A DNA stretch of 64,000 nt, taken from the NCBI GenBank assembly GCA_002973635.1, contig CP027224.1:3110501-3174500 (forward strand), given 5' to 3'. Below, in pieces: positions 1-64,000 of the stretch. The position numbers and the translations under genes are program-made. How positions within the stretch are numbered: the first letter of the stretch is position 1; each line of letters begins with the position of its first letter. The notes below the pieces were generated by a model. That model was not told where the DNA came from, made no database searches, and worked only from the letters and a program-made list of their open reading frames with translations. The stretch comes from Lysinibacillus sp. B2A1. Lineage in GTDB: Bacteria; Bacillota; Bacilli; Bacillales_A; Planococcaceae.

Positions 1-1199
1 ATTGTTGTGACTAGAGATTGGTTCACTAATGTAAATGAAGCAATTGTAGAGATGGCAATGATCACGATCATTTCTGGACTTGTTACACCAGCACGAATGG
101 CTGCATCCCCAATAATTAAACCACCTACAACACTTATCGTTCCTCCAATAACAGAGGGAAGCCGTAAACCAGCTTCACGGAATAATTCGAACATTAGTAG
201 CATCAGTAGCATTTCTAGTGAAGAGGGGAGCGGGAGCCCTGTTTTCGCTTGGACAACTGTTGCTAAAAGCTGCAATGGTAGCTGGTTTTGATGGTAGGTT
301 GTCAGGGCTAACCAAAATGCTGGTAACAATAAGCCAATTAAAATACCGGATATCCTTAATAAACGTTCAACAGAACTAAAGATAATAGGGTATTCATTAT
401 CTTCAGCTGATTTTAATAATAGGAATAAATTCACAGGTGTGATAACAGCATATGCTACACCATCAACGAATATAAGAAAACGCCCCCTGATTAATGCTTG
501 TATGGCATAATCAGGACGTCCAGTATAATCGAATTTTGGGAAAAGCTTAGAGTTTTTATTAATACGTTCCATTAATAAATCCCCACTGAACACTATATCT
601 GTATCAACAGATGCCAATTGCTTCTTAATGCCATGTAAAATATCCATATCGACAATATCATCAAAATAAAGAATGGCAACAGTCGTTTTCGAGCGTTTTC
701 CTAGCTCTACTTTTTCGACACAAAAAGAATTAGTCGGTAATCGTTTTCGCAAAAGAGCTATGTTGACACGTATATCCTCAATAAAATTATCTCGGGGTCC
801 CTTTACAAGAACCTCCATTCTCGTTTCCTCAGGATTTCGATTAGGCTTTTTCGCAATATTACTTGCATATAACAATTCCTCTTCCTCAAAATAAAGCAGA
901 AGAAACCCTGTATAGACAAATGTAATGGCCTCCTCTTTGCCCTTAACTTTTTGCAGTGTAGGGACATGGAGTTCCTTTTCAATATTATCTTCCAGCGGAG
1001 CATCTGTTAAATGGTCAAAGAGATACTGAACGCGCTTTATAATGACTTCATTCAGTAGCTGCTGGTCAATCATCGAATCACAGGTAACGAAATGTACTTT
1101 CTGCTGATTAAATGTATATTCTTGAAACTGAATATCTGCAGATTTTTGAAATAATTTTTTTAAGGTGCTCAGGTCTATAGCCTTCTCCTGCTGAGGCAT
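1..1199 (-). CDS. Spore germination receptor A subunit, GerA family (3' end outside window)
   Basis: Membrane subunit of a nutrient germinant receptor in the spore inner membrane. My minus-strand translation starts MPQQEKAIDLSTLKK and stays open to the window edge, about 399 codons. It shows the soluble N-terminal domain with family hallmarks (VKGPRDNFIEDIRVN, then ELGKRSKTTVAILYFDDIVD) followed by hydrophobic helices starting near the block LLRISGILIGLLLPAFW. The start ATG overlaps the stop of the upstream B-subunit gene by one base, so the two are probably translationally coupled. The order here is B then A; a C-subunit lipoprotein gene would be expected to the left of the window. Family assignment is firm; the germinant cannot be told. 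Confidence 0.9.
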   Translation of the reverse strand, partial: MPQQEKAIDLSTLKKLFQKSADIQFQEYTFNQQKVHFVTCDSMIDQQLLNEVIIKRVQYLFDHLTDAPLEDNIEKELHVPTLQKVKGKEEAITFVYTGFLLLYFEEEELLYASNIAKKPNRNPEETRMEVLVKGPRDNFIEDIRVNIALLRKRLPTNSFCVEKVELGKRSKTTVAILYFDDIVDMDILHGIKKQLASVDTDIVFSGDLLMERINKNSKLFPKFDYTGRPDYAIQALIRGRFLIFVDGVAYAVITPVNLFLLLKSAEDNEYPIIFSSVERLLRISGILIGLLLPAFWLALTTYHQNQLPLQLLATVVQAKTGLPLPSSLEMLLMLLMFELFREAGLRLPSVIGGTISVVGGLIIGDAAIRAGVTSPEMIVIIAISTIASFTLVNQSLVTT

Positions 1200-2323
1200 T
1201 ATGATTCACCACTTTCCATTTCTTGTTTGTCAGACTTCCCCTTTTTTGAGGATTTATCTGAAAAGAATGCTGCTAGGACGAGAAGAACAGAGATTGCAAA
1301 AAAGAAAATAACAGTAGCTGTTAATATATAGTTCCCTTTCACCTTTAAAAATATGTTTTCATTCAAAATAATTAATGGTAAACAAATAAAGAAAAATGGT
1401 GGAGCAAGCATTTTCCATATTTGCTTTGGATCGCTAGTCATTTTTAATAAATCAGCCACTACATATAAGAGGAAACTCACTCTTATAAATGTTCCAGTAA
1501 GCCATTGATAGATTGAGAAAAAGTCTAAATGCTCTATATAGCGACCGATGGAAACTAAGCCCCATTCCTCATAAGCAGGGTATCTTTGTTTAGCAGCTTC
1601 CACCGGGCCGAATTCTGTAATTGCGCCAATAAGAGGTCCTAAAGTAAGCCCCATTAAAATGAAAAGCATGATGCCAAAATGATACCAGCGGATGCGTTCT
1701 TTATATTGATGCTGTAGAAATAACAACATCAATAACTCAATAAATCCTGAAGTAGGATAAATCATTCCCTTTAGAACAGGTGAAAAGCCATGCTCAAAAA
1801 GGGGAAGTAATAAATGGTATTCCTTCACCTGTATATTCGTAAATGCTACAAAAAAACCAAAGACAACTACCCCAAACAATACAAAAACATTTAAAATAAC
1901 GATTGTTTGTAGACTTGTTGTGACAAGTAAAATACAAAGAATCGTATAAATAAACAACAAAATGATGACTGGAGTTTGCGGTAAAAATGTAGTGTTCACC
2001 CATTGCAGCGTTTCAACCATCGTAAAAGCTGCTAAAATAATCAAATATATTGCGATACTATAAATAACAATTGTTGAGCCAGTTTTTCCAATAGTTCCAT
2101 CTAACCAATCTCTAATGGGCTCTTGTTTTGACTTCGATTGAATATAAACTAACAAAAATAGCCAGAAGAATATAATCACTGCTCCTATTATCACGGATAC
2201 CCACCCATCTCTTTTGGCAACGTCAAGCAGCGGTGGAATAATCGTCACATGGTTTTTTAAGCCAATAACAGTCATAGATAAGAAAATAACATGTAAAATA
2301 CTGATTGATCCTACACCTTTCAT
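1199..2323 (-). CDS. Spore germination receptor B subunit, GerAB/YndE-type permease
   Basis: A 374-residue polytopic protein with about ten hydrophobic segments, the length and layout of the endospore germination permease family (APC superfamily fold), which supplies the membrane-embedded part of GerA-type receptors. The start ATG has a GAGGG ribosome site 8 bases upstream. The C-terminus is a short charged tail (KSSKKGKSDKQEMESGES). It overlaps the A-subunit gene by one base, so they form one operon transcribed leftward, presumably late in sporulation in the forespore (known for the family; no sigma-G promoter was resolved here). Confidence 0.9.
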   Translation of the reverse strand: MKGVGSISILHVIFLSMTVIGLKNHVTIIPPLLDVAKRDGWVSVIIGAVIIFFWLFLLVYIQSKSKQEPIRDWLDGTIGKTGSTIVIYSIAIYLIILAAFTMVETLQWVNTTFLPQTPVIILLFIYTILCILLVTTSLQTIVILNVFVLFGVVVFGFFVAFTNIQVKEYHLLLPLFEHGFSPVLKGMIYPTSGFIELLMLLFLQHQYKERIRWYHFGIMLFILMGLTLGPLIGAITEFGPVEAAKQRYPAYEEWGLVSIGRYIEHLDFFSIYQWLTGTFIRVSFLLYVVADLLKMTSDPKQIWKMLAPPFFFICLPLIILNENIFLKVKGNYILTATVIFFFAISVLLVLAAFFSDKSSKKGKSDKQEMESGES

Positions 2324-2441
2324 ATGAAAACCCTCTATCGTTAATTGATACCAATTAGTTTTGACAAAAAGTGAGCGGTTTATAAGTACGTTGACATTCT
2401 CTCAAAAGGAGAATTGTTGAATGGTGCAAGCTATTGAAAAA

Positions 2442-2477
2442 GCGAGGAACTTGACGTATATACATCAAATTCCTCGC
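2442..2477 (-). terminator. Rho-independent terminator after rsiV-like gene
   Basis: A 13-bp stem with one G-U pair (GCGAGGAACTTGA against TCAAATTCCTCGC). On the minus strand it is followed by TTTTT, on the plus strand by a T run a few bases on. It separates the anti-sigma gene from the germination operon. Confidence 0.75.
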
Positions 2478-2494
2478 ATCTTGAATTTTTTTGT

Positions 2495-3385
2495 TTAGTG
2501 AATATATTGCATACTTACAAGATCATTTTTTAACACATTGGTTGGGATTTCGAATTCAACAACGCCCATATAACCAGGAGCAACTTCGTATTTATCGAAG
2601 GAAATTACAAGCTTCCCTTTATCTGAAATATAGAATTGTTGCTCAGCGTTAATTGTTTTAAACTCTTCCATAAGCTCCTCATCAGAGAGACCTGCACCTT
2701 TTACCCAATATACTTTCTCTTGGTTGGAGGCAGCAATTTGTTCCTGCATTTGTTCCTTAATATTATCACTTATAGTTTGAATATAATGATCGTCTTTAAA
2801 GAGCATTGGAAGTGTAATTAAAATTTCATTTTCTTTATCAATCGTATCATAGTGCATAACTGTAGAAGACGATCCGACTGTATTTACGATATAACGTCCA
2901 ATTGATAGGATTTGGTCATTATCAGTTTTAATGTCATAGCCGCTGTCTACTCCTAAATGGCCTCCTCCATTTGCCTTCAAATCTCCGACCTCGGTGATAA
3001 AGTTATCGTAGAGGGCTTTACCTTCTGCACGGTATTTTTCGTTTAAAGTATTAGCAAGTTTTTGATTTTCAAGATTTTCAATAGAGGGCACCGTAATGTT
3101 CGCATCGTATGTGTCCTCAGCTACTTCATATTCCGTCCATGTTAAAACCTTCACAACACTACCAACTACAGGGATTTCAGAAAGTGTACGTGCCATTGCA
3201 GGACTGACATTTAACCCTGCTGTAAAAAGCATAGCGGCCGCTGCTGAACCAAGTAACCATTGTGGCGCTCGTTTTTTTCTCTTCTTTTTCCCTTGATGTA
3301 ATGCACGTTCAACTACAAAATCAAGCTCCTTTGGAATGGGTACTTTATTATATTGCTTTTCTAGGTCTTTTAATTTTTCATCCAT
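2495..3385 (-). CDS. rsiV: Anti-sigma factor, RsiV-like (DUF3298 C-terminal domain)
   Basis: A single-pass membrane protein that would hold the adjacent ECF sigma factor. Residues 1-40 are cytoplasmic and basic, a membrane segment lies at about 42-60 (WLLGSAAAAMLFTAGL), and the extracellular part ends in the DUF3298 signature (VISFDKYEVAPGYMGVVEFE). B. subtilis RsiV has this plan and is destroyed by regulated proteolysis when it binds lysozyme; that role here is an inference. The start overlaps the sigma gene by 8 bases, typical of a coupled sigma/anti-sigma pair. No oatA-like acetyltransferase gene follows, unlike B. subtilis, so the regulon may differ. The symbol marks homology of type, not proven orthology. 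Confidence 0.75.
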   Translation of the reverse strand: MDEKLKDLEKQYNKVPIPKELDFVVERALHQGKKKRKKRAPQWLLGSAAAAMLFTAGLNVSPAMARTLSEIPVVGSVVKVLTWTEYEVAEDTYDANITVPSIENLENQKLANTLNEKYRAEGKALYDNFITEVGDLKANGGGHLGVDSGYDIKTDNDQILSIGRYIVNTVGSSSTVMHYDTIDKENEILITLPMLFKDDHYIQTISDNIKEQMQEQIAASNQEKVYWVKGAGLSDEELMEEFKTINAEQQFYISDKGKLVISFDKYEVAPGYMGVVEFEIPTNVLKNDLVSMQYIH

Positions 3386-3902
3386 GTGCTGTTTCTCCCT
3401 TCACATCTTGCAATTGTATTTTCAGAAGCTTTAGCGCCTTATAAAGACGCGATTTGGCTGTACTCAGCTTTATGTTAAGGATAGTGGCAACATCAGCGAG
3501 CTTTAAATCTTCAAAATAGTGTAAAATGACTACTTCACGATACATTTGAGGTAACTCGTCCAATGCATGCTCTAAGTCAACATTTTCATAGACGTCCTCC
3601 TGAGCAGGTGTTAAATATTGCATTGTATCATCGTCTGTCACTTGTAAGCGTTTATGCTTACGTAAAAAATCTATGGCTGTCCGTACGACAATCTTATAAA
3701 ACCAGCTTTTCATATACTCGACATTTTCGAGGCGATGGAGCGAAAGCATAGCTTTTTGGATACTGTCCTGTACGACATCTAGTGCGTCCTGTTCATTTTT
3801 TGTATAGCTATACGCGAGCAAATAAAATCGCTCTTTTTGTTCACGAATGAATTGGACAAACACCTCTTCATGTTGAAATGCATTTCTTGTTTTCATGTCC
3901 AA
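3378..3902 (-). CDS. sigV: ECF RNA polymerase sigma factor, SigV-like
   Basis: A 174-residue sigma-70 family protein of ECF type: region 2 at about residues 17-85 (FYLLAYSYTKNEQDALDVVQ, then SWFYKIVVRTAIDFLRK) and region 4 at about 110-165 (LPQMYREVVILHYFEDLKLA, then LNIKLSTAKSRLYKALKLL). It directs transcription of an extracytoplasmic stress regulon when released by the downstream anti-sigma factor. Start choice is ambiguous: TTG at 3902 lies 5 bases from AAGGAG, ATG at 3896 lies 11 bases from it. An ECF-type promoter sits just upstream, so the gene probably activates itself. Confidence 0.85.
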   Translation of the reverse strand: MDMKTRNAFQHEEVFVQFIREQKERFYLLAYSYTKNEQDALDVVQDSIQKAMLSLHRLENVEYMKSWFYKIVVRTAIDFLRKHKRLQVTDDDTMQYLTPAQEDVYENVDLEHALDELPQMYREVVILHYFEDLKLADVATILNIKLSTAKSRLYKALKLLKIQLQDVKGETAHG

Positions 3903-3942
3903 AGAAGCTCCTTTTTAACATTTTCAAATTGTATACAACTAC

Positions 3943-3970
3943 TAGACGTATGGAGAGACAAAAAAAGTTG
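3943..3970 (-). promoter_or_regulatory. Putative ECF-sigma autoregulatory promoter
   Basis: On the minus strand CAACTTTTTTT is followed about 16 bases later by CGTCTA. An AAC-containing -35 with a CGTC -10 is the usual ECF pattern. It lies about 45 bases upstream of the sigma gene start, as expected for self-activation. Confidence 0.55.
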
Positions 3971-4369
3971 ATGATATTTAAAAACTTACCCTAATATGAG
4001 ATAAGTTTTATCATTTCAATGTAGCTACATACTAAATTAGGCAATCTTCAATCTTCAATCTTCAATCTTCATAAACTGGACTATTACATAAATCCCACAT
4101 ATAAAGAGAGCACCATAGTCATAATCTAAATGTCCAAAGTATATAAACATAAGGAGGGCATACAATTGCCTTGCTTAATTACATTCATTGCGATTTATCG
4201 TAGCTAAATGAAAGTTAGCTGTAAATATCCGTCGACAAAATGAAATAGTATGTAAGCATTATGATTCTATTGCAATTCTACAAAAAACAAAAATATTCTA
4301 TTTTAAGTATTGTTTTTAGTGTATTATGTAGATAATGATGTTTTTTACGTAAAGGGGACGTGATGACAT
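3971..4369. other. Intergenic region without a gene
   Basis: AT-rich spacer between the divergent sigma gene and the small plus-strand gene. It holds a 7-bp perfect tandem repeat (listed separately). Many short runs of A/T near 4260-4340 could hold the plus-strand promoter, but none was clear enough to call. Confidence 0.5.
4043..4070. repeat. Short tandem repeat, 4 x 7 bp
   Basis: Four perfect head-to-tail copies of AATCTTC. A simple intergenic repeat that could vary in copy number through slippage. Confidence 0.9.
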
Positions 4370-4795
4370 TTGAGTTTAACAAATCATCTCAGAGTGTTTA
4401 TTTGTGTAGTGTTTATGGGTGTATTAGTGGGGTATGTTTTTAATGCCAAAAAGGATATAACGGACAATGAATATATTGAAGTAGTCAAAGAAGGATATTT
4501 GTCCAATTTTTCAGATGTAACGGTTCGTAATGCATTTAATTATGCGTTTTTTGAACCTTATTGGCGATATTATGAGGCAAAAACAGGGGAGCATGTTGTC
4601 GAATTATCAGGTGATATTACGTTTCAAGGGAAAAAAGGACATGCCATATTACAATTTGTTGTAGACGAACAAAACATGGCATTTTCTGCTCATGCGATGA
4701 AGTTTAATGATGATGTGTTAAGTGTTGAGCAAAAAAACAATTTGATTGGCATGGTTTATAAGACTTGGCAGATGAAGCAGCTTGCTTATCAATAA
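4370..4795 (+). CDS. Small membrane-anchored protein of unknown function
   Basis: 141 residues with one N-terminal membrane segment or uncleaved signal (residues 8-23, RVFICVVFMGVLVGYV) and an extracellular domain. The segment ITDNEYIEVVKEGYLSNF then ...FFEPYWRYYEAKTGEHVVEL... resembles a C-terminal domain I recall from Firmicute zinc-ribbon membrane proteins; here the zinc ribbon is absent. That resemblance is from memory and uncertain. The start is TTG with GGGG 12 bases upstream, an unremarkable site. The stop codon lies in a small hairpin (GCTTA, TCAA loop, TAAGC) followed by T6, perhaps its terminator. Confidence 0.7.
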   Translation: MSLTNHLRVFICVVFMGVLVGYVFNAKKDITDNEYIEVVKEGYLSNFSDVTVRNAFNYAFFEPYWRYYEAKTGEHVVELSGDITFQGKKGHAILQFVVDEQNMAFSAHAMKFNDDVLSVEQKNNLIGMVYKTWQMKQLAYQ

Positions 4796-4870
4796 GCTTT
4801 TTTATTTTATAAAAAATGCATCCTATATTACAGTAGAAAGGGGAGTCTACAGAGAGAGAGGATGTTTTCA

Positions 4871-5863
4871 ATGAAGTTAAGTATTTTAGATCAAATGCCT
4901 ATACCGAAAGGTCACACGGCTGAGGAGGCATTTCAACGTACAGAACAATTGGCATTTTTAGGTGAAGCGCTTGGCTATCATCGTATGTGGCTAGCGGAAC
5001 ACCATAATAGTAACTCATTGGCAAGCTCTGCTCCAGAAGTTACAGCTGCTTTTTTAGCTGCGAAAACGAAGCGACTTCGTATTGGTACTGGTGGAGTGAT
5101 GATGATGCACTACTCACCGTATAAGCTAGCAGAGGTCTTTAAAACATTAAGTGGCTTGGCACCTAATCGAATAGACTTTGGTGTTGGCAGAGCCCCTGGT
5201 GGCGATCATGCCGCTATTTATGCACTAGCAGAAGGGCGAAGACAGCGTTTTACGGAGCAATATGACAAGTTTGAAATTATATTAAAATTGATGAATAACC
5301 AAAAGACGGGCGAATATGTCTATGATCAGGTTATAGCAGCTCCCGTTGATATTCAGTTACCTGAGGCATGGTTGCTGGGGTCTAGCGGACAAAGTGCGAT
5401 GCAGGCAGGACAGCTTGGTGTGGGCTATTCATATGCTCAATTTTTTACAGGCAATATGTCAAAGGATATTTTCGATTCTTATAGAGCTTACTTTACTCCT
5501 TCCTATTACATGGAAAATTCTCAAATTATCGTTACCTATGCTGCAACTGTTGCAGATACCTTAGAGGAAGCAGAATATTTGGCTAAGCCTATTGATATTA
5601 CACGGTTGCACTTGATGAAAGGGCAAATCATTCAAGGAATGTCACCCGACGAGGCAAAGGATTTCCCGCTGACCGAAATGGATAAAATGTCAATTGCGAA
5701 TAATCGCAAGGCTAATCTTGTAGGAACACCTAAGGAAATCGCTGACTTTTTAGTAGCAGAGCAAGAGCACTATGGCTTTGACGAAGTTATGCTGAACTGC
5801 AACCAATATGAACAAGAAAGTCGCATGAATTGCTATAAGCTACTTGCTAAAGAATTATTATAG
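4871..5863 (+). CDS. Luciferase-like flavin-dependent monooxygenase (LLM class)
   Basis: A 330-residue TIM-barrel flavoprotein of the bacterial-luciferase-like family, subgroup MsnO8/YceB-type: N-terminal MKLSILDQMPI, then AEHHNS, IGTGGVMMMHYSPYKLAE and RIDFGVGRAPGGD, all conserved positions. These enzymes use FMNH2 and oxygen on small organic substrates; the substrate here is unknown. ATG 4871 is preferred over 4862 because the AGAGAGAGAGG ribosome site ends 9 bases before it and family members begin at this Met. It stands alone between a small unknown gene and a convergent radical SAM gene. Confidence 0.88.
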   Translation: MKLSILDQMPIPKGHTAEEAFQRTEQLAFLGEALGYHRMWLAEHHNSNSLASSAPEVTAAFLAAKTKRLRIGTGGVMMMHYSPYKLAEVFKTLSGLAPNRIDFGVGRAPGGDHAAIYALAEGRRQRFTEQYDKFEIILKLMNNQKTGEYVYDQVIAAPVDIQLPEAWLLGSSGQSAMQAGQLGVGYSYAQFFTGNMSKDIFDSYRAYFTPSYYMENSQIIVTYAATVADTLEEAEYLAKPIDITRLHLMKGQIIQGMSPDEAKDFPLTEMDKMSIANNRKANLVGTPKEIADFLVAEQEHYGFDEVMLNCNQYEQESRMNCYKLLAKELL

Positions 5864-5871
5864 AAACATAA

Positions 5872-5910
5872 AATGTCCAATGCTTGTTGATTTCCGCATT
5901 GGACATTTTT
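5872..5910. terminator. Bidirectional terminator between convergent genes
   Basis: AAATGTCCAATGC and GCATTGGACATTT form a 13-bp stem followed by a T run on the plus strand and preceded by an A-rich segment (T-rich on the minus). It serves the monooxygenase gene and the convergent yfkAB gene. Confidence 0.85.
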
Positions 5911-7092
5911 TTATATTTTAGCAGAGCCACTAACAAACTCCGCTCCTTTATAATACATATTTTTAACAAGCACGTTTGGACCTAAGCATCTGACTGCTGG
6001 ACAATGACAGTTAAGTGACTTTGCTAAATCCGTGGACATCCATTTGTCAAAAATAGCTGGTAACTCATCCTTCACAATATTGCCAAGTGCTGGTGTATCG
6101 CCAAAGTCTGTGACAATAACATCACCTGAGAAAATATTGATATTTAAGCGAGAGCGACCATCTGGATCATTACGCATCGTAACATTTTTTGCTTCTCTTA
6201 ATCGTTTCAAAAGCAGTTGATCTTTTTCATTTATACTACAAGGATAGAAAGGTAGGGTACCAAATAGCATCCATGTGTTTTCATCTCGAACATCCAGCAG
6301 ATGATGAATCGCATCACGAGTTTCCTCTAGTGATAAAGAGGTAAGGGCACTGGCAAAATCAGAAGGGTATGTATCTGAATCTTGCATCTTTGGGAACTCA
6401 GTCATACCAGCGAATCCGCTATCATACATAGGGTGAATTTCATGCCTAGCACACCCCATTTCCTCAATGACTTGCTTATGAATCTTCTCTAAGTAAGGTA
6501 ATGTTTTTTTGTTCAGCATTGTCTCAGCTGATACCAATACCCCCATTTCAGATAGAGCCTTAGCATTTTTAATCATGTTATCAAACAATGCTTCTCTTTG
6601 TTCTCTAGTAGGTTTTCTTTTCATCATGCCAAAACCTACATCAATAAATTCATCTACAGTTCCCCAGTTATGAGATATGTGTAGTACATCTAAATAGGGT
6701 GCTATGAGTTTGTATCTCTCTAAGTCTAATGTCAGATTAGAATTTATTTGAGTTTTTACTCCACGCTTATGGGCATATTTCAATAAAGGCAGTACATAGT
6801 TTTCTACAGATTTGAGAGACATCATAGGCTCTCCTCCAGTAATACTCATGGAGCGTAAGTGAGGTATCTCCTCTAATCTTTGTAGTAGTAGCTCTATTGG
6901 AAGTCCTTTAGCATCTTTGTGTGACAAGGTATGACCTACAGCACAGTGGGAGCATCTCATGTTACAGAGGTTTGTAGTGGTAAATTCAATATTGGAAAGA
7001 GTGAGCTGTCCATGCTGTTCTATGTCGAGGTAAGACTCCCATGCATCATTTTGAGGTGTAACTTTGGAGATGGTATTAATCTGTTCATTCAT
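5911..7092 (-). CDS. yfkAB: Radical SAM / CxCxxxxC protein, YfkAB type, with a replaced N-terminus
   Basis: 393 residues. The radical SAM Fe4S4 motif is CNMRCSHC (Cx3Cx2C, near residues 43-50), followed by the SAM-binding SITGGEP, and the C-terminal CHCPAVRC motif that names the YfkAB family. The biochemical role of the family is unknown to me. The start ATG has AGGAG 7 bases upstream. Oddity: the first nine residues (MNEQINTIS) and the whole 5' leader appear to come from the adjacent recombinase element; a second candidate start (MTTLQK) for the same gene lies at 8935 on the same strand, 1.85 kb upstream. The joint falls at the codons for KVTPQN, so the frame is preserved. Confidence 0.9.
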   Translation of the reverse strand: MNEQINTISKVTPQNDAWESYLDIEQHGQLTLSNIEFTTTNLCNMRCSHCAVGHTLSHKDAKGLPIELLLQRLEEIPHLRSMSITGGEPMMSLKSVENYVLPLLKYAHKRGVKTQINSNLTLDLERYKLIAPYLDVLHISHNWGTVDEFIDVGFGMMKRKPTREQREALFDNMIKNAKALSEMGVLVSAETMLNKKTLPYLEKIHKQVIEEMGCARHEIHPMYDSGFAGMTEFPKMQDSDTYPSDFASALTSLSLEETRDAIHHLLDVRDENTWMLFGTLPFYPCSINEKDQLLLKRLREAKNVTMRNDPDGRSRLNINIFSGDVIVTDFGDTPALGNIVKDELPAIFDKWMSTDLAKSLNCHCPAVRCLGPNVLVKNMYYKGAEFVSGSAKI

Positions 7093-7094
7093 TT

Positions 7095-7138
7095 CAATTA
7101 CTCCTATCTATTAAATACTTCTTTATTATGAGTAATTG
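7095..7138. promoter_or_regulatory. Inverted repeat over the yfkAB ribosome site
   Basis: CAATTACTC (7095-7103) and GAGTAATTG (7130-7138) are perfect 9-bp arms. The left arm covers the AGGAG site of yfkAB, so a hairpin or a bound protein could limit its translation or transcription. Confidence 0.45.
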
Positions 7139-7179
7139 GAGTAACATATGTCAATGTATCCGTCTGTTGTAAAAAACAA

Positions 7180-7207
7180 TGCAATATGGAATGTAATAAA
7201 TATTGCA
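7180..7207. promoter_or_regulatory. Inverted repeat between yfkAB and the recombinase gene
   Basis: TGCAATAT and ATATTGCA, 8-bp perfect arms 12 bases apart, in the divergent promoter region of the element. A candidate operator for recombinase control; no partner repressor is encoded here. Confidence 0.4.
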
Positions 7208-7274
7208 TCTACTTAAGAGCAAGTAATAAATGGTATATTACATAGATAAACATATCAGGAGATGAAGTTTAAAG

Positions 7275-8873
7275 ATGGCAAAGGAGAAAAGAAATCAAGT
7301 CCTAGGATATGTCAGGAAGTCAAGACTCAAGGACTCAAAAGGAATGGAGATTGACAGACAGATTGAGCTGTTAGAGGACTATGCAGAACAACATAAACTA
7401 GATGTAAAAATATATGCTGAGCAGAGTAGCTCAGAGGATTGGGAAGGTAGGCCACAATTACAAGCTATGCTAATAGAGCTACAGATAGGTATATATGATG
7501 GGGTCCTAGTAACAGACCAAGATAGGATTGTGAGGGATAACTTTGATTTTCTAAAGTTTATAAAGATATTAGCTAACAATGGCTTACTATTGTATACACT
7601 CAACAAAGTCTATAACCCATTAGATGATGGTGATGCTTTCTTCTTAGGTTTACAGGGTGAGATGGATACTAGGCTAATGAAAATTACTAAGAGAAAGCTC
7701 AAAAGAGGTAGAATACAGGCTATTAACAAAGGAGTTTACTTTGGAATTGCTCCATATGGATATACTAAGGATACCGATAAGCACTTATTACCTTTAGAGA
7801 ATGAGGCTCAAGTTGTTAAAGACGTCTTTGATATGTATGTTAATCAGGGACTTAATCAAGCTGAGATATGTGAGCAGTTGACTCTGAAAGGTAAGAAGTC
7901 TAGAAAAGGTAAAGCCTTTACTCCTAGAGCCACCTCCCTAATATTATCTAATGTAGCTTATAAAGGTATTGTACATTATGAAATGGAGGGAGAGCCTGTT
8001 ATGCATGTAGAGGAGGCTCATCCTGCTTTAGTAGATGAGAATACATGGGATAAAGCGCAGCAGATAAGAAAGGTCAAAAGGAAAGTACCTCAGCAGTCAC
8101 AGAGAGGAATATATACTTTATCTAGACTGTTAATATGTCTTGAGTGTAAGCAAACCTTATCTTTTTGTATGAAATACAATAACAGAAAAGGTAGAGCCAA
8201 ACTAGATAAGGACAGTAGGGATCTTTATATATTAAATTGCTATTCAAGTAAAGGGCAGAGAGCTAGGACTGAGTGGAATGAGTCAGGTAAAACTAGATGT
8301 AAAAACAATGGAGTTAGGGCAAATAGGATTGAGGAGGCTTTGTTTGCTAAGCTCAAAGAAAATCTAAAAGACATAAATGATAGAATTAGTGCTGTAGTAT
8401 CAGGTGAGATAGATGTAATATCTGTTGTAGAGAAAAAACAGCAGGAACTAACTATACAGCATATCAAGCTAGATGAAGAAAAGAAAAGGATACAAGATGG
8501 ATACAAAGCAGGTATCTATGAGGCCGAAGAGGCTATTGCGGAGATAAAAAGAATAAAGGAGCAACAGAAAGCTATACAGCAGGAGTTAAAGAGTATGGAG
8601 GGAGCAGACGTTAAGGAAGTAGTAGATAAGCTACAGGAGCAAAAAAATAAGATACAGTATCTGCTTTCTATGGATATTAAAGCTAATCCAGCTAAGACAA
8701 ACAAGCTGTTACATGAGATTATTGATAAGGTCTACTATTGGAAAGAGCTTACTGATAATGGTGGAGAAACAGACTTTGTAATAATACCTGTATATCACGG
8801 TGAGAGTGGGACTGATGATCTTTACAATAATAAAATACAGGATGAAGCGAAAAAACAAGAATATTTAACCTGA
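7275..8873 (+). CDS. Large serine recombinase (integrase)
   Basis: 532 residues. Residues 8-150 form the resolvase domain with the nucleophile Ser in YVRKSRLKDSKG (about S16) and the conserved VTDQDRIVRD; next is the recombinase domain (GVYFGIAPYGYTK to about 260), a zinc-ribbon with CLEC (about 286-289) and later Cys pairs, then a long coiled coil rich in K/E at about 365-470. This is the architecture of phage and ICE integrases that join attP and attB by double-strand cleavage. ATG 7275 follows AGGAG by 13 bases. Its codon use (many AGG/AGA, CTA, TAC/AAC choices) differs from neighbours, pointing to transfer. No recombination directionality factor is visible. Confidence 0.92.
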   Translation: MAKEKRNQVLGYVRKSRLKDSKGMEIDRQIELLEDYAEQHKLDVKIYAEQSSSEDWEGRPQLQAMLIELQIGIYDGVLVTDQDRIVRDNFDFLKFIKILANNGLLLYTLNKVYNPLDDGDAFFLGLQGEMDTRLMKITKRKLKRGRIQAINKGVYFGIAPYGYTKDTDKHLLPLENEAQVVKDVFDMYVNQGLNQAEICEQLTLKGKKSRKGKAFTPRATSLILSNVAYKGIVHYEMEGEPVMHVEEAHPALVDENTWDKAQQIRKVKRKVPQQSQRGIYTLSRLLICLECKQTLSFCMKYNNRKGRAKLDKDSRDLYILNCYSSKGQRARTEWNESGKTRCKNNGVRANRIEEALFAKLKENLKDINDRISAVVSGEIDVISVVEKKQQELTIQHIKLDEEKKRIQDGYKAGIYEAEEAIAEIKRIKEQQKAIQQELKSMEGADVKEVVDKLQEQKNKIQYLLSMDIKANPAKTNKLLHEIIDKVYYWKELTDNGGETDFVIIPVYHGESGTDDLYNNKIQDEAKKQEYLT

Positions 8874-8916
8874 GAGGTTTGCTCACTCTTTATGTCACTG
8901 TTATTGAAATGGTAAC

Positions 8917-8960
8917 CTTTTTGTAGGGTCGTCATAATTCGTACATCTTCCTTTCTAGCA
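8917..8960 (-). pseudogene. Displaced original 5' end of yfkAB
   Basis: Minus strand: AGGAAG, 11 bases, ATG at 8935 and codons for MTTLQK up to the core repeat; further reading leaves homology at once. The six codons fit directly onto KVTPQNDAW of the intact gene. The former yfkAB promoter should lie between here and 9171. Short, so assignment rests on frame agreement and geometry. Confidence 0.6.
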
Positions 8961-9171
8961 ATCTATTGTCTCATATTCGTTGCTATTTTCAAATATGAAA
9001 TTATCAAAAGTGCTATTTTTAGGGTAATTATCGCCTTCATTTATTGAATAATCTGCTTGATCAAACCAAATATTGGATAAAGAAAAACGATTTTGCTGTT
9101 ATTTTTTTAGAAAAACGTTATGATAGTAAGAGCGAAATGGTAATATAGCACCAAAGAAAGTAGGAAATAAC

Positions 9172-9876
9172 ATGACAAAGTATGAAACATTATTGTTTGA
9201 TGTAGATGACACTTTATTAGATTTTGATGTTGCTGAAAATGCAGCACTTAACCATTTATTTAAGCAGGAAAACATCATAGCAACCCCAACATTGGTTTCA
9301 CGTTATAAAGAAATAAATGAATCTATGTGGCGTGCTTTTGAACGTGGTGAAGTGGCTAAAGATACGCTACATAATACGCGATTTTCTATTGCATTAAAGG
9401 AATTCGGCTATGATGTTGATGGTACCTATTTTGAAGCAATTTTTCAGAAATATTTGCAGGAGGCACACCATTATGTAGATGGTGCCTATGAAGTCATTCA
9501 GCAGCTAGCTAATGACTATGATTTATATGTTGTATCTAATGGTAAAACAGGTACTCAAAATAAACGATTACAGGATGCACAACTAGCTCAATTTTTTAAA
9601 GGCATCTTTATATCAGAGCAAACTGGCTTTCAGAAACCAATGCCAGCCTTTTTTGACTACGTTTTTGAACGTATTGATGGGTTACAAAAGGATAAAACAT
9701 TAATTATTGGCGATTCATTAACATCTGATATAAAAGGCGGATTACAAGCAGGCATTGATACATGCTGGTTTAATATACGCCATATTGACAATACAAGTAC
9801 GATTCAACCGCATTATGAAATTAAAAAGCTACACGAGCTACATGTCCTATTAGACAATAAAATAACACTTATATAG
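9172..9876 (+). CDS. HAD-superfamily nucleotide phosphatase, YjjG/YfnB type
   Basis: 234 residues. Catalytic motif I is DVDDTLLDF (nucleophile Asp, residues 10-14), motif II VVSNG, motif III Lys in the QKPMP region, motif IV IIGDSLTSDIKGG. These motifs and length match the YjjG family of pyrimidine 5'-nucleotidases, which clear non-canonical nucleoside monophosphates; substrate is inferred from family. Monocistronic, with a strong terminator 11 bases after the stop. Its upstream region was probably shared with a divergent yfkAB promoter before the element inserted. Confidence 0.88.
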   Translation: MTKYETLLFDVDDTLLDFDVAENAALNHLFKQENIIATPTLVSRYKEINESMWRAFERGEVAKDTLHNTRFSIALKEFGYDVDGTYFEAIFQKYLQEAHHYVDGAYEVIQQLANDYDLYVVSNGKTGTQNKRLQDAQLAQFFKGIFISEQTGFQKPMPAFFDYVFERIDGLQKDKTLIIGDSLTSDIKGGLQAGIDTCWFNIRHIDNTSTIQPHYEIKKLHELHVLLDNKITLI

Positions 9877-9887
9877 AAACATGCTTA

Positions 9888-9918
9888 CTACACTTCGCAA
9901 ATTGAAGTGTAGTTTTTT
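9888..9918 (+). terminator. Terminator of HAD phosphatase gene
   Basis: CTACACTTC, 7-base loop, GAAGTGTAG, then T6. Confidence 0.9.
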
Positions 9919-10031
9919 GTTGGAAAATTTCTAGGACTAGAGAGCTTAGTGGAGTATATGCTAAAAATACTATATTTTTACAAAGTGTATTCCAGTATGA
10001 TAGTTTTAGATGAAAAGAAAGGAGCAGCAAC

Positions 10032-10945
10032 ATGAAAGGAAAAATTCGAGCGGGAGTACTAGCCGGCATACTAAGTATTACATTGGCAACTCCTTTACAA
10101 GCACATGCCTATCAAGAGCCCACGGATTATGTACATATGAAAACATCAAATATGATTGTTTACTCTGCCTATGGCGCCAAAATTAATGCCTCTGAAAAGG
10201 GCGATACGTTTAGTATTAAAGCGACTATCGTCAATAACCGTCAGCCTCTAGAAATTGAAATTTTCAAAAATGGACAGGATGGAATTTTAAAACAAGTAGC
10301 TAAAAAAGGGGTAATGGAGCCTGTTGCGTATCGAGACTTAGGCGATCGCGTGGTTGCCATAATTCATAATAGTGCAGAATTAAAATTTGTAAATCCACAG
10401 CCAATTTACTTTCGAGATATAGATAATTCAGAGTATAGTACGTATATTTCTACATTAGCGGAACGGGGTATTGTCCAAGGAAGAACAGCAGATCATTTTG
10501 GCGTAAATGATTCTTTAACACGTGCTCAGTTTAGTGCATTACTAGCCCGTGCCTTCAGCTTTCAACCAGTTCAAGCAACCCAATTTAAAGATATTGATGC
10601 CAAGAAATCCTGGTATGGGGCTATGTTGGTGCATTACATTCTTTAGGAATTATCAAAGGAAAATCTCAAAATTTATTTGATCCTAATGGGAAAATAACAC
10701 GACAGCAAGCAATACTAATGGTTGGTCGAACATTGGATGCAGTTGATTTTGTTCAAGAAGAATTTGTGTCTTTACCTTATCAAGATAGCTTTAATCTACA
10801 AGAGGAAGCATTGCACCATACACAAACTTTATATGCAATTGGAGCGTTAAACGACCATATGAATTTATTACCAAATCAAACGATTACACGAGGAGAATTT
10901 GCTAAAATGCTAGCGGTATCATTAGAAGCTGCTGGAAGAATGTAA
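10032..10945 (+). pseudogene. SLH-domain surface protein, broken by a one-base frameshift
   Basis: Starts with a signal peptide (residues 1-26, ending PLQAHA) and a short unique region, then three S-layer homology domains: YFRDIDNSEYSTYIS..., FKDIDAKKSWYG..., and LPYQDSFNLQEEAL.... SLH domains bind pyruvylated secondary cell-wall polymer. The first frame stops at 10646 within SLH domain 2; the rest continues in another frame from about 10621 (YVGALHSLGIIKGK...) to 10945. One extra T between GGGGCT and ATGTTGG would restore WYGAYVGALHSLG, so a single base appears lost. It is either a real loss of function or a sequencing error. Ribosome site AAAGGAG precedes ATG 10032. Confidence 0.85.
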
Positions 10946-10957
10946 TAGTAACAGTAA

Positions 10958-10988
10958 GTCGAGGACATTATGTCTCTCGACTTTTTTT
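10958..10988 (+). terminator. Terminator after SLH gene
   Basis: GTCGAG GACA, loop TTA, TGTC, one bulged T, CTCGAC, then T7. The 250 bases after it up to cntK hold only the cnt control region and a possible 20-codon remnant of a minus-strand gene end (FAEQLITFIDKSK, stop at 10987). Confidence 0.8.
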
Positions 10989-11123
10989 ATTTGCTTTTAT
11001 CAATAAATGTGATTAATTGCTCTGCAAAAAGCACAGAATCAATTTGAAATTGCTCCTATGCGGTACAAGTATATGCTGATTGCTTTTCAAAGATAAGTTT
11101 TTCAAAATTTGTTCTTTCATCTA

Positions 11124-11151
11124 TTGACAACCATAAAAAATATGGTAAATT
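11124..11151 (+). promoter_or_regulatory. Promoter of the cnt operon
   Basis: TTGACA (11124-11129), 16-base spacer, TAAATT (11146-11151). The spacer contains a small dyad, CCATA and TATGG. Confidence 0.6.
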
Positions 11152-11166
11152 AAAAAACATGAATGA

Positions 11167-11187
11167 TAATAGTAATCATTACGATTA
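11167..11187 (+). promoter_or_regulatory. Zur-like operator of the cnt operon
   Basis: TAATAGTAAT C ATTACGATTA matches the B. subtilis Zur consensus (7-1-7 dyad TCGTAAT N ATTACGA with flanks) at 17 of 20 arm positions as I recall that consensus. It lies just downstream of the -10, around the expected start of transcription, a repressing position. Zinc control of cnt is known in Staphylococcus aureus. A Fur role cannot be excluded because Zur and Fur boxes are alike. Confidence 0.65.
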
Positions 11188-11233
11188 ACGTTGTTTTTCT
11201 AAATATGGGTGAAATATTGAGAAGGAGTTTATT

Positions 11234-12052
11234 ATGTTACAGGAAGTTGAATTTATAAAAATGAACCCTACAGAAAATATGACTGTATTAATAAAAACAC
11301 CTCATGCTATTGCAGATTACACAAAAATTGCGACCAAAATAATGTCTTATAGCAATGTCCATGCTGAACAGGTTGGCTTTATATGTGAATCAGCACATGA
11401 TGATGTACATGCAAGGCTCTGCATGTCAGGTGGGGAGTTTTGTGGAAATGCTTGTATGGCACTAGCTTGTTTACTCGCATCAGAGCAGCCAAGTATAAAA
11501 AATGTTGTACTGGAGTCCTCCGGGATGGAGGATTTAGTTATTTGTACTGTTGAAAAAAATGCTCAGCAATTTGAATGCCAAGTAACTATGCCTGTGCCTG
11601 ATAAAATTTGGAGCAGAAAGCTTCCTTTTGGAGAAATCAATCTGGAAACAATTTTTATTAAATATAACTGCTTTCTTCACATTATTGTCAAAGTAATTGC
11701 CTTTGATAATGCTGTAAAGGAAAATGCAGAGAGTCTAGCTAAATTATTGGGCAGCGCAATGGATGAACAACTAATCGGTATATTATTGTACAAAGAAGAA
11801 ACTGCCGAATTAAAGCCTCTCATTTTTGTACCAGCTTTAGATAGCATGGTTTGGGAAAGTGGATGTGGCTCAGGAACAGCATCTATCGGTTATTTTTTAG
11901 CATGGAAAAACAGGGCTAAGATTATGACCAATGTGAAGCAGCCAGGAGGCATTATTCAAGTTTTTGCTAATTACACAGAGACATCAAAGTATGCACATAT
12001 TAAGGGTGTTGTTGAAATAGTAGCAAAGGGAACAGCATATATTGAACTTTAA
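11234..12052 (+). CDS. cntK: Histidine racemase for opine metallophore, CntK type
   Basis: 272 residues of the diaminopimelate-epimerase fold. The two catalytic Cys are visible in GGEFCGNACMA and SGCGSGTASIG, at the places used by DapF and by CntK. CntK converts L-His to D-His, the first building block of staphylopine; assignment to CntK rather than DapF rests on the operon, which follows cntKLMABCDFE exactly. ATG 11234 has AAGGAG 8 bases upstream. First gene after the Zur-like box. Confidence 0.85.
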   Translation: MLQEVEFIKMNPTENMTVLIKTPHAIADYTKIATKIMSYSNVHAEQVGFICESAHDDVHARLCMSGGEFCGNACMALACLLASEQPSIKNVVLESSGMEDLVICTVEKNAQQFECQVTMPVPDKIWSRKLPFGEINLETIFIKYNCFLHIIVKVIAFDNAVKENAESLAKLLGSAMDEQLIGILLYKEETAELKPLIFVPALDSMVWESGCGSGTASIGYFLAWKNRAKIMTNVKQPGGIIQVFANYTETSKYAHIKGVVEIVAKGTAYIEL

Positions 12053-12076
12053 TTCCAAAGCATAGGAGTGAAGTAT

Positions 12077-12880
12077 GTGAAGGTTGCACAATCTTTTTTA
12101 GGAAAACTACATGACTTTGATAATAAATTTCAGCTCTTGATTAATCAAAGCAATCAGCATCAAGCGGAGAATGAAAATATAGAGCTACGAGAAATAATCG
12201 ATGACTATTCTTCGTTTATTACGAATCCTGATCATGAAAAATATTGGCTTCATTTAGATTCATCAACTGAAATAGTAACGTTAATCGAGAAACTAAGAGC
12301 AAACTCCTCTGTTTGTGTGAAACTTATGGAAAAATATCGTGCTTTAAAATTATTGCATGAAAATGAGGAAATCGCTGACTATTTTCGTAATATTGAAGAC
12401 TGTATTGAAAAGGAATTTGGCGGCTTTCAAATTACCAATCAATCCAAAGTGTTATTAGTGGGGTCTGGCGCTTTTCCTATGACCTTATTATTGATTGCAG
12501 AACGAACAGGTGCCGAAGTCTTTGGCATTGATATTGATGATGAAGCCATTCAATTGGGTAGACAGGTAGTACATAAATTAGGAAAGCATTTACCGATTCA
12601 AATTTACAATAAGCCTGTAGAGGACCTCGCAGCTATTCAACAAATTAGCCATATTATATTTAGCTCAACCGTTAGCTGCAAATATGACATATTAGAACAA
12701 TTATATGATGTCACAAAACAGGATGTAATCGTTGCTATGCGATATGGAGATGGATTAAAGTCTCTTTTTAATTATCCAATGAGAACGGTAGACGCAACAA
12801 AATGGCAATTAGTAGAGCAAATTATGCACCCTCAAAGTGTATTCGATATTGCTTTGTATCAAAAAGCTCAATCAATTTGA
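12077..12880 (+). CDS. cntL: Nicotianamine-synthase-like aminobutanoyltransferase, CntL type
   Basis: About 267 residues. A Rossmann methyltransferase-like core is seen at the SAM site (VLLVGSGAFPMTLLLIAERT then VFGIDIDDEAI), with a helical N-terminal part. CntL moves an aminobutyrate group from S-adenosylmethionine to D-His. GTG 12077 is preferred to GTG 12068 because AGGAG (12064-12068) is 8 bases before it. Follows cntK by 24 bases. Confidence 0.85.
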   Translation: MKVAQSFLGKLHDFDNKFQLLINQSNQHQAENENIELREIIDDYSSFITNPDHEKYWLHLDSSTEIVTLIEKLRANSSVCVKLMEKYRALKLLHENEEIADYFRNIEDCIEKEFGGFQITNQSKVLLVGSGAFPMTLLLIAERTGAEVFGIDIDDEAIQLGRQVVHKLGKHLPIQIYNKPVEDLAAIQQISHIIFSSTVSCKYDILEQLYDVTKQDVIVAMRYGDGLKSLFNYPMRTVDATKWQLVEQIMHPQSVFDIALYQKAQSI

Positions 12881-12897
12881 TAGATAGGGAGAAGGGT

Positions 12898-14187
12898 ATG
12901 ACTTATTTTAAAAGGGTTTTACTGTTAGGAACAGGGCCGACAGCTATTCAATTAGCTGTCAATCTTAAGAATTATTTAAATAGTAAAGTAGCTATAGCTG
13001 GCCGAGAGTCTTTACGCTCCAATATGTTCTATGAGGCTGTAATCCAACAGCAGCTTGCAATTAAAGTACATATACAAAATCCACAGCATCAATCTGTCGC
13101 GGGAGAATGTATGCTCGATGATCTTTTTAAGGGATATCATACAATTTCAGGGGATTGGGATACGGTTGTCCTAAGTGTCACTACTGATGCTTATATGGAC
13201 GTATTATCACAAATTGATAGCCAAGTATTGAAGAAGGTCAAATGCTTTCTTTTAATTTCACCAACATTTGGCTCTAATCATTTAATTAGGAATTATTTAA
13301 AGCAAATTTCTTCTTGTGCTGAGGTGATTAGCTTTTCAACCTACTATGGTGATACAAGGTGGCTACAGGATGTACCTTCAAATGAGGTGATAACAACAGG
13401 AGTAAAGAAAACCATTTACATTGGCTCCTATGGGACGAAAATGGATCGCTTGGCAAAGCTAAGTGAACTATTTTATCAGCTAGGTATTGAATTAAAAGTT
13501 TTAGCAACACCGTTAGAGGCAGAAACAAGAAATATCTCTTTATATGTACATCCTGCCTTGTTTATGAATGATTTTTCATTAAAGGCTATATTTGACGAGC
13601 AAACAATAACGAAGTATGTTTATAAGCTTTATCCTGAGGGGCCTATTACATATACAATGATTCGCCATTTATTAAATTATTGGAAAGAAATGATGGAGAT
13701 TGTGAAGCAGGTCAATATTCAACCTCTGAATTTATTAAAGTTCATGGTAGACGATAACTATCCATTACAATCTGCTAGTATTGCTCGACAAGATATAGAA
13801 AATTTCAGCAAGCTTGAGTCTATTCATCAAGAGTATCTGCTCTATATTCGATATGCTTCTTTATTAATAGATCCATTTTCTAAACCCACTCAAGAGGGAA
13901 AATATTTTGATTTTTCAGCAGTTCCTCTTAGAAGGATTTTTATGAATCATCAGGGTGAATGGGATATTCCTAGAATGCCCAAAGAAGATTACTACCGTGT
14001 GAAAATTATTCAGGGAATTGCTAAGGCACTAAGGCTGGAAAGTCCAACAATTGATTTATTCATACAGACTTATGAAGAAAAACTGCAACAAATGGTCGCT
14101 TCATCTCAGAACAGATCATACTCAGAGGCCTTTCAAGTAAAATCTTTTTCACAAGATATCGAGATGATATGCAAGGAATTAACATAA
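12898..14187 (+). CDS. cntM: Opine dehydrogenase, CntM type
   Basis: About 429 residues. N-terminal NAD(P)-binding Rossmann motif LLLGTGPTAIQLAVNL. CntM condenses the CntL product with an alpha-keto acid (pyruvate gives staphylopine, alpha-ketoglutarate gives pseudopaline-like products); the keto acid used here cannot be read from sequence. The frame is open from 12802 but ATG 12898 is the start: GGGAGAAGGG precedes it and the Rossmann motif then sits at residue 8-12; a 12802 start would overlap cntL by 79 bases. Confidence 0.85.
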   Translation: MTYFKRVLLLGTGPTAIQLAVNLKNYLNSKVAIAGRESLRSNMFYEAVIQQQLAIKVHIQNPQHQSVAGECMLDDLFKGYHTISGDWDTVVLSVTTDAYMDVLSQIDSQVLKKVKCFLLISPTFGSNHLIRNYLKQISSCAEVISFSTYYGDTRWLQDVPSNEVITTGVKKTIYIGSYGTKMDRLAKLSELFYQLGIELKVLATPLEAETRNISLYVHPALFMNDFSLKAIFDEQTITKYVYKLYPEGPITYTMIRHLLNYWKEMMEIVKQVNIQPLNLLKFMVDDNYPLQSASIARQDIENFSKLESIHQEYLLYIRYASLLIDPFSKPTQEGKYFDFSAVPLRRIFMNHQGEWDIPRMPKEDYYRVKIIQGIAKALRLESPTIDLFIQTYEEKLQQMVASSQNRSYSEAFQVKSFSQDIEMICKELT

Positions 14188-14234
14188 AAAGTTAATAAAA
14201 TACAAATTGAATGCACTATAAGGAGCGAACGGCA

Positions 14235-15824
14235 TTGGTTAAAAGAATACAAACAATTATAGCAATGATTTTTACACTATTCATACTAGTGGCATGTTCA
14301 ACGACTACAGAAAAAAGTGAGTTGAAAAAAGATGAGCTTGTGTATGCCACTGTAAAGGACATTAATGACATGAACCCTCATTTATACCCTGGCTCCATGT
14401 CAGCCCAGGGCATGGTTTATGAATCGTTAGTAGAAAATACGGAGGATGGCATTAAACCATTGCTTGCTGAATCCTGGGATATTTCGAAGGATGGGACAAT
14501 CTATACCTTCCATTTAAGAAAAGATGTTGTCTTTCATGATGGAGAGCCGTTTAATGCGGATGCTGTCAAACAAAATATTGAGGCCGTTCAGCGAAATAAG
14601 GAAAAGCATGCATGGATTAAATTATCAACAAAAATTTTGAATGTAGAGGCTGTTGATGAATGGACTGTACGTTTAACACTTTCTGAGGCATATTATCCAA
14701 CATTAGTGGAATTATCCATGACACGTCCATATGTGTTCCTCTCGCCAAAAGATTTTAAAAATGGGGAAACAAAAGATGGTGTACAAGGTTTTCATGGCAC
14801 AGGACCTTATCAGCTAATGGAGCATAAGGTAGATCAATATGCTGTGTTTGAGGCAAATGAAAAATATTGGGCGGGATCACCGAAGTTAAAAAAAATTACA
14901 GCGAAAGTTTTGCCTGCGGGAGAAACAACACTACTAGCCCTGCAAAAAGGGGAAGTGAATTTTGCCTTTACGGATGATCGAGGTGCGGACAGTATTCATA
15001 TCGAAGGCATGAACAAGCTAGTACAGACAGGTGATTATCAACTTGTTAGAAGTAAACAAATGAATACAAAAATGATTGTGGCTAACAGCAGTAAAATGGA
15101 TAATCCCGTTAGTGATAAGAGTGTTCGGGAGGCTATTTGGTACGCCATTGATCGCGAAACAATTAGCCGTGATATTTTCGAAGAGGCAGAAACACCAGCA
15201 AATTCACTTTTTTCCACAAATATTAATTATGCAGGTATTCCATTACAACAACGAAATTATGATGCTGTAAAAGCGAATGATTTATTAGAAAAAGCCGGAT
15301 GGACAAGGAGTACTGAGGGAGCAGTACGAGAGAAAAATGGCAAGAAATTAATGATACAACTTTTTTACGATAGTAATTCATCGTCTCAAAAGGCACAGGG
15401 AGAGTATATGCAACACGCATTGAAAGGCATTGGCATCGATTTAGAATTAATTGGGGAGGAATCCACTTCCATCGCCAATCGAAGAACAACAGGAGAGTAT
15501 GATTTATTATTCAATCAAACATGGGGCTTAGCCTATGATCCGCAAAGTACTGTGGCTGCTTTTACGGCTTCTTATAAACATGCAACACAGGGAATTGCAA
15601 ATGCCAATCAATTCTATCAAAAAATTGAGGATGTTTTAGTTTCAAGAGAGGAAGACCAGCGCAGGGCATTATACAAGGATATTTTGACAACTGTACATGA
15701 GGAAGCAATCTTCATTCCTCTTACGAATGGCAATGTAACGGTAGTTGCTCCTAAGCAATTACAGGGTATTTCGTTTAAGCAGACGCAATACGAATTACCA
15801 TTTGAACAAATGTATTTTCAATAG
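14235..15824 (+). CDS. cntA: Metallophore/nickel-type ABC transporter substrate-binding lipoprotein, CntA type
   Basis: A 529-residue SBP of the peptide/nickel family (SBP_bac_5). Lipobox LFILVACS gives a lipidated Cys near residue 22. Core landmarks: AESWDISKDGTIYTFHLRKD, FHDGEPFNADAVKQNIE, FHGTGPYQL. It captures the metal-metallophore complex at the cell surface. TTG 14235 is chosen: AAGGAG (14220-14225) lies 9 bases before it, whereas ATG 14211 has no ribosome site. Confidence 0.88.
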   Translation: MVKRIQTIIAMIFTLFILVACSTTTEKSELKKDELVYATVKDINDMNPHLYPGSMSAQGMVYESLVENTEDGIKPLLAESWDISKDGTIYTFHLRKDVVFHDGEPFNADAVKQNIEAVQRNKEKHAWIKLSTKILNVEAVDEWTVRLTLSEAYYPTLVELSMTRPYVFLSPKDFKNGETKDGVQGFHGTGPYQLMEHKVDQYAVFEANEKYWAGSPKLKKITAKVLPAGETTLLALQKGEVNFAFTDDRGADSIHIEGMNKLVQTGDYQLVRSKQMNTKMIVANSSKMDNPVSDKSVREAIWYAIDRETISRDIFEEAETPANSLFSTNINYAGIPLQQRNYDAVKANDLLEKAGWTRSTEGAVREKNGKKLMIQLFYDSNSSSQKAQGEYMQHALKGIGIDLELIGEESTSIANRRTTGEYDLLFNQTWGLAYDPQSTVAAFTASYKHATQGIANANQFYQKIEDVLVSREEDQRRALYKDILTTVHEEAIFIPLTNGNVTVVAPKQLQGISFKQTQYELPFEQMYFQ

Positions 15825-15872
15825 TTTAGCAAATGAAATTAGACCATTTGCTAAATTTACAGGAGGTTTTTG

Positions 15873-16811
15873 ATGGGAGCTTATATTTTTAAGAGGATGC
15901 TTATCACAATTCCCATGCTTATTGCTGTATCATTTATAACCTTTCTATTAGTTAGTTTTTCTCCCATAGAGCCTGCTGAGATTGTGTTACAGGCTCAAGA
16001 GGTTCCTGTCATCACGGAGGAATTACTGCATCAAACGAATGAAGAGCTTGGATTTAATAAGCCATTTCTTACGCAATACTTAAATTGGCTGAAGGAAAGT
16101 CTGCGTTTTAATTTTGGTGATTCCTATGTGAAAAATGAATCAGTTATGAACCTTATCCAGCCCGCTTTTAGTAATACATTAAAATTGACGATTGCCTCCT
16201 CAATTTTTATTGTGATTTTTTCTATAGTATTCGGCGTAATTTGCGCCCTCCATGAAAGACAGGTTGTTGATCGAACATTAAGTGCGATTTTGATGTTATT
16301 GACGGCTATACCATCCTATGGGTTAGGTGCTTTATTTATTATACTGTTTTCCGTCAAACTCGATCTTCTACCAACTAGTGGAATGGAGGATGGACTCAAA
16401 AGCTATGTTTTACCTGTTATCGTATTAGCTTTAGGCTATATTGGCATTTATTTCAGAACAATTCGTAGTGCGATGCTTAATCAAATACAGGAGGATTATG
16501 TACTTTATGATCGCGCATGTGGTCTTTCAGAGGGAAAAATTACTTGGCATATTTTACGTAATTCACTACAGGTAGCGGTATCGATATTTTGTATGGCGAT
16601 TCCGTTAATTTTAGGAGGAACAGTAGTGATTGAAAATATTTTTGCCTGGCCTGGATTGGGGAGCTTAAGTTTAAATGCCATTCTAAGCAGAGATTATCCA
16701 GTAATCCAAGCATACGTTTTGATTGTAACTGCTACATTTGTTGTTTTTAACATGCTTGCAGATATGATAAATGTCACGTTGAATCCTCGTCTAAGGAGTG
16801 GTGATAAGTGA
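15873..16811 (+). CDS. cntB: ABC transporter permease, CntB type
   Basis: 312 residues, six hydrophobic segments, BPD_transp_1 fold with the EAA-like cytoplasmic loop (DRACGLSEGKITWHILRNSL). One of two permeases in the metallophore importer. AGGAGG ends 6 bases before ATG 15873. Overlaps cntC by 4 bases. Confidence 0.88.
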   Translation: MGAYIFKRMLITIPMLIAVSFITFLLVSFSPIEPAEIVLQAQEVPVITEELLHQTNEELGFNKPFLTQYLNWLKESLRFNFGDSYVKNESVMNLIQPAFSNTLKLTIASSIFIVIFSIVFGVICALHERQVVDRTLSAILMLLTAIPSYGLGALFIILFSVKLDLLPTSGMEDGLKSYVLPVIVLALGYIGIYFRTIRSAMLNQIQEDYVLYDRACGLSEGKITWHILRNSLQVAVSIFCMAIPLILGGTVVIENIFAWPGLGSLSLNAILSRDYPVIQAYVLIVTATFVVFNMLADMINVTLNPRLRSGDK

Positions 16812-17695
16812 TAACTATAAAAAGTTTAAGCAAAGATAAAGTCGGTTTATGTTCCTTGTTTTTTATAGTGCTTGTCATGCTAGTCGGTTTGTTAGCACCA
16901 ATGTTAGCACCACATGATCCATTGGCTGTTAGGATGGAGCTTCGTTATGCACCACCTGCCTGGGAGTACTTATTTGGAAACGATCATTTAGGTAGAGATA
17001 TTTTTTCAAGAATTCTATATGGAATACGACCAAGTGTATTGTGGGTATTTGTTGCTTTAATTATTTCTACTTCATTAGGGGCATTGCTTGGCTTTTTATC
17101 GGGTTATTTTAGAGGGAATGTAGATGCATTGGTGATGAGGATCTGTGATGTGATGCTGTCCTTTCCTACATATGTTATTACCATGGCTATTGTAGCTATT
17201 TTAGGTGTGGGTTTAGAAAATATTCTGATTGCTTTTATCATCATTAAATGGGCATGGTTTACTCGTATTATCAGAACGTCTGTATTGCAGTATGTGGAGA
17301 TGGATTATGTAAAATATGCCCGTACTATTGGCATGTCCCCATTCTATATCATCTATAAACATATTCTACCATTAAGTTTTTCAGATATAGCAGTTGTAGC
17401 AAGCAGCTCAATGAGTTCAATGATGCTGCAAATATCCGGCCTATCTTTTTTAGGATTAGGTATGAAGGCCCCACATGCAGAGTGGGGGATGATGTTAAGT
17501 GAAGCAAGGGAGGTTATGTTTACCCGTCCAGAATTAATGATTGCTCCTGGTGTTGCCATAGTAAGTGTAGTGTTAGCCTTTAATTTTTTAGCAGATTCTT
17601 TACAGGTTGCACTTAATCCAAAACTTCGACAACCTGAAAAACGAAAAAGAAATAAATTACAAATTATGCTACTTAAAAGAGAGGTGGCGAAATAG
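16808..17695 (+). CDS. cntC: ABC transporter permease, CntC type
   Basis: 295 residues, OppC/NikC-like permease with N-terminal segment FIVLVMLVGLLAPMLAPHDP, the FGNDHLGRDIFSRILYGIR motif and the EAA loop (KYARTIGMSPFYIIYKHILP). GTG start overlaps the stop of cntB; AGGAG lies 9 bases upstream. Confidence 0.88.
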   Translation: MITIKSLSKDKVGLCSLFFIVLVMLVGLLAPMLAPHDPLAVRMELRYAPPAWEYLFGNDHLGRDIFSRILYGIRPSVLWVFVALIISTSLGALLGFLSGYFRGNVDALVMRICDVMLSFPTYVITMAIVAILGVGLENILIAFIIIKWAWFTRIIRTSVLQYVEMDYVKYARTIGMSPFYIIYKHILPLSFSDIAVVASSSMSSMMLQISGLSFLGLGMKAPHAEWGMMLSEAREVMFTRPELMIAPGVAIVSVVLAFNFLADSLQVALNPKLRQPEKRKRNKLQIMLLKREVAK

Positions 17696-17698
17696 GCA

Positions 17699-18520
17699 AT
17701 GGTTGTATTAGAGGTAAAGCAGTTAAGAGTATGGGATGAATACACAGGGCATGTCATTGTTCATAACACCTCTTTTAAGCTAGAAAGTGGGAAATGCCTT
17801 GCCATTGTTGGCGAGAGTGGAAGTGGCAAATCCCTTACTTGTCGAGCTATTATGCGACTTACTAAAAAATCATTCCGACAATCAGGTGAAATATATTTAA
17901 CTGATGTTGCATTACATGAGTTATCTGAGCAAAACATGCGGAAAAAAAGAGGAAAACATTTATATATGATCCTTCAAAATGGGATGACAGCATTTGATCC
18001 TTCTAGCAAGATAAAGGTACAGTTAATGGAAATATTAAAAACTCATTTTGATTGGAATGAGCAGGTAATGGAGCAAAAGTTGACGCAAGCTATGGAGAGT
18101 GTCAATTTGAAAAATACCAAAAAAAGTTTAAATTGTTACCCACATCAGCTATCAGGTGGAATGCTTCAGCGAATAATGATTGCCTTAGCATTAGTGCTAG
18201 AGCCAGATGTCATCATTGCAGATGAACCTACTACTGCATTAGATACAATTTCACAGTTTGAGGTAATAAATCAGCTATTACAGCTTCGCCAATCAATGAA
18301 AAGTGCTATTATTTTTGTTTCCCATGATCTAGGAATCGTTCGCAAAATTGCTGATGAGGTGATTGTGATGAAGGACGGAGAGGTTGTCGAACAGGGGAGT
18401 GTAGAGAGGATTTTTACGAATCCATCCCATGACTACACGAAATTCTTGATGTCCACTCGGGAGGTCTTAAGTACCAAATTTAAAGAAATCATGGAGAAGA
18501 GCGATGCAGTTAAACGTTGA
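17699..18520 (+). CDS. cntD: ABC transporter ATPase, CntD type
   Basis: 273 residues. Walker A GESGSGKS, signature LSGGMLQR, Walker B VIIADEPTTALD, switch His in FVSHDLG. OppD/NikD-like half of the importer ATPase pair. Begins 3 bases after cntC and overlaps cntF by 17. Confidence 0.88.
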   Translation: MVVLEVKQLRVWDEYTGHVIVHNTSFKLESGKCLAIVGESGSGKSLTCRAIMRLTKKSFRQSGEIYLTDVALHELSEQNMRKKRGKHLYMILQNGMTAFDPSSKIKVQLMEILKTHFDWNEQVMEQKLTQAMESVNLKNTKKSLNCYPHQLSGGMLQRIMIALALVLEPDVIIADEPTTALDTISQFEVINQLLQLRQSMKSAIIFVSHDLGIVRKIADEVIVMKDGEVVEQGSVERIFTNPSHDYTKFLMSTREVLSTKFKEIMEKSDAVKR

Positions 18521-19253
18521 AGATGTCTACAAGTCATACGGGGCAAAGGGTTTTTTCAAAGGTAGCCGCCAACAAACCATACTTGAAAATATTAATCTAA
18601 CATGTAGGCAGGGAGAATGCCTAGGGATTATTGGGGAGAGTGGGAGTGGCAAATCAACACTTGGGCGATTATTAACGGGTATTGAAAAGCCTGATAGCGG
18701 TACTATTACAATCGCTGGAAAGGATATTTTTAATAGGCAACAGCGTTTTGGCAATATTAGTGTTGTTTTTCAGGATTACCGTTCCTCCATCAATCCATTT
18801 TTTTCTGTAGAAGCAGCTATTTTAGAGCCTTTAAAAGCAGCTGAAAAGAAAGGAAATCTGGATATCTTTATAGATGAATTACTTGTAAAGGTTGGACTGT
18901 CGCCACAATACAGAAGTAAATACCCTCATGAATTATCAGGTGGTGAGGTTCAACGAGTATGTATAGCAAGAGCAATTTCTACTGAACCCAGTTATATTTT
19001 ATTAGACGAAGCTGTTAGTTCATTGGATGTCACAATACAACTACAAATTCTAGATTTACTAATAGCGTTAAAAGATAATTATGGTATGGGCTATATCTTT
19101 ATTACACATGATCTCCAAGTGGCAGCCTATATTTGTGATCGAATGATGATTTTTAAGGATGGGCAAATACAAGAAACACTCGATACAAAAGACTTATCTC
19201 AGGTAAAATCCATTTATGCTAAAAAGCTATTACAACATCATATATCCTTTTAA
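18504..19253 (+). CDS. cntF: ABC transporter ATPase, CntF type
   Basis: 249 residues. Walker A GESGSGKST, signature LSGGEVQR, Walker B YILLDEAVSSLD, switch FITHDLQ. OppF/NikE-like second ATPase of the importer. In Walker B the usual DEPxSALD reads DEAVSSLD, which keeps the catalytic Glu and is common among OppF/NikE-type ATPases. Confidence 0.88.
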   Translation: MQLNVEDVYKSYGAKGFFKGSRQQTILENINLTCRQGECLGIIGESGSGKSTLGRLLTGIEKPDSGTITIAGKDIFNRQQRFGNISVVFQDYRSSINPFFSVEAAILEPLKAAEKKGNLDIFIDELLVKVGLSPQYRSKYPHELSGGEVQRVCIARAISTEPSYILLDEAVSSLDVTIQLQILDLLIALKDNYGMGYIFITHDLQVAAYICDRMMIFKDGQIQETLDTKDLSQVKSIYAKKLLQHHISF

Positions 19254-19281
19254 GGAAATTCTAATAATAAGGGGGAGGAGG

Positions 19282-20454
19282 ATGTTGAAGGGTGCTATGT
19301 CATGGCCTTTTATACGACTGTATGTACTCGTATTACTTTATTTTAGTGCTAACTCTATTTTAAATGTATTTATTCCATTACAGGGTGAGGCACTTGGCGC
19401 TAGCAATACGACAATAGGTATTGTGATGGGTGCCTATTTATTTACAACAATGCTTTTTCGACCCTGGGCAGGGCAATTAATTGATCAATATGGTCCAATA
19501 AAGGTTTTACATATTATTTTACTAGTCAATGGCTTAGCTTTAATTCTGTATACAGTGACAGGTTTAGGTGGATATCTGATAGCTCGCATTTTGCAGGGGA
19601 TATCAACAGCCTTCTTTTCAATGGCTTTACAAATTGGTATTATTGATGCTTTACCTGAGAAAGATCGATCCCAGGGAATTTCATTATATTCATTATTTTC
19701 ATATATTCCGGGTATCATCGGGCCTCTGTTAGCGTTGGGAATTTGGCAACAAGGAATGAATACATTTACGATCGTTATGGTGACAATTGCTATTGTCACA
19801 GGAATCGTTGGTTTTAGCTCTAAAATAGAAGGAAAAGAAGTACTCACATCAAAAGAAAATATAAGAAAGATAAGTGTTTTTCATTCATTTAAAGAATTAG
19901 TGAATAATCGAATTTTCTTGAAATGTAGCATCATTATGCTTGTGTCTTCCATTGTCTTTGGGGCAGTTACGACATTTATTCCTTTATATGCACAGCAAAT
20001 TAACAATGGTAGTGCGGGAATTTATTTGATGCTGCAGGCAACAGTAGTGGTACTGGCACGCTTAACCTTGAAAAAATATATTCCTTCAGATGGAAAATGG
20101 CATAATTCTTTTATGATACTTGCTATGATTATTTTAGCTTGTGCTGCAGGGGCTGTAAGTTTTGCTATAGAGGGCGGGGTTCTTTTCTTTTATGTAGGCT
20201 CAATTTTAATGGGTCTAGCACAGGCCATTGTCTATCCAACACTGACTACCTATTTAAGCTTTGTTTTAGACAAAGATAATCGGAATATGCTATTAGGTTT
20301 ATTTATTGCCATGGCAGATTTAGGTGTTTCGCTCGGTAGTGTGATGATGGGACCAATTGCAGATGCTTTATCGTTTTCATATATGTATGGTATATGTGCA
20401 TGTTTAGGTTTACTCATGATATTGATTTCATTTGAAAAGAGAGCAACTTATTGA
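19282..20454 (+). CDS. cntE: MFS metallophore exporter, CntE type
   Basis: About 390 residues, 12 hydrophobic segments of the major facilitator superfamily, with the motif-A-like stretch RPWAGQLIDQYGP. CntE secretes the free metallophore. The frame is open from 19216 inside cntF; ATG 19282 directly after GGGGGAGGAGG, or ATG 19297 (MSWPFIRLY), are the realistic starts. Last gene of the cntKLMABCDFE series, the same order as in S. aureus. Confidence 0.85.
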   Translation: MLKGAMSWPFIRLYVLVLLYFSANSILNVFIPLQGEALGASNTTIGIVMGAYLFTTMLFRPWAGQLIDQYGPIKVLHIILLVNGLALILYTVTGLGGYLIARILQGISTAFFSMALQIGIIDALPEKDRSQGISLYSLFSYIPGIIGPLLALGIWQQGMNTFTIVMVTIAIVTGIVGFSSKIEGKEVLTSKENIRKISVFHSFKELVNNRIFLKCSIIMLVSSIVFGAVTTFIPLYAQQINNGSAGIYLMLQATVVVLARLTLKKYIPSDGKWHNSFMILAMIILACAAGAVSFAIEGGVLFFYVGSILMGLAQAIVYPTLTTYLSFVLDKDNRNMLLGLFIAMADLGVSLGSVMMGPIADALSFSYMYGICACLGLLMILISFEKRATY

Positions 20455-20477
20455 AAATAGTAATGAGCACTATTTTC
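20453..20477 (+). terminator. Hairpin at the end of the cnt operon
   Basis: GAAAATAGT, 7-base loop, ACTATTTTC; a T6 run follows 8 bases later, so it is a weaker terminator. The next 200 bases before ctc hold GC-richer short palindromic stretches near 20500-20600 and no gene. Confidence 0.5.
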
Positions 20478-20694
20478 ATAGATTGTTTTTTCCTATTTGG
20501 CGGGCGTTTGTACGCTTCAAAATAAAACCCCAGAGGCTGTCTATGGATTTTTGGAGAGCGGAGCTTTTCGAGCGAGCTCAAAAAAATCTGGACGTAATAC
20601 GCTGAGGCATAATTGATATGTCTAAAGGTATAAAAATCATAACAACAGGTAAACCTTTTATGAGACTAGTTTCCATGAAAGGGGAAATTGACGT

Positions 20695-21330
20695 ATGACT
20701 ACAGTTTTAACAGCAATTAAACGTGAAAAAGGGCATCGCTCATCATTAACGCAGCTTAGACAGAACGGTGCTATTCCAGGTGTTGTCTATGGCTATCAGA
20801 TGGAGTCAACAGCCATCTCAGTGGATGCTAGAGCATTTGCCAAAATACTAGCTACGTTCGGAAATAAAAGTGTCTTTCAATTAGATATGGATGGCAGGCA
20901 GATCAATGCAGTATTAACAGAAGTGCAACGTTGTGCGCTTAAGGGCAATGTAAAGCATGTGGATTTTAAATCCATCAATATGTCTGAGGAGCTAGAGGTA
21001 GATATTCCAGTGACAGTGGTTGGTCATGCAGTAGGAGTTGCAGATGGAGGATTCCTTTTACAGCCTAATCGTGAGGTACGTATAAAGGTGAAGCCGACAG
21101 AAATTCCTGAATCAATAGAGGTAGATGTCACTAGTTTAGCTATTGGGACTTCCCTCTATGTCGGAGATATCCGTCAGCAGTTTTCCTTTGATATCTTACA
21201 GGAGGATGATTATACATTAGTGACAATCACACCACCTGCTGCTGAAAATGTACAGGAAGATGATACAGTGGACGACACACCTGAAGTGATAGAAGCAACT
21301 GGCCAAAATACTGCTGAGCCAAAAGAATAG
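20695..21330 (+). CDS. ctc: 50S ribosomal protein L25 / general stress protein Ctc
   Basis: 211 residues: N-terminal L25 5S-rRNA-binding domain (AIKREKGHRSSLTQLRQNGA, IPGVVYGY), C-terminal TL5/CTC beta domain, and an acidic tail rich in D/E/T typical of long CTC forms. It binds 5S rRNA and is a stress protein in Bacillus. Here it stands alone behind AAAGGGG; no clear sigma-B promoter was found. Length is normal. Confidence 0.92.
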   Translation: MTTVLTAIKREKGHRSSLTQLRQNGAIPGVVYGYQMESTAISVDARAFAKILATFGNKSVFQLDMDGRQINAVLTEVQRCALKGNVKHVDFKSINMSEELEVDIPVTVVGHAVGVADGGFLLQPNREVRIKVKPTEIPESIEVDVTSLAIGTSLYVGDIRQQFSFDILQEDDYTLVTITPPAAENVQEDDTVDDTPEVIEATGQNTAEPKE

Positions 21331-21374
21331 AGCAAGAGAGGAGCCATCTTACATGTAGTAAGTGGCTCCTTGCT
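21331..21374. terminator. Bidirectional terminator, ctc / DUF2812
   Basis: Stem made of AGCAA, GGAGCCA, CTTAC paired with GTAAG, TGGCTCC, TTGCT with small bulges. It lies between convergent genes. Confidence 0.75.
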
Positions 21375-21376
21375 GT

Positions 21377-21991
21377 TTATTGTATAAACTGCTGTATAGA
21401 TTTACGATAACGGAAATACATGACTAGGTACATAGCGAAAGCTGCTAAAAATAGCCATGGTGGGATAAAACGCATGAGGGCAAAGGGTGTTTCAAATAAA
21501 AAAGCAAAAAGGAAAGCAGAACCTTCTTTATCCCATAAACCTGGGGTAAAATAAGCATCTTTTATATGGAGAAACTTGGAGAAATTGTCGTTATTATAAA
21601 AAATCATAAACCATATAAAAGAGAGGATCGCCCAATTGCTGGAATGCTTCATTAATCGTTTATATTTAGCAATTTGGGAATCATTATCAGAAAATAATTG
21701 GTCATTGCCATCTTTTCTTTTTAACCAGTAATAAGTACCATCGTATGATTTTTCTTTTAATGCTTGCCAGCCAAAATCCTCATATAACTGCTTATAGTTA
21801 GTTTGGTCTTCTTTCCGAAGATCCTGTTGACAATCAATGCGGATAACTTGTTCAAGATCAGCTGTACTTTTAAATGTATAAAAACCAACAGAATTGATTT
21901 TTGTACAAACCCATCCTTTGGACAGCATATGATTTAACCATTGCTCTTCCTTATCGATATCAAAAAAGATTTTAAACTTTTTCAAATCCAT
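21377..21991 (-). CDS. DUF2812 membrane protein
   Basis: About 204 residues. The N-terminal half is the DUF2812 domain (FFDIDKEEQWLNHMLSKGWV, later YYWLKRKDG); the C-terminal half has two hydrophobic segments. DUF2812 proteins are almost always encoded next to PadR-like regulators and are thought to act with them at the membrane; the function is unknown. ATG 21991 has GGGAG just upstream within the padR 3' end; ATG 22003 is an alternative. It overlaps padR by 20 bases, so the pair is coupled. Confidence 0.8.
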   Translation of the reverse strand: MDLKKFKIFFDIDKEEQWLNHMLSKGWVCTKINSVGFYTFKSTADLEQVIRIDCQQDLRKEDQTNYKQLYEDFGWQALKEKSYDGTYYWLKRKDGNDQLFSDNDSQIAKYKRLMKHSSNWAILSFIWFMIFYNNDNFSKFLHIKDAYFTPGLWDKEGSAFLFAFLFETPFALMRFIPPWLFLAAFAMYLVMYFRYRKSIQQFIQ

Positions 21992-22295
21992 CAGCTCCCT
22001 CATATAAAGATAAAATTCGCTGCAATCTTTGTTGCTCGGCTGCTAATATTTTTAGTCCCTCAGCCGTTGTTTGGTAAACCTTGCGTCTTGTGTCCTGAGT
22101 CTCAACGGGCGAAATCCAATGATATTTCAATAAATTTTCAATTGCTCCGTACATAGTGCCAGCAGCAATTCTTACACTACCAGCACTCATTTCCTCGATT
22201 TTTTGCATCATTGCATAGCCATGTAACGGTTCCCGTAAGGCGAGTAGAATATAATGCATGGTTTCAGATAAAGGCAGTAATTTATGTTTTTTCAC
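21972..22295 (-). CDS. PadR family transcriptional regulator
   Basis: 107 residues, winged-helix PadR: MHYILLALREPLHGYAMMQK, then VRIAAGTMYGAIENLLKYHW and TRRKVYQTTAEG. Acts as a repressor of its own two-gene operon by analogy with other PadR-DUF2812 pairs. A perfect long palindrome 12 bases upstream of the start is the likely operator. Confidence 0.88.
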   Translation of the reverse strand: MKKHKLLPLSETMHYILLALREPLHGYAMMQKIEEMSAGSVRIAAGTMYGAIENLLKYHWISPVETQDTRRKVYQTTAEGLKILAAEQQRLQRILSLYEGADGFEKV

Positions 22296-22306
22296 TAGTT
22301 CACCTC

Positions 22307-22355
22307 ATATACAGTTCGACTATATAGTTTGATTATATATAGTCGAACTGTATAT
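22307..22355. promoter_or_regulatory. PadR operator, 20-bp perfect inverted repeat
   Basis: Arms 22307-22326 (ATATACAGTTCGACTATATA) and 22336-22355 are exact reverse complements separated by 9 bases. It lies directly upstream of padR and covers its promoter region. PadR proteins bind ATGT-type dyads; such a long perfect dyad suggests tight repression or two dimers. Confidence 0.75.
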
Positions 22356-22371
22356 TGCAACTGAATAAAAA

Positions 22372-22398
22372 AAGACAATGCACTTTTTGCATTGTCTT
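22372..22398 (-). terminator. Terminator of the YczE-like gene
   Basis: AAGACAATGCA and TGCATTGTCTT with a 5-base loop; T7 follows on the minus strand. Confidence 0.9.
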
Positions 22399-22404
22399 GA
22401 AAGC

Positions 22405-23031
22405 TTATACTACGGCGCTTTTCACGCCAGTCCATCTCATAAATAATTTTTCATTAAAAGTTAAAGCAAATTGTACGATTGGTCCGAGTCCAAAAGCCAT
22501 CAGCATAGTACCTATACCGATAGGACCACCCAGTAAAAAGCCAATCACAGCAACCGTTACTTCCATAGTTGTTCGGGAGCGTGTGACACTCCAGCCTAGT
22601 TTATGAACCATAAGTAACATTAGTGTATCTCGCGGGCCAATGCCTAAATTTGCTACCATATACATACCGCAGCCCCAGCCCAATAAGACTAATCCTGTTA
22701 GGTAGGAAACGAGCTGCATCCAAAAACCATCAATGTCAGGCAGCCAGTAATTAAAAACATCAATAAAAATACCTGCTAAAAACATATCGATAAAAGTCCC
22801 TGGTAATGGGAATTTTTTCGTGATAACCATATCAAAGGCTAAGATTGCAAGTCCCAATAAGATGGACCAAGTGCCAATCGTTAATCCAATTGATTTCGTT
22901 AAGCCGATATGCAGTACATCCCATGAGCCTACACCAAAGAGTTGGCCTTTAATGGTTAATGTAATACCAAAAGAAAGTACAATAATGCCTGTTATGAAAA
23001 ACAAACATCGCGTAAAAAAAGCTTGTTTCAT
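22405..23031 (-). CDS. YczE/YyaS-type integral membrane protein
   Basis: 208 residues with five or six hydrophobic segments and the signatures GVGSWDVLHIGLTKS and NLGIGPRDTLMLLMVHKLG, which mark the YczE/YitT-related family. Role unknown; in Bacillus, YczE affects lipopeptide production. Monocistronic between the padR operator and the divergent pyridoxamine-oxidase-like gene. Confidence 0.82.
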   Translation of the reverse strand: MKQAFFTRCLFFITGIIVLSFGITLTIKGQLFGVGSWDVLHIGLTKSIGLTIGTWSILLGLAILAFDMVITKKFPLPGTFIDMFLAGIFIDVFNYWLPDIDGFWMQLVSYLTGLVLLGWGCGMYMVANLGIGPRDTLMLLMVHKLGWSVTRSRTTMEVTVAVIGFLLGGPIGIGTMLMAFGLGPIVQFALTFNEKLFMRWTGVKSAVV

Positions 23032-23194
23032 TTTTTAACCTCATTCATCCGGAAATTCCTGTTGTCTATCAAATTATTATAGCAATGGATTTTCAATATG
23101 TCCGAAGATTGTCATTTCACATTTTTCAAAAAAAACGGTTTAGCTTTATTATGAGAGGGCAAAATAGATAATGTAGATGAAAGGATGGGATGAA

Positions 23195-23620
23195 ATGATT
23201 TCTGTACGCGATGAAATTTTAGAAGTTTTGAATCGTGAAAAAATAGGAACGATGGCAACAGTAGAAAATGGTAAACCCTACTCACGTTACATGACTTTCC
23301 AACATGAAGATTTTGTGTTATATACGGTGACAAATAAACATTCTGAGAAAATGGAAGAGCTTCGCAAAAATCCATATACCCATATATTATATGGCTACGA
23401 AAATGGAGGCTTTGGTGATACGTATGTTGAAATAGAGGGTAAACTCACAGAAGTACACGAGGAAGGCATTAAAAATAAAATAGCAGAGTTTTTTACGAGT
23501 ATTTTTGTAGGCAATCAGGACGAAATGGTATCACTTAAAATTGAACCTATTCGTATGCGCTTAATGAATAAAAAGGGGCAACCTCCAAAAGAGTTAGAAT
23601 TTACAAACGACCATGAGTAA
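23195..23620 (+). CDS. Pyridoxamine 5'-phosphate oxidase-like general stress protein
   Basis: About 141 residues of the split-barrel flavin-binding fold: KIGTMATVENGKPYSRYMTF, then YTVTNKHSEKMEELRKNP and GYENGGFGDTYVEIEGK. It resembles the general stress protein 26/YdaG group that binds FMN or F420-type cofactors. ATG 23195 is favoured over 23177: AAAGGA lies 9 bases before it and the family starts at this Met. No partner gene. Confidence 0.85.
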   Translation: MISVRDEILEVLNREKIGTMATVENGKPYSRYMTFQHEDFVLYTVTNKHSEKMEELRKNPYTHILYGYENGGFGDTYVEIEGKLTEVHEEGIKNKIAEFFTSIFVGNQDEMVSLKIEPIRMRLMNKKGQPPKELEFTNDHE

Positions 23621-23632
23621 ATGGTCGTTTTT
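23605..23632 (+). terminator. Terminator overlapping the gene end
   Basis: AAACGACCAT, 6-base loop, ATGGTCGTTT, T run. The stem uses the last codons of the preceding gene. Confidence 0.88.
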
Positions 23633-23799
23633 ATGAGCATAAAAATAGCAAAAGCAATAAAATTTATGAATCCAACCGTTGAGTGAACGAAAGATAAAAT
23701 ATAAGTGGAAAAGGGAATATGACTTACACACAAATACCATCTGAAAGGAAAAAATAATCCATTCATAAACAATTTTACAAAAAGATACTTGTAAATAAT

Positions 23800-23824
23800 A
23801 GTTAAGTGTAGTTAACTTAACTAA
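23800..23824 (+). promoter_or_regulatory. Operator-like palindrome upstream of lipase-like gene
   Basis: TAGTTAAGT and ACTTAACTA, perfect 9-bp arms with a 7-base spacer, 30 bases before the start codon. No regulator gene adjoins it. Confidence 0.5.
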
Positions 23825-23854
23825 AGGGATATTTTAAAATAGGAGTTGAGAGTA

Positions 23855-25318
23855 TTGAGGTTGTTTGAAGGGATTTTAATTGTTGTTCATATTTTTTGGC
23901 TTTTTTCTTTTTTGTTTAGATTCGATGCAAAAGTTAAAACAATGATTAATGTTATCGCACTAATTCTTTTGGTTATTCATCTTGGGTTTGAGGGTTACAG
24001 ATGGCAAATGGGATTAACCTATATATTATTTATTCTTTTAACTGCTTTCACAATAAAGCCATTTAGACAAAGGAACGTAGAAAGAGCCACGCTTGGAAGC
24101 GTAAAAAATAAACGGAAGGTCAAAAAGCTTTTATACATATTATTTATTGTTATTTATACGTTCAGCAGCTTTGGTTTAGTCACTATTATGCCTGTATTTC
24201 AACTTCCAAAGCCTACAGGTCCTTTTGAGGTAGGTATGAATTCAAGGCATTTGATAGATGAATCCAGATATGACTCGCACCAAAATGCTAGGGAATTAAT
24301 GATACAAATATGGTATCCAGCTGAGTTGAAAGATGATTCGAGAGAAATTCATTATGAATCCTTTCCTTACGAAGAATGGGCAGGAACGCTGGAATTTATT
24401 TTTTCAGTTCCGCGCTATCTATTTGAGTATTTGAAGTATGGACAAACTAACAGCATAAAAGATGTAGCAGTATCTAATCAAGAAGATAAATATCCCGTTC
24501 TTTTATTTTCTCACGGATTTGGCAGTACTAGAATGCAAAGTATTTCCCAAATGGAGGAATTGGCTAGTCATGGATACATTGTTGTCAGCGTTGACCATAC
24601 GAATGATGCAGCCTATACGAAATTCCCAGATGGACGGGAAATTATGAATCAAACAGACGCATATTCTTATTCATATAATATTGAAGATGAGAAAGATGTT
24701 AAAACGAGATCAAAAGATATGAGCTATGTGCTCAATCAATTAACAATAATAAATGGTAAGGACCCTCAAAGCTTGTTTACTGGAAAGATGGACATAAACA
24801 AAATCGGAATATTTGGCCATTCATATGGAGGTTCAACAGCTGCCCAAGCATTGTTAGATGATAGCAGGATTTCTGCAGGAATCAACATAGATGGGCCATT
24901 GCATGAACCAGTGGCTAGCTCAGGATTTGAACAACCATTTATGTTTATTTTAGATGAAGATTATCTCTACTTATCAGACGAAGAAATTCAATACACGAAA
25001 ATCACCCCAGAGGAATTTCAAAAGTATCATGATAAAATAACAGAACTTGCAGATTTTCACTATAAAGAGGGGATAAAGGGAGATACTTTTATGCTTACTT
25101 TTATAGCAGGAGATCATTATACTTTTACAGATTTCCCTTATCTCTCTCCATTGTTGTCGTGGAATATTGACGTACATCAATTCCATCAAGTAATGAATCG
25201 GTATATTTTGGCTTTCTTTGATCATTATGTGAAAGATGAAGAGCCTAGTCCATTGCTTAGAAAAGAGGAAAAAGAAGACAAGTTCTACTATTTTAAAACG
25301 AATCTTAAAAATCATTGA
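23855..25318 (+). CDS. Membrane-anchored alpha/beta hydrolase, PAF-acetylhydrolase-like
   Basis: About 487 residues. Four hydrophobic segments within the first 125 residues, then a lipase domain: oxyanion region LLFSHGFGSTRMQ, nucleophile motif GHSYGGS (Ser near residue 330), INIDGPLHEP, and a catalytic His candidate in AGDHYTFTDFP. The pattern fits the platelet-activating-factor acetylhydrolase family, with the active domain outside the cell. TTG 23855 is preferred: AGGAG ends 9 bases before. A paralogue of the same layout lies at 40119-41423. Confidence 0.82.
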   Translation: MRLFEGILIVVHIFWLFSFLFRFDAKVKTMINVIALILLVIHLGFEGYRWQMGLTYILFILLTAFTIKPFRQRNVERATLGSVKNKRKVKKLLYILFIVIYTFSSFGLVTIMPVFQLPKPTGPFEVGMNSRHLIDESRYDSHQNARELMIQIWYPAELKDDSREIHYESFPYEEWAGTLEFIFSVPRYLFEYLKYGQTNSIKDVAVSNQEDKYPVLLFSHGFGSTRMQSISQMEELASHGYIVVSVDHTNDAAYTKFPDGREIMNQTDAYSYSYNIEDEKDVKTRSKDMSYVLNQLTIINGKDPQSLFTGKMDINKIGIFGHSYGGSTAAQALLDDSRISAGINIDGPLHEPVASSGFEQPFMFILDEDYLYLSDEEIQYTKITPEEFQKYHDKITELADFHYKEGIKGDTFMLTFIAGDHYTFTDFPYLSPLLSWNIDVHQFHQVMNRYILAFFDHYVKDEEPSPLLRKEEKEDKFYYFKTNLKNH

Positions 25319-25487
25319 CAGAATAAAATAATAAACTAATCAGATTAATATATATGGAATAAAGATTATCTTTAGAGTATAAAATGGAGAACACTGTAGG
25401 CCTAAATCATTTCAATTTACTAGTTGACGAGGCTATTTAATGAAGCGTCCTTCAAGCATATTCCAGTAGTAGAAGCATAAATAAGGA

Positions 25488-25528
25488 AAAACGACCTAAA
25501 AGTAAGGGAGCTTTTGGGTCGTTTTTTA
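25488..25528. terminator. Bidirectional terminator
   Basis: ACGACCTAAAAG and CTTTTGGGTCGT with one G-U pair; A5 before and T6 after, so it works for the convergent FMN-reductase gene. The 200 bases to the left (25319-25487) hold no gene. Confidence 0.85.
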
Positions 25529-25530
25529 TA

Positions 25531-26082
25531 TTATAAAGCACGAGTTTTTAACTTCTCGTTCAATATTTTTGCTTGGGCTAAAGCCTGTGCATCGTTTGTG
25601 ATTTCTCCAGGCTTGTTGCCATTTCCGATAATATAGGAGGAAAAGGGCATTTTTAGGAAGTCGAAAATATATTGGAATTGCTGAATCATTGGAAGCCCTT
25701 TAATATAAGGCTCGTCGCCACCGACGGCAAGGACGATTGCCTCTGTTGTCTGAAGCTTTTCCTTGAGCTGTGGGAAACGCTCGTCACGAATGGCATGGCT
25801 TAAGCGATCTATCATATTTTTCATGATGCCTGACATGCTGTACCAATAAATTGGTGTTGCGAAAATCACAATATCACTTGTAAGAAATGCTTGAATAATT
25901 TGATTATAGTCATCATCTACAAACTGAAAGCCGTTGTCGTCATGACGTAAATCGTGAATTGGCTGTATCATTATATTTTTTAAAACTATTTTTTGATGCG
26001 GAATATCTGCTAATACATAATCAGCTAGCTGTTCGCTATTACTCGCGGTTCTGGAGCTACCGATAAAAGCAGTAATGTTCAT
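25531..26082 (-). CDS. NAD(P)H-dependent FMN reductase / flavodoxin-fold oxidoreductase
   Basis: 183 residues: MNITAFIGSSRTASNSEQLA phosphate loop, ATPIYWYSMSGIMKNMIDR and AVGGDEPY are the flavodoxin-like fold signatures. It reduces FMN or quinones with NAD(P)H. Divergent from a LysR regulator with a dyad between them, so probably its target. Confidence 0.85.
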   Translation of the reverse strand: MNITAFIGSSRTASNSEQLADYVLADIPHQKIVLKNIMIQPIHDLRHDDNGFQFVDDDYNQIIQAFLTSDIVIFATPIYWYSMSGIMKNMIDRLSHAIRDERFPQLKEKLQTTEAIVLAVGGDEPYIKGLPMIQQFQYIFDFLKMPFSSYIIGNGNKPGEITNDAQALAQAKILNEKLKTRAL

Positions 26083-26151
26083 ATGAATCCTCCTCTATCT
26101 TTCAGGTTATAACTAGTGTAAACTTAATTTTATTATCGATAAAGCTGAATG

Positions 26152-26172
26152 TTTCGATGAAATATATCGAAA
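26152..26172. promoter_or_regulatory. LysR-type binding dyad
   Basis: TTTCGAT, 7 bases, ATCGAAA, a perfect dyad containing the T-N11-A pattern, in the divergent promoter region. A second palindrome TTATCGATAA lies at 26133-26142. Confidence 0.65.
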
Positions 26173-26198
26173 AAAACGATTTATAGGGGATGTTAATA

Positions 26199-27083
26199 AT
26201 GGATTTAAAACAGTTACAAACGTTTTTAACGGCTGCAGAAACATTGAGCTTTACACAGACCGCACAGTTGCTTGATTATGCACAGTCCAGTATTACAGCA
26301 CAAATTAAATCACTTGAAGAAGAGCTCGGAGTTATTCTTTTTGAGAGGCTTGGAAAGCGTGTCATTCTTACGGATGAGGGCAAGCGATTACAACAGTATG
26401 CCCAAAAAATGCTGGAGTTAGATAGCGAAATGAAAAAAGCAGTGTCCAATGAACAAGCACAAGTGGTGCTGAAAATTGGCGCACAAGAAAGTCAATGTGT
26501 TTACCGTCTACCAAGTATTTTGCAGCAATATCAGAAAGCTTATCCACAAGTAAAAATCATTTTTAAGCCCGTCCATACAACTGAAATTGCCAAAGATCTA
26601 TTACAGTCTGGAATTCTTGATGTAGCCTTTATTTCGGATGTATATAAGGAAACGCCTATGTTGTACCGCGAGAGACTTATACAGGAACAATTAATCTTTG
26701 TAAGTGCACCAACTAGTATAAAAGGCCCTTTCTTATCAGTGCATCAATTATCAACAGAGACAATGCTTCTGACTGAAAATGGGTGCTCTTATCGCAATCA
26801 ATTAGAAGCGCAGCTACAGCAAGAGGGGGTCATGTCATTACAAATGATTGAATTTGCAAGTATTGAAGCTATTAAACAATGTGTAATGGCAGGCTTAGGT
26901 ATTACAATTTTACCTAAAATGGTGGTGGAAAGAGAAATAGCGAAAGGACAGCTAATTGAATTACAGTCTTCATTCAATGTAAAGCCTATTTATACGGATA
27001 TTGCTTGGCATAAAGATAAGCATATCCAGCCGTATCTTAGTGATTTTATAGAGATCGCAAGGGATTGGTATCGAGCACTGTAA
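26199..27083 (+). CDS. LysR family transcriptional regulator
   Basis: 295 residues. N-terminal HTH: LKQLQTFLTAAETLSFTQTA, then SSITAQIKSLEEELGVILFE; C-terminal periplasmic-binding-like effector domain. ATG 26199 follows AGGGGA by 8 bases; 26190 is less likely. Probably controls the divergent FMN reductase gene. It is a paralogue of the LysR at 55269 (shared EAIKQC then MAGLGITILP-type blocks). Confidence 0.88.
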   Translation: MDLKQLQTFLTAAETLSFTQTAQLLDYAQSSITAQIKSLEEELGVILFERLGKRVILTDEGKRLQQYAQKMLELDSEMKKAVSNEQAQVVLKIGAQESQCVYRLPSILQQYQKAYPQVKIIFKPVHTTEIAKDLLQSGILDVAFISDVYKETPMLYRERLIQEQLIFVSAPTSIKGPFLSVHQLSTETMLLTENGCSYRNQLEAQLQQEGVMSLQMIEFASIEAIKQCVMAGLGITILPKMVVEREIAKGQLIELQSSFNVKPIYTDIAWHKDKHIQPYLSDFIEIARDWYRAL

Positions 27084-27090
27084 AAGCAAA

Positions 27091-27113
27091 GGTGCCTGTA
27101 TGAATTAGGCACC
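27091..27113. terminator. Hairpin between convergent LysR and SLH genes
   Basis: GGTGCCT and AGGCACC with a 9-base loop; no T run, so termination is uncertain. Confidence 0.4.
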
Positions 27114-27173
27114 TCAATCGAAAATGTTGCTTATAATTTTGTGGTTAGATGCTTTGTTGCTGGTTGTTTCATT

Positions 27174-28199
27174 TTACTGTTTTTTTAAAGTTCCAGAAAA
27201 ATTAGTATCTTCATCATGTGCAGCCCGACAATCCACTTCGGTTATTTTTAAAGCATTAGTAAGTCTCTCAAATTCGATAACACAGCGATTACCAGCAGAG
27301 GATTTGTTCATTACCGCTTTATCACCTGTAGTAATTGTCGCAGTTCCATCAACACTTCCAGCAGCGGTTCCATCATTCGCAGTGATGAAAATGTTAAAGC
27401 TTTTGCTTGTTGCATTAGAAATAATGGCTTCACGGCGGTTAAAATCAGTCGCACCTTTTCCCCATTTGTAGCTATAGAAATAGGTACCTTCCCAGGCGCT
27501 TTTCGTAGGTGTTGTAAGCCGCATTGTTGGATCAAGCTGATTTTGACCGTTTTTAGCACGTACATTTAATGAAGCATTACTAGTATTTTCATAAATAGCT
27601 TGTGCATCCTGAGAAATTTCATAAAAATTTCTTTCATCCATTCGATGAAGTATTGTCACAACTTGAGCACGTGTCATTTTATTTGTCACGCCGAAAAACT
27701 TTTGTAAATTACGATTTTCATACTGTGGATTTTGACCAGTAGAAATGTAATAATCAAGTAAAAACTGGATGGATTGATCTAATCCACTTTTGCCTTTAGC
27801 TAAATGTGTAATCGCTTGAGCAACCACGCCACGCTTGATGGAAGCTGCCCGAATATTATTATCTAAATAGCCGTTTAATGGCACACCATAGCTTGCCAGA
27901 CGGTTGTAATATTCATCTGACCAGTTGGCAGCAGGGGTTTGTTTTTTTAATTCATCATAGGGTGTTTCCAGTTCATAAAAATTAGACAATAATTTTGCGA
28001 ATTGTTGCTCAGTAATCGTTTCATTAGGCTTAAAAGTGCCATCTGAATAGCCATTTACAATATCGTATTCCTCAGCCCATAAAATAGCATCATAGGCAAA
28101 ATGATCCTCAGGCACATCTTTAAAACCTGCAGCCTGCACCTTGTCCCCACTTGCAATAACAAGAAGTGAAAATAGTAAGGTATACACTAATTTTTTCAT
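27174..28199 (-). CDS. SLH-domain secreted protein
   Basis: 341 residues. Signal peptide of about 23 residues (ends KVQAA), then an SLH domain (FKDVPEDHFAYDAILWAEEY...NGYSDGTFKPNETITEQQFA), a second degenerate one, and a third partial motif (MTRAQVVTILHRMDE). The last 150 residues (from about 205) are unique, contain two Cys (NRCVIEF and VDCRAAHDED) and could be a small binding domain. Anchored to the cell wall polymer by SLH. Intact, unlike the SLH gene at 10032. Confidence 0.85.
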   Translation of the reverse strand: MKKLVYTLLFSLLVIASGDKVQAAGFKDVPEDHFAYDAILWAEEYDIVNGYSDGTFKPNETITEQQFAKLLSNFYELETPYDELKKQTPAANWSDEYYNRLASYGVPLNGYLDNNIRAASIKRGVVAQAITHLAKGKSGLDQSIQFLLDYYISTGQNPQYENRNLQKFFGVTNKMTRAQVVTILHRMDERNFYEISQDAQAIYENTSNASLNVRAKNGQNQLDPTMRLTTPTKSAWEGTYFYSYKWGKGATDFNRREAIISNATSKSFNIFITANDGTAAGSVDGTATITTGDKAVMNKSSAGNRCVIEFERLTNALKITEVDCRAAHDEDTNFSGTLKKQ

Positions 28200-28340
28200 T
28201 AGTCTTATTCATCCCTTCTAGCTAGTTATACTAATAGTTTGCAGGAAATGGATAAAAACTGCAAATATTTCTAGTCTCAAATTCAAAGTACAAAGGGCTA
28301 ACAGTCACAGGGATTTCAATAGGAGAGGGGGAGCTTTTAA

Positions 28341-29288
28341 ATGCTACATCGATTCAATCAATACCTTCAAAAATGGATGCCTATTTTAACGCCACTTAGC
28401 TTAATCATAGGCGTGCTATTTGAAAATATCGGGCACCAGCTGTTATTTTTAGTGCCATGGATATTTGCCTTTATGACATTTGCGGGTAGCTTAAGTATGA
28501 ATATAGAAGGGATAAAAAGCTTAAAAAAGTATCCAGCAGTCATTTTTATAGCCATTGCCTTTCTACATATACTCATGCCAATTTGGGCTTACATTGTATC
28601 CATAATCATCTTTCATGAGCATTTCCTAACAATTGGCTTTGTCTTAGCGGTTGCGATTCCAACAGGGGTTACAAGCTTTATATGGGTGAGCATGTGTAGA
28701 GGGCATCTTGCGTTATGTCTTGCTATTATTTTAATTGATACAGTTCTATCACCTATCATCATTCCTGCATTATTACATATCGTTGTGGGGCAATCAATTG
28801 AAATAGATACAGCTGGATTGATATTAGATTTACTTTGGATGATTGTTGTACCATCCCTTGCTGGAGTTGTATGTAATGAGTTAACGAAAGGGAAAATTGC
28901 TGTGACACTAGGGAAAAAATTAGCTCCTTTTTCGAAACTGTGCTTATTCAGCATTGTTATGATTAATAGTAGTGTGATTGCACCTTATATGAAAACAATT
29001 AGTTGGGAGCTTTTTAGTATCATTTTGGTCGTTTTTCTACTGGCTGTTTCAGGGTATGTCCTATGTTTGCTGCTGGGGCATTATCTTTGGAAAGATAGTA
29101 GTATAATCACGATGTTTGTTTTCACAGGAGGGATGCGCAATATTGCTGTTGGGGTTGTTATTGCTACCACCTATTTTCCAGCTAAAACGGTTATGCCTGT
29201 TGTATTTGGTATGCTCTTCCAACAAGTGTTAGCTTCATTCTTTAGTCGTGTTATGGAAAGATATCAATTAAAATACGGGGGAGCTTAA
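28341..29288 (+). CDS. Bile acid:sodium symporter (BASS) family transporter
   Basis: 315 residues, nine to ten hydrophobic segments. Family landmarks: FAFMTFAGSLSMNIEG near the N-terminus, AIPTGVTSFIWVSMCRGH in the middle crossover, and FTGGMRNIAVGVVIATTYFP near the C-terminus. BASS proteins import organic anions with sodium; the substrate is unknown. Monocistronic with GGGGAG 8 bases upstream. Confidence 0.88.
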   Translation: MLHRFNQYLQKWMPILTPLSLIIGVLFENIGHQLLFLVPWIFAFMTFAGSLSMNIEGIKSLKKYPAVIFIAIAFLHILMPIWAYIVSIIIFHEHFLTIGFVLAVAIPTGVTSFIWVSMCRGHLALCLAIILIDTVLSPIIIPALLHIVVGQSIEIDTAGLILDLLWMIVVPSLAGVVCNELTKGKIAVTLGKKLAPFSKLCLFSIVMINSSVIAPYMKTISWELFSIILVVFLLAVSGYVLCLLLGHYLWKDSSIITMFVFTGGMRNIAVGVVIATTYFPAKTVMPVVFGMLFQQVLASFFSRVMERYQLKYGGA

Positions 29289-29295
29289 GGCAAAA

Positions 29296-29329
29296 AATAT
29301 TCGCTATCCCAAGAAGGTTAGCGAATATT
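29296..29329 (-). terminator. Terminator of the SDR gene
   Basis: AATATTCGCTA and TAGCGAATATT with a 12-base loop; T6 follows on the minus strand. Confidence 0.85.
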
Positions 29330-29340
29330 GATACTGTGGC

Positions 29341-30078
29341 TTATTGAGCTGTATAACCACCATCGACTGTTAACGTATTACCTGTCATAAATGTAGAGTC
29401 ATCACAAGCCATAAACAGGACAGCTTTCGCCATTTCCTCTGGCTGACCTAATCGTTGCATAGGTGTTATTTGACGTAATGGCTCCTTACTTTCCTCAGGA
29501 ATAATCGGTGTATCGATGAAACCTGGGCATAGCGCATTAATACGGATACCACGAGTCGCAAATTCAAGTGCTAATGAGCGTGTCAAGTTTATGACTCCAC
29601 CTTTTGCCGCATTATAGGCAGCTGAGCCGGGTGAGCCAACCCAGCCATACATGGAAGCTGTATTAACGATTGTTCCACCATGTCCTTTTAACATTTCTTT
29701 AATAGCTGCCTGTGCCATTAGAAATACACCGTCTAAATCTACGTTTACAGTATTGCGCCATTCACTGTAGGCTAGTTCCTCTGTTGGAGTGACACGACCA
29801 ATTCCTGCATTATTGAATAGGACATTCACTTGTCCAAAAGTATCAATGGTTGTTTGATAAATTTTCGCAACCTCTTCCTCATTCGTCACGTTTGCCTTTA
29901 CGAAAATAGCATCTGCACCTGTAGACTGTAATTGTGCTACAAATTCGTTTCCTTTTTCCTCGTTTAGATCTACGAGTACGACTTTTGCTCCTTCTGCTAC
30001 AAACAATTTAGCAGTTGCTGCACCAATACCAGATACTCCTCCAGTAATGATGGCTACTTTATCTTGTAATTTTCCCAT
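29341..30078 (-). CDS. Short-chain dehydrogenase/reductase (SDR)
   Basis: About 245 residues of classical SDR: cofactor motif TGGVSGIGAA, acidic D after beta-2 (VLVDLNEE, suggests NAD preference), NNAGIG, catalytic Ser in NTASMYG, YNAAK (Tyr/Lys). Ends TVDGGYTAQ. Like glucose 1-dehydrogenase-type SDRs; the substrate is unknown. ATG 30078 is 6 bases after AGGGGTG. Divergent from a TetR-type regulator that probably represses it. Confidence 0.9.
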   Translation of the reverse strand: MGKLQDKVAIITGGVSGIGAATAKLFVAEGAKVVLVDLNEEKGNEFVAQLQSTGADAIFVKANVTNEEEVAKIYQTTIDTFGQVNVLFNNAGIGRVTPTEELAYSEWRNTVNVDLDGVFLMAQAAIKEMLKGHGGTIVNTASMYGWVGSPGSAAYNAAKGGVINLTRSLALEFATRGIRINALCPGFIDTPIIPEESKEPLRQITPMQRLGQPEEMAKAVLFMACDDSTFMTGNTLTVDGGYTAQ

Positions 30079-30105
30079 AGTAAACACCCCTAATAAATAA
30101 TTTCT

Positions 30106-30130
30106 TACACACTTTGCAAATCGCTGTGTA
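30106..30130. promoter_or_regulatory. Dyad in the SDR/TetR divergent region
   Basis: TACACA and TGTGTA, 13 bases apart, 28 bases upstream of the SDR start. Candidate TetR operator. Confidence 0.4.
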
Positions 30131-30235
30131 CTTTTATTGTAAAACGCTACAATAAGGAAACAATCATTAAAGTAACTACAACTATCTAGCTAGTAGACAA
30201 AATAGAGAGAAGTGTCTAAAAAAGGAGACGATATT

Positions 30236-30838
30236 TTGACAAAATGGACACAAAGACAGGAACGAACACGACGTCATTTTTATGAGGCTTTGATTGAATT
30301 AATTCAAAAACATGGCTTTCAATCTATAACTGTAAAAGATATTGTTGAGCGTGCTGGCTATAATCGTAGTACGTTTTATATACATTTTCAGGATAAATTT
30401 GAGCTGGCTGACAATTTATTGGAAATGATGCTTGATGGACTTGAGGTAGCAGTTGGCAAACCTTATCTATTTGGAGAAAAAGTTTATACAACTAAGCTTA
30501 AGGCACCTTCTTTTAATATTATTCATTATATCTATCAAAATCGTAAATTTTTTGAATTATTAACCCTAGATGATACAATTCCAAGTTTGCATACAAGAAT
30601 GCCTCTAACTATTACAAAAATTTATATGGAACAATTTAAATTTGAAACAATTAACAATCAACCAGTTAATATGGATATGTTTAAGCACTATACGTCCTAT
30701 GGATTTTATGGATTGATGCTGCAATGGATTACAAATGGTTTTGAAAAATCAGAAGAGGCACTTATTCGAGATATAATCGAGCTAACCAAAACGCATATTT
30801 ATGCATATGAGTTTATCGGCAAACCCAAAATAGAGTGA
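30236..30838 (+). CDS. TetR/AcrR family regulator
   Basis: About 200 residues. HTH: TRRHFYEALIELIQKHGF, then TVKDIVERAGYNRSTFYIHF; the C-terminal part resembles the TetR_C_33/YrhI-like domain. TTG 30236 follows AAGGAG by 8 bases; the frame is open to GTG 30212, without a site. Divergent from the SDR gene. Confidence 0.87.
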   Translation: MTKWTQRQERTRRHFYEALIELIQKHGFQSITVKDIVERAGYNRSTFYIHFQDKFELADNLLEMMLDGLEVAVGKPYLFGEKVYTTKLKAPSFNIIHYIYQNRKFFELLTLDDTIPSLHTRMPLTITKIYMEQFKFETINNQPVNMDMFKHYTSYGFYGLMLQWITNGFEKSEEALIRDIIELTKTHIYAYEFIGKPKIE

Positions 30839-31434
30839 GTATGCTTAGAATAAAGGTTGTTGTATAAAAAAGAGTAGTTTCATTTCAATATCCAAAATCA
30901 TCAAATACAAATCGTAAATTATTTCTAAAATAGAACTTTTGTTTTGTCAAATACATAACAAAATCTTTGTTTTTAGAGAGGTTTGCTGAACTGATGAGAA
31001 AATGTGCAGGATTGACTAGTTTTTATACAAGATAGAATGCTACTTGTACGGAATAGAATAACTGTCATACTTAAAAGATATAAAATGATGGCTTGAGGAA
31101 ATGCGTACCATAAGCTGCTTCCTGTACTAAAGAACTATGGCCAAGTGGCAAGATACCTGAGCAAACATTGGCTTCATTTTTGCCACAGAGAAATATTTTG
31201 CATGGAATAACTTATTTTCATTGGATAACATAATTTTTCAACAACATAAACACCACTATTCTTGTGAAAAAATAGTGGTGTTTTTTGTGCTGGGCATTTA
31301 TCTAATTTTATTTATTTACCATAAGAAAAAATTTTTTTAAAAGAAATTTTCATAAAAGAGTTGAATTTTTTTATATTAAGCATATATTTTTCCTAAGGGA
31401 AACAAAATATCGTTCGAGAAAGAAGAGTGACTGA
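30839..31434. other. Intergenic region, no gene recognised
   Basis: About 600 bases with stops in all frames. It holds a strong terminator hairpin at 31251-31280 (listed) that has no plus-strand gene directly before it, so a short untranslated RNA ending there is possible. The rest looks like decayed DNA. Confidence 0.5.
31251..31286 (+). terminator. Orphan Rho-independent terminator
   Basis: CACCACTATT, 10-base loop, AATAGTGGTG, T6. Nearest plus-strand gene (TetR) ends 410 bases before. Confidence 0.8.
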
Positions 31435-31590
31435 ATGAAAGAGTTAGATGATTTAAAGCTGACGATCCTTCCGTTGAGCATTTTACTAATTCTTACACTT
31501 TTATGGGAACTAACAGAATCTGTTGGAGCGGGAATAATGATAATTGTTTTCTGGATAGGCTGGCGCCAGCTTATAAGAAAATTATTATAA
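31435..31590 (+). CDS. Small membrane protein, 51 residues
   Basis: Translation starts MKELDDLKLTILPLSILLIL and ends WRQLIRKLL. Two hydrophobic stretches separated by WELTESVG, so a two-helix mini-protein. AGAAGAG lies 7 bases before ATG. No family recognised. It precedes the metal-uptake operon by 160 bases but has its own spacing, so it is probably separate. Confidence 0.5.
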   Translation: MKELDDLKLTILPLSILLILTLLWELTESVGAGIMIIVFWIGWRQLIRKLL

Positions 31591-31750
31591 AAAAGGCATC
31601 GATGATACTACTATATGACAGCAGCTGCTTGAGCGGACATGACGATTTAATTCTAAAAATAAAGTAGTGTAAGCATGTTAATGTCCGCGTCAAATAATCT
31701 ATAGCAAGGATCATCATGTCTGAATATAAAGAAAGAAGAGGTATTTATAC

Positions 31751-32668
31751 ATGAAACGTTTTTTGGGTGTAGTTGCTTTTTCACTCTCACTTTTACTTTT
31801 CGGTTGTTCTGCTGATACAACTAAAGAGGAAAGGGAAGGGGTTGTTGTCGCAACAACTGGGCAAATTGCGGATGCCATTAAAGCAATCAGTGGGGATCAC
31901 TTACAGGTTTCAGCATTAATGGGACCGGGTGTTGATCCACATTTATACAAAGCAACGCAAAGTGATTTATCGAAACTGGATAAGGCAGAAGTTATTTTTT
32001 ATAATGGCCTACATTTAGAGGGACAAATGCTGGATATTTTTGAGCAGATGTCAAAAAGCAAATCCGTACTTGCCGTTGGAGAAACATTAAATAAGCAGGA
32101 TTTATTAGCAAGTGATGATGATGCCATGTTACATGATCCGCATATTTGGTTTGATATCGAGCTTTGGAAGGGAGTCGTTCAGGCGATCGGTACTAAGCTT
32201 CAGGAGGAGTATCCAGAATTTAAAGATGATTTTGTAGCAAACGAGAAAGAATATTTAAAACAGCTCGATGAATTACAAACATATGCAAAGGATAGAGTAA
32301 ATGAAATTCCAGAAAAGCAACGTATTTTAGTAACAGCTCATGACGCTTTTAATTATTTTGGGAGAAGTCAGGGATTCGATGTGCGCGGTTTACAGGGGCT
32401 AAGTACTGATTCTGAATATGGTGTAAAAGATGTGCAGCAAATGGTTGATTTTTTAGTAGCCAACAAAATTAAAGCCATTTTTATCGAATCTAGTGTCTCC
32501 GATAAAGCGATGAAAGCAGTTATTGAAGGGGCAAAGGAAAAAGGACATGACATTGTTATTGGTGGAGAATTATTCTCGGATGCAATGGGAGCAGAAGGAA
32601 CAAAGGAAGGTACATATATGGGTATGTATCAACATAACATCGACACAATTGTCGATGCATTAAAGTAG
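31751..32668 (+). CDS. mntA: Manganese/zinc ABC transporter substrate-binding lipoprotein (MntA type)
   Basis: 305 residues of the cluster A-I metal-binding lipoproteins. Lipobox LLLFGCSA; metal ligands are expected at His in VDPHLYKA, His in HDPHIWFD, Glu/His in VTAHDAFNYFG and Asp in ELFSDAMG. The lack of a His-rich loop favours Mn over Zn. It captures the metal for the next three gene products. No typical MntR box was found in the 160 bases upstream, where an inverted pair GCGGACAT/ATGTCCGC lies at 31633-31688. Confidence 0.85.
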   Translation: MKRFLGVVAFSLSLLLFGCSADTTKEEREGVVVATTGQIADAIKAISGDHLQVSALMGPGVDPHLYKATQSDLSKLDKAEVIFYNGLHLEGQMLDIFEQMSKSKSVLAVGETLNKQDLLASDDDAMLHDPHIWFDIELWKGVVQAIGTKLQEEYPEFKDDFVANEKEYLKQLDELQTYAKDRVNEIPEKQRILVTAHDAFNYFGRSQGFDVRGLQGLSTDSEYGVKDVQQMVDFLVANKIKAIFIESSVSDKAMKAVIEGAKEKGHDIVIGGELFSDAMGAEGTKEGTYMGMYQHNIDTIVDALK

Positions 32669-32677
32669 GTGAAGAAT

Positions 32678-33406
32678 ATGTATGCATTAACAGTAGAAAA
32701 TCTTTCAGTAGCTTATGATAAAAAAACAGTTTTAGAAAATGCTTGTGTTTCAGTTCCAACTGGTCATCTATCTGCAATTATTGGTCCGAATGGAGCGGGA
32801 AAGTCAACCTTTTTAAAGGCAATTTTAAATCAACTACCAAATAAGGTAGGGAAAGTTGAGATACTTGGCAAGATTTTTGAGCCGAAAAGCTTAGTGGTTG
32901 GCTATGTTCCTCAGCGCAATGCTGTAGATTGGGATTTCCCTACAAATGCACTGGATATTGTATTGATGGGACGTTATGGTCATACGGGATTATTTAGAAG
33001 ACCGTCTAGAAAGGATAAAATTTTGGCACAGCAAGCTCTTGCAAGTGTAGGGATGGAGGACTTCGCTGATCGTTCCATTGGTCAACTTTCTGGTGGACAG
33101 CAGCAACGGGTATTTTTAGCACGAGCACTTGCCCAAAACGCAGATATCTATTTTTTAGATGAGCCATTTGCTGGAGTGGATGCTGCTACGGAAAAAACGA
33201 TTATTGATATTTTAAAAGATTTAAAGGCACAGGGTAAAAGTATTTTTGTCGTCCATCATGACTTACAAACAGTAAAAGACTATTTTGATTATACGATTCT
33301 ATTAAATAAAACAATTTTAGCATCAGGTGCAACAGAAGATGTTTTTACACCAGAGCAATTACAAAAAACATATGGTGGTAAACTTTTCATGATGCAGAAT
33401 GTGTAA
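32678..33406 (+). CDS. mntB: Manganese/zinc ABC transporter ATPase (MntB type)
   Basis: 242 residues. Walker A GPNGAGKST, signature LSGGQQQRV, Walker B YFLDEPFAGVD, switch VHHDLQ. Energises the importer. ATG 32678 with AGGTGA 5 bases before; GTG 32669 directly after the mntA stop is an alternative. Spacing within the operon is tight throughout. Confidence 0.88.
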   Translation: MYALTVENLSVAYDKKTVLENACVSVPTGHLSAIIGPNGAGKSTFLKAILNQLPNKVGKVEILGKIFEPKSLVVGYVPQRNAVDWDFPTNALDIVLMGRYGHTGLFRRPSRKDKILAQQALASVGMEDFADRSIGQLSGGQQQRVFLARALAQNADIYFLDEPFAGVDAATEKTIIDILKDLKAQGKSIFVVHHDLQTVKDYFDYTILLNKTILASGATEDVFTPEQLQKTYGGKLFMMQNV

Positions 33407-33418
33407 GGAGGGGACAAT

Positions 33419-34291
33419 ATGTTAAGTGGTAACTTATTGTGGGTACTTAGTGGAACTATGCTACTTGGAATAGCAGCTGGCATAACAGGCACTTTTTCCT
33501 TCTTACAAAAACAAAGCTTAGTTGGTGATGCTGCAGCTCATGCAGCTTTACCAGGTATTGCACTCGCTTTTTTGCTAACGGGACAAAAGGAATTACCAAT
33601 ATTAATGCTTGGTGCAGGGATCACATCTGCATTGTCCGTGTATTGTATACAATGGATTGTTTCTTTTTCAAAATTAAAGGCAGATGCAGCAATTGGCTTA
33701 GTATTAACTGTATTTTTTGGGATTGGTGTTGTTTTTTTAACGGTAGTTAATCGCAGCCCTTTAGGGAATCAAAGTGGACTGAACAATTTTATTTTTGGTA
33801 AGGCAGCTACGATGACAAAGGCAGATTTAATGTGGCTGTTTATCAGTGCAACAATTATTATTGTAGTCAGTCTTCTGCTTTATAAAGAATGGAAGCTACT
33901 TATCTTTGACCAAGTATATGCCAAAGGAATTGGTTTACCCATTGAAGCACTAAAGGCAACACTTACCGTTTTAATTGTTATGACTATCGTAACAGGTATA
34001 CAGGCAGTGGGTGTTATTCTTATGTCAGCATTATTAATTATTCCAGCTGCAAGTGCAAAATTATGGACGAAAAAATTGAGTTCCATGCTTGTACTAAGTG
34101 CCATTATTGGTGGAATATCTGGCATTACGGGAACCTTTATTAGTGCTATGCGTACTGGCTTATCTACAGGTCCAATTATTGTATTAGTAGCGGCTGCTAT
34201 TTTCTTTATCTCTTATTTTATCAGTCCATCTGGACAAATTAGTAAATATCGTAGGAAAATGCAGTTTCGAAAGCAAGGTGAGCTAGGATGA
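33419..34291 (+). CDS. mntC: Manganese/zinc ABC transporter permease (MntC type)
   Basis: 290 residues, ABC-3 family permease with eight or nine hydrophobic segments; typical blocks LVGDAAAHAALPGIALAFLL and AVGVILMSALLIIPAASAKL. Overlaps the next permease by 4 bases (ATGA). Confidence 0.88.
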   Translation: MLSGNLLWVLSGTMLLGIAAGITGTFSFLQKQSLVGDAAAHAALPGIALAFLLTGQKELPILMLGAGITSALSVYCIQWIVSFSKLKADAAIGLVLTVFFGIGVVFLTVVNRSPLGNQSGLNNFIFGKAATMTKADLMWLFISATIIIVVSLLLYKEWKLLIFDQVYAKGIGLPIEALKATLTVLIVMTIVTGIQAVGVILMSALLIIPAASAKLWTKKLSSMLVLSAIIGGISGITGTFISAMRTGLSTGPIIVLVAAAIFFISYFISPSGQISKYRRKMQFRKQGELG

Positions 34292-35166
34292 TAGAATTTT
34301 GGGTTGTTTTAACTGGCATTTTAGTCGGTATTACCTGTGGGATTGCAGGGGTTTTTCTTATTTTGCGTAGAATGTCAATGATTGCAGATGCGATTAGCCA
34401 TACGGTATTGTTTGGTATTGTAATGGCGTATATTATTACCCAAACATTAAATGGTTTTTGGATGCTCATCGGGGCAGCAACTGCGGGGATTTTAACAGCC
34501 TATCTAGTGCAATTGCTACATTCTTCAGGTATACAGGAGGACGCAGCCATTGGTGTGGTCTTTACATCCTTATTTGTGGCTGGTGTGCTCCTCATTACTT
34601 TATTTGCGGGTAATGTCCATTTAGATGTGGAGCACGTATTGATGGGAGAAATTGCGTTTGTTCCTTGGGATAGATGGACTTTTCTTTCCATCACATTGCC
34701 AAAGGCTGTATGGATGCTATTGCTTGTGCTCCTCATTAACATAGGGTTCCTTCTATTATTCTTCAAGGAAATGAAGCTAACTACCTTTGACCCTGTTTAT
34801 GCTGCCTCCATTGGTGTTCCTGTACTATTTCTGCATTATGGGTTTATGACATCAATCTCCTTTACAACGGTAGCAGCTTTTGATAGTGTTGGTGCTATTT
34901 TAGTTGTTGCTATGCTAATAGGGCCAGCAGCCACTTCTTATTTAATAAGTAAATCCATCAAGCAAATGTTTTTATATAGCATGGCTTTTGGAGCCGCCGC
35001 CGCAGTAATAGGTTATTATTTGGCAAAGTTTTGGGATACGTCCATTGCAGGGATGATGGCGACTATAGTAGGTGTTCTATTTGTGATGACATTAATCAGT
35101 CAAAAAATTATCGATCAACGTAGAAAAGCGCTTGTAAGTAAATTAGAAGTAAAAAGAATCATTTAA
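34288..35166 (+). CDS. mntD: Manganese/zinc ABC transporter permease (MntD type)
   Basis: 292 residues, second ABC-3 permease: MIADAISHTVLFGIVMAY and DSVGAILVVAMLIGPAATSY match the first permease. Two permeases plus one ATPase and one lipoprotein is the B. subtilis mntABCD plan. Followed by a strong terminator. Confidence 0.88.
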   Translation: MIEFWVVLTGILVGITCGIAGVFLILRRMSMIADAISHTVLFGIVMAYIITQTLNGFWMLIGAATAGILTAYLVQLLHSSGIQEDAAIGVVFTSLFVAGVLLITLFAGNVHLDVEHVLMGEIAFVPWDRWTFLSITLPKAVWMLLLVLLINIGFLLLFFKEMKLTTFDPVYAASIGVPVLFLHYGFMTSISFTTVAAFDSVGAILVVAMLIGPAATSYLISKSIKQMFLYSMAFGAAAAVIGYYLAKFWDTSIAGMMATIVGVLFVMTLISQKIIDQRRKALVSKLEVKRII

Positions 35167-35205
35167 AAGGAATCGAGCAATATTTCTCGATTCCTTTTAC
35201 TATTT
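35165..35205 (+). terminator. Terminator of mntABCD
   Basis: AAAAGGAATCGAG and CTCGATTCCTTTT, 13-bp stem, then a T-rich run. Confidence 0.9.
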
Positions 35206-35433
35206 TTAGAAAAGTTCATTTTCCCTATTTTCTCTAAATAAAATCAGCCTACATCCAGTTGGAAACTGCATGAGGCGTGATCCATTTCATAATATCACTA
35301 CTTATCAATTTTAGTTAGTCTCGTTTTTTAGAAATAAAATACTTAAAAATTTATATATTTCTATATACGAACTATTTTCATTTTGTTACGATGAGTGATA
35401 TTAATTGAAATGGAACAACAGGGGAGATACAGC

Positions 35434-36621
35434 ATGTGGCACAATCGGAATGTTTGGATTATTTTATTAGGTGAATTTGTTGTAGGTCTAGGCTTGTGGG
35501 CTGGGATTATAGGAAATCTTGCTTTTATGCAAGAGGTTGTACCTTCTGATTTTCACAAATCTTTAATTATTTCTTGTGGTATATTAGCAGGTTTAGTAGT
35601 TGGTCCGTTAGCTGGATGCATTATTGATCGATCGAGGAAGAAAACCGTTGTACAGCAGGCAAGTGTCGCACGAATCATTAGTGTCCTTTTTATGTTTATG
35701 GCACTCTATACAAATTCGGTAATTTGGATGATTCTTTTTTTAATTACTTTGCAAATTGCGGCTGCCTTTTATATGCCTGCCCTTCAATCAATTATTCCGA
35801 TGATCGTTAAGGATAATGATTTAATGGCCTTAAATGCATGGCAAATGAATGCGCGGACAATTTCAAGGATTATTGGTACTGCCGCCGCAGGATTTATGCT
35901 AAGCTTCTTTGAGCTGAAATGGTTGTACATTATTTCATTTATCGTTTATATGATTATGTTTTTTATTACAAGTTTCCTACAGTTGGATGAAACGGAGAAT
36001 TCATCTTTAACAAATAAGGAGAAGGGTAACTTCAAAGAGGTGCTACCAATGGTAAAGGAGCATCCTATTGTCTTGATGACTCTTGTCCTAATGCTTATTC
36101 CAACATTATTTTTAGGCTCCTTTAATTTAGTCATTATGAAGATTTCCGAAATTCATCAGTCAACGACTATCTCAGGATTATTATATACGGTTGAAGGCAT
36201 CGGTTTCATGCTGGGAGCAGCTGGCTTGAAAATGATAGCAGAGCGAGTGAAAATAGGGACCTTGCTTTTCACCTTAGCATTTATTATTGGTTCAATGGAG
36301 CTAATGCTCTTATTATCAGATATAAAATTCTTTGCACTCCTAACATTTGGCGTTTTTGGATTTTCAGTAGGATGCTTTTTCCCAACTACTATGGTCATTT
36401 TTCAAAAGCAGGTACCTAAAAATTTCCACGGTCGATTTTTCTCCTTCCGCAATATGATTGATTCTGTCATCTTTCAGGTTGTCCTGTTATCAACAGGGAT
36501 GATGCTTGATTTAATTGGACTAAGTGGAATGGGGCTTGTTTTTGGGATTATTAGCTTAAGCCTAACGATTTCTTTTTTACTTTATTCAAAGAAAAAGAAT
36601 GTTGTGATGCAGGTACAATAA
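35434..36621 (+). CDS. MFS transporter, macrolide-efflux/EntS-like
   Basis: About 395 residues, 12 hydrophobic segments. MFS motif A variant GPLAGCIIDRSRKK between segments 2 and 3; QMNARTISRIIGTAAAGFML resembles the drug:H+ antiporter-3 group (MefA-like). Substrate not predictable. ATG 35434 follows GGGGAG by 8 bases; the upstream part of the frame is not coding. Stands alone with its own terminator. Confidence 0.85.
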   Translation: MWHNRNVWIILLGEFVVGLGLWAGIIGNLAFMQEVVPSDFHKSLIISCGILAGLVVGPLAGCIIDRSRKKTVVQQASVARIISVLFMFMALYTNSVIWMILFLITLQIAAAFYMPALQSIIPMIVKDNDLMALNAWQMNARTISRIIGTAAAGFMLSFFELKWLYIISFIVYMIMFFITSFLQLDETENSSLTNKEKGNFKEVLPMVKEHPIVLMTLVLMLIPTLFLGSFNLVIMKISEIHQSTTISGLLYTVEGIGFMLGAAGLKMIAERVKIGTLLFTLAFIIGSMELMLLLSDIKFFALLTFGVFGFSVGCFFPTTMVIFQKQVPKNFHGRFFSFRNMIDSVIFQVVLLSTGMMLDLIGLSGMGLVFGIISLSLTISFLLYSKKKNVVMQVQ

Positions 36622-36633
36622 TGAAAAATAGGA

Positions 36634-36668
36634 AGAGTCCATTTTGAGTTTGTGTCAAAATGGACTCT
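36634..36668. terminator. Terminator between MFS and GNAT genes
   Basis: AGAGTCCATTTTGA and TCAAAATGGACTCT, a perfect 14-bp stem between convergent genes. Confidence 0.85.
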
Positions 36669-36699
36669 ATTTTATAGGCAAAGTGAGCCTACTTAATGC

Positions 36700-37467
36700 T
36701 TATTCAAAGACAATCATTTCACCGACTTCTATAAATCCGAAGCGTTTATAAATATTTTTTCCATCCTCTGATGCCTGTAAGACTACTGGCTTTTGTTTAT
36801 CGATTGTTTGACTGAGTAGGAACTGAAACATCTCACTGCCATAGCCCTTTCCCCTAAACATATCTTTTGTCATTACATCATAAATACCGTAGCAATCATT
36901 ACTGTCGATTAATAATCCCGTAGCTACAGGCATTTCCTTTATACAACCAATAAACATTCGAGCTTTGGTTGCTAATTTTTCCTGAGAGAATTTATGAAAA
37001 TAAATTTCTAGCGCATCTCTTTCGGGTGTTCCTTCAAATAAACTTAGAAAAACCTCTTGATACTGTAGTAGCCCTTGCTTGTTGCTTACTTGTGTAATAT
37101 TAAGATGATTGGAAATTCGTTGACTGGTATGAAGTGTATGGTCAAGCTTCATCATAATATTTCGTTCAGCTTCCTTTAAGTTATATTCCTTTATTAGTTG
37201 TAACCAATCATCGCTTAGAATATTGGCATCCACCCATGTACTGAAAGGATGTTCTTTTACAATAAAATGATTAATTCCTTGTTTTATATGATTTTCGTTA
37301 TGAATCGTAGGGGATTTTACCAATAACATATTAAATGTATCAGTAGGAATCTCTGTGTTGGCTATTACAAAGTCAGCTTCCTTTATCAATTCTCCAGAAA
37401 CTGCATGAGTAAATAATTTTAGTTTTTCCTCTAAATTACTTATCACTAATTGTTGACTTGTTTTCAT
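36700..37467 (-). CDS. GNAT family N-acetyltransferase
   Basis: About 255 residues; C-terminal GNAT domain with the acetyl-CoA loop motif RGKGYGSEMFQFLLSQ and the terminal YKRFGFIEVGE. The N-terminal 120 residues are a separate domain of unknown role. ATG 37467 follows GGAAGG by 9 bases; the open frame to 37500 lacks a site. Confidence 0.8.
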   Translation of the reverse strand: MKTSQQLVISNLEEKLKLFTHAVSGELIKEADFVIANTEIPTDTFNMLLVKSPTIHNENHIKQGINHFIVKEHPFSTWVDANILSDDWLQLIKEYNLKEAERNIMMKLDHTLHTSQRISNHLNITQVSNKQGLLQYQEVFLSLFEGTPERDALEIYFHKFSQEKLATKARMFIGCIKEMPVATGLLIDSNDCYGIYDVMTKDMFRGKGYGSEMFQFLLSQTIDKQKPVVLQASEDGKNIYKRFGFIEVGEMIVFE

Positions 37468-37638
37468 ATTTTTCAACCTTCCACTTTTAGTAGTGCGCAC
37501 TATATTTCATTATAAAGTCAATGAAAGATAAAAAATACAGAGTTCACTGTTTTTATATCCTCCCATAATTTTCTGAAAATATGTTTAATAATTGTTCCTT
37601 TCATTTATTAATTTAAGTCAACTGACCCCCTTCCTTGT

Positions 37639-37667
37639 TTGACAAAAGGTTGTGTTAAGCTTAAAAT
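37639..37667 (+). promoter_or_regulatory. Promoter of the ArsR-rhodanese gene
   Basis: TTGACA (37639-37644), 17 bases, TAAAAT (37662-37667): near-consensus sigma-A promoter abutting the operator. Confidence 0.75.
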
Positions 37668-37700
37668 TCAACTATTCAATAAATTAATTGAATAGTTGAA
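37667..37700. promoter_or_regulatory. ArsR-type operator, 14-bp perfect dyad
   Basis: TTCAACTATTCAAT and ATTGAATAGTTGAA separated by 6 bases, placed on the transcription start, 15 bases before the regulator's start codon. Autorepression is likely. Confidence 0.75.
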
Positions 37701-37715
37701 GGGTGGTTTGTTTGT

Positions 37716-38366
37716 ATGGTGGACGAACGAAATTTAAAGGACTTATTATATCAAGAATTTGCAAGGATAGGGAAATGCTTATCAAGTCCAAAACGATTAG
37801 AAATTCTTGATATTTTATCTCAAGGCCCTAAATCTGTGGAGGCATTAGCCAAAAATACGGATATGTCAGTAGCCAATGTATCACAGCATTTGAAAGTACT
37901 ATTTAATGCAAGACTAGTCATATTTGAAAAAGAAGGAAATTTTGTTTTTTATGAACTAGCCAATGAAATCATAGCCGATTTTTTAACCACATTCCATGCA
38001 TTATCGGAAAAACAACTTAGCCAGGTTCAACAAATAAGGGAAGAGTTTTTAAATAATCAACTTGGATTAGATGGAATCACCTTAACAGATCTTGCTAGCC
38101 GTATGGATAAAGGGGAGGTATTGTTACTTGATGTAAGACCTAAGGAGGAATATGAAAAAGCCCATATTCCAGGAGCGGTTTCGATTCCTATTGCGGAATT
38201 AGAAGCGCATCTAGCATCGTTACCAACCAATTGTGATGTTGTTGCTTATTGTAGAGGACCTTATTGTTTAATGTCTGCCGAAGCGGTAAAAATTCTGAAG
38301 GCAAGTGGAATTAATGCTTTTCGATTAGAAGAGGGCTTTAGAAAATGGCAGCAATTAGCAAAATAA
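37716..38366 (+). CDS. ArsR-family regulator fused to a rhodanese domain
   Basis: 216 residues. Residues 1-95 are an ArsR winged helix (KRLEILDILSQGPKSVEALA, then MSVANVSQHLKVLFNARLVI). Residues 115-216 are a rhodanese domain with the active loop CRGPYC (catalytic Cys first) after LLDVRPKEEYEKAHIPGAVS. Such fusions are thought to sense persulfides or other sulfur species. The downstream MFS gene may be its target, 280 bases away. Confidence 0.88.
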   Translation: MVDERNLKDLLYQEFARIGKCLSSPKRLEILDILSQGPKSVEALAKNTDMSVANVSQHLKVLFNARLVIFEKEGNFVFYELANEIIADFLTTFHALSEKQLSQVQQIREEFLNNQLGLDGITLTDLASRMDKGEVLLLDVRPKEEYEKAHIPGAVSIPIAELEAHLASLPTNCDVVAYCRGPYCLMSAEAVKILKASGINAFRLEEGFRKWQQLAK

Positions 38367-38648
38367 TCATATGAAATTAGGTTTTATTATAGAGACATAA
38401 GAACAAGAGAAGGTGTGCGAATGCTGCATGAATAAAAAAGTAAAAATATTTTTATAGGAGAAGCTGTAGAATGTAAAAAATTGAACATCCAAGTTTTAAT
38501 GTGAAAGTGCTAATGAATAAATTTATAGAATTGGCTTGTGGAACACGCTTAAAGTCGAGATAACTAGTTGAAATCTCTTCTTATCGAATGGGCTGACAAA
38601 ATGGTCACATTTTAACAACTAATAAAAATAGAAAGTAGGTGTTGTGAA

Positions 38649-39914
38649 GTGTTTAGTAAATCACAAAATTCCGTTGAACATTATATAGAATCACCCGAAA
38701 AGCTACAAAGTCTGTATAGGCGTGTGTTAATGGTTGTTAGTCTATCTCAAATATTCGGTGGAGCAGGACTTGCTGCAGGTATTACGGTAGGGGCTCTTTT
38801 AGCTCAACAAATGCTAGGAACGGATGCTTATGCTGGAGTACCTTCTGCTTTATTTACGTTAGGGTCGGCAGGTGCCGCTTTAATTGTGGGAAGACTATCA
38901 CAGCGTTATGGGCGTCGTACGGGTTTATCAGCAGGGTTTATTGTAGGAGGTCTAGGTGCTATAGGAGTAGTGATTGCTGCTATGTTGAATAGTGTCATTT
39001 TATTATTTGCTTCACTTCTAATCTATGGAGCAGGCACTGCAACCAATTTACAAGCCCGCTATGCTGGAACCGATTTAGCAAATAATAAACAACGAGCAAA
39101 AGCCATTAGCACAACCATGGTGATGACTACATTTGGGGCGGTTGCAGGTCCGAATTTAGTAGAAGTCATGGGAAAGTTTGCATTATCCATTGGTATTCCT
39201 GCACTAGCTGGTCCATTTCTCTTATCAGCAACAGCATTTATTTTAGCAGGTCTAGTCCTATTTATTATGTTGCGACCTGATCCATTAGAAATTGCGCAAA
39301 GGATAGAAGCACATAAACAAAAGTCTGCATCTGAAAATAACACGCAATCCATCCAACCAACAACCAATAAAAGAGGTCTAACAGTCGGTGCAACAGTTAT
39401 GGTACTTACTCAGATTGTAATGGTTGCTATCATGACGATGACACCAGTACATATGAAGCATCATGGACATGGTCTGACGGAAGTAGGCATTGTTATAGGA
39501 TTTCATGTAGGCTCCATGTATCTTCCTTCTCTTGTGACAGGAATACTTGTTGATAAAATCGGACGCACAGCTATGAGTATTGCTTCCGGGATTACATTGT
39601 TATTCGCAGGTTTATTAGCAGCATTTGCACCGAGTGATTCGATGGTGCTATTAATCATTGCACTTTCTTTACTAGGATTGGGCTGGAACTTTGGCTTAAT
39701 TAGTGGTACTGCTCAAATAGTAGATTCGACAGAGCCCTCTACTCGTGCAAAAACGCAGGGAAAAATGGATGTTTTAGTGGCACTCGCAGGAGCTTCAGGT
39801 GGTGCTCTTTCAGGCATGGTAGTGGCAAATGCAAGTTATGCGATACTTTCTTTAGCAGGGGGGCTTTTATCCCTATTACTTATCCCAGTTGTGATTTGGT
39901 CTAGAAGAGTTTGA
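38649..39914 (+). CDS. MFS transporter (YdeG/YxaM-like)
   Basis: 421 residues, 12 hydrophobic segments, motif A GRLSQRYGRRTGLSAGF, a second-half repeat LVDKIGRTAMSIASG, and a cytoplasmic His-containing loop (VHMKHHGHG). GTG start with AGGTG upstream. Lies 280 bases after the ArsR-rhodanese gene; the gap (38367-38648) has no gene or clear hairpin, so co-transcription is possible. Substrate unknown. Confidence 0.83.
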   Translation: MFSKSQNSVEHYIESPEKLQSLYRRVLMVVSLSQIFGGAGLAAGITVGALLAQQMLGTDAYAGVPSALFTLGSAGAALIVGRLSQRYGRRTGLSAGFIVGGLGAIGVVIAAMLNSVILLFASLLIYGAGTATNLQARYAGTDLANNKQRAKAISTTMVMTTFGAVAGPNLVEVMGKFALSIGIPALAGPFLLSATAFILAGLVLFIMLRPDPLEIAQRIEAHKQKSASENNTQSIQPTTNKRGLTVGATVMVLTQIVMVAIMTMTPVHMKHHGHGLTEVGIVIGFHVGSMYLPSLVTGILVDKIGRTAMSIASGITLLFAGLLAAFAPSDSMVLLIIALSLLGLGWNFGLISGTAQIVDSTEPSTRAKTQGKMDVLVALAGASGGALSGMVVANASYAILSLAGGLLSLLLIPVVIWSRRV

Positions 39915-40025
39915 GAAAGATAGTAATTCACTAAAAGACATTAAAGTTGTACTTTTTATTATGGTTACTAATTTCATTTAGCATAGTAATTGATGAATAA
40001 AATCTATAATTCTAGTAGTTTAAAA

Positions 40026-40059
40026 GAGGAGTCCAATATTCAGTTTAATGGACTTCCTC
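40026..40059 (-). terminator. Terminator of second PAF-acetylhydrolase-like gene
   Basis: GAGGAGTCCA pairs with TGGACTTCCTC with one bulge; T4 follows on the minus strand. Confidence 0.65.
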
Positions 40060-40118
40060 TATTAAAATTTATTCAATTATTTGCACCGTTCCTGGATATG
40101 GTGACAAGATTTTTATGT

Positions 40119-41423
40119 TCAATATGTCTCTTTGGGAGTGAACTGGCCGATTCCCTTTAATTCAAAGTCGAAAAATTTCAGTATTAGTTCATTTTCAGTT
40201 TCAATACAATATAATTTATCAATATCAGCTTTTCCGCGTTGTACAATATTTGCCAGTATAGGAGAGAAAAGCGGTAAATCGGTCAAGCTTAAATGTTTTG
40301 CCCCTTGGAAATGAACAGTATATGCTTCTTTGAAGTGTTCATTATTAGGTTTGTTTGCTATATAAATGGGACTAATTTCAAGCTGTCTCCAAACATCATC
40401 GGAATAAATGTTAAGGAGTGGGGTTGTAAAATCCTTGCTACTTGCTATAAAATCATCCAGTTCTTTCTTATAAATAAGTTCACTAAAGAAAGGGGCATCG
40501 ATATTTACTACTGCACTTATATCATCACGCTCTCTGTCTAGCCAAACACTTGCTGCACCGCCCATTGAGTGACCAAATACACCAATTTTCTCTGTATTGA
40601 TATGTGAATAAATAGGACTACTGTCTCTATTGGCTTTTTTTAGAATTGTGTCAATGACAAAATTCATATCGTCCGTTCGTAATTTCATCCATTTTTGAAT
40701 GATTTTGTAGAGTTCTTCCTTTGTGTAAATACCTTCTTTATTAGAATTGGTGATTTCATCATAATAAACTTTATTGATCATGGTCACACTTCCATCCTCT
40801 GAACGAGTATAGAAGGAGTGATAGGGATGATCGATGGAAACGACTACATAACCATGGCTTGCCAGCTCAGTAAATGTTGAGGCGTTACTTTCCTTGATAC
40901 CATATGCTCCATGTGAGAATACCAAAAGCGGATATGTTCCATCTGCCTTTTTTGGATACCAAAATGCCACATTCACGAATCTGTTTTGTTTCGTGTCTAC
41001 AAATTCCTCGATGCGGTCTTCATCGTAAAATGTTTCAGTAGCGGTTGCGACTTCATATTCTCCTGTCACTTTTGGAGATGGATACTGTGGAAAAATAATG
41101 ACAGGTGAAAATACAAATACAAATGTCAATATCATCATAATGGACTTCCACACAATGCTAGAAGTTTTGTATGGTTTGTTATTTGTTTTCTTAAGGATAA
41201 GAGTTACTGTCCCATTTAGAGCTAATAAGAAAAGTAGTATAGCAAGCATTACCCAGCTAAAATTCCAGACAAGCACTGATGAAACAGTAAGTAACACAAA
41301 TACTATAAATACAGCAATCCTAATCCAATTCTTTATTTTGTTATGGTTTTGCTTAGTCGCTATGCAGTAGATTGCAAAAGCAATTTCGAAAATCACAGCC
41401 ATTAGTAATAGTAAAATTCCCAT
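40119..41423 (-). CDS. Membrane-anchored alpha/beta hydrolase, PAF-acetylhydrolase-like
   Basis: 434 residues: three to four N-terminal hydrophobic segments, then LLVFSHGAYGIKESNAST, nucleophile motif GHSMGGA, VVNIDAPF, and a catalytic His candidate in GAKHLSLTDLPLFSP. The same domain order and motifs as the protein at 23855, so the two are diverged paralogues. GGAGG lies 7 bases before ATG 41423. Probably a surface esterase or phospholipase; the substrate is unknown. Confidence 0.82.
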   Translation of the reverse strand: MGILLLLMAVIFEIAFAIYCIATKQNHNKIKNWIRIAVFIVFVLLTVSSVLVWNFSWVMLAILLFLLALNGTVTLILKKTNNKPYKTSSIVWKSIMMILTFVFVFSPVIIFPQYPSPKVTGEYEVATATETFYDEDRIEEFVDTKQNRFVNVAFWYPKKADGTYPLLVFSHGAYGIKESNASTFTELASHGYVVVSIDHPYHSFYTRSEDGSVTMINKVYYDEITNSNKEGIYTKEELYKIIQKWMKLRTDDMNFVIDTILKKANRDSSPIYSHINTEKIGVFGHSMGGAASVWLDRERDDISAVVNIDAPFFSELIYKKELDDFIASSKDFTTPLLNIYSDDVWRQLEISPIYIANKPNNEHFKEAYTVHFQGAKHLSLTDLPLFSPILANIVQRGKADIDKLYCIETENELILKFFDFELKGIGQFTPKETY

Positions 41424-41530
41424 TGTTGTTCCTCCACCTCATAATTTTATGAAATCATCATAATAAACTGTTGGAAGGATGTATATGGAAAAACAGTAAG
41501 TTGTATTCACAGGCCAATAAGATGCAAAAA

Positions 41531-41556
41531 AACGGTAAGCTCTAATGCTTACCGTT
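41531..41556 (-). terminator. Terminator of LytTR-DUF3021 operon
   Basis: AACGGTAAGC, 6-base loop, GCTTACCGTT; T7 on the minus strand. Confidence 0.85.
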
Positions 41557-41600
41557 AAATAATTTGTTATCAGATAACTACTGCTTATTGAATTTCTTGA

Positions 41601-42035
41601 CTATTCACCAAAGTCTTTCTTCATTAATTTTAGTTTTTCATTGATTTTTTTTGCATCTTTTTTATCATTTTGCCATGAAAGTAAACGAACAATGATATAG
41701 ATTACCGCGATTTGCAGTGCTAGAAAGATTACACCTGATGCATCATTAACAATATTAATAGCGCTGCCTAGGACAATCAATAAAATCTCCAAAGTGAAGA
41801 AATGAATAATTATTCTTATACGCATTTTGTTCTCACTGAGATCATGAGGAGAATAAAAAATAAATCCTGTTAATGCACTTAAAAATGAAGATGCCATAAT
41901 GATATAAATCGATTTCAAATCAAAGGCCATGTCAGGATAAAACACTTGTCGCAACAAAGTAATCATCAAGATTATGGATGCGAAGATGATAAAGAAATCC
42001 TTAATTATCTTTTGTACAAATTTTAAAAAATTCAT
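41601..42035 (-). CDS. DUF3021 membrane protein
   Basis: 144 residues with four hydrophobic segments and a charged tail, the DUF3021 pattern. DUF3021 proteins are encoded with LytTR regulators and are presumed to keep them inactive at the membrane. 12 bases after the LytTR gene. Confidence 0.8.
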   Translation of the reverse strand: MNFLKFVQKIIKDFFIIFASIILMITLLRQVFYPDMAFDLKSIYIIMASSFLSALTGFIFYSPHDLSENKMRIRIIIHFFTLEILLIVLGSAINIVNDASGVIFLALQIAVIYIIVRLLSWQNDKKDAKKINEKLKLMKKDFGE

Positions 42036-42047
42036 ATGTATCCCTCT

Positions 42048-42485
42048 TTACAAACCAAGCATATTTTTAAGGACAGGCACATACTGTCTTGATATAACAG
42101 CACGTTCTCCGTTATCTAGCACCGCTTCGAATCGACCACTTATCGTTGGATAAACAGATGAAATTTTCGTGATGTTCAAAATGGTTGATTTCGATGCGCG
42201 AAAGCAGTTTTTTCCTTTGCATAATTCCTCTAGCTCGTATAGTTTTTGTTTTACCTCAAAAACGTTGTCTCTGCAGTAAATAAAAACTTTACCCTCAACT
42301 GCCTCGAAATAATAGATATCACTAAGCTTAATGCGGTGAATATGATCATTTTGATATCCGAGTAAAATAAGGTTTTCCTTTTTCAGCTTATTTATGATGT
42401 CATCTATCTCCTCATCAGCCTTATGACACCTAATAACAATCTCTTCCTCTAAATCTTGGCTAATTTCTACTATTGAAATTTTCAT
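42048..42485 (-). CDS. LytTR-domain DNA-binding regulator
   Basis: About 145 residues. The C-terminal LytTR domain is clear (KLSDIYYFEAVEGKVFIYC, then CFRASKSTILNITKISSVYP). The N-terminus lacks a receiver domain, as in stand-alone LytTR-DUF3021 pairs. ATG 42485 after GGGTGA; the GTG 42497 alternative adds four residues. Confidence 0.85.
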   Translation of the reverse strand: MKISIVEISQDLEEEIVIRCHKADEEIDDIINKLKKENLILLGYQNDHIHRIKLSDIYYFEAVEGKVFIYCRDNVFEVKQKLYELEELCKGKNCFRASKSTILNITKISSVYPTISGRFEAVLDNGERAVISRQYVPVLKNMLGL

Positions 42486-42909
42486 ATTATCACCCACGAA
42501 AATTCAAGTTATTTCATTCGTTTAGAATGCTATTAACTTGCATGCTCCTCCAGACAATCCTTTTTTTCATTTTAACAGATTAAAGTTTGGGATAGTAGTT
42601 AGAATCTGGCAAACAAAGTGGGGAGAGAAAAGGCGAGTTCCTATTCGTTATTTCTTTTATCCTCTTTATTAATAGGAATATTTTTAGAACTACTACAAAC
42701 CAAGGGAAATCAATTTCAAAATTGGATTTTCTACATGAAACATTACAGTTCTTTATTCATTTTTATAAAGTATTAATACAAAGTTTTGAAATGCTGTTCT
42801 CCTGACATTCAGCTGACACAATTCACTGATAAAGTGAAGGCTAAGCTTAGTTCAACTCAAAGCTTAGAGGTAAAAGCCTCGTCTACACTAATTCAAGGAG
42901 TGAATAACA
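42486..42909. other. Intergenic region with a dyad before the repeat-protein gene
   Basis: No gene. CTAAGCTT (42841-42848) and AAGCTTAG (42860-42867) form an 8-bp dyad with an 11-base spacer, 43 bases upstream of the next start, a candidate operator. Confidence 0.5.
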
Positions 42910-43881
42910 ATGAAAAGAAAAAGTAAGATTGTAACTTATGCTATGACAGGAGCTTTATCACTAGGGATAATTGGAGGTACAATTATTCCAACTTATGCTG
43001 CTACCGTTCAAAAAGAAACAGTAAATGTAGAAGAATACAAAAAGTTGGATGCTGAAACACAACAAAAAGTTAATGAAATTTTAAATAATCTGAGGAAAGA
43101 ACTAGCTGAATTAGGGATATCATTTCCTACAGGAAAAGGCGATATATTAGCAAATTTAGATGATGAAACGAGCACGAAGGTACAAGCCATTATGAATCAA
43201 GTGAAGGACGGTTCCTTAACGCAAGAGAAGGCCGATACACAACTTAAAGAACTGGGAGTGTCTCTTCCCGATCATAATTTTATGGGAAAAGGCGATAAAT
43301 TAGCAAATTTAGATGATGAAACGAAAACAAAGGTACAAGAAATTATGAAACAGGTGGAAGATGGTTCCTTAACGCAAGAGGAAGCCGATACACAACTTAA
43401 AGAATTGGGAGTATCTCTTCCTGATCATAATTTTATGAGAAAAGGGGATAAATTAGCAAATTTAGATGAAGAAACGCGCACGAAGGTACAAGCCATTATG
43501 AAACAAGTGGAAGATGGTTCCTTAACGCAAGTGGAGACCGATACACAACTTAAAGAACTGAGAGTGTCTCTTCCTGATCATAATTTCATGGGAGAAGGCG
43601 ATAAATTCTCAAATTTAGATGATGAAACGCGCACGAAGGTACAAGCCATTATGAAACAAGTGGAAGATGGTTCCTTAACGCAAAAGGAGGCTGATACACA
43701 ACTTAAAGAATTGGGAGTATCTCTTCCTGATCATAAATTCATGAGAAAAGGCGATAAATTATTAGCAAATTTAGATGATGAAACGAAAAAAGAAGTTACA
43801 AAGTTAATTGAAAAAGCAAAAGTTCAAATGGAAGAACTAGGAGTGGATTTGCCTACAAAGTTCAATCAATTAATTGATTAA
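42910..43881 (+). CDS. Secreted protein made of 51-residue tandem repeats
   Basis: 323 residues. Signal peptide residues 1-30 (ends PTYA). After a short degenerate unit (residues 45-75) come four near-identical 51-residue units at 76-126, 127-177, 178-228 and 229-279, then a partial fifth. Each unit holds NLDDETxTKVQ, IMKQVEDGSLTQ, ADTQLKELGVSLPDH and is predicted helical, acidic and Cys-free. The core resembles short helix-loop-helix linkers found in Bacillus surface proteins. No known family was recognised; no cell-wall anchor is seen, so it is probably released. AAGGAG precedes ATG by 8 bases. Confidence 0.85.
   Translation: MKRKSKIVTYAMTGALSLGIIGGTIIPTYAATVQKETVNVEEYKKLDAETQQKVNEILNNLRKELAELGISFPTGKGDILANLDDETSTKVQAIMNQVKDGSLTQEKADTQLKELGVSLPDHNFMGKGDKLANLDDETKTKVQEIMKQVEDGSLTQEEADTQLKELGVSLPDHNFMRKGDKLANLDEETRTKVQAIMKQVEDGSLTQVETDTQLKELRVSLPDHNFMGEGDKFSNLDDETRTKVQAIMKQVEDGSLTQKEADTQLKELGVSLPDHKFMRKGDKLLANLDDETKKEVTKLIEKAKVQMEELGVDLPTKFNQLID
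43135..43746 (+). repeat. 153-bp coding tandem repeat, 4 copies
   Basis: Four in-frame copies of 153 bp, high nucleotide identity, few indels. Likely to vary in number between strains by recombination. Confidence 0.9.
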
Positions 43882-43994
43882 GCAAAGAAGACTATCTAAC
43901 AATATTTTTCTATAAAATAAGATAATGGTAAGATGCTACTTTCGCCTGGAATTTATCGAAAGAGTAACAATTTTTAGATGAAGATGATGCTGAA

Positions 43995-44023
43995 TTGAAT
44001 TCTTATAAAAAATTTGTTAATAT
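43995..44023 (+). promoter_or_regulatory. Promoter of the leader
   Basis: TTGAAT (43995-44000), 17 bases, TAATAT (44018-44023). Confidence 0.6.
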
Positions 44024-44051
44024 AAATATACAATTATGAGAGGACTGATGG

Positions 44052-44087
44052 ATGAACAATGATGAACTAATCTATATTTTATGTTGA
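44052..44087 (+). CDS. Leader peptide MNNDELIYILC
   Basis: 11 codons plus stop with GAGAGGA 7 bases upstream. Its last codons lie in arm A of the attenuator, so a stalled ribosome would block the A-B hairpin. Typical of leaders before ribosome-protection genes. Confidence 0.6.
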   Translation: MNNDELIYILC

Positions 44088-44246
44088 AATCAATAACTTC
44101 AAACTACAAAATATAGGATTAGTCTGTCCATTTTTATCAATCAATCAGTTTAAACTTTATTTGTCATGATTTCTATGGCAAAAAAGTCCTTATTCAATAC
44201 CAGTGAAAGACTAATCCTTCCAATGACAAATTGGGAGGATTTTTTA
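44066..44246 (+). promoter_or_regulatory. Transcription attenuator with anti-terminator
   Basis: Arm A ACTAATCTATATTTT (44066-44080) pairs with arm B AAAATATAGGATTAGT (44108-44123). Arm B also pairs, perfectly over 11 bases, with arm C (AGGATTAGTCT 44115-44125 with AGACTAATCCT 44208-44218). Arm C instead pairs with arm D (AATCCTTCCAAT 44213-44224 with ATTGGGAGGATT 44230-44241), followed by a T run: a terminator. A-B plus C-D gives OFF; ribosome stalling on arm A frees B to pair with C, giving ON. The pairing is seen; the regulation is inferred. Confidence 0.7.
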
Positions 44247-44286
44247 TTCTCTCATAAATAATTGAATCAATAAAGGGGAGAGAGAA

Positions 44287-44340
44287 ATGGGCGATTCAGA
44301 TACTATTGTTACGCATGTATTACTCCGTACAAGTCGTTAA
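44287..44340 (+). CDS. Second short open frame in the ABC-F leader, 17 codons
   Basis: MGDSDTIVTHVLLRTSR with GGGGAGAGAG upstream. It ends between interleaved hairpin arms (CTCCGTA 44323 with TACGGAG 44356, and TATCCATC 44341 with GATGGATA 44376) that cannot easily form together. Either a second translated control element or the N-terminal remnant of a dead gene (the frame continues after the stop with YPSNLYGEILEWMD). Confidence 0.35.
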   Translation: MGDSDTIVTHVLLRTSR

Positions 44341-44436
44341 TATCCATCAAACTTATACGGAGAAATTTTAGAATGGATGGATATACCGACTTTGTATAAA
44401 AAGTAAAAAGTGTTGATATACAAAGGAGGAATTATC

Positions 44437-45915
44437 ATGTCAATGATACAAGTTCAAAATTTAACTTTTTCTTATCCAAGCAGCTTTGACAATATTTTTG
44501 AAAATGTAAGCTTTCAAATAGATACGGATTGGAAACTTGGATTTATCGGTAGAAATGGACGAGGAAAAACAACATTCTTTAATTTATTATTAGGGAATTA
44601 TGAGTATAGTGGAAAAATCAATTCTTCGGTAGAATTTAATTATTTCCCTTATCCAGTTTCGGATAAAAACAAGTATACTCATGAAATTATGGAAGAAATT
44701 TGTCCCCAGGCAGAAGATTGGGAAATTCTTCGTGAAATATCCTATTTAGACGTTGATGCCGAGGCTATGTATCGACCTTTTAGAACATTGTCAAATGGAG
44801 AACAAACGAAGGTGTTGCTAGCTGCACTTTTTTTGACGGAGGGTCAATTTCTATTAATTGATGAGCCAACCAACCATCTAGACACGGAAGCACGAAAGAT
44901 GGTCTCTGAATATTTAAGGAAGAAAAAAGGGTTTATTTTAATTTCACATGACCGAAACTTTTTAGATGGCTGTGTTGACCATATCTTATCTATAAATAGG
45001 GCAAATATTGAAGTTCAAAGTGGTAACTATTCTTCTTGGAAGTTGAATTTTGATCGACAGCAAGAACATGAAGAGGCGACTAATGAGCGTCTACAAAAAG
45101 ACATAGGGAGATTAAAACAGTCTTCAAAGCGTACATCAGGTTGGTCTAATCAAGTGGAAGCTTCCAAAAATGGAACAACGAATTCTGGCTCTAAGTTAGA
45201 CAAAGGTTTTGTAGGACATAAAGCAGCGAAGATGATGAAGAGGGCAAAAAATCTTGAATCCAGGCAACAAAAAGCTATTGAGGAAAAGTCAAAATTACTA
45301 AAAAATGTGGAAAAAACCGAGTCATTAAAATTAGAATCATTGGCGTTTCATTCAAATGAATTGATTGTTTTGGCCGATGTGTCTGTTCAATATGATAATC
45401 AAATAGTGAATAAGCCAATTAGCTTTAAACTTGAGCAAGGTGACCGAATTGTACTTGATGGAAAGAATGGAAGCGGAAAAAGTAGTATTCTCAAACTCAT
45501 TCAAGGTGAGCCGATACAGCATACAGGCTCCATGTATACAGGTTCAGGTCTCATTATATCCTATGTCCAACAAGATACTTCTCATTTGAAGGGACTGTTA
45601 TCGGACTTTATCGAAGAGCATGGGATTGATGAAACGTTATTTAAATCTATCCTCCGTAAGATGGACTTTGACCGAATTCAATTTGAAAAAGATATTTCTT
45701 ATTATTCGGGTGGACAAAAGAAAAAGCTCCTTATCGCCAAAAGTTTATGTGAAAAAGCGCATATCTATATTTGGGATGAACCGTTAAATTTTATTGATAT
45801 TTATTCTCGCATGCAGATTGAAGAGCTTATTCAAAGATTTAATCCCACAATGGTTTTTGTTGAACATGATCAGGCATTTCAACAAACTGTTGCAACAAAA
45901 ACTATAACTATGTAG
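44437..45915 (+). CDS. ABC-F ATPase, Lsa-type ribosomal protection protein
   Basis: 492 residues with two ABC domains and no membrane part. Domain 1: Walker A GRNGRGKTT, signature LSNGEQTKVL, Walker B FLLIDEPTNHLD. Domain 2: Walker A GKNGSGKSS, signature YSGGQKKKLL, Walker B YIWDEPLNFID. The interdomain linker (about 195-300) is long and basic, as in antibiotic-resistance ABC-F proteins. The opening QNLTFSYPSSFDNIFENVSF resembles the Lsa/Vga-like group. These displace lincosamides, streptogramins A or pleuromutilins from the ribosome; spectrum here is unproven. ATG 44437 follows AAAGGAGG by 7 bases, and the gene follows the attenuator. Confidence 0.85.
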   Translation: MSMIQVQNLTFSYPSSFDNIFENVSFQIDTDWKLGFIGRNGRGKTTFFNLLLGNYEYSGKINSSVEFNYFPYPVSDKNKYTHEIMEEICPQAEDWEILREISYLDVDAEAMYRPFRTLSNGEQTKVLLAALFLTEGQFLLIDEPTNHLDTEARKMVSEYLRKKKGFILISHDRNFLDGCVDHILSINRANIEVQSGNYSSWKLNFDRQQEHEEATNERLQKDIGRLKQSSKRTSGWSNQVEASKNGTTNSGSKLDKGFVGHKAAKMMKRAKNLESRQQKAIEEKSKLLKNVEKTESLKLESLAFHSNELIVLADVSVQYDNQIVNKPISFKLEQGDRIVLDGKNGSGKSSILKLIQGEPIQHTGSMYTGSGLIISYVQQDTSHLKGLLSDFIEEHGIDETLFKSILRKMDFDRIQFEKDISYYSGGQKKKLLIAKSLCEKAHIYIWDEPLNFIDIYSRMQIEELIQRFNPTMVFVEHDQAFQQTVATKTITM

Positions 45916-45986
45916 TTAATACACTATATGATGGTTTAGTTGTGGAACGTAGCTAAAATGAACAAACGATTTTATTTCTGTTAAAG

Positions 45987-46026
45987 AAGAATCCATTTTG
46001 ATTAATCTTTTTCAAAATGGATTCTT
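45987..46026 (+). terminator. Terminator of the ABC-F gene
   Basis: AAGAATCCATTTTGA and TCAAAATGGATTCTT, perfect 15-bp stem. Confidence 0.8.
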
Positions 46027-46122
46027 TCATTTATCAGTAAAAATACAGGATGTTTTGGGTAACTAGAAAGCTATATTGTCTCAGATACTGCTGTAAGAAC
46101 CGCACTTAGCGGGCATTACTAA

Positions 46123-47799
46123 TTAGAGTATTTTAAACTGTTTCACTCTATTATTTAAGTCATCTGATAGCTGACGTAATGCAGTAATTTTCTCGACAAC
46201 TACTTGAATAGCATATGTTTGTTCATTTGTAGAAGCAGTTATCTCTTCTGTACCTGCCACATTTTCTTCTAGCATGTGATTTACATTTCCTACATGTTCA
46301 AGGACTTTCTCACCTAATCCTTTCGAATGTTTCATGCCTCGTGCTACTTCTTGAAGTTCATTCATGATACTACGAACTTCCGTTTCAATACTTTCAAATG
46401 CTGATGTCGTTTCATACATGGAGGTTTTTTGTTTATCTGCAATTTCAACACCTAGTCGTACTGAATCAGACATATTTTGCACGCCTGCTTGGATAGCACC
46501 AACAATTCCGAAAATTTTCTCTGTAGATTTACTTGTAGCTTCGGATAAATTACGTACTTCTTCTGCTACGACTGCAAAACCTTTGCCATGTTCTCCTGCG
46601 CGAGCTGCTTCAATAGAGGCGTTGAGCGCCAGTAAATTTGTTTGCGCTGAAATATCTGCAACAACCCCCGCCATTTCTTCGATACGAGCCGTATGCTCCA
46701 TAAAGGTATTTGCCACATCGTGAATGACTTTGACCGTGTTAATATTTTCTTCAATCATTTGTTGTTGAGAGGAAATGACCTCTTTTCCTTTATCAATTGC
46801 ACCAACAGCCAGATTGCCATGATCAACAGAAACCGTTGAGCGATGTACGTTTTGGTTGAAATCGGTATCCATCGTTTCGACAAGCTGCACGGTATGATGG
46901 AGTGAATTTGAAACGGATAGGGAATCACTCGAAATTTTTTCTGTAGCGCTTGCCACATGTTCACTGATTTCAGCAAATAATTTGTTTTCACGCTCTAAAT
47001 CATTCGTAAATGTATCTATGTGTCCACTCACGTTATGAATCGCATCTAATAATTGCTTTAATTGATTCGTCATTGTATTAAATGAACGATTTAACACACC
47101 AATTTCATCATTTGTTTTATAATGAATAGGCTCAACCATAAGATTTCCAGACGCAATTTCATTGGCATTATGGGCCAGTTTACGTAGTGGTTTTGTAATA
47201 TTTCTAATAATTAACACTGTAAAGACGCTACCAAATAAAACTAACAGAATAATTCCTGTTAAAGATATTGTAATAACAAAGGTAATTTGCTGTGCTAAAT
47301 CTTTTTGTATATCTTGGTAATGTTCATTAGCATACAAGCCTAATACATGTACATCATTTAAAATGCCTGCAATACGTGCTTCTTGTGTACGTACATTTGT
47401 TGCATTTTTATCGGTTACCGCCTGGTTGGCTGCAGTTAAGAAGGCTTTCACTTTTCCTTGCAAATTAGCAAAGGTTTTTTCACTTTCCTTATTATGTAAT
47501 AAAGGTTTTATAATTGCTAGTTTATCGCCAATTGTACCTTCTAATTTCTTCAATGATTCTATTTGTTTATCTGTCACACTCTGTGGTTGAGCGACACCTA
47601 TGGCCGTTGCATAGCTGCTTAGCTCATTTTGTGTATTTTTCAACTCGGATTCAATCACTTGAATATTGATGATTTTCGGTAAAATATCTTGGTTCGATGA
47701 TTGAATGCGTATCATCGATATTATGACAATAGCAATAAGGGCAATCGAAACTGTGATGAGTGTAAATGAGTTTACTAATATTTTTTTATTTAATGACAT
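46123..47799 (-). CDS. Methyl-accepting chemotaxis protein
   Basis: 558 residues. Membrane segment 1 at about 10-30, extracellular helical sensor at about 31-170 (4HB-like), membrane segment 2 at about 172-197, HAMP domain ([20 protein letters not shown]) and the MA domain with the hairpin tip [20 protein letters not shown] followed by [20 protein letters not shown]. Relays attractant signals to CheA/CheW. It lies 14 bases downstream of a BMP-family lipoprotein gene, so the lipoprotein could be its ligand-binding partner; that partner gene is frameshifted here. Confidence 0.92.
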
Positions 47800-47813
47800 T
47801 TTTCTAACTCCTC

Positions 47814-48790
47814 TTATTGGCCAAATTGTTGCTGTGATATTGTATTCAGTTCATCTTCAATCCTCGTTGCATTATCAATCACACGCACAGGTGCAAGTTT
47901 CATCGCTTTTTCTTTCATTCCTAAAGCGACACGTTGCTGTCCAGTTGGTTTCTCTTTCGTATAATTTTCTATAAATTCATAAACGGCTACATCGATATTT
48001 TTTAACATAGAAGATACGACCGCTTTTTCTGCATATGTATATTGATCTGTATCAACCCCAATCGCTAAAACGCCACTTTCTTGCGCTTGTTGCAATAAAC
48101 CAACACCTGTATACCCTGCAGCTGCGTAAAGGACATCTGCCCCTGTGTAATCATGTTAGCAGCCATGGTCTTACCGATCTTATCATCTGAAAATGTATCT
48201 GCATATGCCACAATCACTTCAATATTGGGATTGATGTCCTTTGCTCCTTCAGCAAATCCTTTTTCAAACTTTTCGATTACGGGGTCTACCATTCCACCAA
48301 GAAAAGCAACTTTTCCCGTTTTTGATGTCTTTGCAGCTAATGCACCTGCTAAATAGCTACCCTCATTTTCTTTAAAGGTAATAGAATGAATATTTTCAAT
48401 GTCTGACTCTGAATCAATTAAAACAAATTGTTGTTTTGGATTTGCCTTTGCAATCTTTTCTAAATCTGCTTGTAGTGAAAAGCCTACTGCAAAGATTAAA
48501 TCATTCCCCTCCTCCACAAGCTCTTTTATCCCTTTTTCATAGTTCGGCTCATTGCCAAGCTCACGGTAATCAAACACAATCCCAAGATCATCACGTGCCT
48601 CGATTAAACCTGCTACTGCTAAATCTGCAAATGACTGATCACCGAGTCCAACGTCTGGCAACATAATACCAACTTTGAATCTATCTTCTACACCCAATTC
48701 TGTTAAATCTTCATTTTGCGCCGAGTTGTTCCCACAAGCTGCTAATAATAGTCCCGCCGCCACTGTTATGGCATATAAACTCTTTTTCAT
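47814..48790 (-). pseudogene. BMP-family (Med/TmpC-like) lipoprotein gene with a frameshift
   Basis: N-terminal lipobox GLLLAACGNN, then a periplasmic-binding-like fold: MLPDVGLGDQSFADLAVAGL, LIFAVGFSLQADLEKIA, FKENEGSYLAGALAAKTSK, FLGGMVDPVIEKFEKGFAEG. After ANMITQG the frame breaks (about 48140, in a CCCC tract on the plus strand); one extra G on the coding strand restores ADVLYAAAGYTGVGLLQQ and runs on through SGVLAIGVDTDQYTYAEKAV to the end at 47814. BMP proteins bind purine nucleosides. Real mutation or homopolymer sequencing error. Start ATG 48790 has GAGGT upstream. Confidence 0.85.
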
Positions 48791-49112
48791 AATACTTAAC
48801 CTCATTCACACTTATTTTTGCCTATACTTCTATTCTGGAAATTACAAAAATACCTAATTAAGTATATATGAAATTAAGTCAAAGTGCTTAATAACTTTTT
48901 TTGATTTGTAATGTCATATATGTATTTTTACGTTGAAAATTTTTACTTTCGTTTATAGTTAGCAGCTAATGAGGTAGAAATCTATGCTTCGCACAGTTTG
49001 AGTCAAGTCTTTTCCTAAAGGGGGACACCTTGAAGTTTTTACTCCATAGTTTGAAGATTTTACAAAAAGGAGAATGCAAGGTAAAATGATTATAATCCGA
49101 AAACAGAAGGGA

Positions 49113-49258
49113 GATTAGACTTTTATGCTAAAACTTATTATCGCAAATTAAATTCCAATGAATTTAATAATTAGGACTATTCTATAATTTTAAGAAATTA
49201 TAGGTTTATTAGTTATGTCCTTTTGCGATAATTGAGAGAAGCAAATGTTGTCTAATCC
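49113..49258 (+). promoter_or_regulatory. Large structured leader, nested inverted repeat
   Basis: Outer arms GATTAGAC (49113-49120) and GTCTAATC (49250-49257); middle arms TTATCGCAAA (49138-49147) and TTTGCGATAA (49222-49231); inner hairpin TATAATTT/AAATTATA (49183-49202). The short frame MLKLIIAN (49125-49151) sits in the left arm. Confidence 0.55.
49125..49151 (+). CDS. Possible leader peptide MLKLIIAN
   Basis: 8 codons plus stop, AAGGGAG 11 bases upstream, overlapping the left arm of the stem. Translation would open the stem; a regulatory role is inferred. Confidence 0.4.
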   Translation: MLKLIIAN

Positions 49259-49336
49259 ATATAAGCAAATAATAAAGTGTTATATCAGACTAAGATAAAA
49301 CAAAAGGTTTGATTTTCAACGCTTTAGTTTGCGTAT

Positions 49337-49380
49337 AAAAAGACTTTATGAGTTTATTCTCATAGAGTCTTTTGTTTGTT
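49337..49380 (+). terminator. Terminator-like hairpin before the GNAT gene
   Basis: AAAAGACTTTATGAG and CTCATAGAGTCTTTT, 15-bp stem with one G-U pair, then a T-rich run. It lies within the presumed leader, 76 bases before the GNAT start, so it probably acts as an attenuator. Confidence 0.7.
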
Positions 49381-49455
49381 TTTAGGTGGTGATAATTCCC
49401 ATAGAATACATGAAATGTAACAAGGTGATTGAAACAAAAATTGGAGGGAATTTAA

Positions 49456-50340
49456 ATGGAAAAATATGAATTAGTAAGTGATTATCGAAATAATGAAAGC
49501 TTGAAGGAGAGTTTTAATGCCTTAGCAATGAAAACCTTCAAAATAGATTTTCGAGGCTGGTATAATAAAGGATATTGGAACGACACATATATACCATATT
49601 CACTTGTTGATGGAGGCAGGATTATCTCAAATGCTTCAATTAATAAAATGTCAATAATTATTAATGGTAAAAAGTATAAAGGTATTCAGATTGGTACAGT
49701 AATGACAGATGAAAATTATCGCAATCAAGGCTTGGCGAAGCAATTAATGCAGCATATTCTCAAAGAACATGAAAATACCTGTGATTTTATGTATCTTTTT
49801 GCGAATGATACTGTATTGGATTTCTATCCGAATTTTGGCTTTACACGTCTAAATGAAAGTGAGTTTAGCTTAGACCTAGCAAAAAGCCCCATTCAAATGA
49901 AATTGGGAGCAAAAGTTAAACAGCTTACTATTGAAAATGATCTTGCATTACTTGAAAAATTTGCGGAAAATCGTCATGTAAACTCAGTGATTTTAGATGT
50001 TGAGCATAATGAAAGTTTAATAATGTTTTATCTCACAGTAGTATTTCAGGAAGCCATTTTCTATGTGGAAGATTTAGAAACCATTGTGCTAATGGAGAAA
50101 GAGGAAGGTACGCTGCATATTTTCGATATCATTTCGTTAAATGCTCAAAATGTGGAGGCTGTATTAGCAAGTGTTGTAAAGGAAACAACGAAAAAAATGG
50201 TATTTTATTTCACACCTGATTTCACAATCGAGGGCATGACAGCAACCATTACGCCAAATGATGATGATGCGTTATTCATTTTAATGAAAAAACCATTGTT
50301 AAAGGGTAACTTTATGTTTCCCTTAACATCGCATTGTTAA
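49456..50340 (+). CDS. GNAT family N-acetyltransferase, Eis-like layout
   Basis: 294 residues. GNAT core at about 40-145 with the acetyl-CoA loop QIGTVMTDENYRNQGLAKQL and DFYPNFGFTRL. The remaining 150 residues may be a second, degenerate GNAT fold, as in enhanced-intracellular-survival-like acetyltransferases. Substrate unknown. Preceded by an attenuator-like leader, which often marks genes answering translation-targeting compounds. TTGGAGGG precedes ATG by 8 bases. Confidence 0.8.
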   Translation: MEKYELVSDYRNNESLKESFNALAMKTFKIDFRGWYNKGYWNDTYIPYSLVDGGRIISNASINKMSIIINGKKYKGIQIGTVMTDENYRNQGLAKQLMQHILKEHENTCDFMYLFANDTVLDFYPNFGFTRLNESEFSLDLAKSPIQMKLGAKVKQLTIENDLALLEKFAENRHVNSVILDVEHNESLIMFYLTVVFQEAIFYVEDLETIVLMEKEEGTLHIFDIISLNAQNVEAVLASVVKETTKKMVFYFTPDFTIEGMTATITPNDDDALFILMKKPLLKGNFMFPLTSHC

Positions 50341-50371
50341 TTAGAGTGCAATTTTTTTACTGGAGTTAGTA

Positions 50372-50704
50372 ATGGCAAACATGGTGTTATCGAAGAAACG
50401 CTCCGGTCCAAAGGAGATCAGCTCAGGTCAGTGGAAAAATCGCTCTGGTTCAAGAGAAACCTGCTCAGGTCAACGGAAGAATTGCTCCGGTCCAAGAGAA
50501 ACTTGCTCAGGTCAGTGGAAAAATCGCTCTGGTCCAAGAGAAACTTGCTCAGGTCAGTGGAAAAATCGCTCTGGTTCAAGAGAAACCTGCTCAGGTCAAC
50601 GGAAGAATTGCTCCGGTCCAAGAGAAACTTGCTCAGGTCAGTGGAAAAATCGCTCCGTTCCAAGGAGATCAGCTCAGGTCAGTGGAAGAAACGCTCCGAT
50701 CTAA
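50372..50704 (+). CDS. Possible short protein encoded by the 42-bp repeat array
   Basis: 110 residues of repeated 14-residue units like GSRETCSGQWKNRS. A GGAG site lies 6 bases before ATG and a hairpin terminator follows, so translation is possible. But the repeats are open in several frames on both strands, so this may only reflect the repeat composition. Confidence 0.3.
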   Translation: MANMVLSKKRSGPKEISSGQWKNRSGSRETCSGQRKNCSGPRETCSGQWKNRSGPRETCSGQWKNRSGSRETCSGQRKNCSGPRETCSGQWKNRSVPRRSAQVSGRNAPI

Positions 50705-50724
50705 GAGGAACCAGCTCCCAGGCC
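50399..50724. repeat. 42-bp tandem repeat array, about 7.5 units
   Basis: Units at 50399, 50441, 50483, 50525, 50567, 50609, 50651 (41 bp) and a partial at 50692. Unit 2 equals unit 5 and unit 3 equals unit 6, so a 126-bp higher-order duplication is visible. Units 1 and 7 share a variant block (GGAGATCAGCTCAGGTCAGT). GC content is above the local average. No spacers, hence not CRISPR. Confidence 0.92.
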
Positions 50725-50764
50725 ACCTACCTTGCTTTTTCAAATTCGTCTTACTAACGCAGAA

Positions 50765-50814
50765 ATATCCAAGTGAACACGTATCCTAACCTAGATGCCT
50801 GTTTACTTGGATAT
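50765..50814 (+). terminator. Hairpin after the repeat array
   Basis: ATATCCAAGTGAACA and TGTTTACTTGGATAT, 15-bp stem with one G-U pair, then ATTTTC. Confidence 0.6.
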
Positions 50815-50908
50815 ATTTTCTATCTCTACTTATGAGCCTTCGTCTGGAACTTCCCAAAAGAGTAATATAAATTTCTTGATTTTGTTAAAAGAATCAATTA
50901 ATATTTAC

Positions 50909-50922
50909 TTACCGGTCGGTAA
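50909..50922 (+). promoter_or_regulatory. TetR-type operator without a nearby regulator
   Basis: TTACCGGTCGGTAA, arms TTACC/GGTAA, resembles dyads bound by TetR-family repressors. It lies 107 bases upstream of the DUF418-like gene. Confidence 0.45.
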
Positions 50923-51028
50923 AAACTGAAAATAAGCTTTTACATAGCATTAAAATTTCCGATAAAGCTGGAGTTTAATTTTAAGTTGATTTTAGAAGTT
51001 ATAAATAGTGTGCTTAGGGGGAAAATTT

Positions 51029-52123
51029 ATGAACAAACAGTTACAATCACAACGTATAGAAGGATTAGATTTTGCTAGAGCTTTGGCTATGTTTGGAATG
51101 CTTATAGTAAACTTTAAAATTATTATGGGAGCGGTAGGGAATGGGCCGGGTTGGCTTATATGGTTTACTGGACTTTTCGAAGGAAGAGCGTCTGCCACTT
51201 TTGTTACGCTGGCAGGTATCGGAGTTGCTTTAATGACAAGAAAAGCTAGAAATGGGGGTTCGCCTACCATTATTAAAGAAAATAGGATGAGTTTAATAAA
51301 ACGTTCTGCTTTTCTCTTTATTCTAGGTTTACTTTTATATGTGGTAGATTGGACTGGAGATATCCTACATTATTATGGTGTTTATATGCTGATTGCATCA
51401 TTTCTTATTGCAGCCTCTAAAAAGTTCATGATTATCATATCTAGTCTTTTTTTAATAACATCACAAATCCTACAAGTGATGATGAATTATTTAAAAGGAT
51501 GGCATCCTGAACAACCATTTATGGTATATCTTGATTTTTGGACAATTGAAGGTTTTTTAAGAAATCTTTTGTTTAATGGGTATCATCCAGTATTCCCTTG
51601 GATATGTTTCTTTTTACTTGGAATGATTCTTGGTAGACTTGATTTATCGAAGAAAGCTATTAGAGATAAAATGTTGTTTATTTCTTTATTTTTACTCATA
51701 ACAGTAGAGGTACTTTCAAAGGTGTTAATACAATTATCTCTGTCAGTATTAGATGTAAGCAGTGCAGAGTATTTGTTTCAAACTGGGCCAATTCCACCTA
51801 ATATCTTATATATCTTATCAAACTCCGCTTCTGCGATAATTGTCATTATTGCTTCCATTTATTACACAGAAAAGTTTGCTGGGCAATGGGTGACAAAATC
51901 ACTTATTCAAACAGGACAATTAACATTAACCCATTATGTAAGCCATGTATTTATTGGTGTTGGACTATTAGCTTTAGTAAATAGATTAGAGAACCAAACA
52001 TTAGCATTTTCACTAGTATTCACAATATTATTTTTTGTAGCGAGTATTTTATTCTCTGTTTTATGGCGTATAAAATTTAAGAGAGGGCCTATTGAATGGA
52101 TTATGAGAAAAATAACAAATTAA
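51029..52123 (+). CDS. DUF418/acyltransferase-like polytopic membrane protein
   Basis: 364 residues with about ten hydrophobic segments. N-terminal RIEGLDFARALAMFGMLIVN and the middle FPWICFFLLGMILGRL fit the DUF418/HGSNAT-like membrane acyltransferase group; the C-terminal FKRGPIEWIMRK is the DUF418 ending. Acyl transfer across the membrane is suspected for the family, the substrate is unknown. ATG 51029 follows AGGGGG; the frame is open from 51008. A TetR-type operator lies upstream. Confidence 0.8.
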   Translation: MNKQLQSQRIEGLDFARALAMFGMLIVNFKIIMGAVGNGPGWLIWFTGLFEGRASATFVTLAGIGVALMTRKARNGGSPTIIKENRMSLIKRSAFLFILGLLLYVVDWTGDILHYYGVYMLIASFLIAASKKFMIIISSLFLITSQILQVMMNYLKGWHPEQPFMVYLDFWTIEGFLRNLLFNGYHPVFPWICFFLLGMILGRLDLSKKAIRDKMLFISLFLLITVEVLSKVLIQLSLSVLDVSSAEYLFQTGPIPPNILYILSNSASAIIVIIASIYYTEKFAGQWVTKSLIQTGQLTLTHYVSHVFIGVGLLALVNRLENQTLAFSLVFTILFFVASILFSVLWRIKFKRGPIEWIMRKITN

Positions 52124-52164
52124 TAGTTTAGTAGTGGAGTGTTACATATGGGAAGATAAGAAAA

Positions 52165-54053
52165 GAAGGGGCTGTCCTAAAAGTCCCTAAATAAAAAGGT
52201 CGATTTGGAAAACGAGTAGTTTTCCAAATCGACCTTTTTCCTTTTGGCTTAAATTAGCGAGGCGGATGCCAGCTACCTTAAGTAGGTTATGGGCGATTGC
52301 TACGAGTCCAAATTCTGTTCGGACCTTAGTTAGCCCACGCAATAAAAATCGCGTAAACGACCGATTGCCCTTGATGTCACCGAACACAGTTTCGACATCC
52401 ACTTTGCGCTTCGCATAAAGGGCTGCTTTTTGTTCGTCATCAAGGGCTGCTCGTGCCTTTGCTTTCATTTCTTCATAGACCGGATTCAAGTGGACTTGAC
52501 GATTGCCTTTTGCTTTTGTACAAAGCGCTTTCAACGGACAATCTGTACAATCCTCACATTCATAAATTTTGTAGTCTTGTTCGTATCCTCCGGTATTTTT
52601 TCGTTGACTATAGCGTTTAAATATCACCTTCCGATTGTTCGGACAAATAAAGACATCCTCTTCCTCGCGATAGGGCCAGTTTTGCACCTTCGAAATATCC
52701 TGTTTATATTTTTTTGTTTGTTCCTTTACATACGTGTTATACGGAGCCAGTAATTCAAATAGTGGTTCCTTTTCTTCGCCAATCGCAAATAAGTAATTTT
52801 CTTCACTCGCATAGCCCGCGTCTGCTATCACCTGTATTGGCGCTTTGGGTAACGCTTCGAGTAGTTGTTTCATAAATGGTTGGAAACAACGTGTGTCTCC
52901 TGGTCGTTGAAATAACTCGTATCCGATAATGAACTGATATTGTGTGGCCACTTGTACATTGTACCCAGCTTTTAATTGACCGTTTTTCATATGATCATCT
53001 TTCATTCGCATAAACGTGGCATCCGGGTCTGTTTTCGAATAACTACCACGTTCACCAAGAATTTCTCTTTGCGCTTCATAACGTGCTAGTCTTGGCAGAT
53101 AATCCGTTTCAATCGTTTGGATGTGTTTTTTGCGTTTAGATTTCTCCATTCGAAGTCGTTTTCTTTCCTCTTTGTCCGTTGTCTGTTCATATTGACCTTC
53201 TAACGCTTGCACTTCCTCCGTTAGTTGTTCGACTGTCTTTGCTAGTTGTTCTTCTAGTTTGTCCTCACGTAACTCTTGGGTTGTCACAGCACGCACATCT
53301 TTTATCAGCGATTGGATCTTATCACGTAGCTTTTGGTCGTGATTGGCAATCGCTTTGCCCCATACAAACGAATATTTATTGGCGTTCGCTTCAATTTTCG
53401 TACCATCCACAAACATGTGCTCAAGGTCAATGAATTCTTGCTCCATCAGTTGAAGGAGGAATTGTTCAAACACCTCCTCTATGATGGCTGGCATACGAAC
53501 ACCACGGAAATCATTGATGGTACGATGGTCAGGTTCTTGCATGCCTGCTAACCACATAGCGGGTAGACTTTCTTCGACCATTCGTTTCATACTTCGGCTA
53601 GAATAAGTTTTTTGCGTGTAGGCATATAAAATGACTTTCAGTAACATTTTAGGATGATAAGGGGCACGACCACCACCTACGTAATGGGAAAATAACAATT
53701 CATCTGGAATAGATTCCACCATTTCATCGACCAAACGCGCTACATGATGCTCAGGAATATAGGATTCGATATCAATAATCATCATACTTTGACGATTTGT
53801 ATAAGGCTGGAACACAAGAGGTTTAGGATGTTTCTGAGAGATGCCCGCCTCTGAAATTCCTTCTAGAGTCATTTCCATTTGCATGTTATAATCTGCTTGA
53901 GTAATCATTTGGTTATTCATTAAAAATCGTCCTTTCTGTTGAATGTGGTCTGGTAACTTCATTTTACAAAAGAGGGCGGTTTTTTTGTATACAAAAATGG
54001 AAAAAGGCTGTACCGAAAAGTCAATTTACATCGACTTTTCGGACAGCCCCTTC
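52165..54053. mobile_element. IS1182-family insertion sequence
   Basis: About 1.89 kb. Terminal inverted repeats of about 20 bp with one mismatch: left 52165 GAAGGGGCTGTCCTAAAAGT, right ends GGACAGCCCCTTC at 54053. One transposase gene. Inside the left end a perfect 21-bp hairpin (52193-52239) overlaps the transposase 3' end and stops read-through; inside the right end another hairpin (GGCTGTACCGAAAAGTC 54006 with GACTTTTCGGACAGCC 54033) repeats the terminal sequence. The flanks read AGAA and TTCT, which belong to the repeat rather than a duplication, so target duplication is unclear. It appears intact. Confidence 0.88.
52187..53920 (-). CDS. IS1182-family transposase
   Basis: 577 residues. 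N-terminal DUF772-like domain (QPYTNRQSMMIIDIESYIPE, YHPKMLLKVILYAY), catalytic DDE core with the first Asp in FVDGTKIEANANKYSF, second Asp in VIADAGYASEENY, final Glu near VDVETVFGDIKGNRSFTRFL; the Cys motif CEDCTDCPLKALC is typical of IS1182. Full length, so likely active. ATG 53920 follows AAAGGA; the open frame extends to 53962. Confidence 0.93.
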   Translation of the reverse strand: MNNQMITQADYNMQMEMTLEGISEAGISQKHPKPLVFQPYTNRQSMMIIDIESYIPEHHVARLVDEMVESIPDELLFSHYVGGGRAPYHPKMLLKVILYAYTQKTYSSRSMKRMVEESLPAMWLAGMQEPDHRTINDFRGVRMPAIIEEVFEQFLLQLMEQEFIDLEHMFVDGTKIEANANKYSFVWGKAIANHDQKLRDKIQSLIKDVRAVTTQELREDKLEEQLAKTVEQLTEEVQALEGQYEQTTDKEERKRLRMEKSKRKKHIQTIETDYLPRLARYEAQREILGERGSYSKTDPDATFMRMKDDHMKNGQLKAGYNVQVATQYQFIIGYELFQRPGDTRCFQPFMKQLLEALPKAPIQVIADAGYASEENYLFAIGEEKEPLFELLAPYNTYVKEQTKKYKQDISKVQNWPYREEEDVFICPNNRKVIFKRYSQRKNTGGYEQDYKIYECEDCTDCPLKALCTKAKGNRQVHLNPVYEEMKAKARAALDDEQKAALYAKRKVDVETVFGDIKGNRSFTRFLLRGLTKVRTEFGLVAIAHNLLKVAGIRLANLSQKEKGRFGKLLVFQIDLFI

Positions 54054-54126
54054 TACAACAGAAGCATGGATAATTGGTTTTGCTTTACCAACTCTTCAGT
54101 GGTTTGTTATTACGGAAAAACATTTA

Positions 54127-55137
54127 TCACAACTGCAAAAATTGTTTCAAATGGCTGTCTATCACGAGAGAATCCTGTTCATTTTGACCGATCCCAAAGC
54201 AATGTCCCCACTTAGATTCGATTGGTTGAAAAACAGCATTAAGCATATGTTTCACTTCATATTCATTATCCTTTGGAGGGAAAAATAGATCGGTCGAACC
54301 TGGCATAACAAGGGCATGGGCGGTAATACGGTTTAATGCCTGTTCAAAATTTCTGTTGTCTAGAGGATTGGCGCTAATATCACCGTTAATTCCAGTACGA
54401 AGCATGGCAATTAAGTCGTTGGCGTCAAAGGAAAGGAACACTTGATCCCAATAGTCTTCCAGATATGCCTTTAACGTCGAGTATCCTTCGACCTGGTAAA
54501 GCTGTTCTAAATAATAAGCTTGAGAAAATCCCCAAGGAGCATAGGCGCGTCCCATCGCGGCAAGTCCTGCTACAGGCTGATGGGTATAGAAACCTTCCTT
54601 CCAGTTGGAATCCACTTGCAATGCTGCGATAAGTCCCTCAAAAACAAGCTGTGCATGTGGTCTCGTCTTTGCTGTTCCGCCAAACGGTGCAATCCGCTCG
54701 ACCATCTCAGGATAACTTGATCCCCATTGAAAGGTTTGCAGTGCTCCAAGTGACCAGCCAACGACTAGCGCAATCTTCGTAATACCAAATTTCTCAGTAA
54801 TGAGCCGATGTTGTAGCTGAACATTATCGTAAATCGTAATAAGCGGGAAATTTGCTCTGTCAAAAGGGGCGGGTGTATTGCTTGGGGAGGAAGATAGCCC
54901 ATTTCCCAACATATTTGGCACAATAATAAAATATTTGTTCGGATCGAGAGCTTTATCAGGCCCAATCAACCACTCATTATCAGTATGCTGACCAGCAAAC
55001 CAGGTAGGATAGACAATTACGTTTGACTTAGTAGAATTTAAAGTTCCATAGGTTTTATAGGCAAGAAAGGCTTGGGGCAGCTTTTGACCCGATTGTAGCT
55101 CGACATCTCCAAGTGAATAAATTTCGTAATCTTTCAT
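54127..55137 (-). CDS. MetX-like alpha/beta hydrolase (homoserine O-acetyltransferase family)
   Basis: 336 residues. N-terminal LQSGQKLPQAFLAYKTYGTL, VYPTWFAGQH oxyanion region, nucleophile motif VGWSLGALQ (Ser), catalytic Asp in PGSTDLFFPP and His in KWGHCFG. It is related to homoserine acetyltransferases but the usual N-terminal HALTGSSH signature is replaced, so it may be a different acyltransferase or esterase. Divergent LysR gene 130 bases away is the probable regulator. The IS element sits 73 bases beyond its stop. Confidence 0.82.
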   Translation of the reverse strand: MKDYEIYSLGDVELQSGQKLPQAFLAYKTYGTLNSTKSNVIVYPTWFAGQHTDNEWLIGPDKALDPNKYFIIVPNMLGNGLSSSPSNTPAPFDRANFPLITIYDNVQLQHRLITEKFGITKIALVVGWSLGALQTFQWGSSYPEMVERIAPFGGTAKTRPHAQLVFEGLIAALQVDSNWKEGFYTHQPVAGLAAMGRAYAPWGFSQAYYLEQLYQVEGYSTLKAYLEDYWDQVFLSFDANDLIAMLRTGINGDISANPLDNRNFEQALNRITAHALVMPGSTDLFFPPKDNEYEVKHMLNAVFQPIESKWGHCFGIGQNEQDSLVIDSHLKQFLQL

Positions 55138-55268
55138 AATTCAATTCTCCTTTGTTATACAAAATGTGTTGAAGCTTGATTTTTACTCTACGACACTGTT
55201 ACCATCAAATCAACAAAACGTTTTTGATTATAACATTCAATTTTTTTGAATTAAGAGGAGCTGTCTCA

Positions 55269-56153
55269 TTGGAAATTCGCCAACTTAAAACATTTTGGAC
55301 GCTTGCTTCTACGCGTAGTTTTAGCCGTACTGCTGAAGTATTGAACTATGTTCCGTCTACTATAACAATGCAAATCAAGGCTTTAGAGGAAGAATTGGGA
55401 GTAAAGCTATTGGATCGCTTGGGCAAGAGTGTTGTTTTAACAGATGCAGGCCATCAGTTGCTGCCCTATGCCAATAAAATTTTAAATGATATAGAGGAGG
55501 CTCGGTATGTTTCAAGTCAGAGCGGAGAATTAACTGGTACAGTTACAATTGGTGCAGACGAAGTGCTCTGTACATATCGTCTACCCGCATTACTCCGGGT
55601 TTTTCGCGAACGATATCCGCACGTACGTCTTTTGTTTAGACCTTTGTCTAGTCACAATTTGAAACAGAGTCTGAGAGAAGGGAATGTTGATGTGGTCTTT
55701 ATGCTGGATGAACCTATCGTATCTGCGGATCTACATACTGAGCTTTTAATGGATGAACCTTTTCTTATGGTAGTTTCCCCCAATCATCCATTAGCTGCAT
55801 GCTCTACATTAAGTATTGAAGATTTTAACAGAGAGCATATTCTATTAAGTGAAAAGGGTTGTTCTTACAGAACTTTCTTCTATCGCACATTATTGAGAAA
55901 AGGAGCAGACAGCTTGAACGAACTAGAGTTTAATAGTGTAGAGGCTATTAAACAATGCGCAATGGTTGGACTAGGTATTGCCTTACTTCCTGAAATGTCG
56001 CTCAAGGGAGAGTTAGAGCGGGGAGAACTAATCACTTTACCTTGGGATTTATCTGAAATACGATTTGCTACTCAAATGCTGTGGCATCAAGAAAAATGGA
56101 TTTCACCATCAATCAAGGTATTTATCGAATTGGCAAGAAGTGTATTAAAATAG
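55269..56153 (+). CDS. LysR family transcriptional regulator
   Basis: 295 residues. HTH: LKTFWTLASTRSFSRTAEVL, then TITMQIKALEEELGVKLLDR; effector domain follows. TTG 55269 has AGAGGAG 8 bases upstream; the open frame to 55176 is not used. Paralogue of the LysR at 26199. Divergent from, and probably controlling, the MetX-like gene. Confidence 0.88.
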   Translation: MEIRQLKTFWTLASTRSFSRTAEVLNYVPSTITMQIKALEEELGVKLLDRLGKSVVLTDAGHQLLPYANKILNDIEEARYVSSQSGELTGTVTIGADEVLCTYRLPALLRVFRERYPHVRLLFRPLSSHNLKQSLREGNVDVVFMLDEPIVSADLHTELLMDEPFLMVVSPNHPLAACSTLSIEDFNREHILLSEKGCSYRTFFYRTLLRKGADSLNELEFNSVEAIKQCAMVGLGIALLPEMSLKGELERGELITLPWDLSEIRFATQMLWHQEKWISPSIKVFIELARSVLK

Positions 56154-56584
56154 TGTATAGTGAAGAGCATATTTAATATCCCAGAATGTTAGGGTGCAAA
56201 TGTATTTCTTAAAGAAACAACATTGAACCAAATATTGCATTTGAAATTCAGAACGATTATTTCACCTACATTTAAACGTGTACTGAAATTACTGAGAATT
56301 GGTTAAAAAGGGGCTATAGTTAAATAAATACTTGTAAAATCCTTGTTACATAAACAGTAGCAAGACTTTTTATAAAGAAACTGGAATAGCTAGTAAAAAA
56401 TATAAAAGCTTGAGCCTGACACTGTGTCAAGCTATATAATACTATTAATTCGTCCTAGGTTTTTTAAAGATGAGAAAATGCTAAGGCGATAAAATTTAAG
56501 GAATGGGACTGCATGATTAAATTTTATGCAGGTATTTACTAACAGAAGAGATAAATAGAATTTAAACTATAGGGGGTTTTAAGT

Positions 56585-56656
56585 ATGCATTTATTTTCAA
56601 AAACGCTAACTAACTTTTGGGAGTCACAATTTTTAAATGGAGATATTGAGATGTAA
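56585..56656 (+). CDS. Possible 23-residue peptide
   Basis: Starts after AGGGGGTTTTAAGT; no family; ends just before the Rrf2 promoter. Weak evidence. Confidence 0.25.
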   Translation: MHLFSKTLTNFWESQFLNGDIEM

Positions 56657-56659
56657 AAA

Positions 56660-56708
56660 TTGAAATTGTGAAAATTTAATGCTATTATGGATATGTAAAG
56701 TCTCTAAT
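56660..56708 (+). promoter_or_regulatory. Rrf2-gene promoter and candidate operator
   Basis: TTGAAA (56660-56665), 17 bases, TATTAT (56683-56688). Directly downstream, 56684-56708 carries ATTATGGATATGTAAAGTCT and CTAAT, which recurs at 58283 before the thioredoxin gene, suggesting a shared Rrf2 site. Confidence 0.6.
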
Positions 56709-56725
56709 TGAGGTGAATAACAGTT

Positions 56726-57112
56726 ATGAAATATTCTAAAGCTACAAATTACGCACTACACACAATGCTTTTTCTTGCAAAGGAAACACCAAATAAACCA
56801 ATGGGTGTCCAACAATTAGCTGAGATGCAAAATGTTTCTCCCACATATTTGTCTAAAATCCTCACCAAGTTAGTCAAAGAGGGTATGATTAACTCTGTAT
56901 CGGGTGCTAACGGTGGATATACACTTCGTCACAATTGGGAAGATATTTCATTTTTAGATATTATACATGCAATTGAAGGCAAATCTTCATTGTTTGATTG
57001 TTGTTTATATAACGATCCTAAGTGTGTCATAAAAGAAGTAATGCTATCTGCAGAAGAAAAACTGGAGAATGAGTTAAGAAACAGAAAAATATCGGATTTT
57101 GTGAAAAAATAG
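56726..57112 (+). CDS. Rrf2 family redox-type regulator
   Basis: 128 residues. Winged helix (KATNYALHTMLFLAKETPNK, QNVSPTYLSKILTKLVKEGM, VSGANGGYTLRH) and a C-terminal three-Cys set in DCCLYNDPKCVIKE, the position where Rrf2 proteins hold an Fe-S cluster or sense thiols. Likely represses the downstream redox genes. A short GTGGA/TCCAC hairpin follows the stop. Confidence 0.9.
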   Translation: MKYSKATNYALHTMLFLAKETPNKPMGVQQLAEMQNVSPTYLSKILTKLVKEGMINSVSGANGGYTLRHNWEDISFLDIIHAIEGKSSLFDCCLYNDPKCVIKEVMLSAEEKLENELRNRKISDFVKK

Positions 57113-57369
57113 TCGTGGATTTATAGTCCACCATTATTTTTCGAACAATTATAGATATAAGGAGTCTTTTAAATCTCTGAATGTTTTTATACTCTGAACT
57201 TGAATTCTTTTTGGTTGTTGATCTTCTATAAATTTTCAAGCGGTTATATCTTAGAATCATTCTGTTTTTTAACTTTAATTTGAGCTAGAATGCATGTTGT
57301 ATGCTGTAGAAATTTGATATTTTTAACGGAAACAACATGTACTCTAAATAACTTGTGGAGGAGATTTAC

Positions 57370-58269
57370 ATGATGAAATTATTTGATTGTGCAGTTATAG
57401 GTGCAGGTGGCGCTGGTTTAAACGCAAGTTTGATTTTAGGGAGGTCCCGCAAAAAAGTCGTTTTATTTGATAATGGAACAAATCGAAATCGTGTGACGCA
57501 GGAATCACATGGATTTCTTACACGTGATGGCATTAAACCAGCAGAGTTTAAAGAAATAGCTTTGAAAGATGTGAAAAAATACCCTTCAGTTCTTTTTTAT
57601 CAAAACACAGTTATGAATATAACAAAACAATCAAACGGATTATTTAAAATTGAGACGTTAGAAGATGTAGAGTATGTTGCTGAGAGAATAATATTGGCAA
57701 CGGGTGTTCAAGAGGTATTTCCATCGATACCTGATATTAAAAATTATTATGGAAAAAGTCTATTCAGCTGCCCAACTTGCGATGGATGGGAGTTAAGAGA
57801 TAAACCTCTAATTATCATTTCAGAGGATGAAGAACAAACCCTTTTTAAAGGAAAGCTTTTATATAACTGGTCAAAAGATTTAGTAATAGCCACAAATGGT
57901 CATGAAGTTTCTGCTCCGACATTGAATGAACTACAAAGAAAAGATATAACTGTTATTACTGAGCCTATTCAAAGCTTATATGGTGAGGATGGGTATTTAA
58001 ACAAAGTAGTGTTTAGTTCTGGAGTTGAAATCAAAAGAGTTGGAGGCTTTATCGTACCTAATTTTGTGCGACCAAATCAATTTGCAGAGCAGCTTGGTTG
58101 TCAATTTAATGAAAATGGTAGCATTGTGACAGATGAGGCAGGGCGAACGTCACAGGAAAATATTTATGCAGCGGGGGAGACAGCTAAATTAGGTCAGTCT
58201 TCATTAATAGTTGCTGCTGCTGAAGGTTATAAAACTGCAATGGCAGTTGTTTTCGATAGTACAATTTAA
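57370..58269 (+). CDS. Thioredoxin-reductase-like FAD/NAD(P) oxidoreductase
   Basis: About 299 residues of the TrxR fold. FAD motif VIGAGGAGLNAS, redox dithiol SCPTCDGWE in the TrxR position (Cys near 136 and 139), second FAD site IYAAGETAK. The NAD(P) GxGxxA loop of classical TrxR is replaced by LIIISEDEEQ, so cofactor use may be unusual. ATG 57370 follows GGAGGAG by 7 bases. Between Rrf2 and this gene a dyad CATGTTGT/ACAACATG lies at 57293-57339. Confidence 0.85.
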   Translation: MMKLFDCAVIGAGGAGLNASLILGRSRKKVVLFDNGTNRNRVTQESHGFLTRDGIKPAEFKEIALKDVKKYPSVLFYQNTVMNITKQSNGLFKIETLEDVEYVAERIILATGVQEVFPSIPDIKNYYGKSLFSCPTCDGWELRDKPLIIISEDEEQTLFKGKLLYNWSKDLVIATNGHEVSAPTLNELQRKDITVITEPIQSLYGEDGYLNKVVFSSGVEIKRVGGFIVPNFVRPNQFAEQLGCQFNENGSIVTDEAGRTSQENIYAAGETAKLGQSSLIVAAAEGYKTAMAVVFDSTI

Positions 58270-58282
58270 AAATTTTATTTTA

Positions 58283-58307
58283 ATTATGGATATTAAAGGT
58301 CTCTAAT
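58283..58307 (+). promoter_or_regulatory. Copy of the Rrf2-region motif
   Basis: ATTATGGATATTAAAGGTCT and CTAAT, same as 56684-56708 apart from a shifted G and one T. Precedes the thioredoxin gene by about 92 bases. Confidence 0.5.
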
Positions 58308-58399
58308 GTTTGTTGGGAGGGGGGATTGTAGGTTCAAGCAAATAACAATTAAAGCATATTATATCTTTAAAATTTTAATTTTCATAAAAGAGGAAAATT

Positions 58400-58714
58400 A
58401 TGTCAATTGCTCATGTAACAACAAAGCAAGAATTAGGAGAACACCTAAAAACTAAAAAAATTGTAATTATAAATTTTTGGGCGGAATGGTGTAGCCCATG
58501 TAAAATGTTCGGGATGGTTCTTAATCAACTTAATGAAGAGTACAGTGATAAGGTGAAAATTTTAAGGGTGAATGTTGACAAAAACCCAGAGCTTGCAGCG
58601 GAATACCAGGTGCTTGGGATCCCTCATTCACGTTTGATTATTCATAATAAATTACATGAACCAATTGTTGGATATATTCCTTTAGAAAACCTAAAGCAAA
58701 TTATTGGAGTTTGA
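58400..58714 (+). CDS. Thioredoxin-like protein
   Basis: 104 residues, thioredoxin fold with active site FWAEWCSPCKM (CSPC instead of CGPC) and the cis-Pro region VLGIPHSRLIIH. Likely partner of the adjacent reductase. GAGGA precedes ATG by 7 bases. Confidence 0.88.
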   Translation: MSIAHVTTKQELGEHLKTKKIVIINFWAEWCSPCKMFGMVLNQLNEEYSDKVKILRVNVDKNPELAAEYQVLGIPHSRLIIHNKLHEPIVGYIPLENLKQIIGV

Positions 58715-58741
58715 TTCGTCGTAAAAACAGGAGGAAAAAAG

Positions 58742-59638
58742 ATGGGAATTTTTGAATGTGCAATTATTGGTGGAGGACCAGCAGGATTAAATGCAGCATT
58801 ATTGTTAGGTAGAGCGAATCGCTCAGTCGCATTGTTCGATACAAAGAATGAACACCTTGCATTCGAGCTTCAAGAGAGTATTTCAAGAAATGGAAATGCG
58901 GCCATTGAATTCATGCAAGCAGCAAAAGAAAAATTAAATCAATATCCAACTATTCAATCAATCGTCAGTCAAAATGTTAGGGCTATTAAACAATCTGACA
59001 ATAAGCTTTTTAAAATTTATACAGAAGATGGCCAGAGCTTTTTTGCTGAGAAACTCCTTTTGACAGATGGTACTGAAATACAGACAGATATCCCTAATAT
59101 TAAGCAATATTATAATAAGAGTATTTTCACTTCACCATATGGCTATGGATGGGAATTAAAGGATAAAAAATTGATTTATATAAATGAAACTGGTGATGTT
59201 GCACGAACAGCTAAAATAATTTTTAACTTATCAAATGATTTAGTCGTGGCAACAAACGGTCATGAAATAAAGGAAAATGAAAAGAGAGAACTGGAAAATA
59301 AAGGGATAGATGTGATTGTCGATAAGATTAAAAAAATAAAAGGGCATAATGGGATATTATGTAGTGTCGCCTTTCAAAATGGGTTAGAAATTGAGCGAGA
59401 AGCAGGCTTTATTACCCCATCTACTTATACAACAAATACCATTGGTCAAGGATTTTCTTGTGATTTAGATGAACATGGGTTAATCGTTGTTGATCATTTC
59501 GGAAGAACATCAGAAAAAAATGTATATGCAGCCGGTGATGCTGCTCAGCCTGCTCCAACAGAAATTGTTCTTTCAGAAGCAACGGGAATTCAAGTAGCAA
59601 TAACAATTAATGCAGATATTTCAATTGAAAAATTTTAA
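58742..59638 (+). CDS. Cys-less paralogue of the thioredoxin-reductase-like enzyme
   Basis: 298 residues, same fold and order as the protein at 57370: IIGGGPAGLNAALLLGRANR, FAD site VYAAGDAAQP. The dithiol motif is replaced: FTSPYGYGWE where the paralogue has SCPTCDGWE, so it has no redox disulfide at that site. LLLTDGTE stands where the paralogue has ILATGVQE. It may oxidise NAD(P)H directly, bind a ligand, or act as a partner or decoy. 27 bases after the thioredoxin gene, AGGAGG upstream. Confidence 0.85.
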   Translation: MGIFECAIIGGGPAGLNAALLLGRANRSVALFDTKNEHLAFELQESISRNGNAAIEFMQAAKEKLNQYPTIQSIVSQNVRAIKQSDNKLFKIYTEDGQSFFAEKLLLTDGTEIQTDIPNIKQYYNKSIFTSPYGYGWELKDKKLIYINETGDVARTAKIIFNLSNDLVVATNGHEIKENEKRELENKGIDVIVDKIKKIKGHNGILCSVAFQNGLEIEREAGFITPSTYTTNTIGQGFSCDLDEHGLIVVDHFGRTSEKNVYAAGDAAQPAPTEIVLSEATGIQVAITINADISIEKF

Positions 59639-59802
59639 ATCTTAAAGGATAGCTTCACTTAGAATGGTTCGACGTGATCAAGTTACCAATGGTGCGAACA
59701 ATCACAATTATTTTTCACCATAAGCGAGACAAATGCTTCAATAGGAAAGTTACCAAAGCTATAAAAGGTACCTCGAAGTGAAAAAATCATTACCAGCATA
59801 TA

Positions 59803-59835
59803 AAATGTCTGCTTTTCGTTATAGGCAGACATTTT
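59803..59835 (+). terminator. Terminator of the redox cluster
   Basis: AAATGTCTGC, 12-base loop, GCAGACATTT, T run. The 160 bases before it hold no gene. Confidence 0.85.
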
Positions 59836-59918
59836 TATATGGAAAATCTAGAGAAAACGATGCTAGCATTTATGGTAATATTAAGAACGCGATAAGTTAT
59901 ACATGAGGAGGATTGATT

Positions 59919-60950
59919 TTGTTGTTAGAACCTCTTTCACAAGAAGAAAGAAATTTTTTATTATCTTTTGTTACAGAAGAACAGAGAAATTTTTTAGTAC
60001 AAAAATTAAAACGGGGTAGGGAAACAATTTTCGGAAATTTTATGCTATCTGAAAAGGTTAGTGCAATCAAATCGACAGATGAAATTGTTTTATTAGAGGA
60101 TGAGCAAAATGCTGCTGATTGGAAGATTATTAAATACCATGACTACGGATTCAGAAATCAAGTGGGGAAATGTGCATGCGGTCGTTCTTTGAGATACGAA
60201 TTTACTGTGCAACATTCTAAGACTTTAAAAACTATTACATATGGGAAGGTTCATCTTGTGGACTTTCTAAACTTACAGGTAAGAGATATAAATGAAGTTG
60301 TGTATGGATTAATGGTAATTGATTATGAACTAGATGAAATATTAAGAAAAATAAGAATTAAAGACTACGGATATCAAATTTTAGATGAACTTTCTAACAA
60401 AATCAATATACCATCGGACATACAGGAACATATAGATTATAAGGTACCTTTATTAAATAGACAGCTTAGGTGGCTTTTGAAAATAATTCGAGATCAGGAA
60501 AAGAGCAGACCGAAAGCATCGTTAAACGTAGATCATCTGAAAATTTATGAGAAGGTGAGCCTGCTAATTGATGAGCGACTTCAACAAGAAAAAAATGAAC
60601 AACAAAATAGGGAACAAAGGTTAGTGGAAATTGTGAATAATCAGCTTCCTATCCATCCAACATTAAAAGAAATTGCTTATTGTCTAGTAAAGAATGGGGT
60701 CACGAGTTCTACTGAAATTAGTCATCTAATTAGAACCTATTATGATGAGGATAAGCGAATTTCTAGAGGTAGATTGCAAAGACCTTATATTTATATGGAT
60801 GTTGTTTTGGCTTGTATGGAATATGTAAAACAAGGATTTCTTATTTTTGATGAAGAATCTTCAACGATAGATGACTGCATTTTTTATATAGATACTCAAG
60901 AAGTCCTAATTAGTCATGAACAAGAAGAAATACAAATCACTCTTTTTTAA
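59919..60950 (+). CDS. Uncharacterised 344-residue protein (possible DUF3895)
   Basis: Soluble, no signal or membrane segment. N-terminal SQEERNFLLSFVTEEQRNFL is a helical pair of repeats; a Cys pair in KCACGRSLRYEF could bind metal; the C-terminal EIAYCLVKNGVTSSTEISHL followed by RISRGRLQRPYIYMDVVLAC looks like a winged-helix or replication-type domain. I recall a similar C-terminus under DUF3895 in Bacillus, uncertain. TTG 59919 lies 7 bases after GAGGAGG. No operon partner, own promoter region. Confidence 0.65.
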   Translation: MLLEPLSQEERNFLLSFVTEEQRNFLVQKLKRGRETIFGNFMLSEKVSAIKSTDEIVLLEDEQNAADWKIIKYHDYGFRNQVGKCACGRSLRYEFTVQHSKTLKTITYGKVHLVDFLNLQVRDINEVVYGLMVIDYELDEILRKIRIKDYGYQILDELSNKINIPSDIQEHIDYKVPLLNRQLRWLLKIIRDQEKSRPKASLNVDHLKIYEKVSLLIDERLQQEKNEQQNREQRLVEIVNNQLPIHPTLKEIAYCLVKNGVTSSTEISHLIRTYYDEDKRISRGRLQRPYIYMDVVLACMEYVKQGFLIFDEESSTIDDCIFYIDTQEVLISHEQEEIQITLF

Positions 60951-61382
60951 CTACCAACTTACTATTTAACTGGCTGGATGTTTATCACTCTGACTTAGGT
61001 TTATTTTTTTGCATAATTTTATGAATTTACTTTTTATCCAGTGAAAAAATGGTCCATTTAGTGTGATGGTCGATAATATTCAAGACGTTATTGAGTATTA
61101 TTAATAAGCTCTTACGAAACTAGTACCAACAATAATTAACTTCCCTCTTTTCAATTTAATAAGAATGCTTGTTAAAATGAACCACTACAATGATCTACTT
61201 ACTAAATATATTTATAAAAATTAATAGCTTAGTTATATATCAAGAGGTTTAATGAAAAAAGGTCACTCATGTAAAAGTGACCTTGTCGTGAGGTGGTGTA
61301 AAGCTTGATAAGCTTTTACACATTATTTAATTCTAGCAACGGAGACTTTTTAGATAAAATACATCATAAAAGGCTTTTTAGA
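60951..61382. other. Intergenic region, hairpins only
   Basis: No gene. It ends with the terminators of the minus-strand mini-gene (61259-61284, listed) and a second small hairpin TAAAGCTT/AAGCTTTA at 61299-61317. Confidence 0.5.
61259..61284 (-). terminator. Terminator downstream of the YjcZ-type gene
   Basis: AAGGTCACT, 8-base loop, AGTGACCTT; T6 on the minus strand. Confidence 0.75.
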
Positions 61383-61523
61383 TTAATACATGAAAGATGC
61401 GCCGACAATAATTAGAAGAATAAATAAAACAACAATTAGGACGAATGTTGAGCCGTTATAACCGCTGTTGCCGTCATAATAGCAGTTGTTATTTATGCCT
61501 CCTACATTACCATAGTATCCCAT
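61383..61523 (-). CDS. YjcZ-family sporulation mini-protein
   Basis: 46 residues: MGYYGNVGGINNNCYYDGN, then YNGSTFVLIVVLFILLIIVG and the ending ASFMY. A Gly/Asn/Tyr head followed by one membrane helix is the YjcZ-family signature, small proteins found in Bacillus spores. GGAGGG lies 7 bases before ATG. Confidence 0.85.
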   Translation of the reverse strand: MGYYGNVGGINNNCYYDGNSGYNGSTFVLIVVLFILLIIVGASFMY

Positions 61524-61616
61524 AAAGTATCCCTCCTTTTTATGATCTATAATATGTATAGTTATAGAAAATTTAAGAGGTATTCATCCAATTAAAAAAC
61601 ATTTAGGAATAAAACA

Positions 61617-61740
61617 GGGCACTGAAAAAGTCGATTTGCCACAAAAATTGTGATGCAAATCGACTTTTTTAAGTTTTCAAATCCAACAAAAGACAAAATT
61701 CTAATATAAAAAAGTGGATTTTTTTAGTTTTTCAGTGCCC
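61617..61740. mobile_element. MITE-like element, about 124 bp
   Basis: Ends are GGGCACTGAAAAA (61617) and TTTTTCAGTGCCC (61740), a perfect inverted repeat. Near-direct copies of GAATAAAACA lie on both sides (61607 and 61743). Inside the left end a hairpin (AAAAAGTCGATTTG with CAAATCGACTTTTT) resembles the one within the IS1182-family element at 52193. No gene: non-autonomous, probably mobilised by an IS1182-like transposase. Confidence 0.65.
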
Positions 61741-62029
61741 TCGAATAAAACAGGGTTGTTCTTTTTGTTATGTGGGGCGACTTGAAAAAGATGATAAAAA
61801 ATAATGGGCTTTTTCCTCTATCTAAAGGTCATATCCACTCGGGTTTGGCTTTGTATTATGGGACAGCAATGTATAAAAAAAGACAATGGGCGAGGTGAGA
61901 GTTTACTACTTCAGGCCCATTGGATGTAAGTATAAATTACTGTAATTGTGGAGAGGATGGTAATTAGAAAATACATTCACATATTTAGATTACACCAATC
62001 CAAGGTTTTATTTTAGGCGAGTCATTAAT
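61741..62029. other. Intergenic region, no gene recognised
   Basis: Stops in all frames; no hairpin with T run beyond short dyads. Confidence 0.4.
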
Positions 62030-62896
62030 TTAGTTTATTCTTTCATTTTCAGGCTCTAAATGAATAAGAATATTGGCATTCTGAAAGATATTTTTAATCC
62101 TTTCTTCTATACGATCGCATAGATTATGAACTTTTTCTATGCTATTTTGCGATTCTACTACTAAATGAAAATCGATATATTCTTCAGCACCTGATCGTCT
62201 TGTTCTGAAATCATGATACTCAATATATTCATCTTTAAATGTTTCAATAATTTGTATAATTTCTCTTTCCTCTTCATTTGACAATCTAGCATCCAATAAC
62301 GGAGGGAATGCTTCTTTCATCATTTTAATAGCCTCTATCATAATAAAACATGCTAAAACTATACCAATAATAGGATCTAAAATATACCACCCAGTTAAAT
62401 GGACAATTAATAAGCTCAAGGCAACTCCTAATGAAGTATAGACATCTGTCAGTAAATGAAGTGCATTTGATTTCATTGCGACAGAATTAGTGTTTTTAGC
62501 AGTTCTATACACAATTCTTGATACAAAAATATTAATTATGGCGCCTAATACCATGACGAGTATACCTAATATTGGAAGTTTTATTGGGGTAGGTGCAATA
62601 ATTTTATGAATGCATTCATAAATAATCCAAATTCCTGCAACAAAAATTAAAAGAGTTTCAATCGTTCCAGAAATATTTTCAACCTTACCATGACCGTATG
62701 GGTGCTCTTTATCTGCTGGTTTATTGGAGATTCTGACAGAGAAAAAGGCAATTAAAGAAGCAAGCAAATCTAGAAATGAATGGATTGCCTCTGATAAAAT
62801 TGCCACTGATCCTGTGAACAAACCAACAATAATTTTTAAAATAACAATAGCAGAATTACTAATAACTGATAAAAAGGCGATTTTTGAAGAATTCAC
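62030..62896 (-). CDS. Cation diffusion facilitator (CDF) metal exporter
   Basis: About 289 residues. Six membrane segments; metal-site helices AILSEAIHSFLDLLAS and LHLLTDVYTSLG (HxxxD-type pairs), cytoplasmic C-terminal domain with FRTRRSGAEEYIDFHLVVES. Exports divalent metal with protons; closest in style to the iron/zinc/manganese (MamM/FieF-like) group, uncertain. GTG 62896 is the start: AGGAGG lies 9 bases upstream; the frame is open to 62947. Confidence 0.85.
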   Translation of the reverse strand: MNSSKIAFLSVISNSAIVILKIIVGLFTGSVAILSEAIHSFLDLLASLIAFFSVRISNKPADKEHPYGHGKVENISGTIETLLIFVAGIWIIYECIHKIIAPTPIKLPILGILVMVLGAIINIFVSRIVYRTAKNTNSVAMKSNALHLLTDVYTSLGVALSLLIVHLTGWYILDPIIGIVLACFIMIEAIKMMKEAFPPLLDARLSNEEEREIIQIIETFKDEYIEYHDFRTRRSGAEEYIDFHLVVESQNSIEKVHNLCDRIEERIKNIFQNANILIHLEPENERIN

Positions 62897-63365
62897 ATTG
62901 AAATACCTCCTAATGAGTATGAATTTATGATAACAGTCATACTCCATGTGGGTCTATAGCAACGTTTTTTCCCAATATCTATTAATTAACGCAAACGAAA
63001 AAATGTTGGATTAGACAAAGTTTTTTTGAATAGCTATTAGCAGCAATGCAGGAGGTATAGAGCTTTAAATATACTGCAATGAATTTAAGCCCTCCGATAA
63101 AATTTCCAAAAAATTAAAATGAGTGTAAATCCCTTTAAATGCATCAGAAGTTTTATGTACCATATTAGAAGATAGATTGTGCAAGATAGTTGATGACCAC
63201 TACTTTATGGGTGATCTTCAAAAAGACTCCTAAAATTAACGTTAATTCTTTATAGCTAAGCCACTAAAAGAAATGGGACCAACTATGTTTGCTTGTGTGT
63301 TGGAAAACAGCATCAACAGCCACAGATAATATTCGTTGCTATATGTTAAAATGGAGGTAATTTAG
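62897..63365. other. Intergenic region, decayed
   Basis: About 470 bases with stops in all frames and no clear signal; it borders gene remnants on the right. Confidence 0.45.
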
Positions 63366-63512
63366 ATAAATATTCAAATTATTTTATTTGATGGTTTTGA
63401 TTTATTAGATGTCATTGCACCATATGAAGTATTAACTGCGACAGCCATGTACTCGAGTGAAGAAATCACAGTGCAGCAAGTACTGGAGGGAAATCTATTA
63501 AAAGGTCGATGA
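63366..63512 (+). pseudogene. DJ-1/PfpI-family fragment
   Basis: GGAGGT and then ATA (an apparently mutated ATG) start INIQIILFDGFDLLDVIAPY, followed by EVLTATAMYSSEEIT, the N-terminal signature of ThiJ/PfpI proteins; it stops after 48 codons. Truncated and without a valid start. Confidence 0.65.
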
Positions 63513-63526
63513 ATGTTTAGAAGCTA

Positions 63527-63664
63527 ATGCCTCTTACTTTAAAGTTTGTAGTATCTAAGGATGAAATCAACAAAATGTACGGTGAAGCAAAAGCTGGTAT
63601 GCTACCATTGAAATTAATTGGACAACGTTTTTCTATGGATGGAATTGATGTATTTTATTATTAG
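63527..63664 (+). pseudogene. Short gene remnant of unknown family
   Basis: Open for 45 residues (MPLTLKFVVSKDEINKMYGE..., ending DGIDVFYY). No start context; looks like the 3' end of a lost gene. Confidence 0.35.
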
Positions 63665-64000
63665 TGTTTGTTCATATTGTTAGTGCTTTATTTTTGGGGA
63701 ATTTGCTCGTTTTAACATTTGTATTAAATATTATTTTGTCTCGAAAGGGTAATGAATTAAAGACAGCACTGAAAACGACTTTGAGTTTACTCGAGCAAGT
63801 CATTATGCATTAATATTTTTATGATTTCAGGAGGTTGGATGAATGTTCTGTAGTCATCCTATCCTTCTGTAATATGGATGATACTAGCCATTTTACTACC
63901 GATCCTTATGGGTAGTTTAATAGGGATGATCCATAAAAACATAAAAAGAATTATTATCGCAGAAAATCATGAGAAGAAATTATTAGAAGCTGCAACAAAG
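63649..64000 (+). pseudogene. Membrane protein remnant (DUF2269-like), cut by the window edge
   Basis: 63649-63813 reads ILLLVFVHIVSALFLGNLLV and on to an early stop; after a break, 63855-64000 reads PSVIWMILAILLPILMGSLI and a basic tail, open to the edge. Two or more frame breaks; the family is a guess from the first helix. Confidence 0.45.

Follow-up and report, generated by a model that had tools for sequence, protein, structure and literature searches.

The window, that is, the whole stretch of 64,000 nucleotides that was analyzed, corresponds to positions 3110501-3174500 of the one contig (G000:C1) of a 5.5-Mb genome. The yfkAB reading frame occupies 5911-7092 on the minus strand and is divergent from a large serine recombinase gene (7275-8873, plus strand; an open reading frame of 532 aa), which an earlier sequence-only reading had correctly placed to the right of the yfkAB body. 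Two segments make up yfkAB: a 3′ part of host origin (5911-6369, minus strand), comprising hybrid codons 242-393 plus the stop and encoding the YfkB domain (PF08756, residues 242-388 of the hybrid protein), and a 5′ half of 241 codons (6370-7092, minus strand), which encodes the radical SAM domain (residues 39-192) and a linker and appears to be a replacement half brought by an element. An attL scar, recognized by comparison with the attL of other elements, spans their border (6352-6384, minus strand), with the left arm CAAGATTC kept. Upstream of the hybrid start lies a promoter-like site (TTGACA-18-CATAAT, 11/12; 7125-7154, minus strand), identified by its match to the consensus; such sites are not in excess in the region (7 found versus 13.1 in shuffles). 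Beyond the recombinase stop, a deletion junction of 44 bases without a match to G014, the nearest relative (8874-8917), leads to a native yfkAB stub of codons 1-6 (8918-8935, minus strand). The stub is recognizable from the empty loci of the genus and from G014, and its start (ribosome site, ATG at 8935, MTTLQK) is the second yfkAB-like start noticed earlier. The native upstream region (8936-8992, minus strand) matches the empty loci and holds the ribosome site and a consensus-based promoter-like site (8965-8992); it is followed by a host neighbor with a domain match to HAD-like hydrolases (9172-9876, plus strand).

Comparison with G014 revealed that the identity breaks within yfkAB. The window was 92.4% identical to this genome over 1-6369, 70% over 6425-7017, and 91.6% over 8918-10986; in steps of 120 bases, DNA identity was 91-95% over 5738-6337 and 63-72% over 6458-7057, and the right flank of the locus was 89-92% identical. 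The break falls at 6369/6370 and the host match resumes at 8918, one base later than the 8917 reported earlier. The hybrid reading frame of 393 codons is open across the junction, and its protein of 393 residues, versus 370 in natives, contains about 20 extra residues directly after His-Pro-Met-Tyr. Residues 1-223 were 75-83% identical to seven element-linked yfkABs from other genera, 72-76% identical to 26 natives and 70-77% identical to displaced native halves of other genomes, while the last 150 residues were 82-93% identical to natives and 63-74% identical to the seven element-linked proteins. The displaced half of G133 shares 76.7% identity with the window N-half, a value inside the range of the hybrids, so identity alone fails to separate the groups, and the separation comes from the tree: the window N-half grouped with the seven element-linked N-halves (support 95/96), and the window C-half grouped with G014 (support 93/90, just below the strong-support threshold used). 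Staphylococcus aureus yfkAB, which fell outside the element clade in the tree, was ruled out as the donor of the 5′ half. Judged by the alignments and the tree, the window yfkAB is a chimera of a host 3′ part and a foreign 5′ half with its break at 6369/6370, and the foreign segment is put at about 6370-8917; the extent proposed earlier, 7062-8916, leaves out the 241 yfkAB codons.

In the genus, a yfkAB match was present in 32/32 genomes searched, the window's own included. All 26 uninterrupted loci that were fetched lacked an insert at the codon-6 place and had 5′ ends matching the window stub, so that the empty site predicted from the sequence was found in the relatives; 24 of them start with MTTLQ (21 with MTTLQK), L017 starts with MKTLQ and L029 with MTTTLREITP. 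Since G000 holds a single yfkAB match, native codons 7-221 are gone from this genome. Five other genomes (G001, G010, G011, G020 and G023; loci L071, L073, L075, L076 and L077) had a native yfkAB that was split, partial or absent together with a second complete yfkAB, which is 57-58% identical, forms its own clade and, in four of the five, adjoins the split or partial native gene. This is another way, in which inserts carry an entire gene along. In G001, the native gene is split at about codon 82-90, next to a piece of a recombinase zinc ribbon.

The recombinase passed the cut-offs of PF00239 (69.7 bits, cut-off 23.3) and PF07508 (62.5 bits, cut-off 21.1) and matched the integrase family phrog_95; for the C-terminal region, the zinc-ribbon model PF13408 was unreported at E 0.001, and the cysteines are conserved in the alignment with relatives. 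It was rejected as SCCmec CcrB or CcrC (90.9 and 49.4 bits versus an NCBIfam equivalog cut-off of 900) and as an IS607 transposase (31.1 bits versus an equivalog cut-off of 110). Relatives with 54-63% identity were found in seven Bacillaceae assemblies, and in 7/7 of these loci a divergent full-length yfkAB with the linker adjoins the recombinase gene; further relatives at 44-45% sit in yfkAB of G023 and G133. No relatives of the recombinase element were detected in viral_contigs by a peptide-pattern search or in plasmids at 1e-40. With phage large serine integrases (TP901-1 and others) the enzyme shares the catalytic and recombinase domains, but it differs in that its match to the TP901-1 catalytic domain was weak (E 6e-4), the best phage records were at most 28% identical (among 20 listed of 322), and 0/322 covered 80% of the query. 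The gene in the window is open and probably idle.

Both junctions were readable in the five genomes that keep a displaced native half (G267, G263, G262, G133 and G023), which hold one element of 15.2 kb, two insertions of about 134 kb and two elements split across contigs. The host site reads CACCC(T/G)ATG|TA(C/T)CC or a close variant, the crossover falling in ATG|TA; the arms of the element are CAAGATTC or similar on the left, starting 21 bases before the crossover, and (G/A)AATCT(C/T)ATG or similar on the right, reaching to about 23 bases past it. The arms form an inverted repeat whose best dyad centre coincides with the crossover in 5/5 genomes. Among 2000 shuffles, the observed arm pairing was reached by 0 in G133, 4 in G023, 17 in G262, 49 in G263 and 186 in G267, in which the putative dyad is weak. 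By the junctions of these relatives, the attachment site would be the His-Pro-Met-Tyr codons at native codon ~221, between the radical SAM and YfkB domains, and not the 5′ end of yfkAB at codon 6 where integration had been placed before. We infer the window's own attP from these elements, because its recombinase is only 54-63% and its 5′ half only 75-83% identical to those of the nearest kin. At the window attL the left arm is present, with an in-frame gap of six bases that takes in the core ATG; between 8873 and 8918, no attR was found.

The sequence TATGTCACT is common to 8874-8917 and to L079 after position 11533, both 3′ of the recombinase, and it resembles the attP right arm in opposite orientation; both likenesses were noted by eye and may be due to chance. 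A small ORF of about 50 aa with the end KLN.(D/E)KLI(R/K)K.LSL or similar adjoins attR in G267, G263, G262 and G133 (loci L102, L103, L104 and L105), its stop lying 57-81 nt from the HPMY codons; the G262 copy is cut by the contig end, a scrap is present in L083, and in G023 the likeness of the attR-proximal ORF is doubtful. The small ORF might encode a directionality factor.

A complete element is present in Bacillus horikoshii (G267, L102), in which the displaced native half (2054-2725) ends with HPMYTM and a stop and the hybrid lies on the same contig. Its element measures 15.2 kb from crossover to crossover and has genes for a small resolvase, a restriction protein resembling MrcB, and a protein whose GmrSD match stays below the cut-off. 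Downstream of the recombinase in Peribacillus cavernae (L080) come a resolvase, an HNH/ABC-three-component protein and a DUF2326 protein; the HNH/ABC-3C CTD11 and DUF2326 proteins (12173-15675 of L080) weakly matched PADLOC models of candidate defence systems. G023 and G133 each hold an insertion of about 134 kb, with an FtsK-like and an actin-like gene near its ends. Element relatives with both ends on one contig thus range from 15 to 134 kb, and the gene contents of G267 and L080 make a variable, defence-like cargo possible.

In total, 14 hybrids, from a complete element to a bare chimera, were collected: the window, the seven Bacillaceae assemblies with a recombinase relative, G437, G450 and G482, and G604, G631 and G313. 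The displaced native half is present in three (G267, G263 and G262, frameshifted in the last). Eight (the window, L079, L082, L083, L084, G437, G450 and G482) have the recombinase; a genome-wide look for the displaced half yielded nothing in them beyond short stubs, which occur in the window, L079 and L083. In the remaining three (L136, L137 and L138), no complete recombinase occurs within the 19.9 kb fetched, the stretch in which the displaced half was also sought; L136 has a scrap of the recombinase C-terminus and L137 and L138 have none. Because most hybrids were found through the recombinase, the proportion that retain it is overestimated: a single draw of 397 genomes yielded the recombinase in 9 and the 5′ half in 12. 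In the window's family, the hybrid 5′ half was matched in 5/261 genomes at the threshold used, of which four matches reach only query residue 230 of 239 and have native-length frames, leaving the hybrid in one. The attL core ATGTA(C/T)CC persists in 10/14 hybrids, the exceptions, with a lost or altered core, being the window, L079, L083 and L123 (partly by eye); a kept core does not show a working site, since the same stretch codes for Met-Tyr-Pro. At L123 (G482), the hybrid junction is strongly altered, without an HPMYPSDF-like return, and the frame is still open. The mosaic yfkAB, the junctions in relatives and the graded decay can all be read in the aligned sequences.

The pattern recurs in Priestia koreensis (L083). 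Compared with a congener that has a native yfkAB (L139), its identity was 91-100% over 8300-9139 and then 58-72% across the 5′ half, and to the right of its recombinase native codons 1-20 and the upstream bases match L139 and are joined to EVHPIYPI and a stop. We read the EVHPIYPI junction as attR, with the codons between deleted, and the L083/L139 comparison as a second, independent case.

These data suggested that a decayed integrative element had entered the middle of yfkAB and swapped its 5′ half, leaving a relic with the chimera and the recombinase, a reading to which we assign a probability of about 0.9. In the proposed course, an element carrying its own yfkAB 5′ half, which ends at attP beside the recombinase gene and points in the opposite direction, would recombine attP with attB at the His-Pro-Met-Tyr codons by means of its large serine recombinase. 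Integration would fuse the element half in frame, with the ~20-residue linker, to the host 3′ half, and the resulting chimeric gene would use a start codon and ribosome site supplied by the element, while the host 5′ half, stranded beyond the element, would decay. In G000, native codons 7-221 and the remainder of the element would later have disappeared through one or more deletions, and six bases of the attL core would have been lost in frame. We infer this order of events, along with the expression and activity of the hybrid and the loss of mobility. A serine-recombinase insertion into yfkAB with a new start, MNEQINTIS, and the old start on the far side had rightly been proposed from the sequence.

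The candidate of an intact integrative element was rejected, as the attL core lacks six bases and attR was not found; so was an intact prophage, as the recombinase is the sole gene between 7092 and 8918 and structural or packaging genes of phages are lacking there. With its damaged attL core and no attR found, the locus is probably a relic with a retained chimeric gene, and an active, mobile one-gene element is improbable. The earlier choice between a cargo-free element and a prophage remnant therefore stands as far as a remnant is concerned, and a working cargo-free element is contradicted by the lost attL core and right end and by the 15 to 134 kb of the relatives.

A related explanation takes the 2.5-kb unit of 5′ half and recombinase, from attL to attR, as the minimal mobile element, of which the window copy is damaged. 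The attR of L083 lies about 300 bases past its recombinase, so an att-bounded unit of about 2.7 kb exists, but a resolvase gene or scrap follows the recombinase in L080, L081, L082 and L084, the G267 element has 15.2 kb, and L083 itself retains a fragment of the small ORF found at the end of larger elements, which suggests internal deletion; we consider this explanation very unlikely. Even less probable is a gain of the recombinase and foreign 5′ half by homologous recombination with a donor from another genus, no site-specific integration having taken place in this lineage: two crossovers would likewise yield a host-foreign-host sequence, but the left break coincides with the attL crossover of other elements and adjoins a linker absent from natives, the identical break recurs in Priestia, and the right break spares only six native codons. 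Least tenable of all, to the point of being negligible, is a 1,855-base element without cargo that used a short CTTT core at codon 6 to enter an otherwise native yfkAB, an explanation that accords with the native start right of the recombinase and with the absence of the insert in 26/26 fetched relatives, but is already contradicted by the mosaic, in which the yfkAB piece to the left is of foreign origin for 241 codons, by the lack of CTTT at all 26 empty sites, by the HPMY site of related elements, and by the varying length of the native stub (about codon 20 in L083, about 38 in L079 and 6 in the window), a variation that argues against codon 6 as a fixed core. The sense strand at the empty sites reads CAAAAAAT, CAAAAACT or a variant and never AAAG (read by eye), window positions 7000-9000 contain 19 copies of CTTT, and 138 of 660 aligned 4-mers are identical between native and element 5′ halves anyway; the CTTT at 7062-7065 (plus strand) is no attachment core. 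The restored frame that had supported it follows from homology: what lies to the left is a yfkAB 5′ half too, and a native stub of any length aligns with it.

Under the preferred reading of a decayed element in mid-yfkAB, the native half has decayed, excision would therefore destroy the gene, and the replacement half would thereby be locked in. We tentatively extend this, at somewhat less than even odds, to the serine-recombinase family as a gene-half exchanger with a ratchet, in which removal would destroy yfkAB and the half, often with the recombinase, would become a permanent part of the host. If so, catalytic halves that evolved in elements would travel through Bacillota over repeated rounds, and domesticated chimeras would persist even without another trace of the element. 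Low dN/dS among the element 5′ halves (dS 0.35 and dN 0.032 for L080-L136; dS 0.22 and dN 0.038 for L084-L121) fits function, without showing function after integration, as the test mixes selection before and after that event; pairs with the window have dS values of 1.33-2.15.

Elements that restore their target gene are known. The dusA-specific integrative elements (IMEVchUSA3) and the ICE SXT in prfC insert at the 5′ end of the target, and about 35 dusA residues are replaced, according to PMC8409611. As in these islands, element sequence completes the reading frame of the target in the window, yet the yfkAB element replaces ~221 of 370 native codons (~60%), including the whole radical SAM domain, and it differs further in using a serine recombinase and in leaving relics with the chimera. 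The integrases of the SXT/prfC and dusA elements are tyrosine recombinases. Phage 21 and e14 in icd of Escherichia coli also supply one end of the coding sequence of their target, as the yfkAB element does; there it is the 3′ end, a small part is replaced and the integrase is a tyrosine integrase. The common view of integrases is that the target is either spared or broken. Here, the whole catalytic domain of the target appears to have been swapped and kept, which provides a testable way for mobile DNA to rewrite conserved enzymes and implies that trees of such genes are mosaics broken at the att site. The locus also offers a predicted att pair of a serine integrase and, with its relatives, a graded set of stages between the complete element and the bare chimera.

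S. aureus prophages (phiSA169 and others) have their attB in yfkAB (PMC11852059, PMC8638950, PMC13380623 and PMC7329321), and a legend in this literature describes a new yfkAB start codon after integration. The target gene is common to both; the differences are that the two phage records examined label the integrase next to yfkAB as integrase or xerC and that the S. aureus gene, as noted, lies apart from the element clade. In the literature on yfkAB with an integrase or prophage, all reports retrieved concerned Staphylococcus, judging from titles or the opening of abstracts, and a search for yfkAB with radical SAM found none; the main text of a serine-recombinase survey (PMC10083194), as far as accessible, contains no yfkAB. 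A half-gene replacement this large was not found in the literature searched, mostly open-access and partly accessible, the dusA case (PMC8409611) being the nearest exception; such absence is no proof of being unpublished.

Elsewhere in the window, 11234-20454 holds an operon like the staphylopine (cnt) metallophore system, in which the Pfam models Staph_opine_DH, CntA and CntE scored over the cut-off and the CntK-like, CntL-like and dehydrogenase matches fell below the NCBIfam cut-offs; G014 has only ~70 bases in its place.
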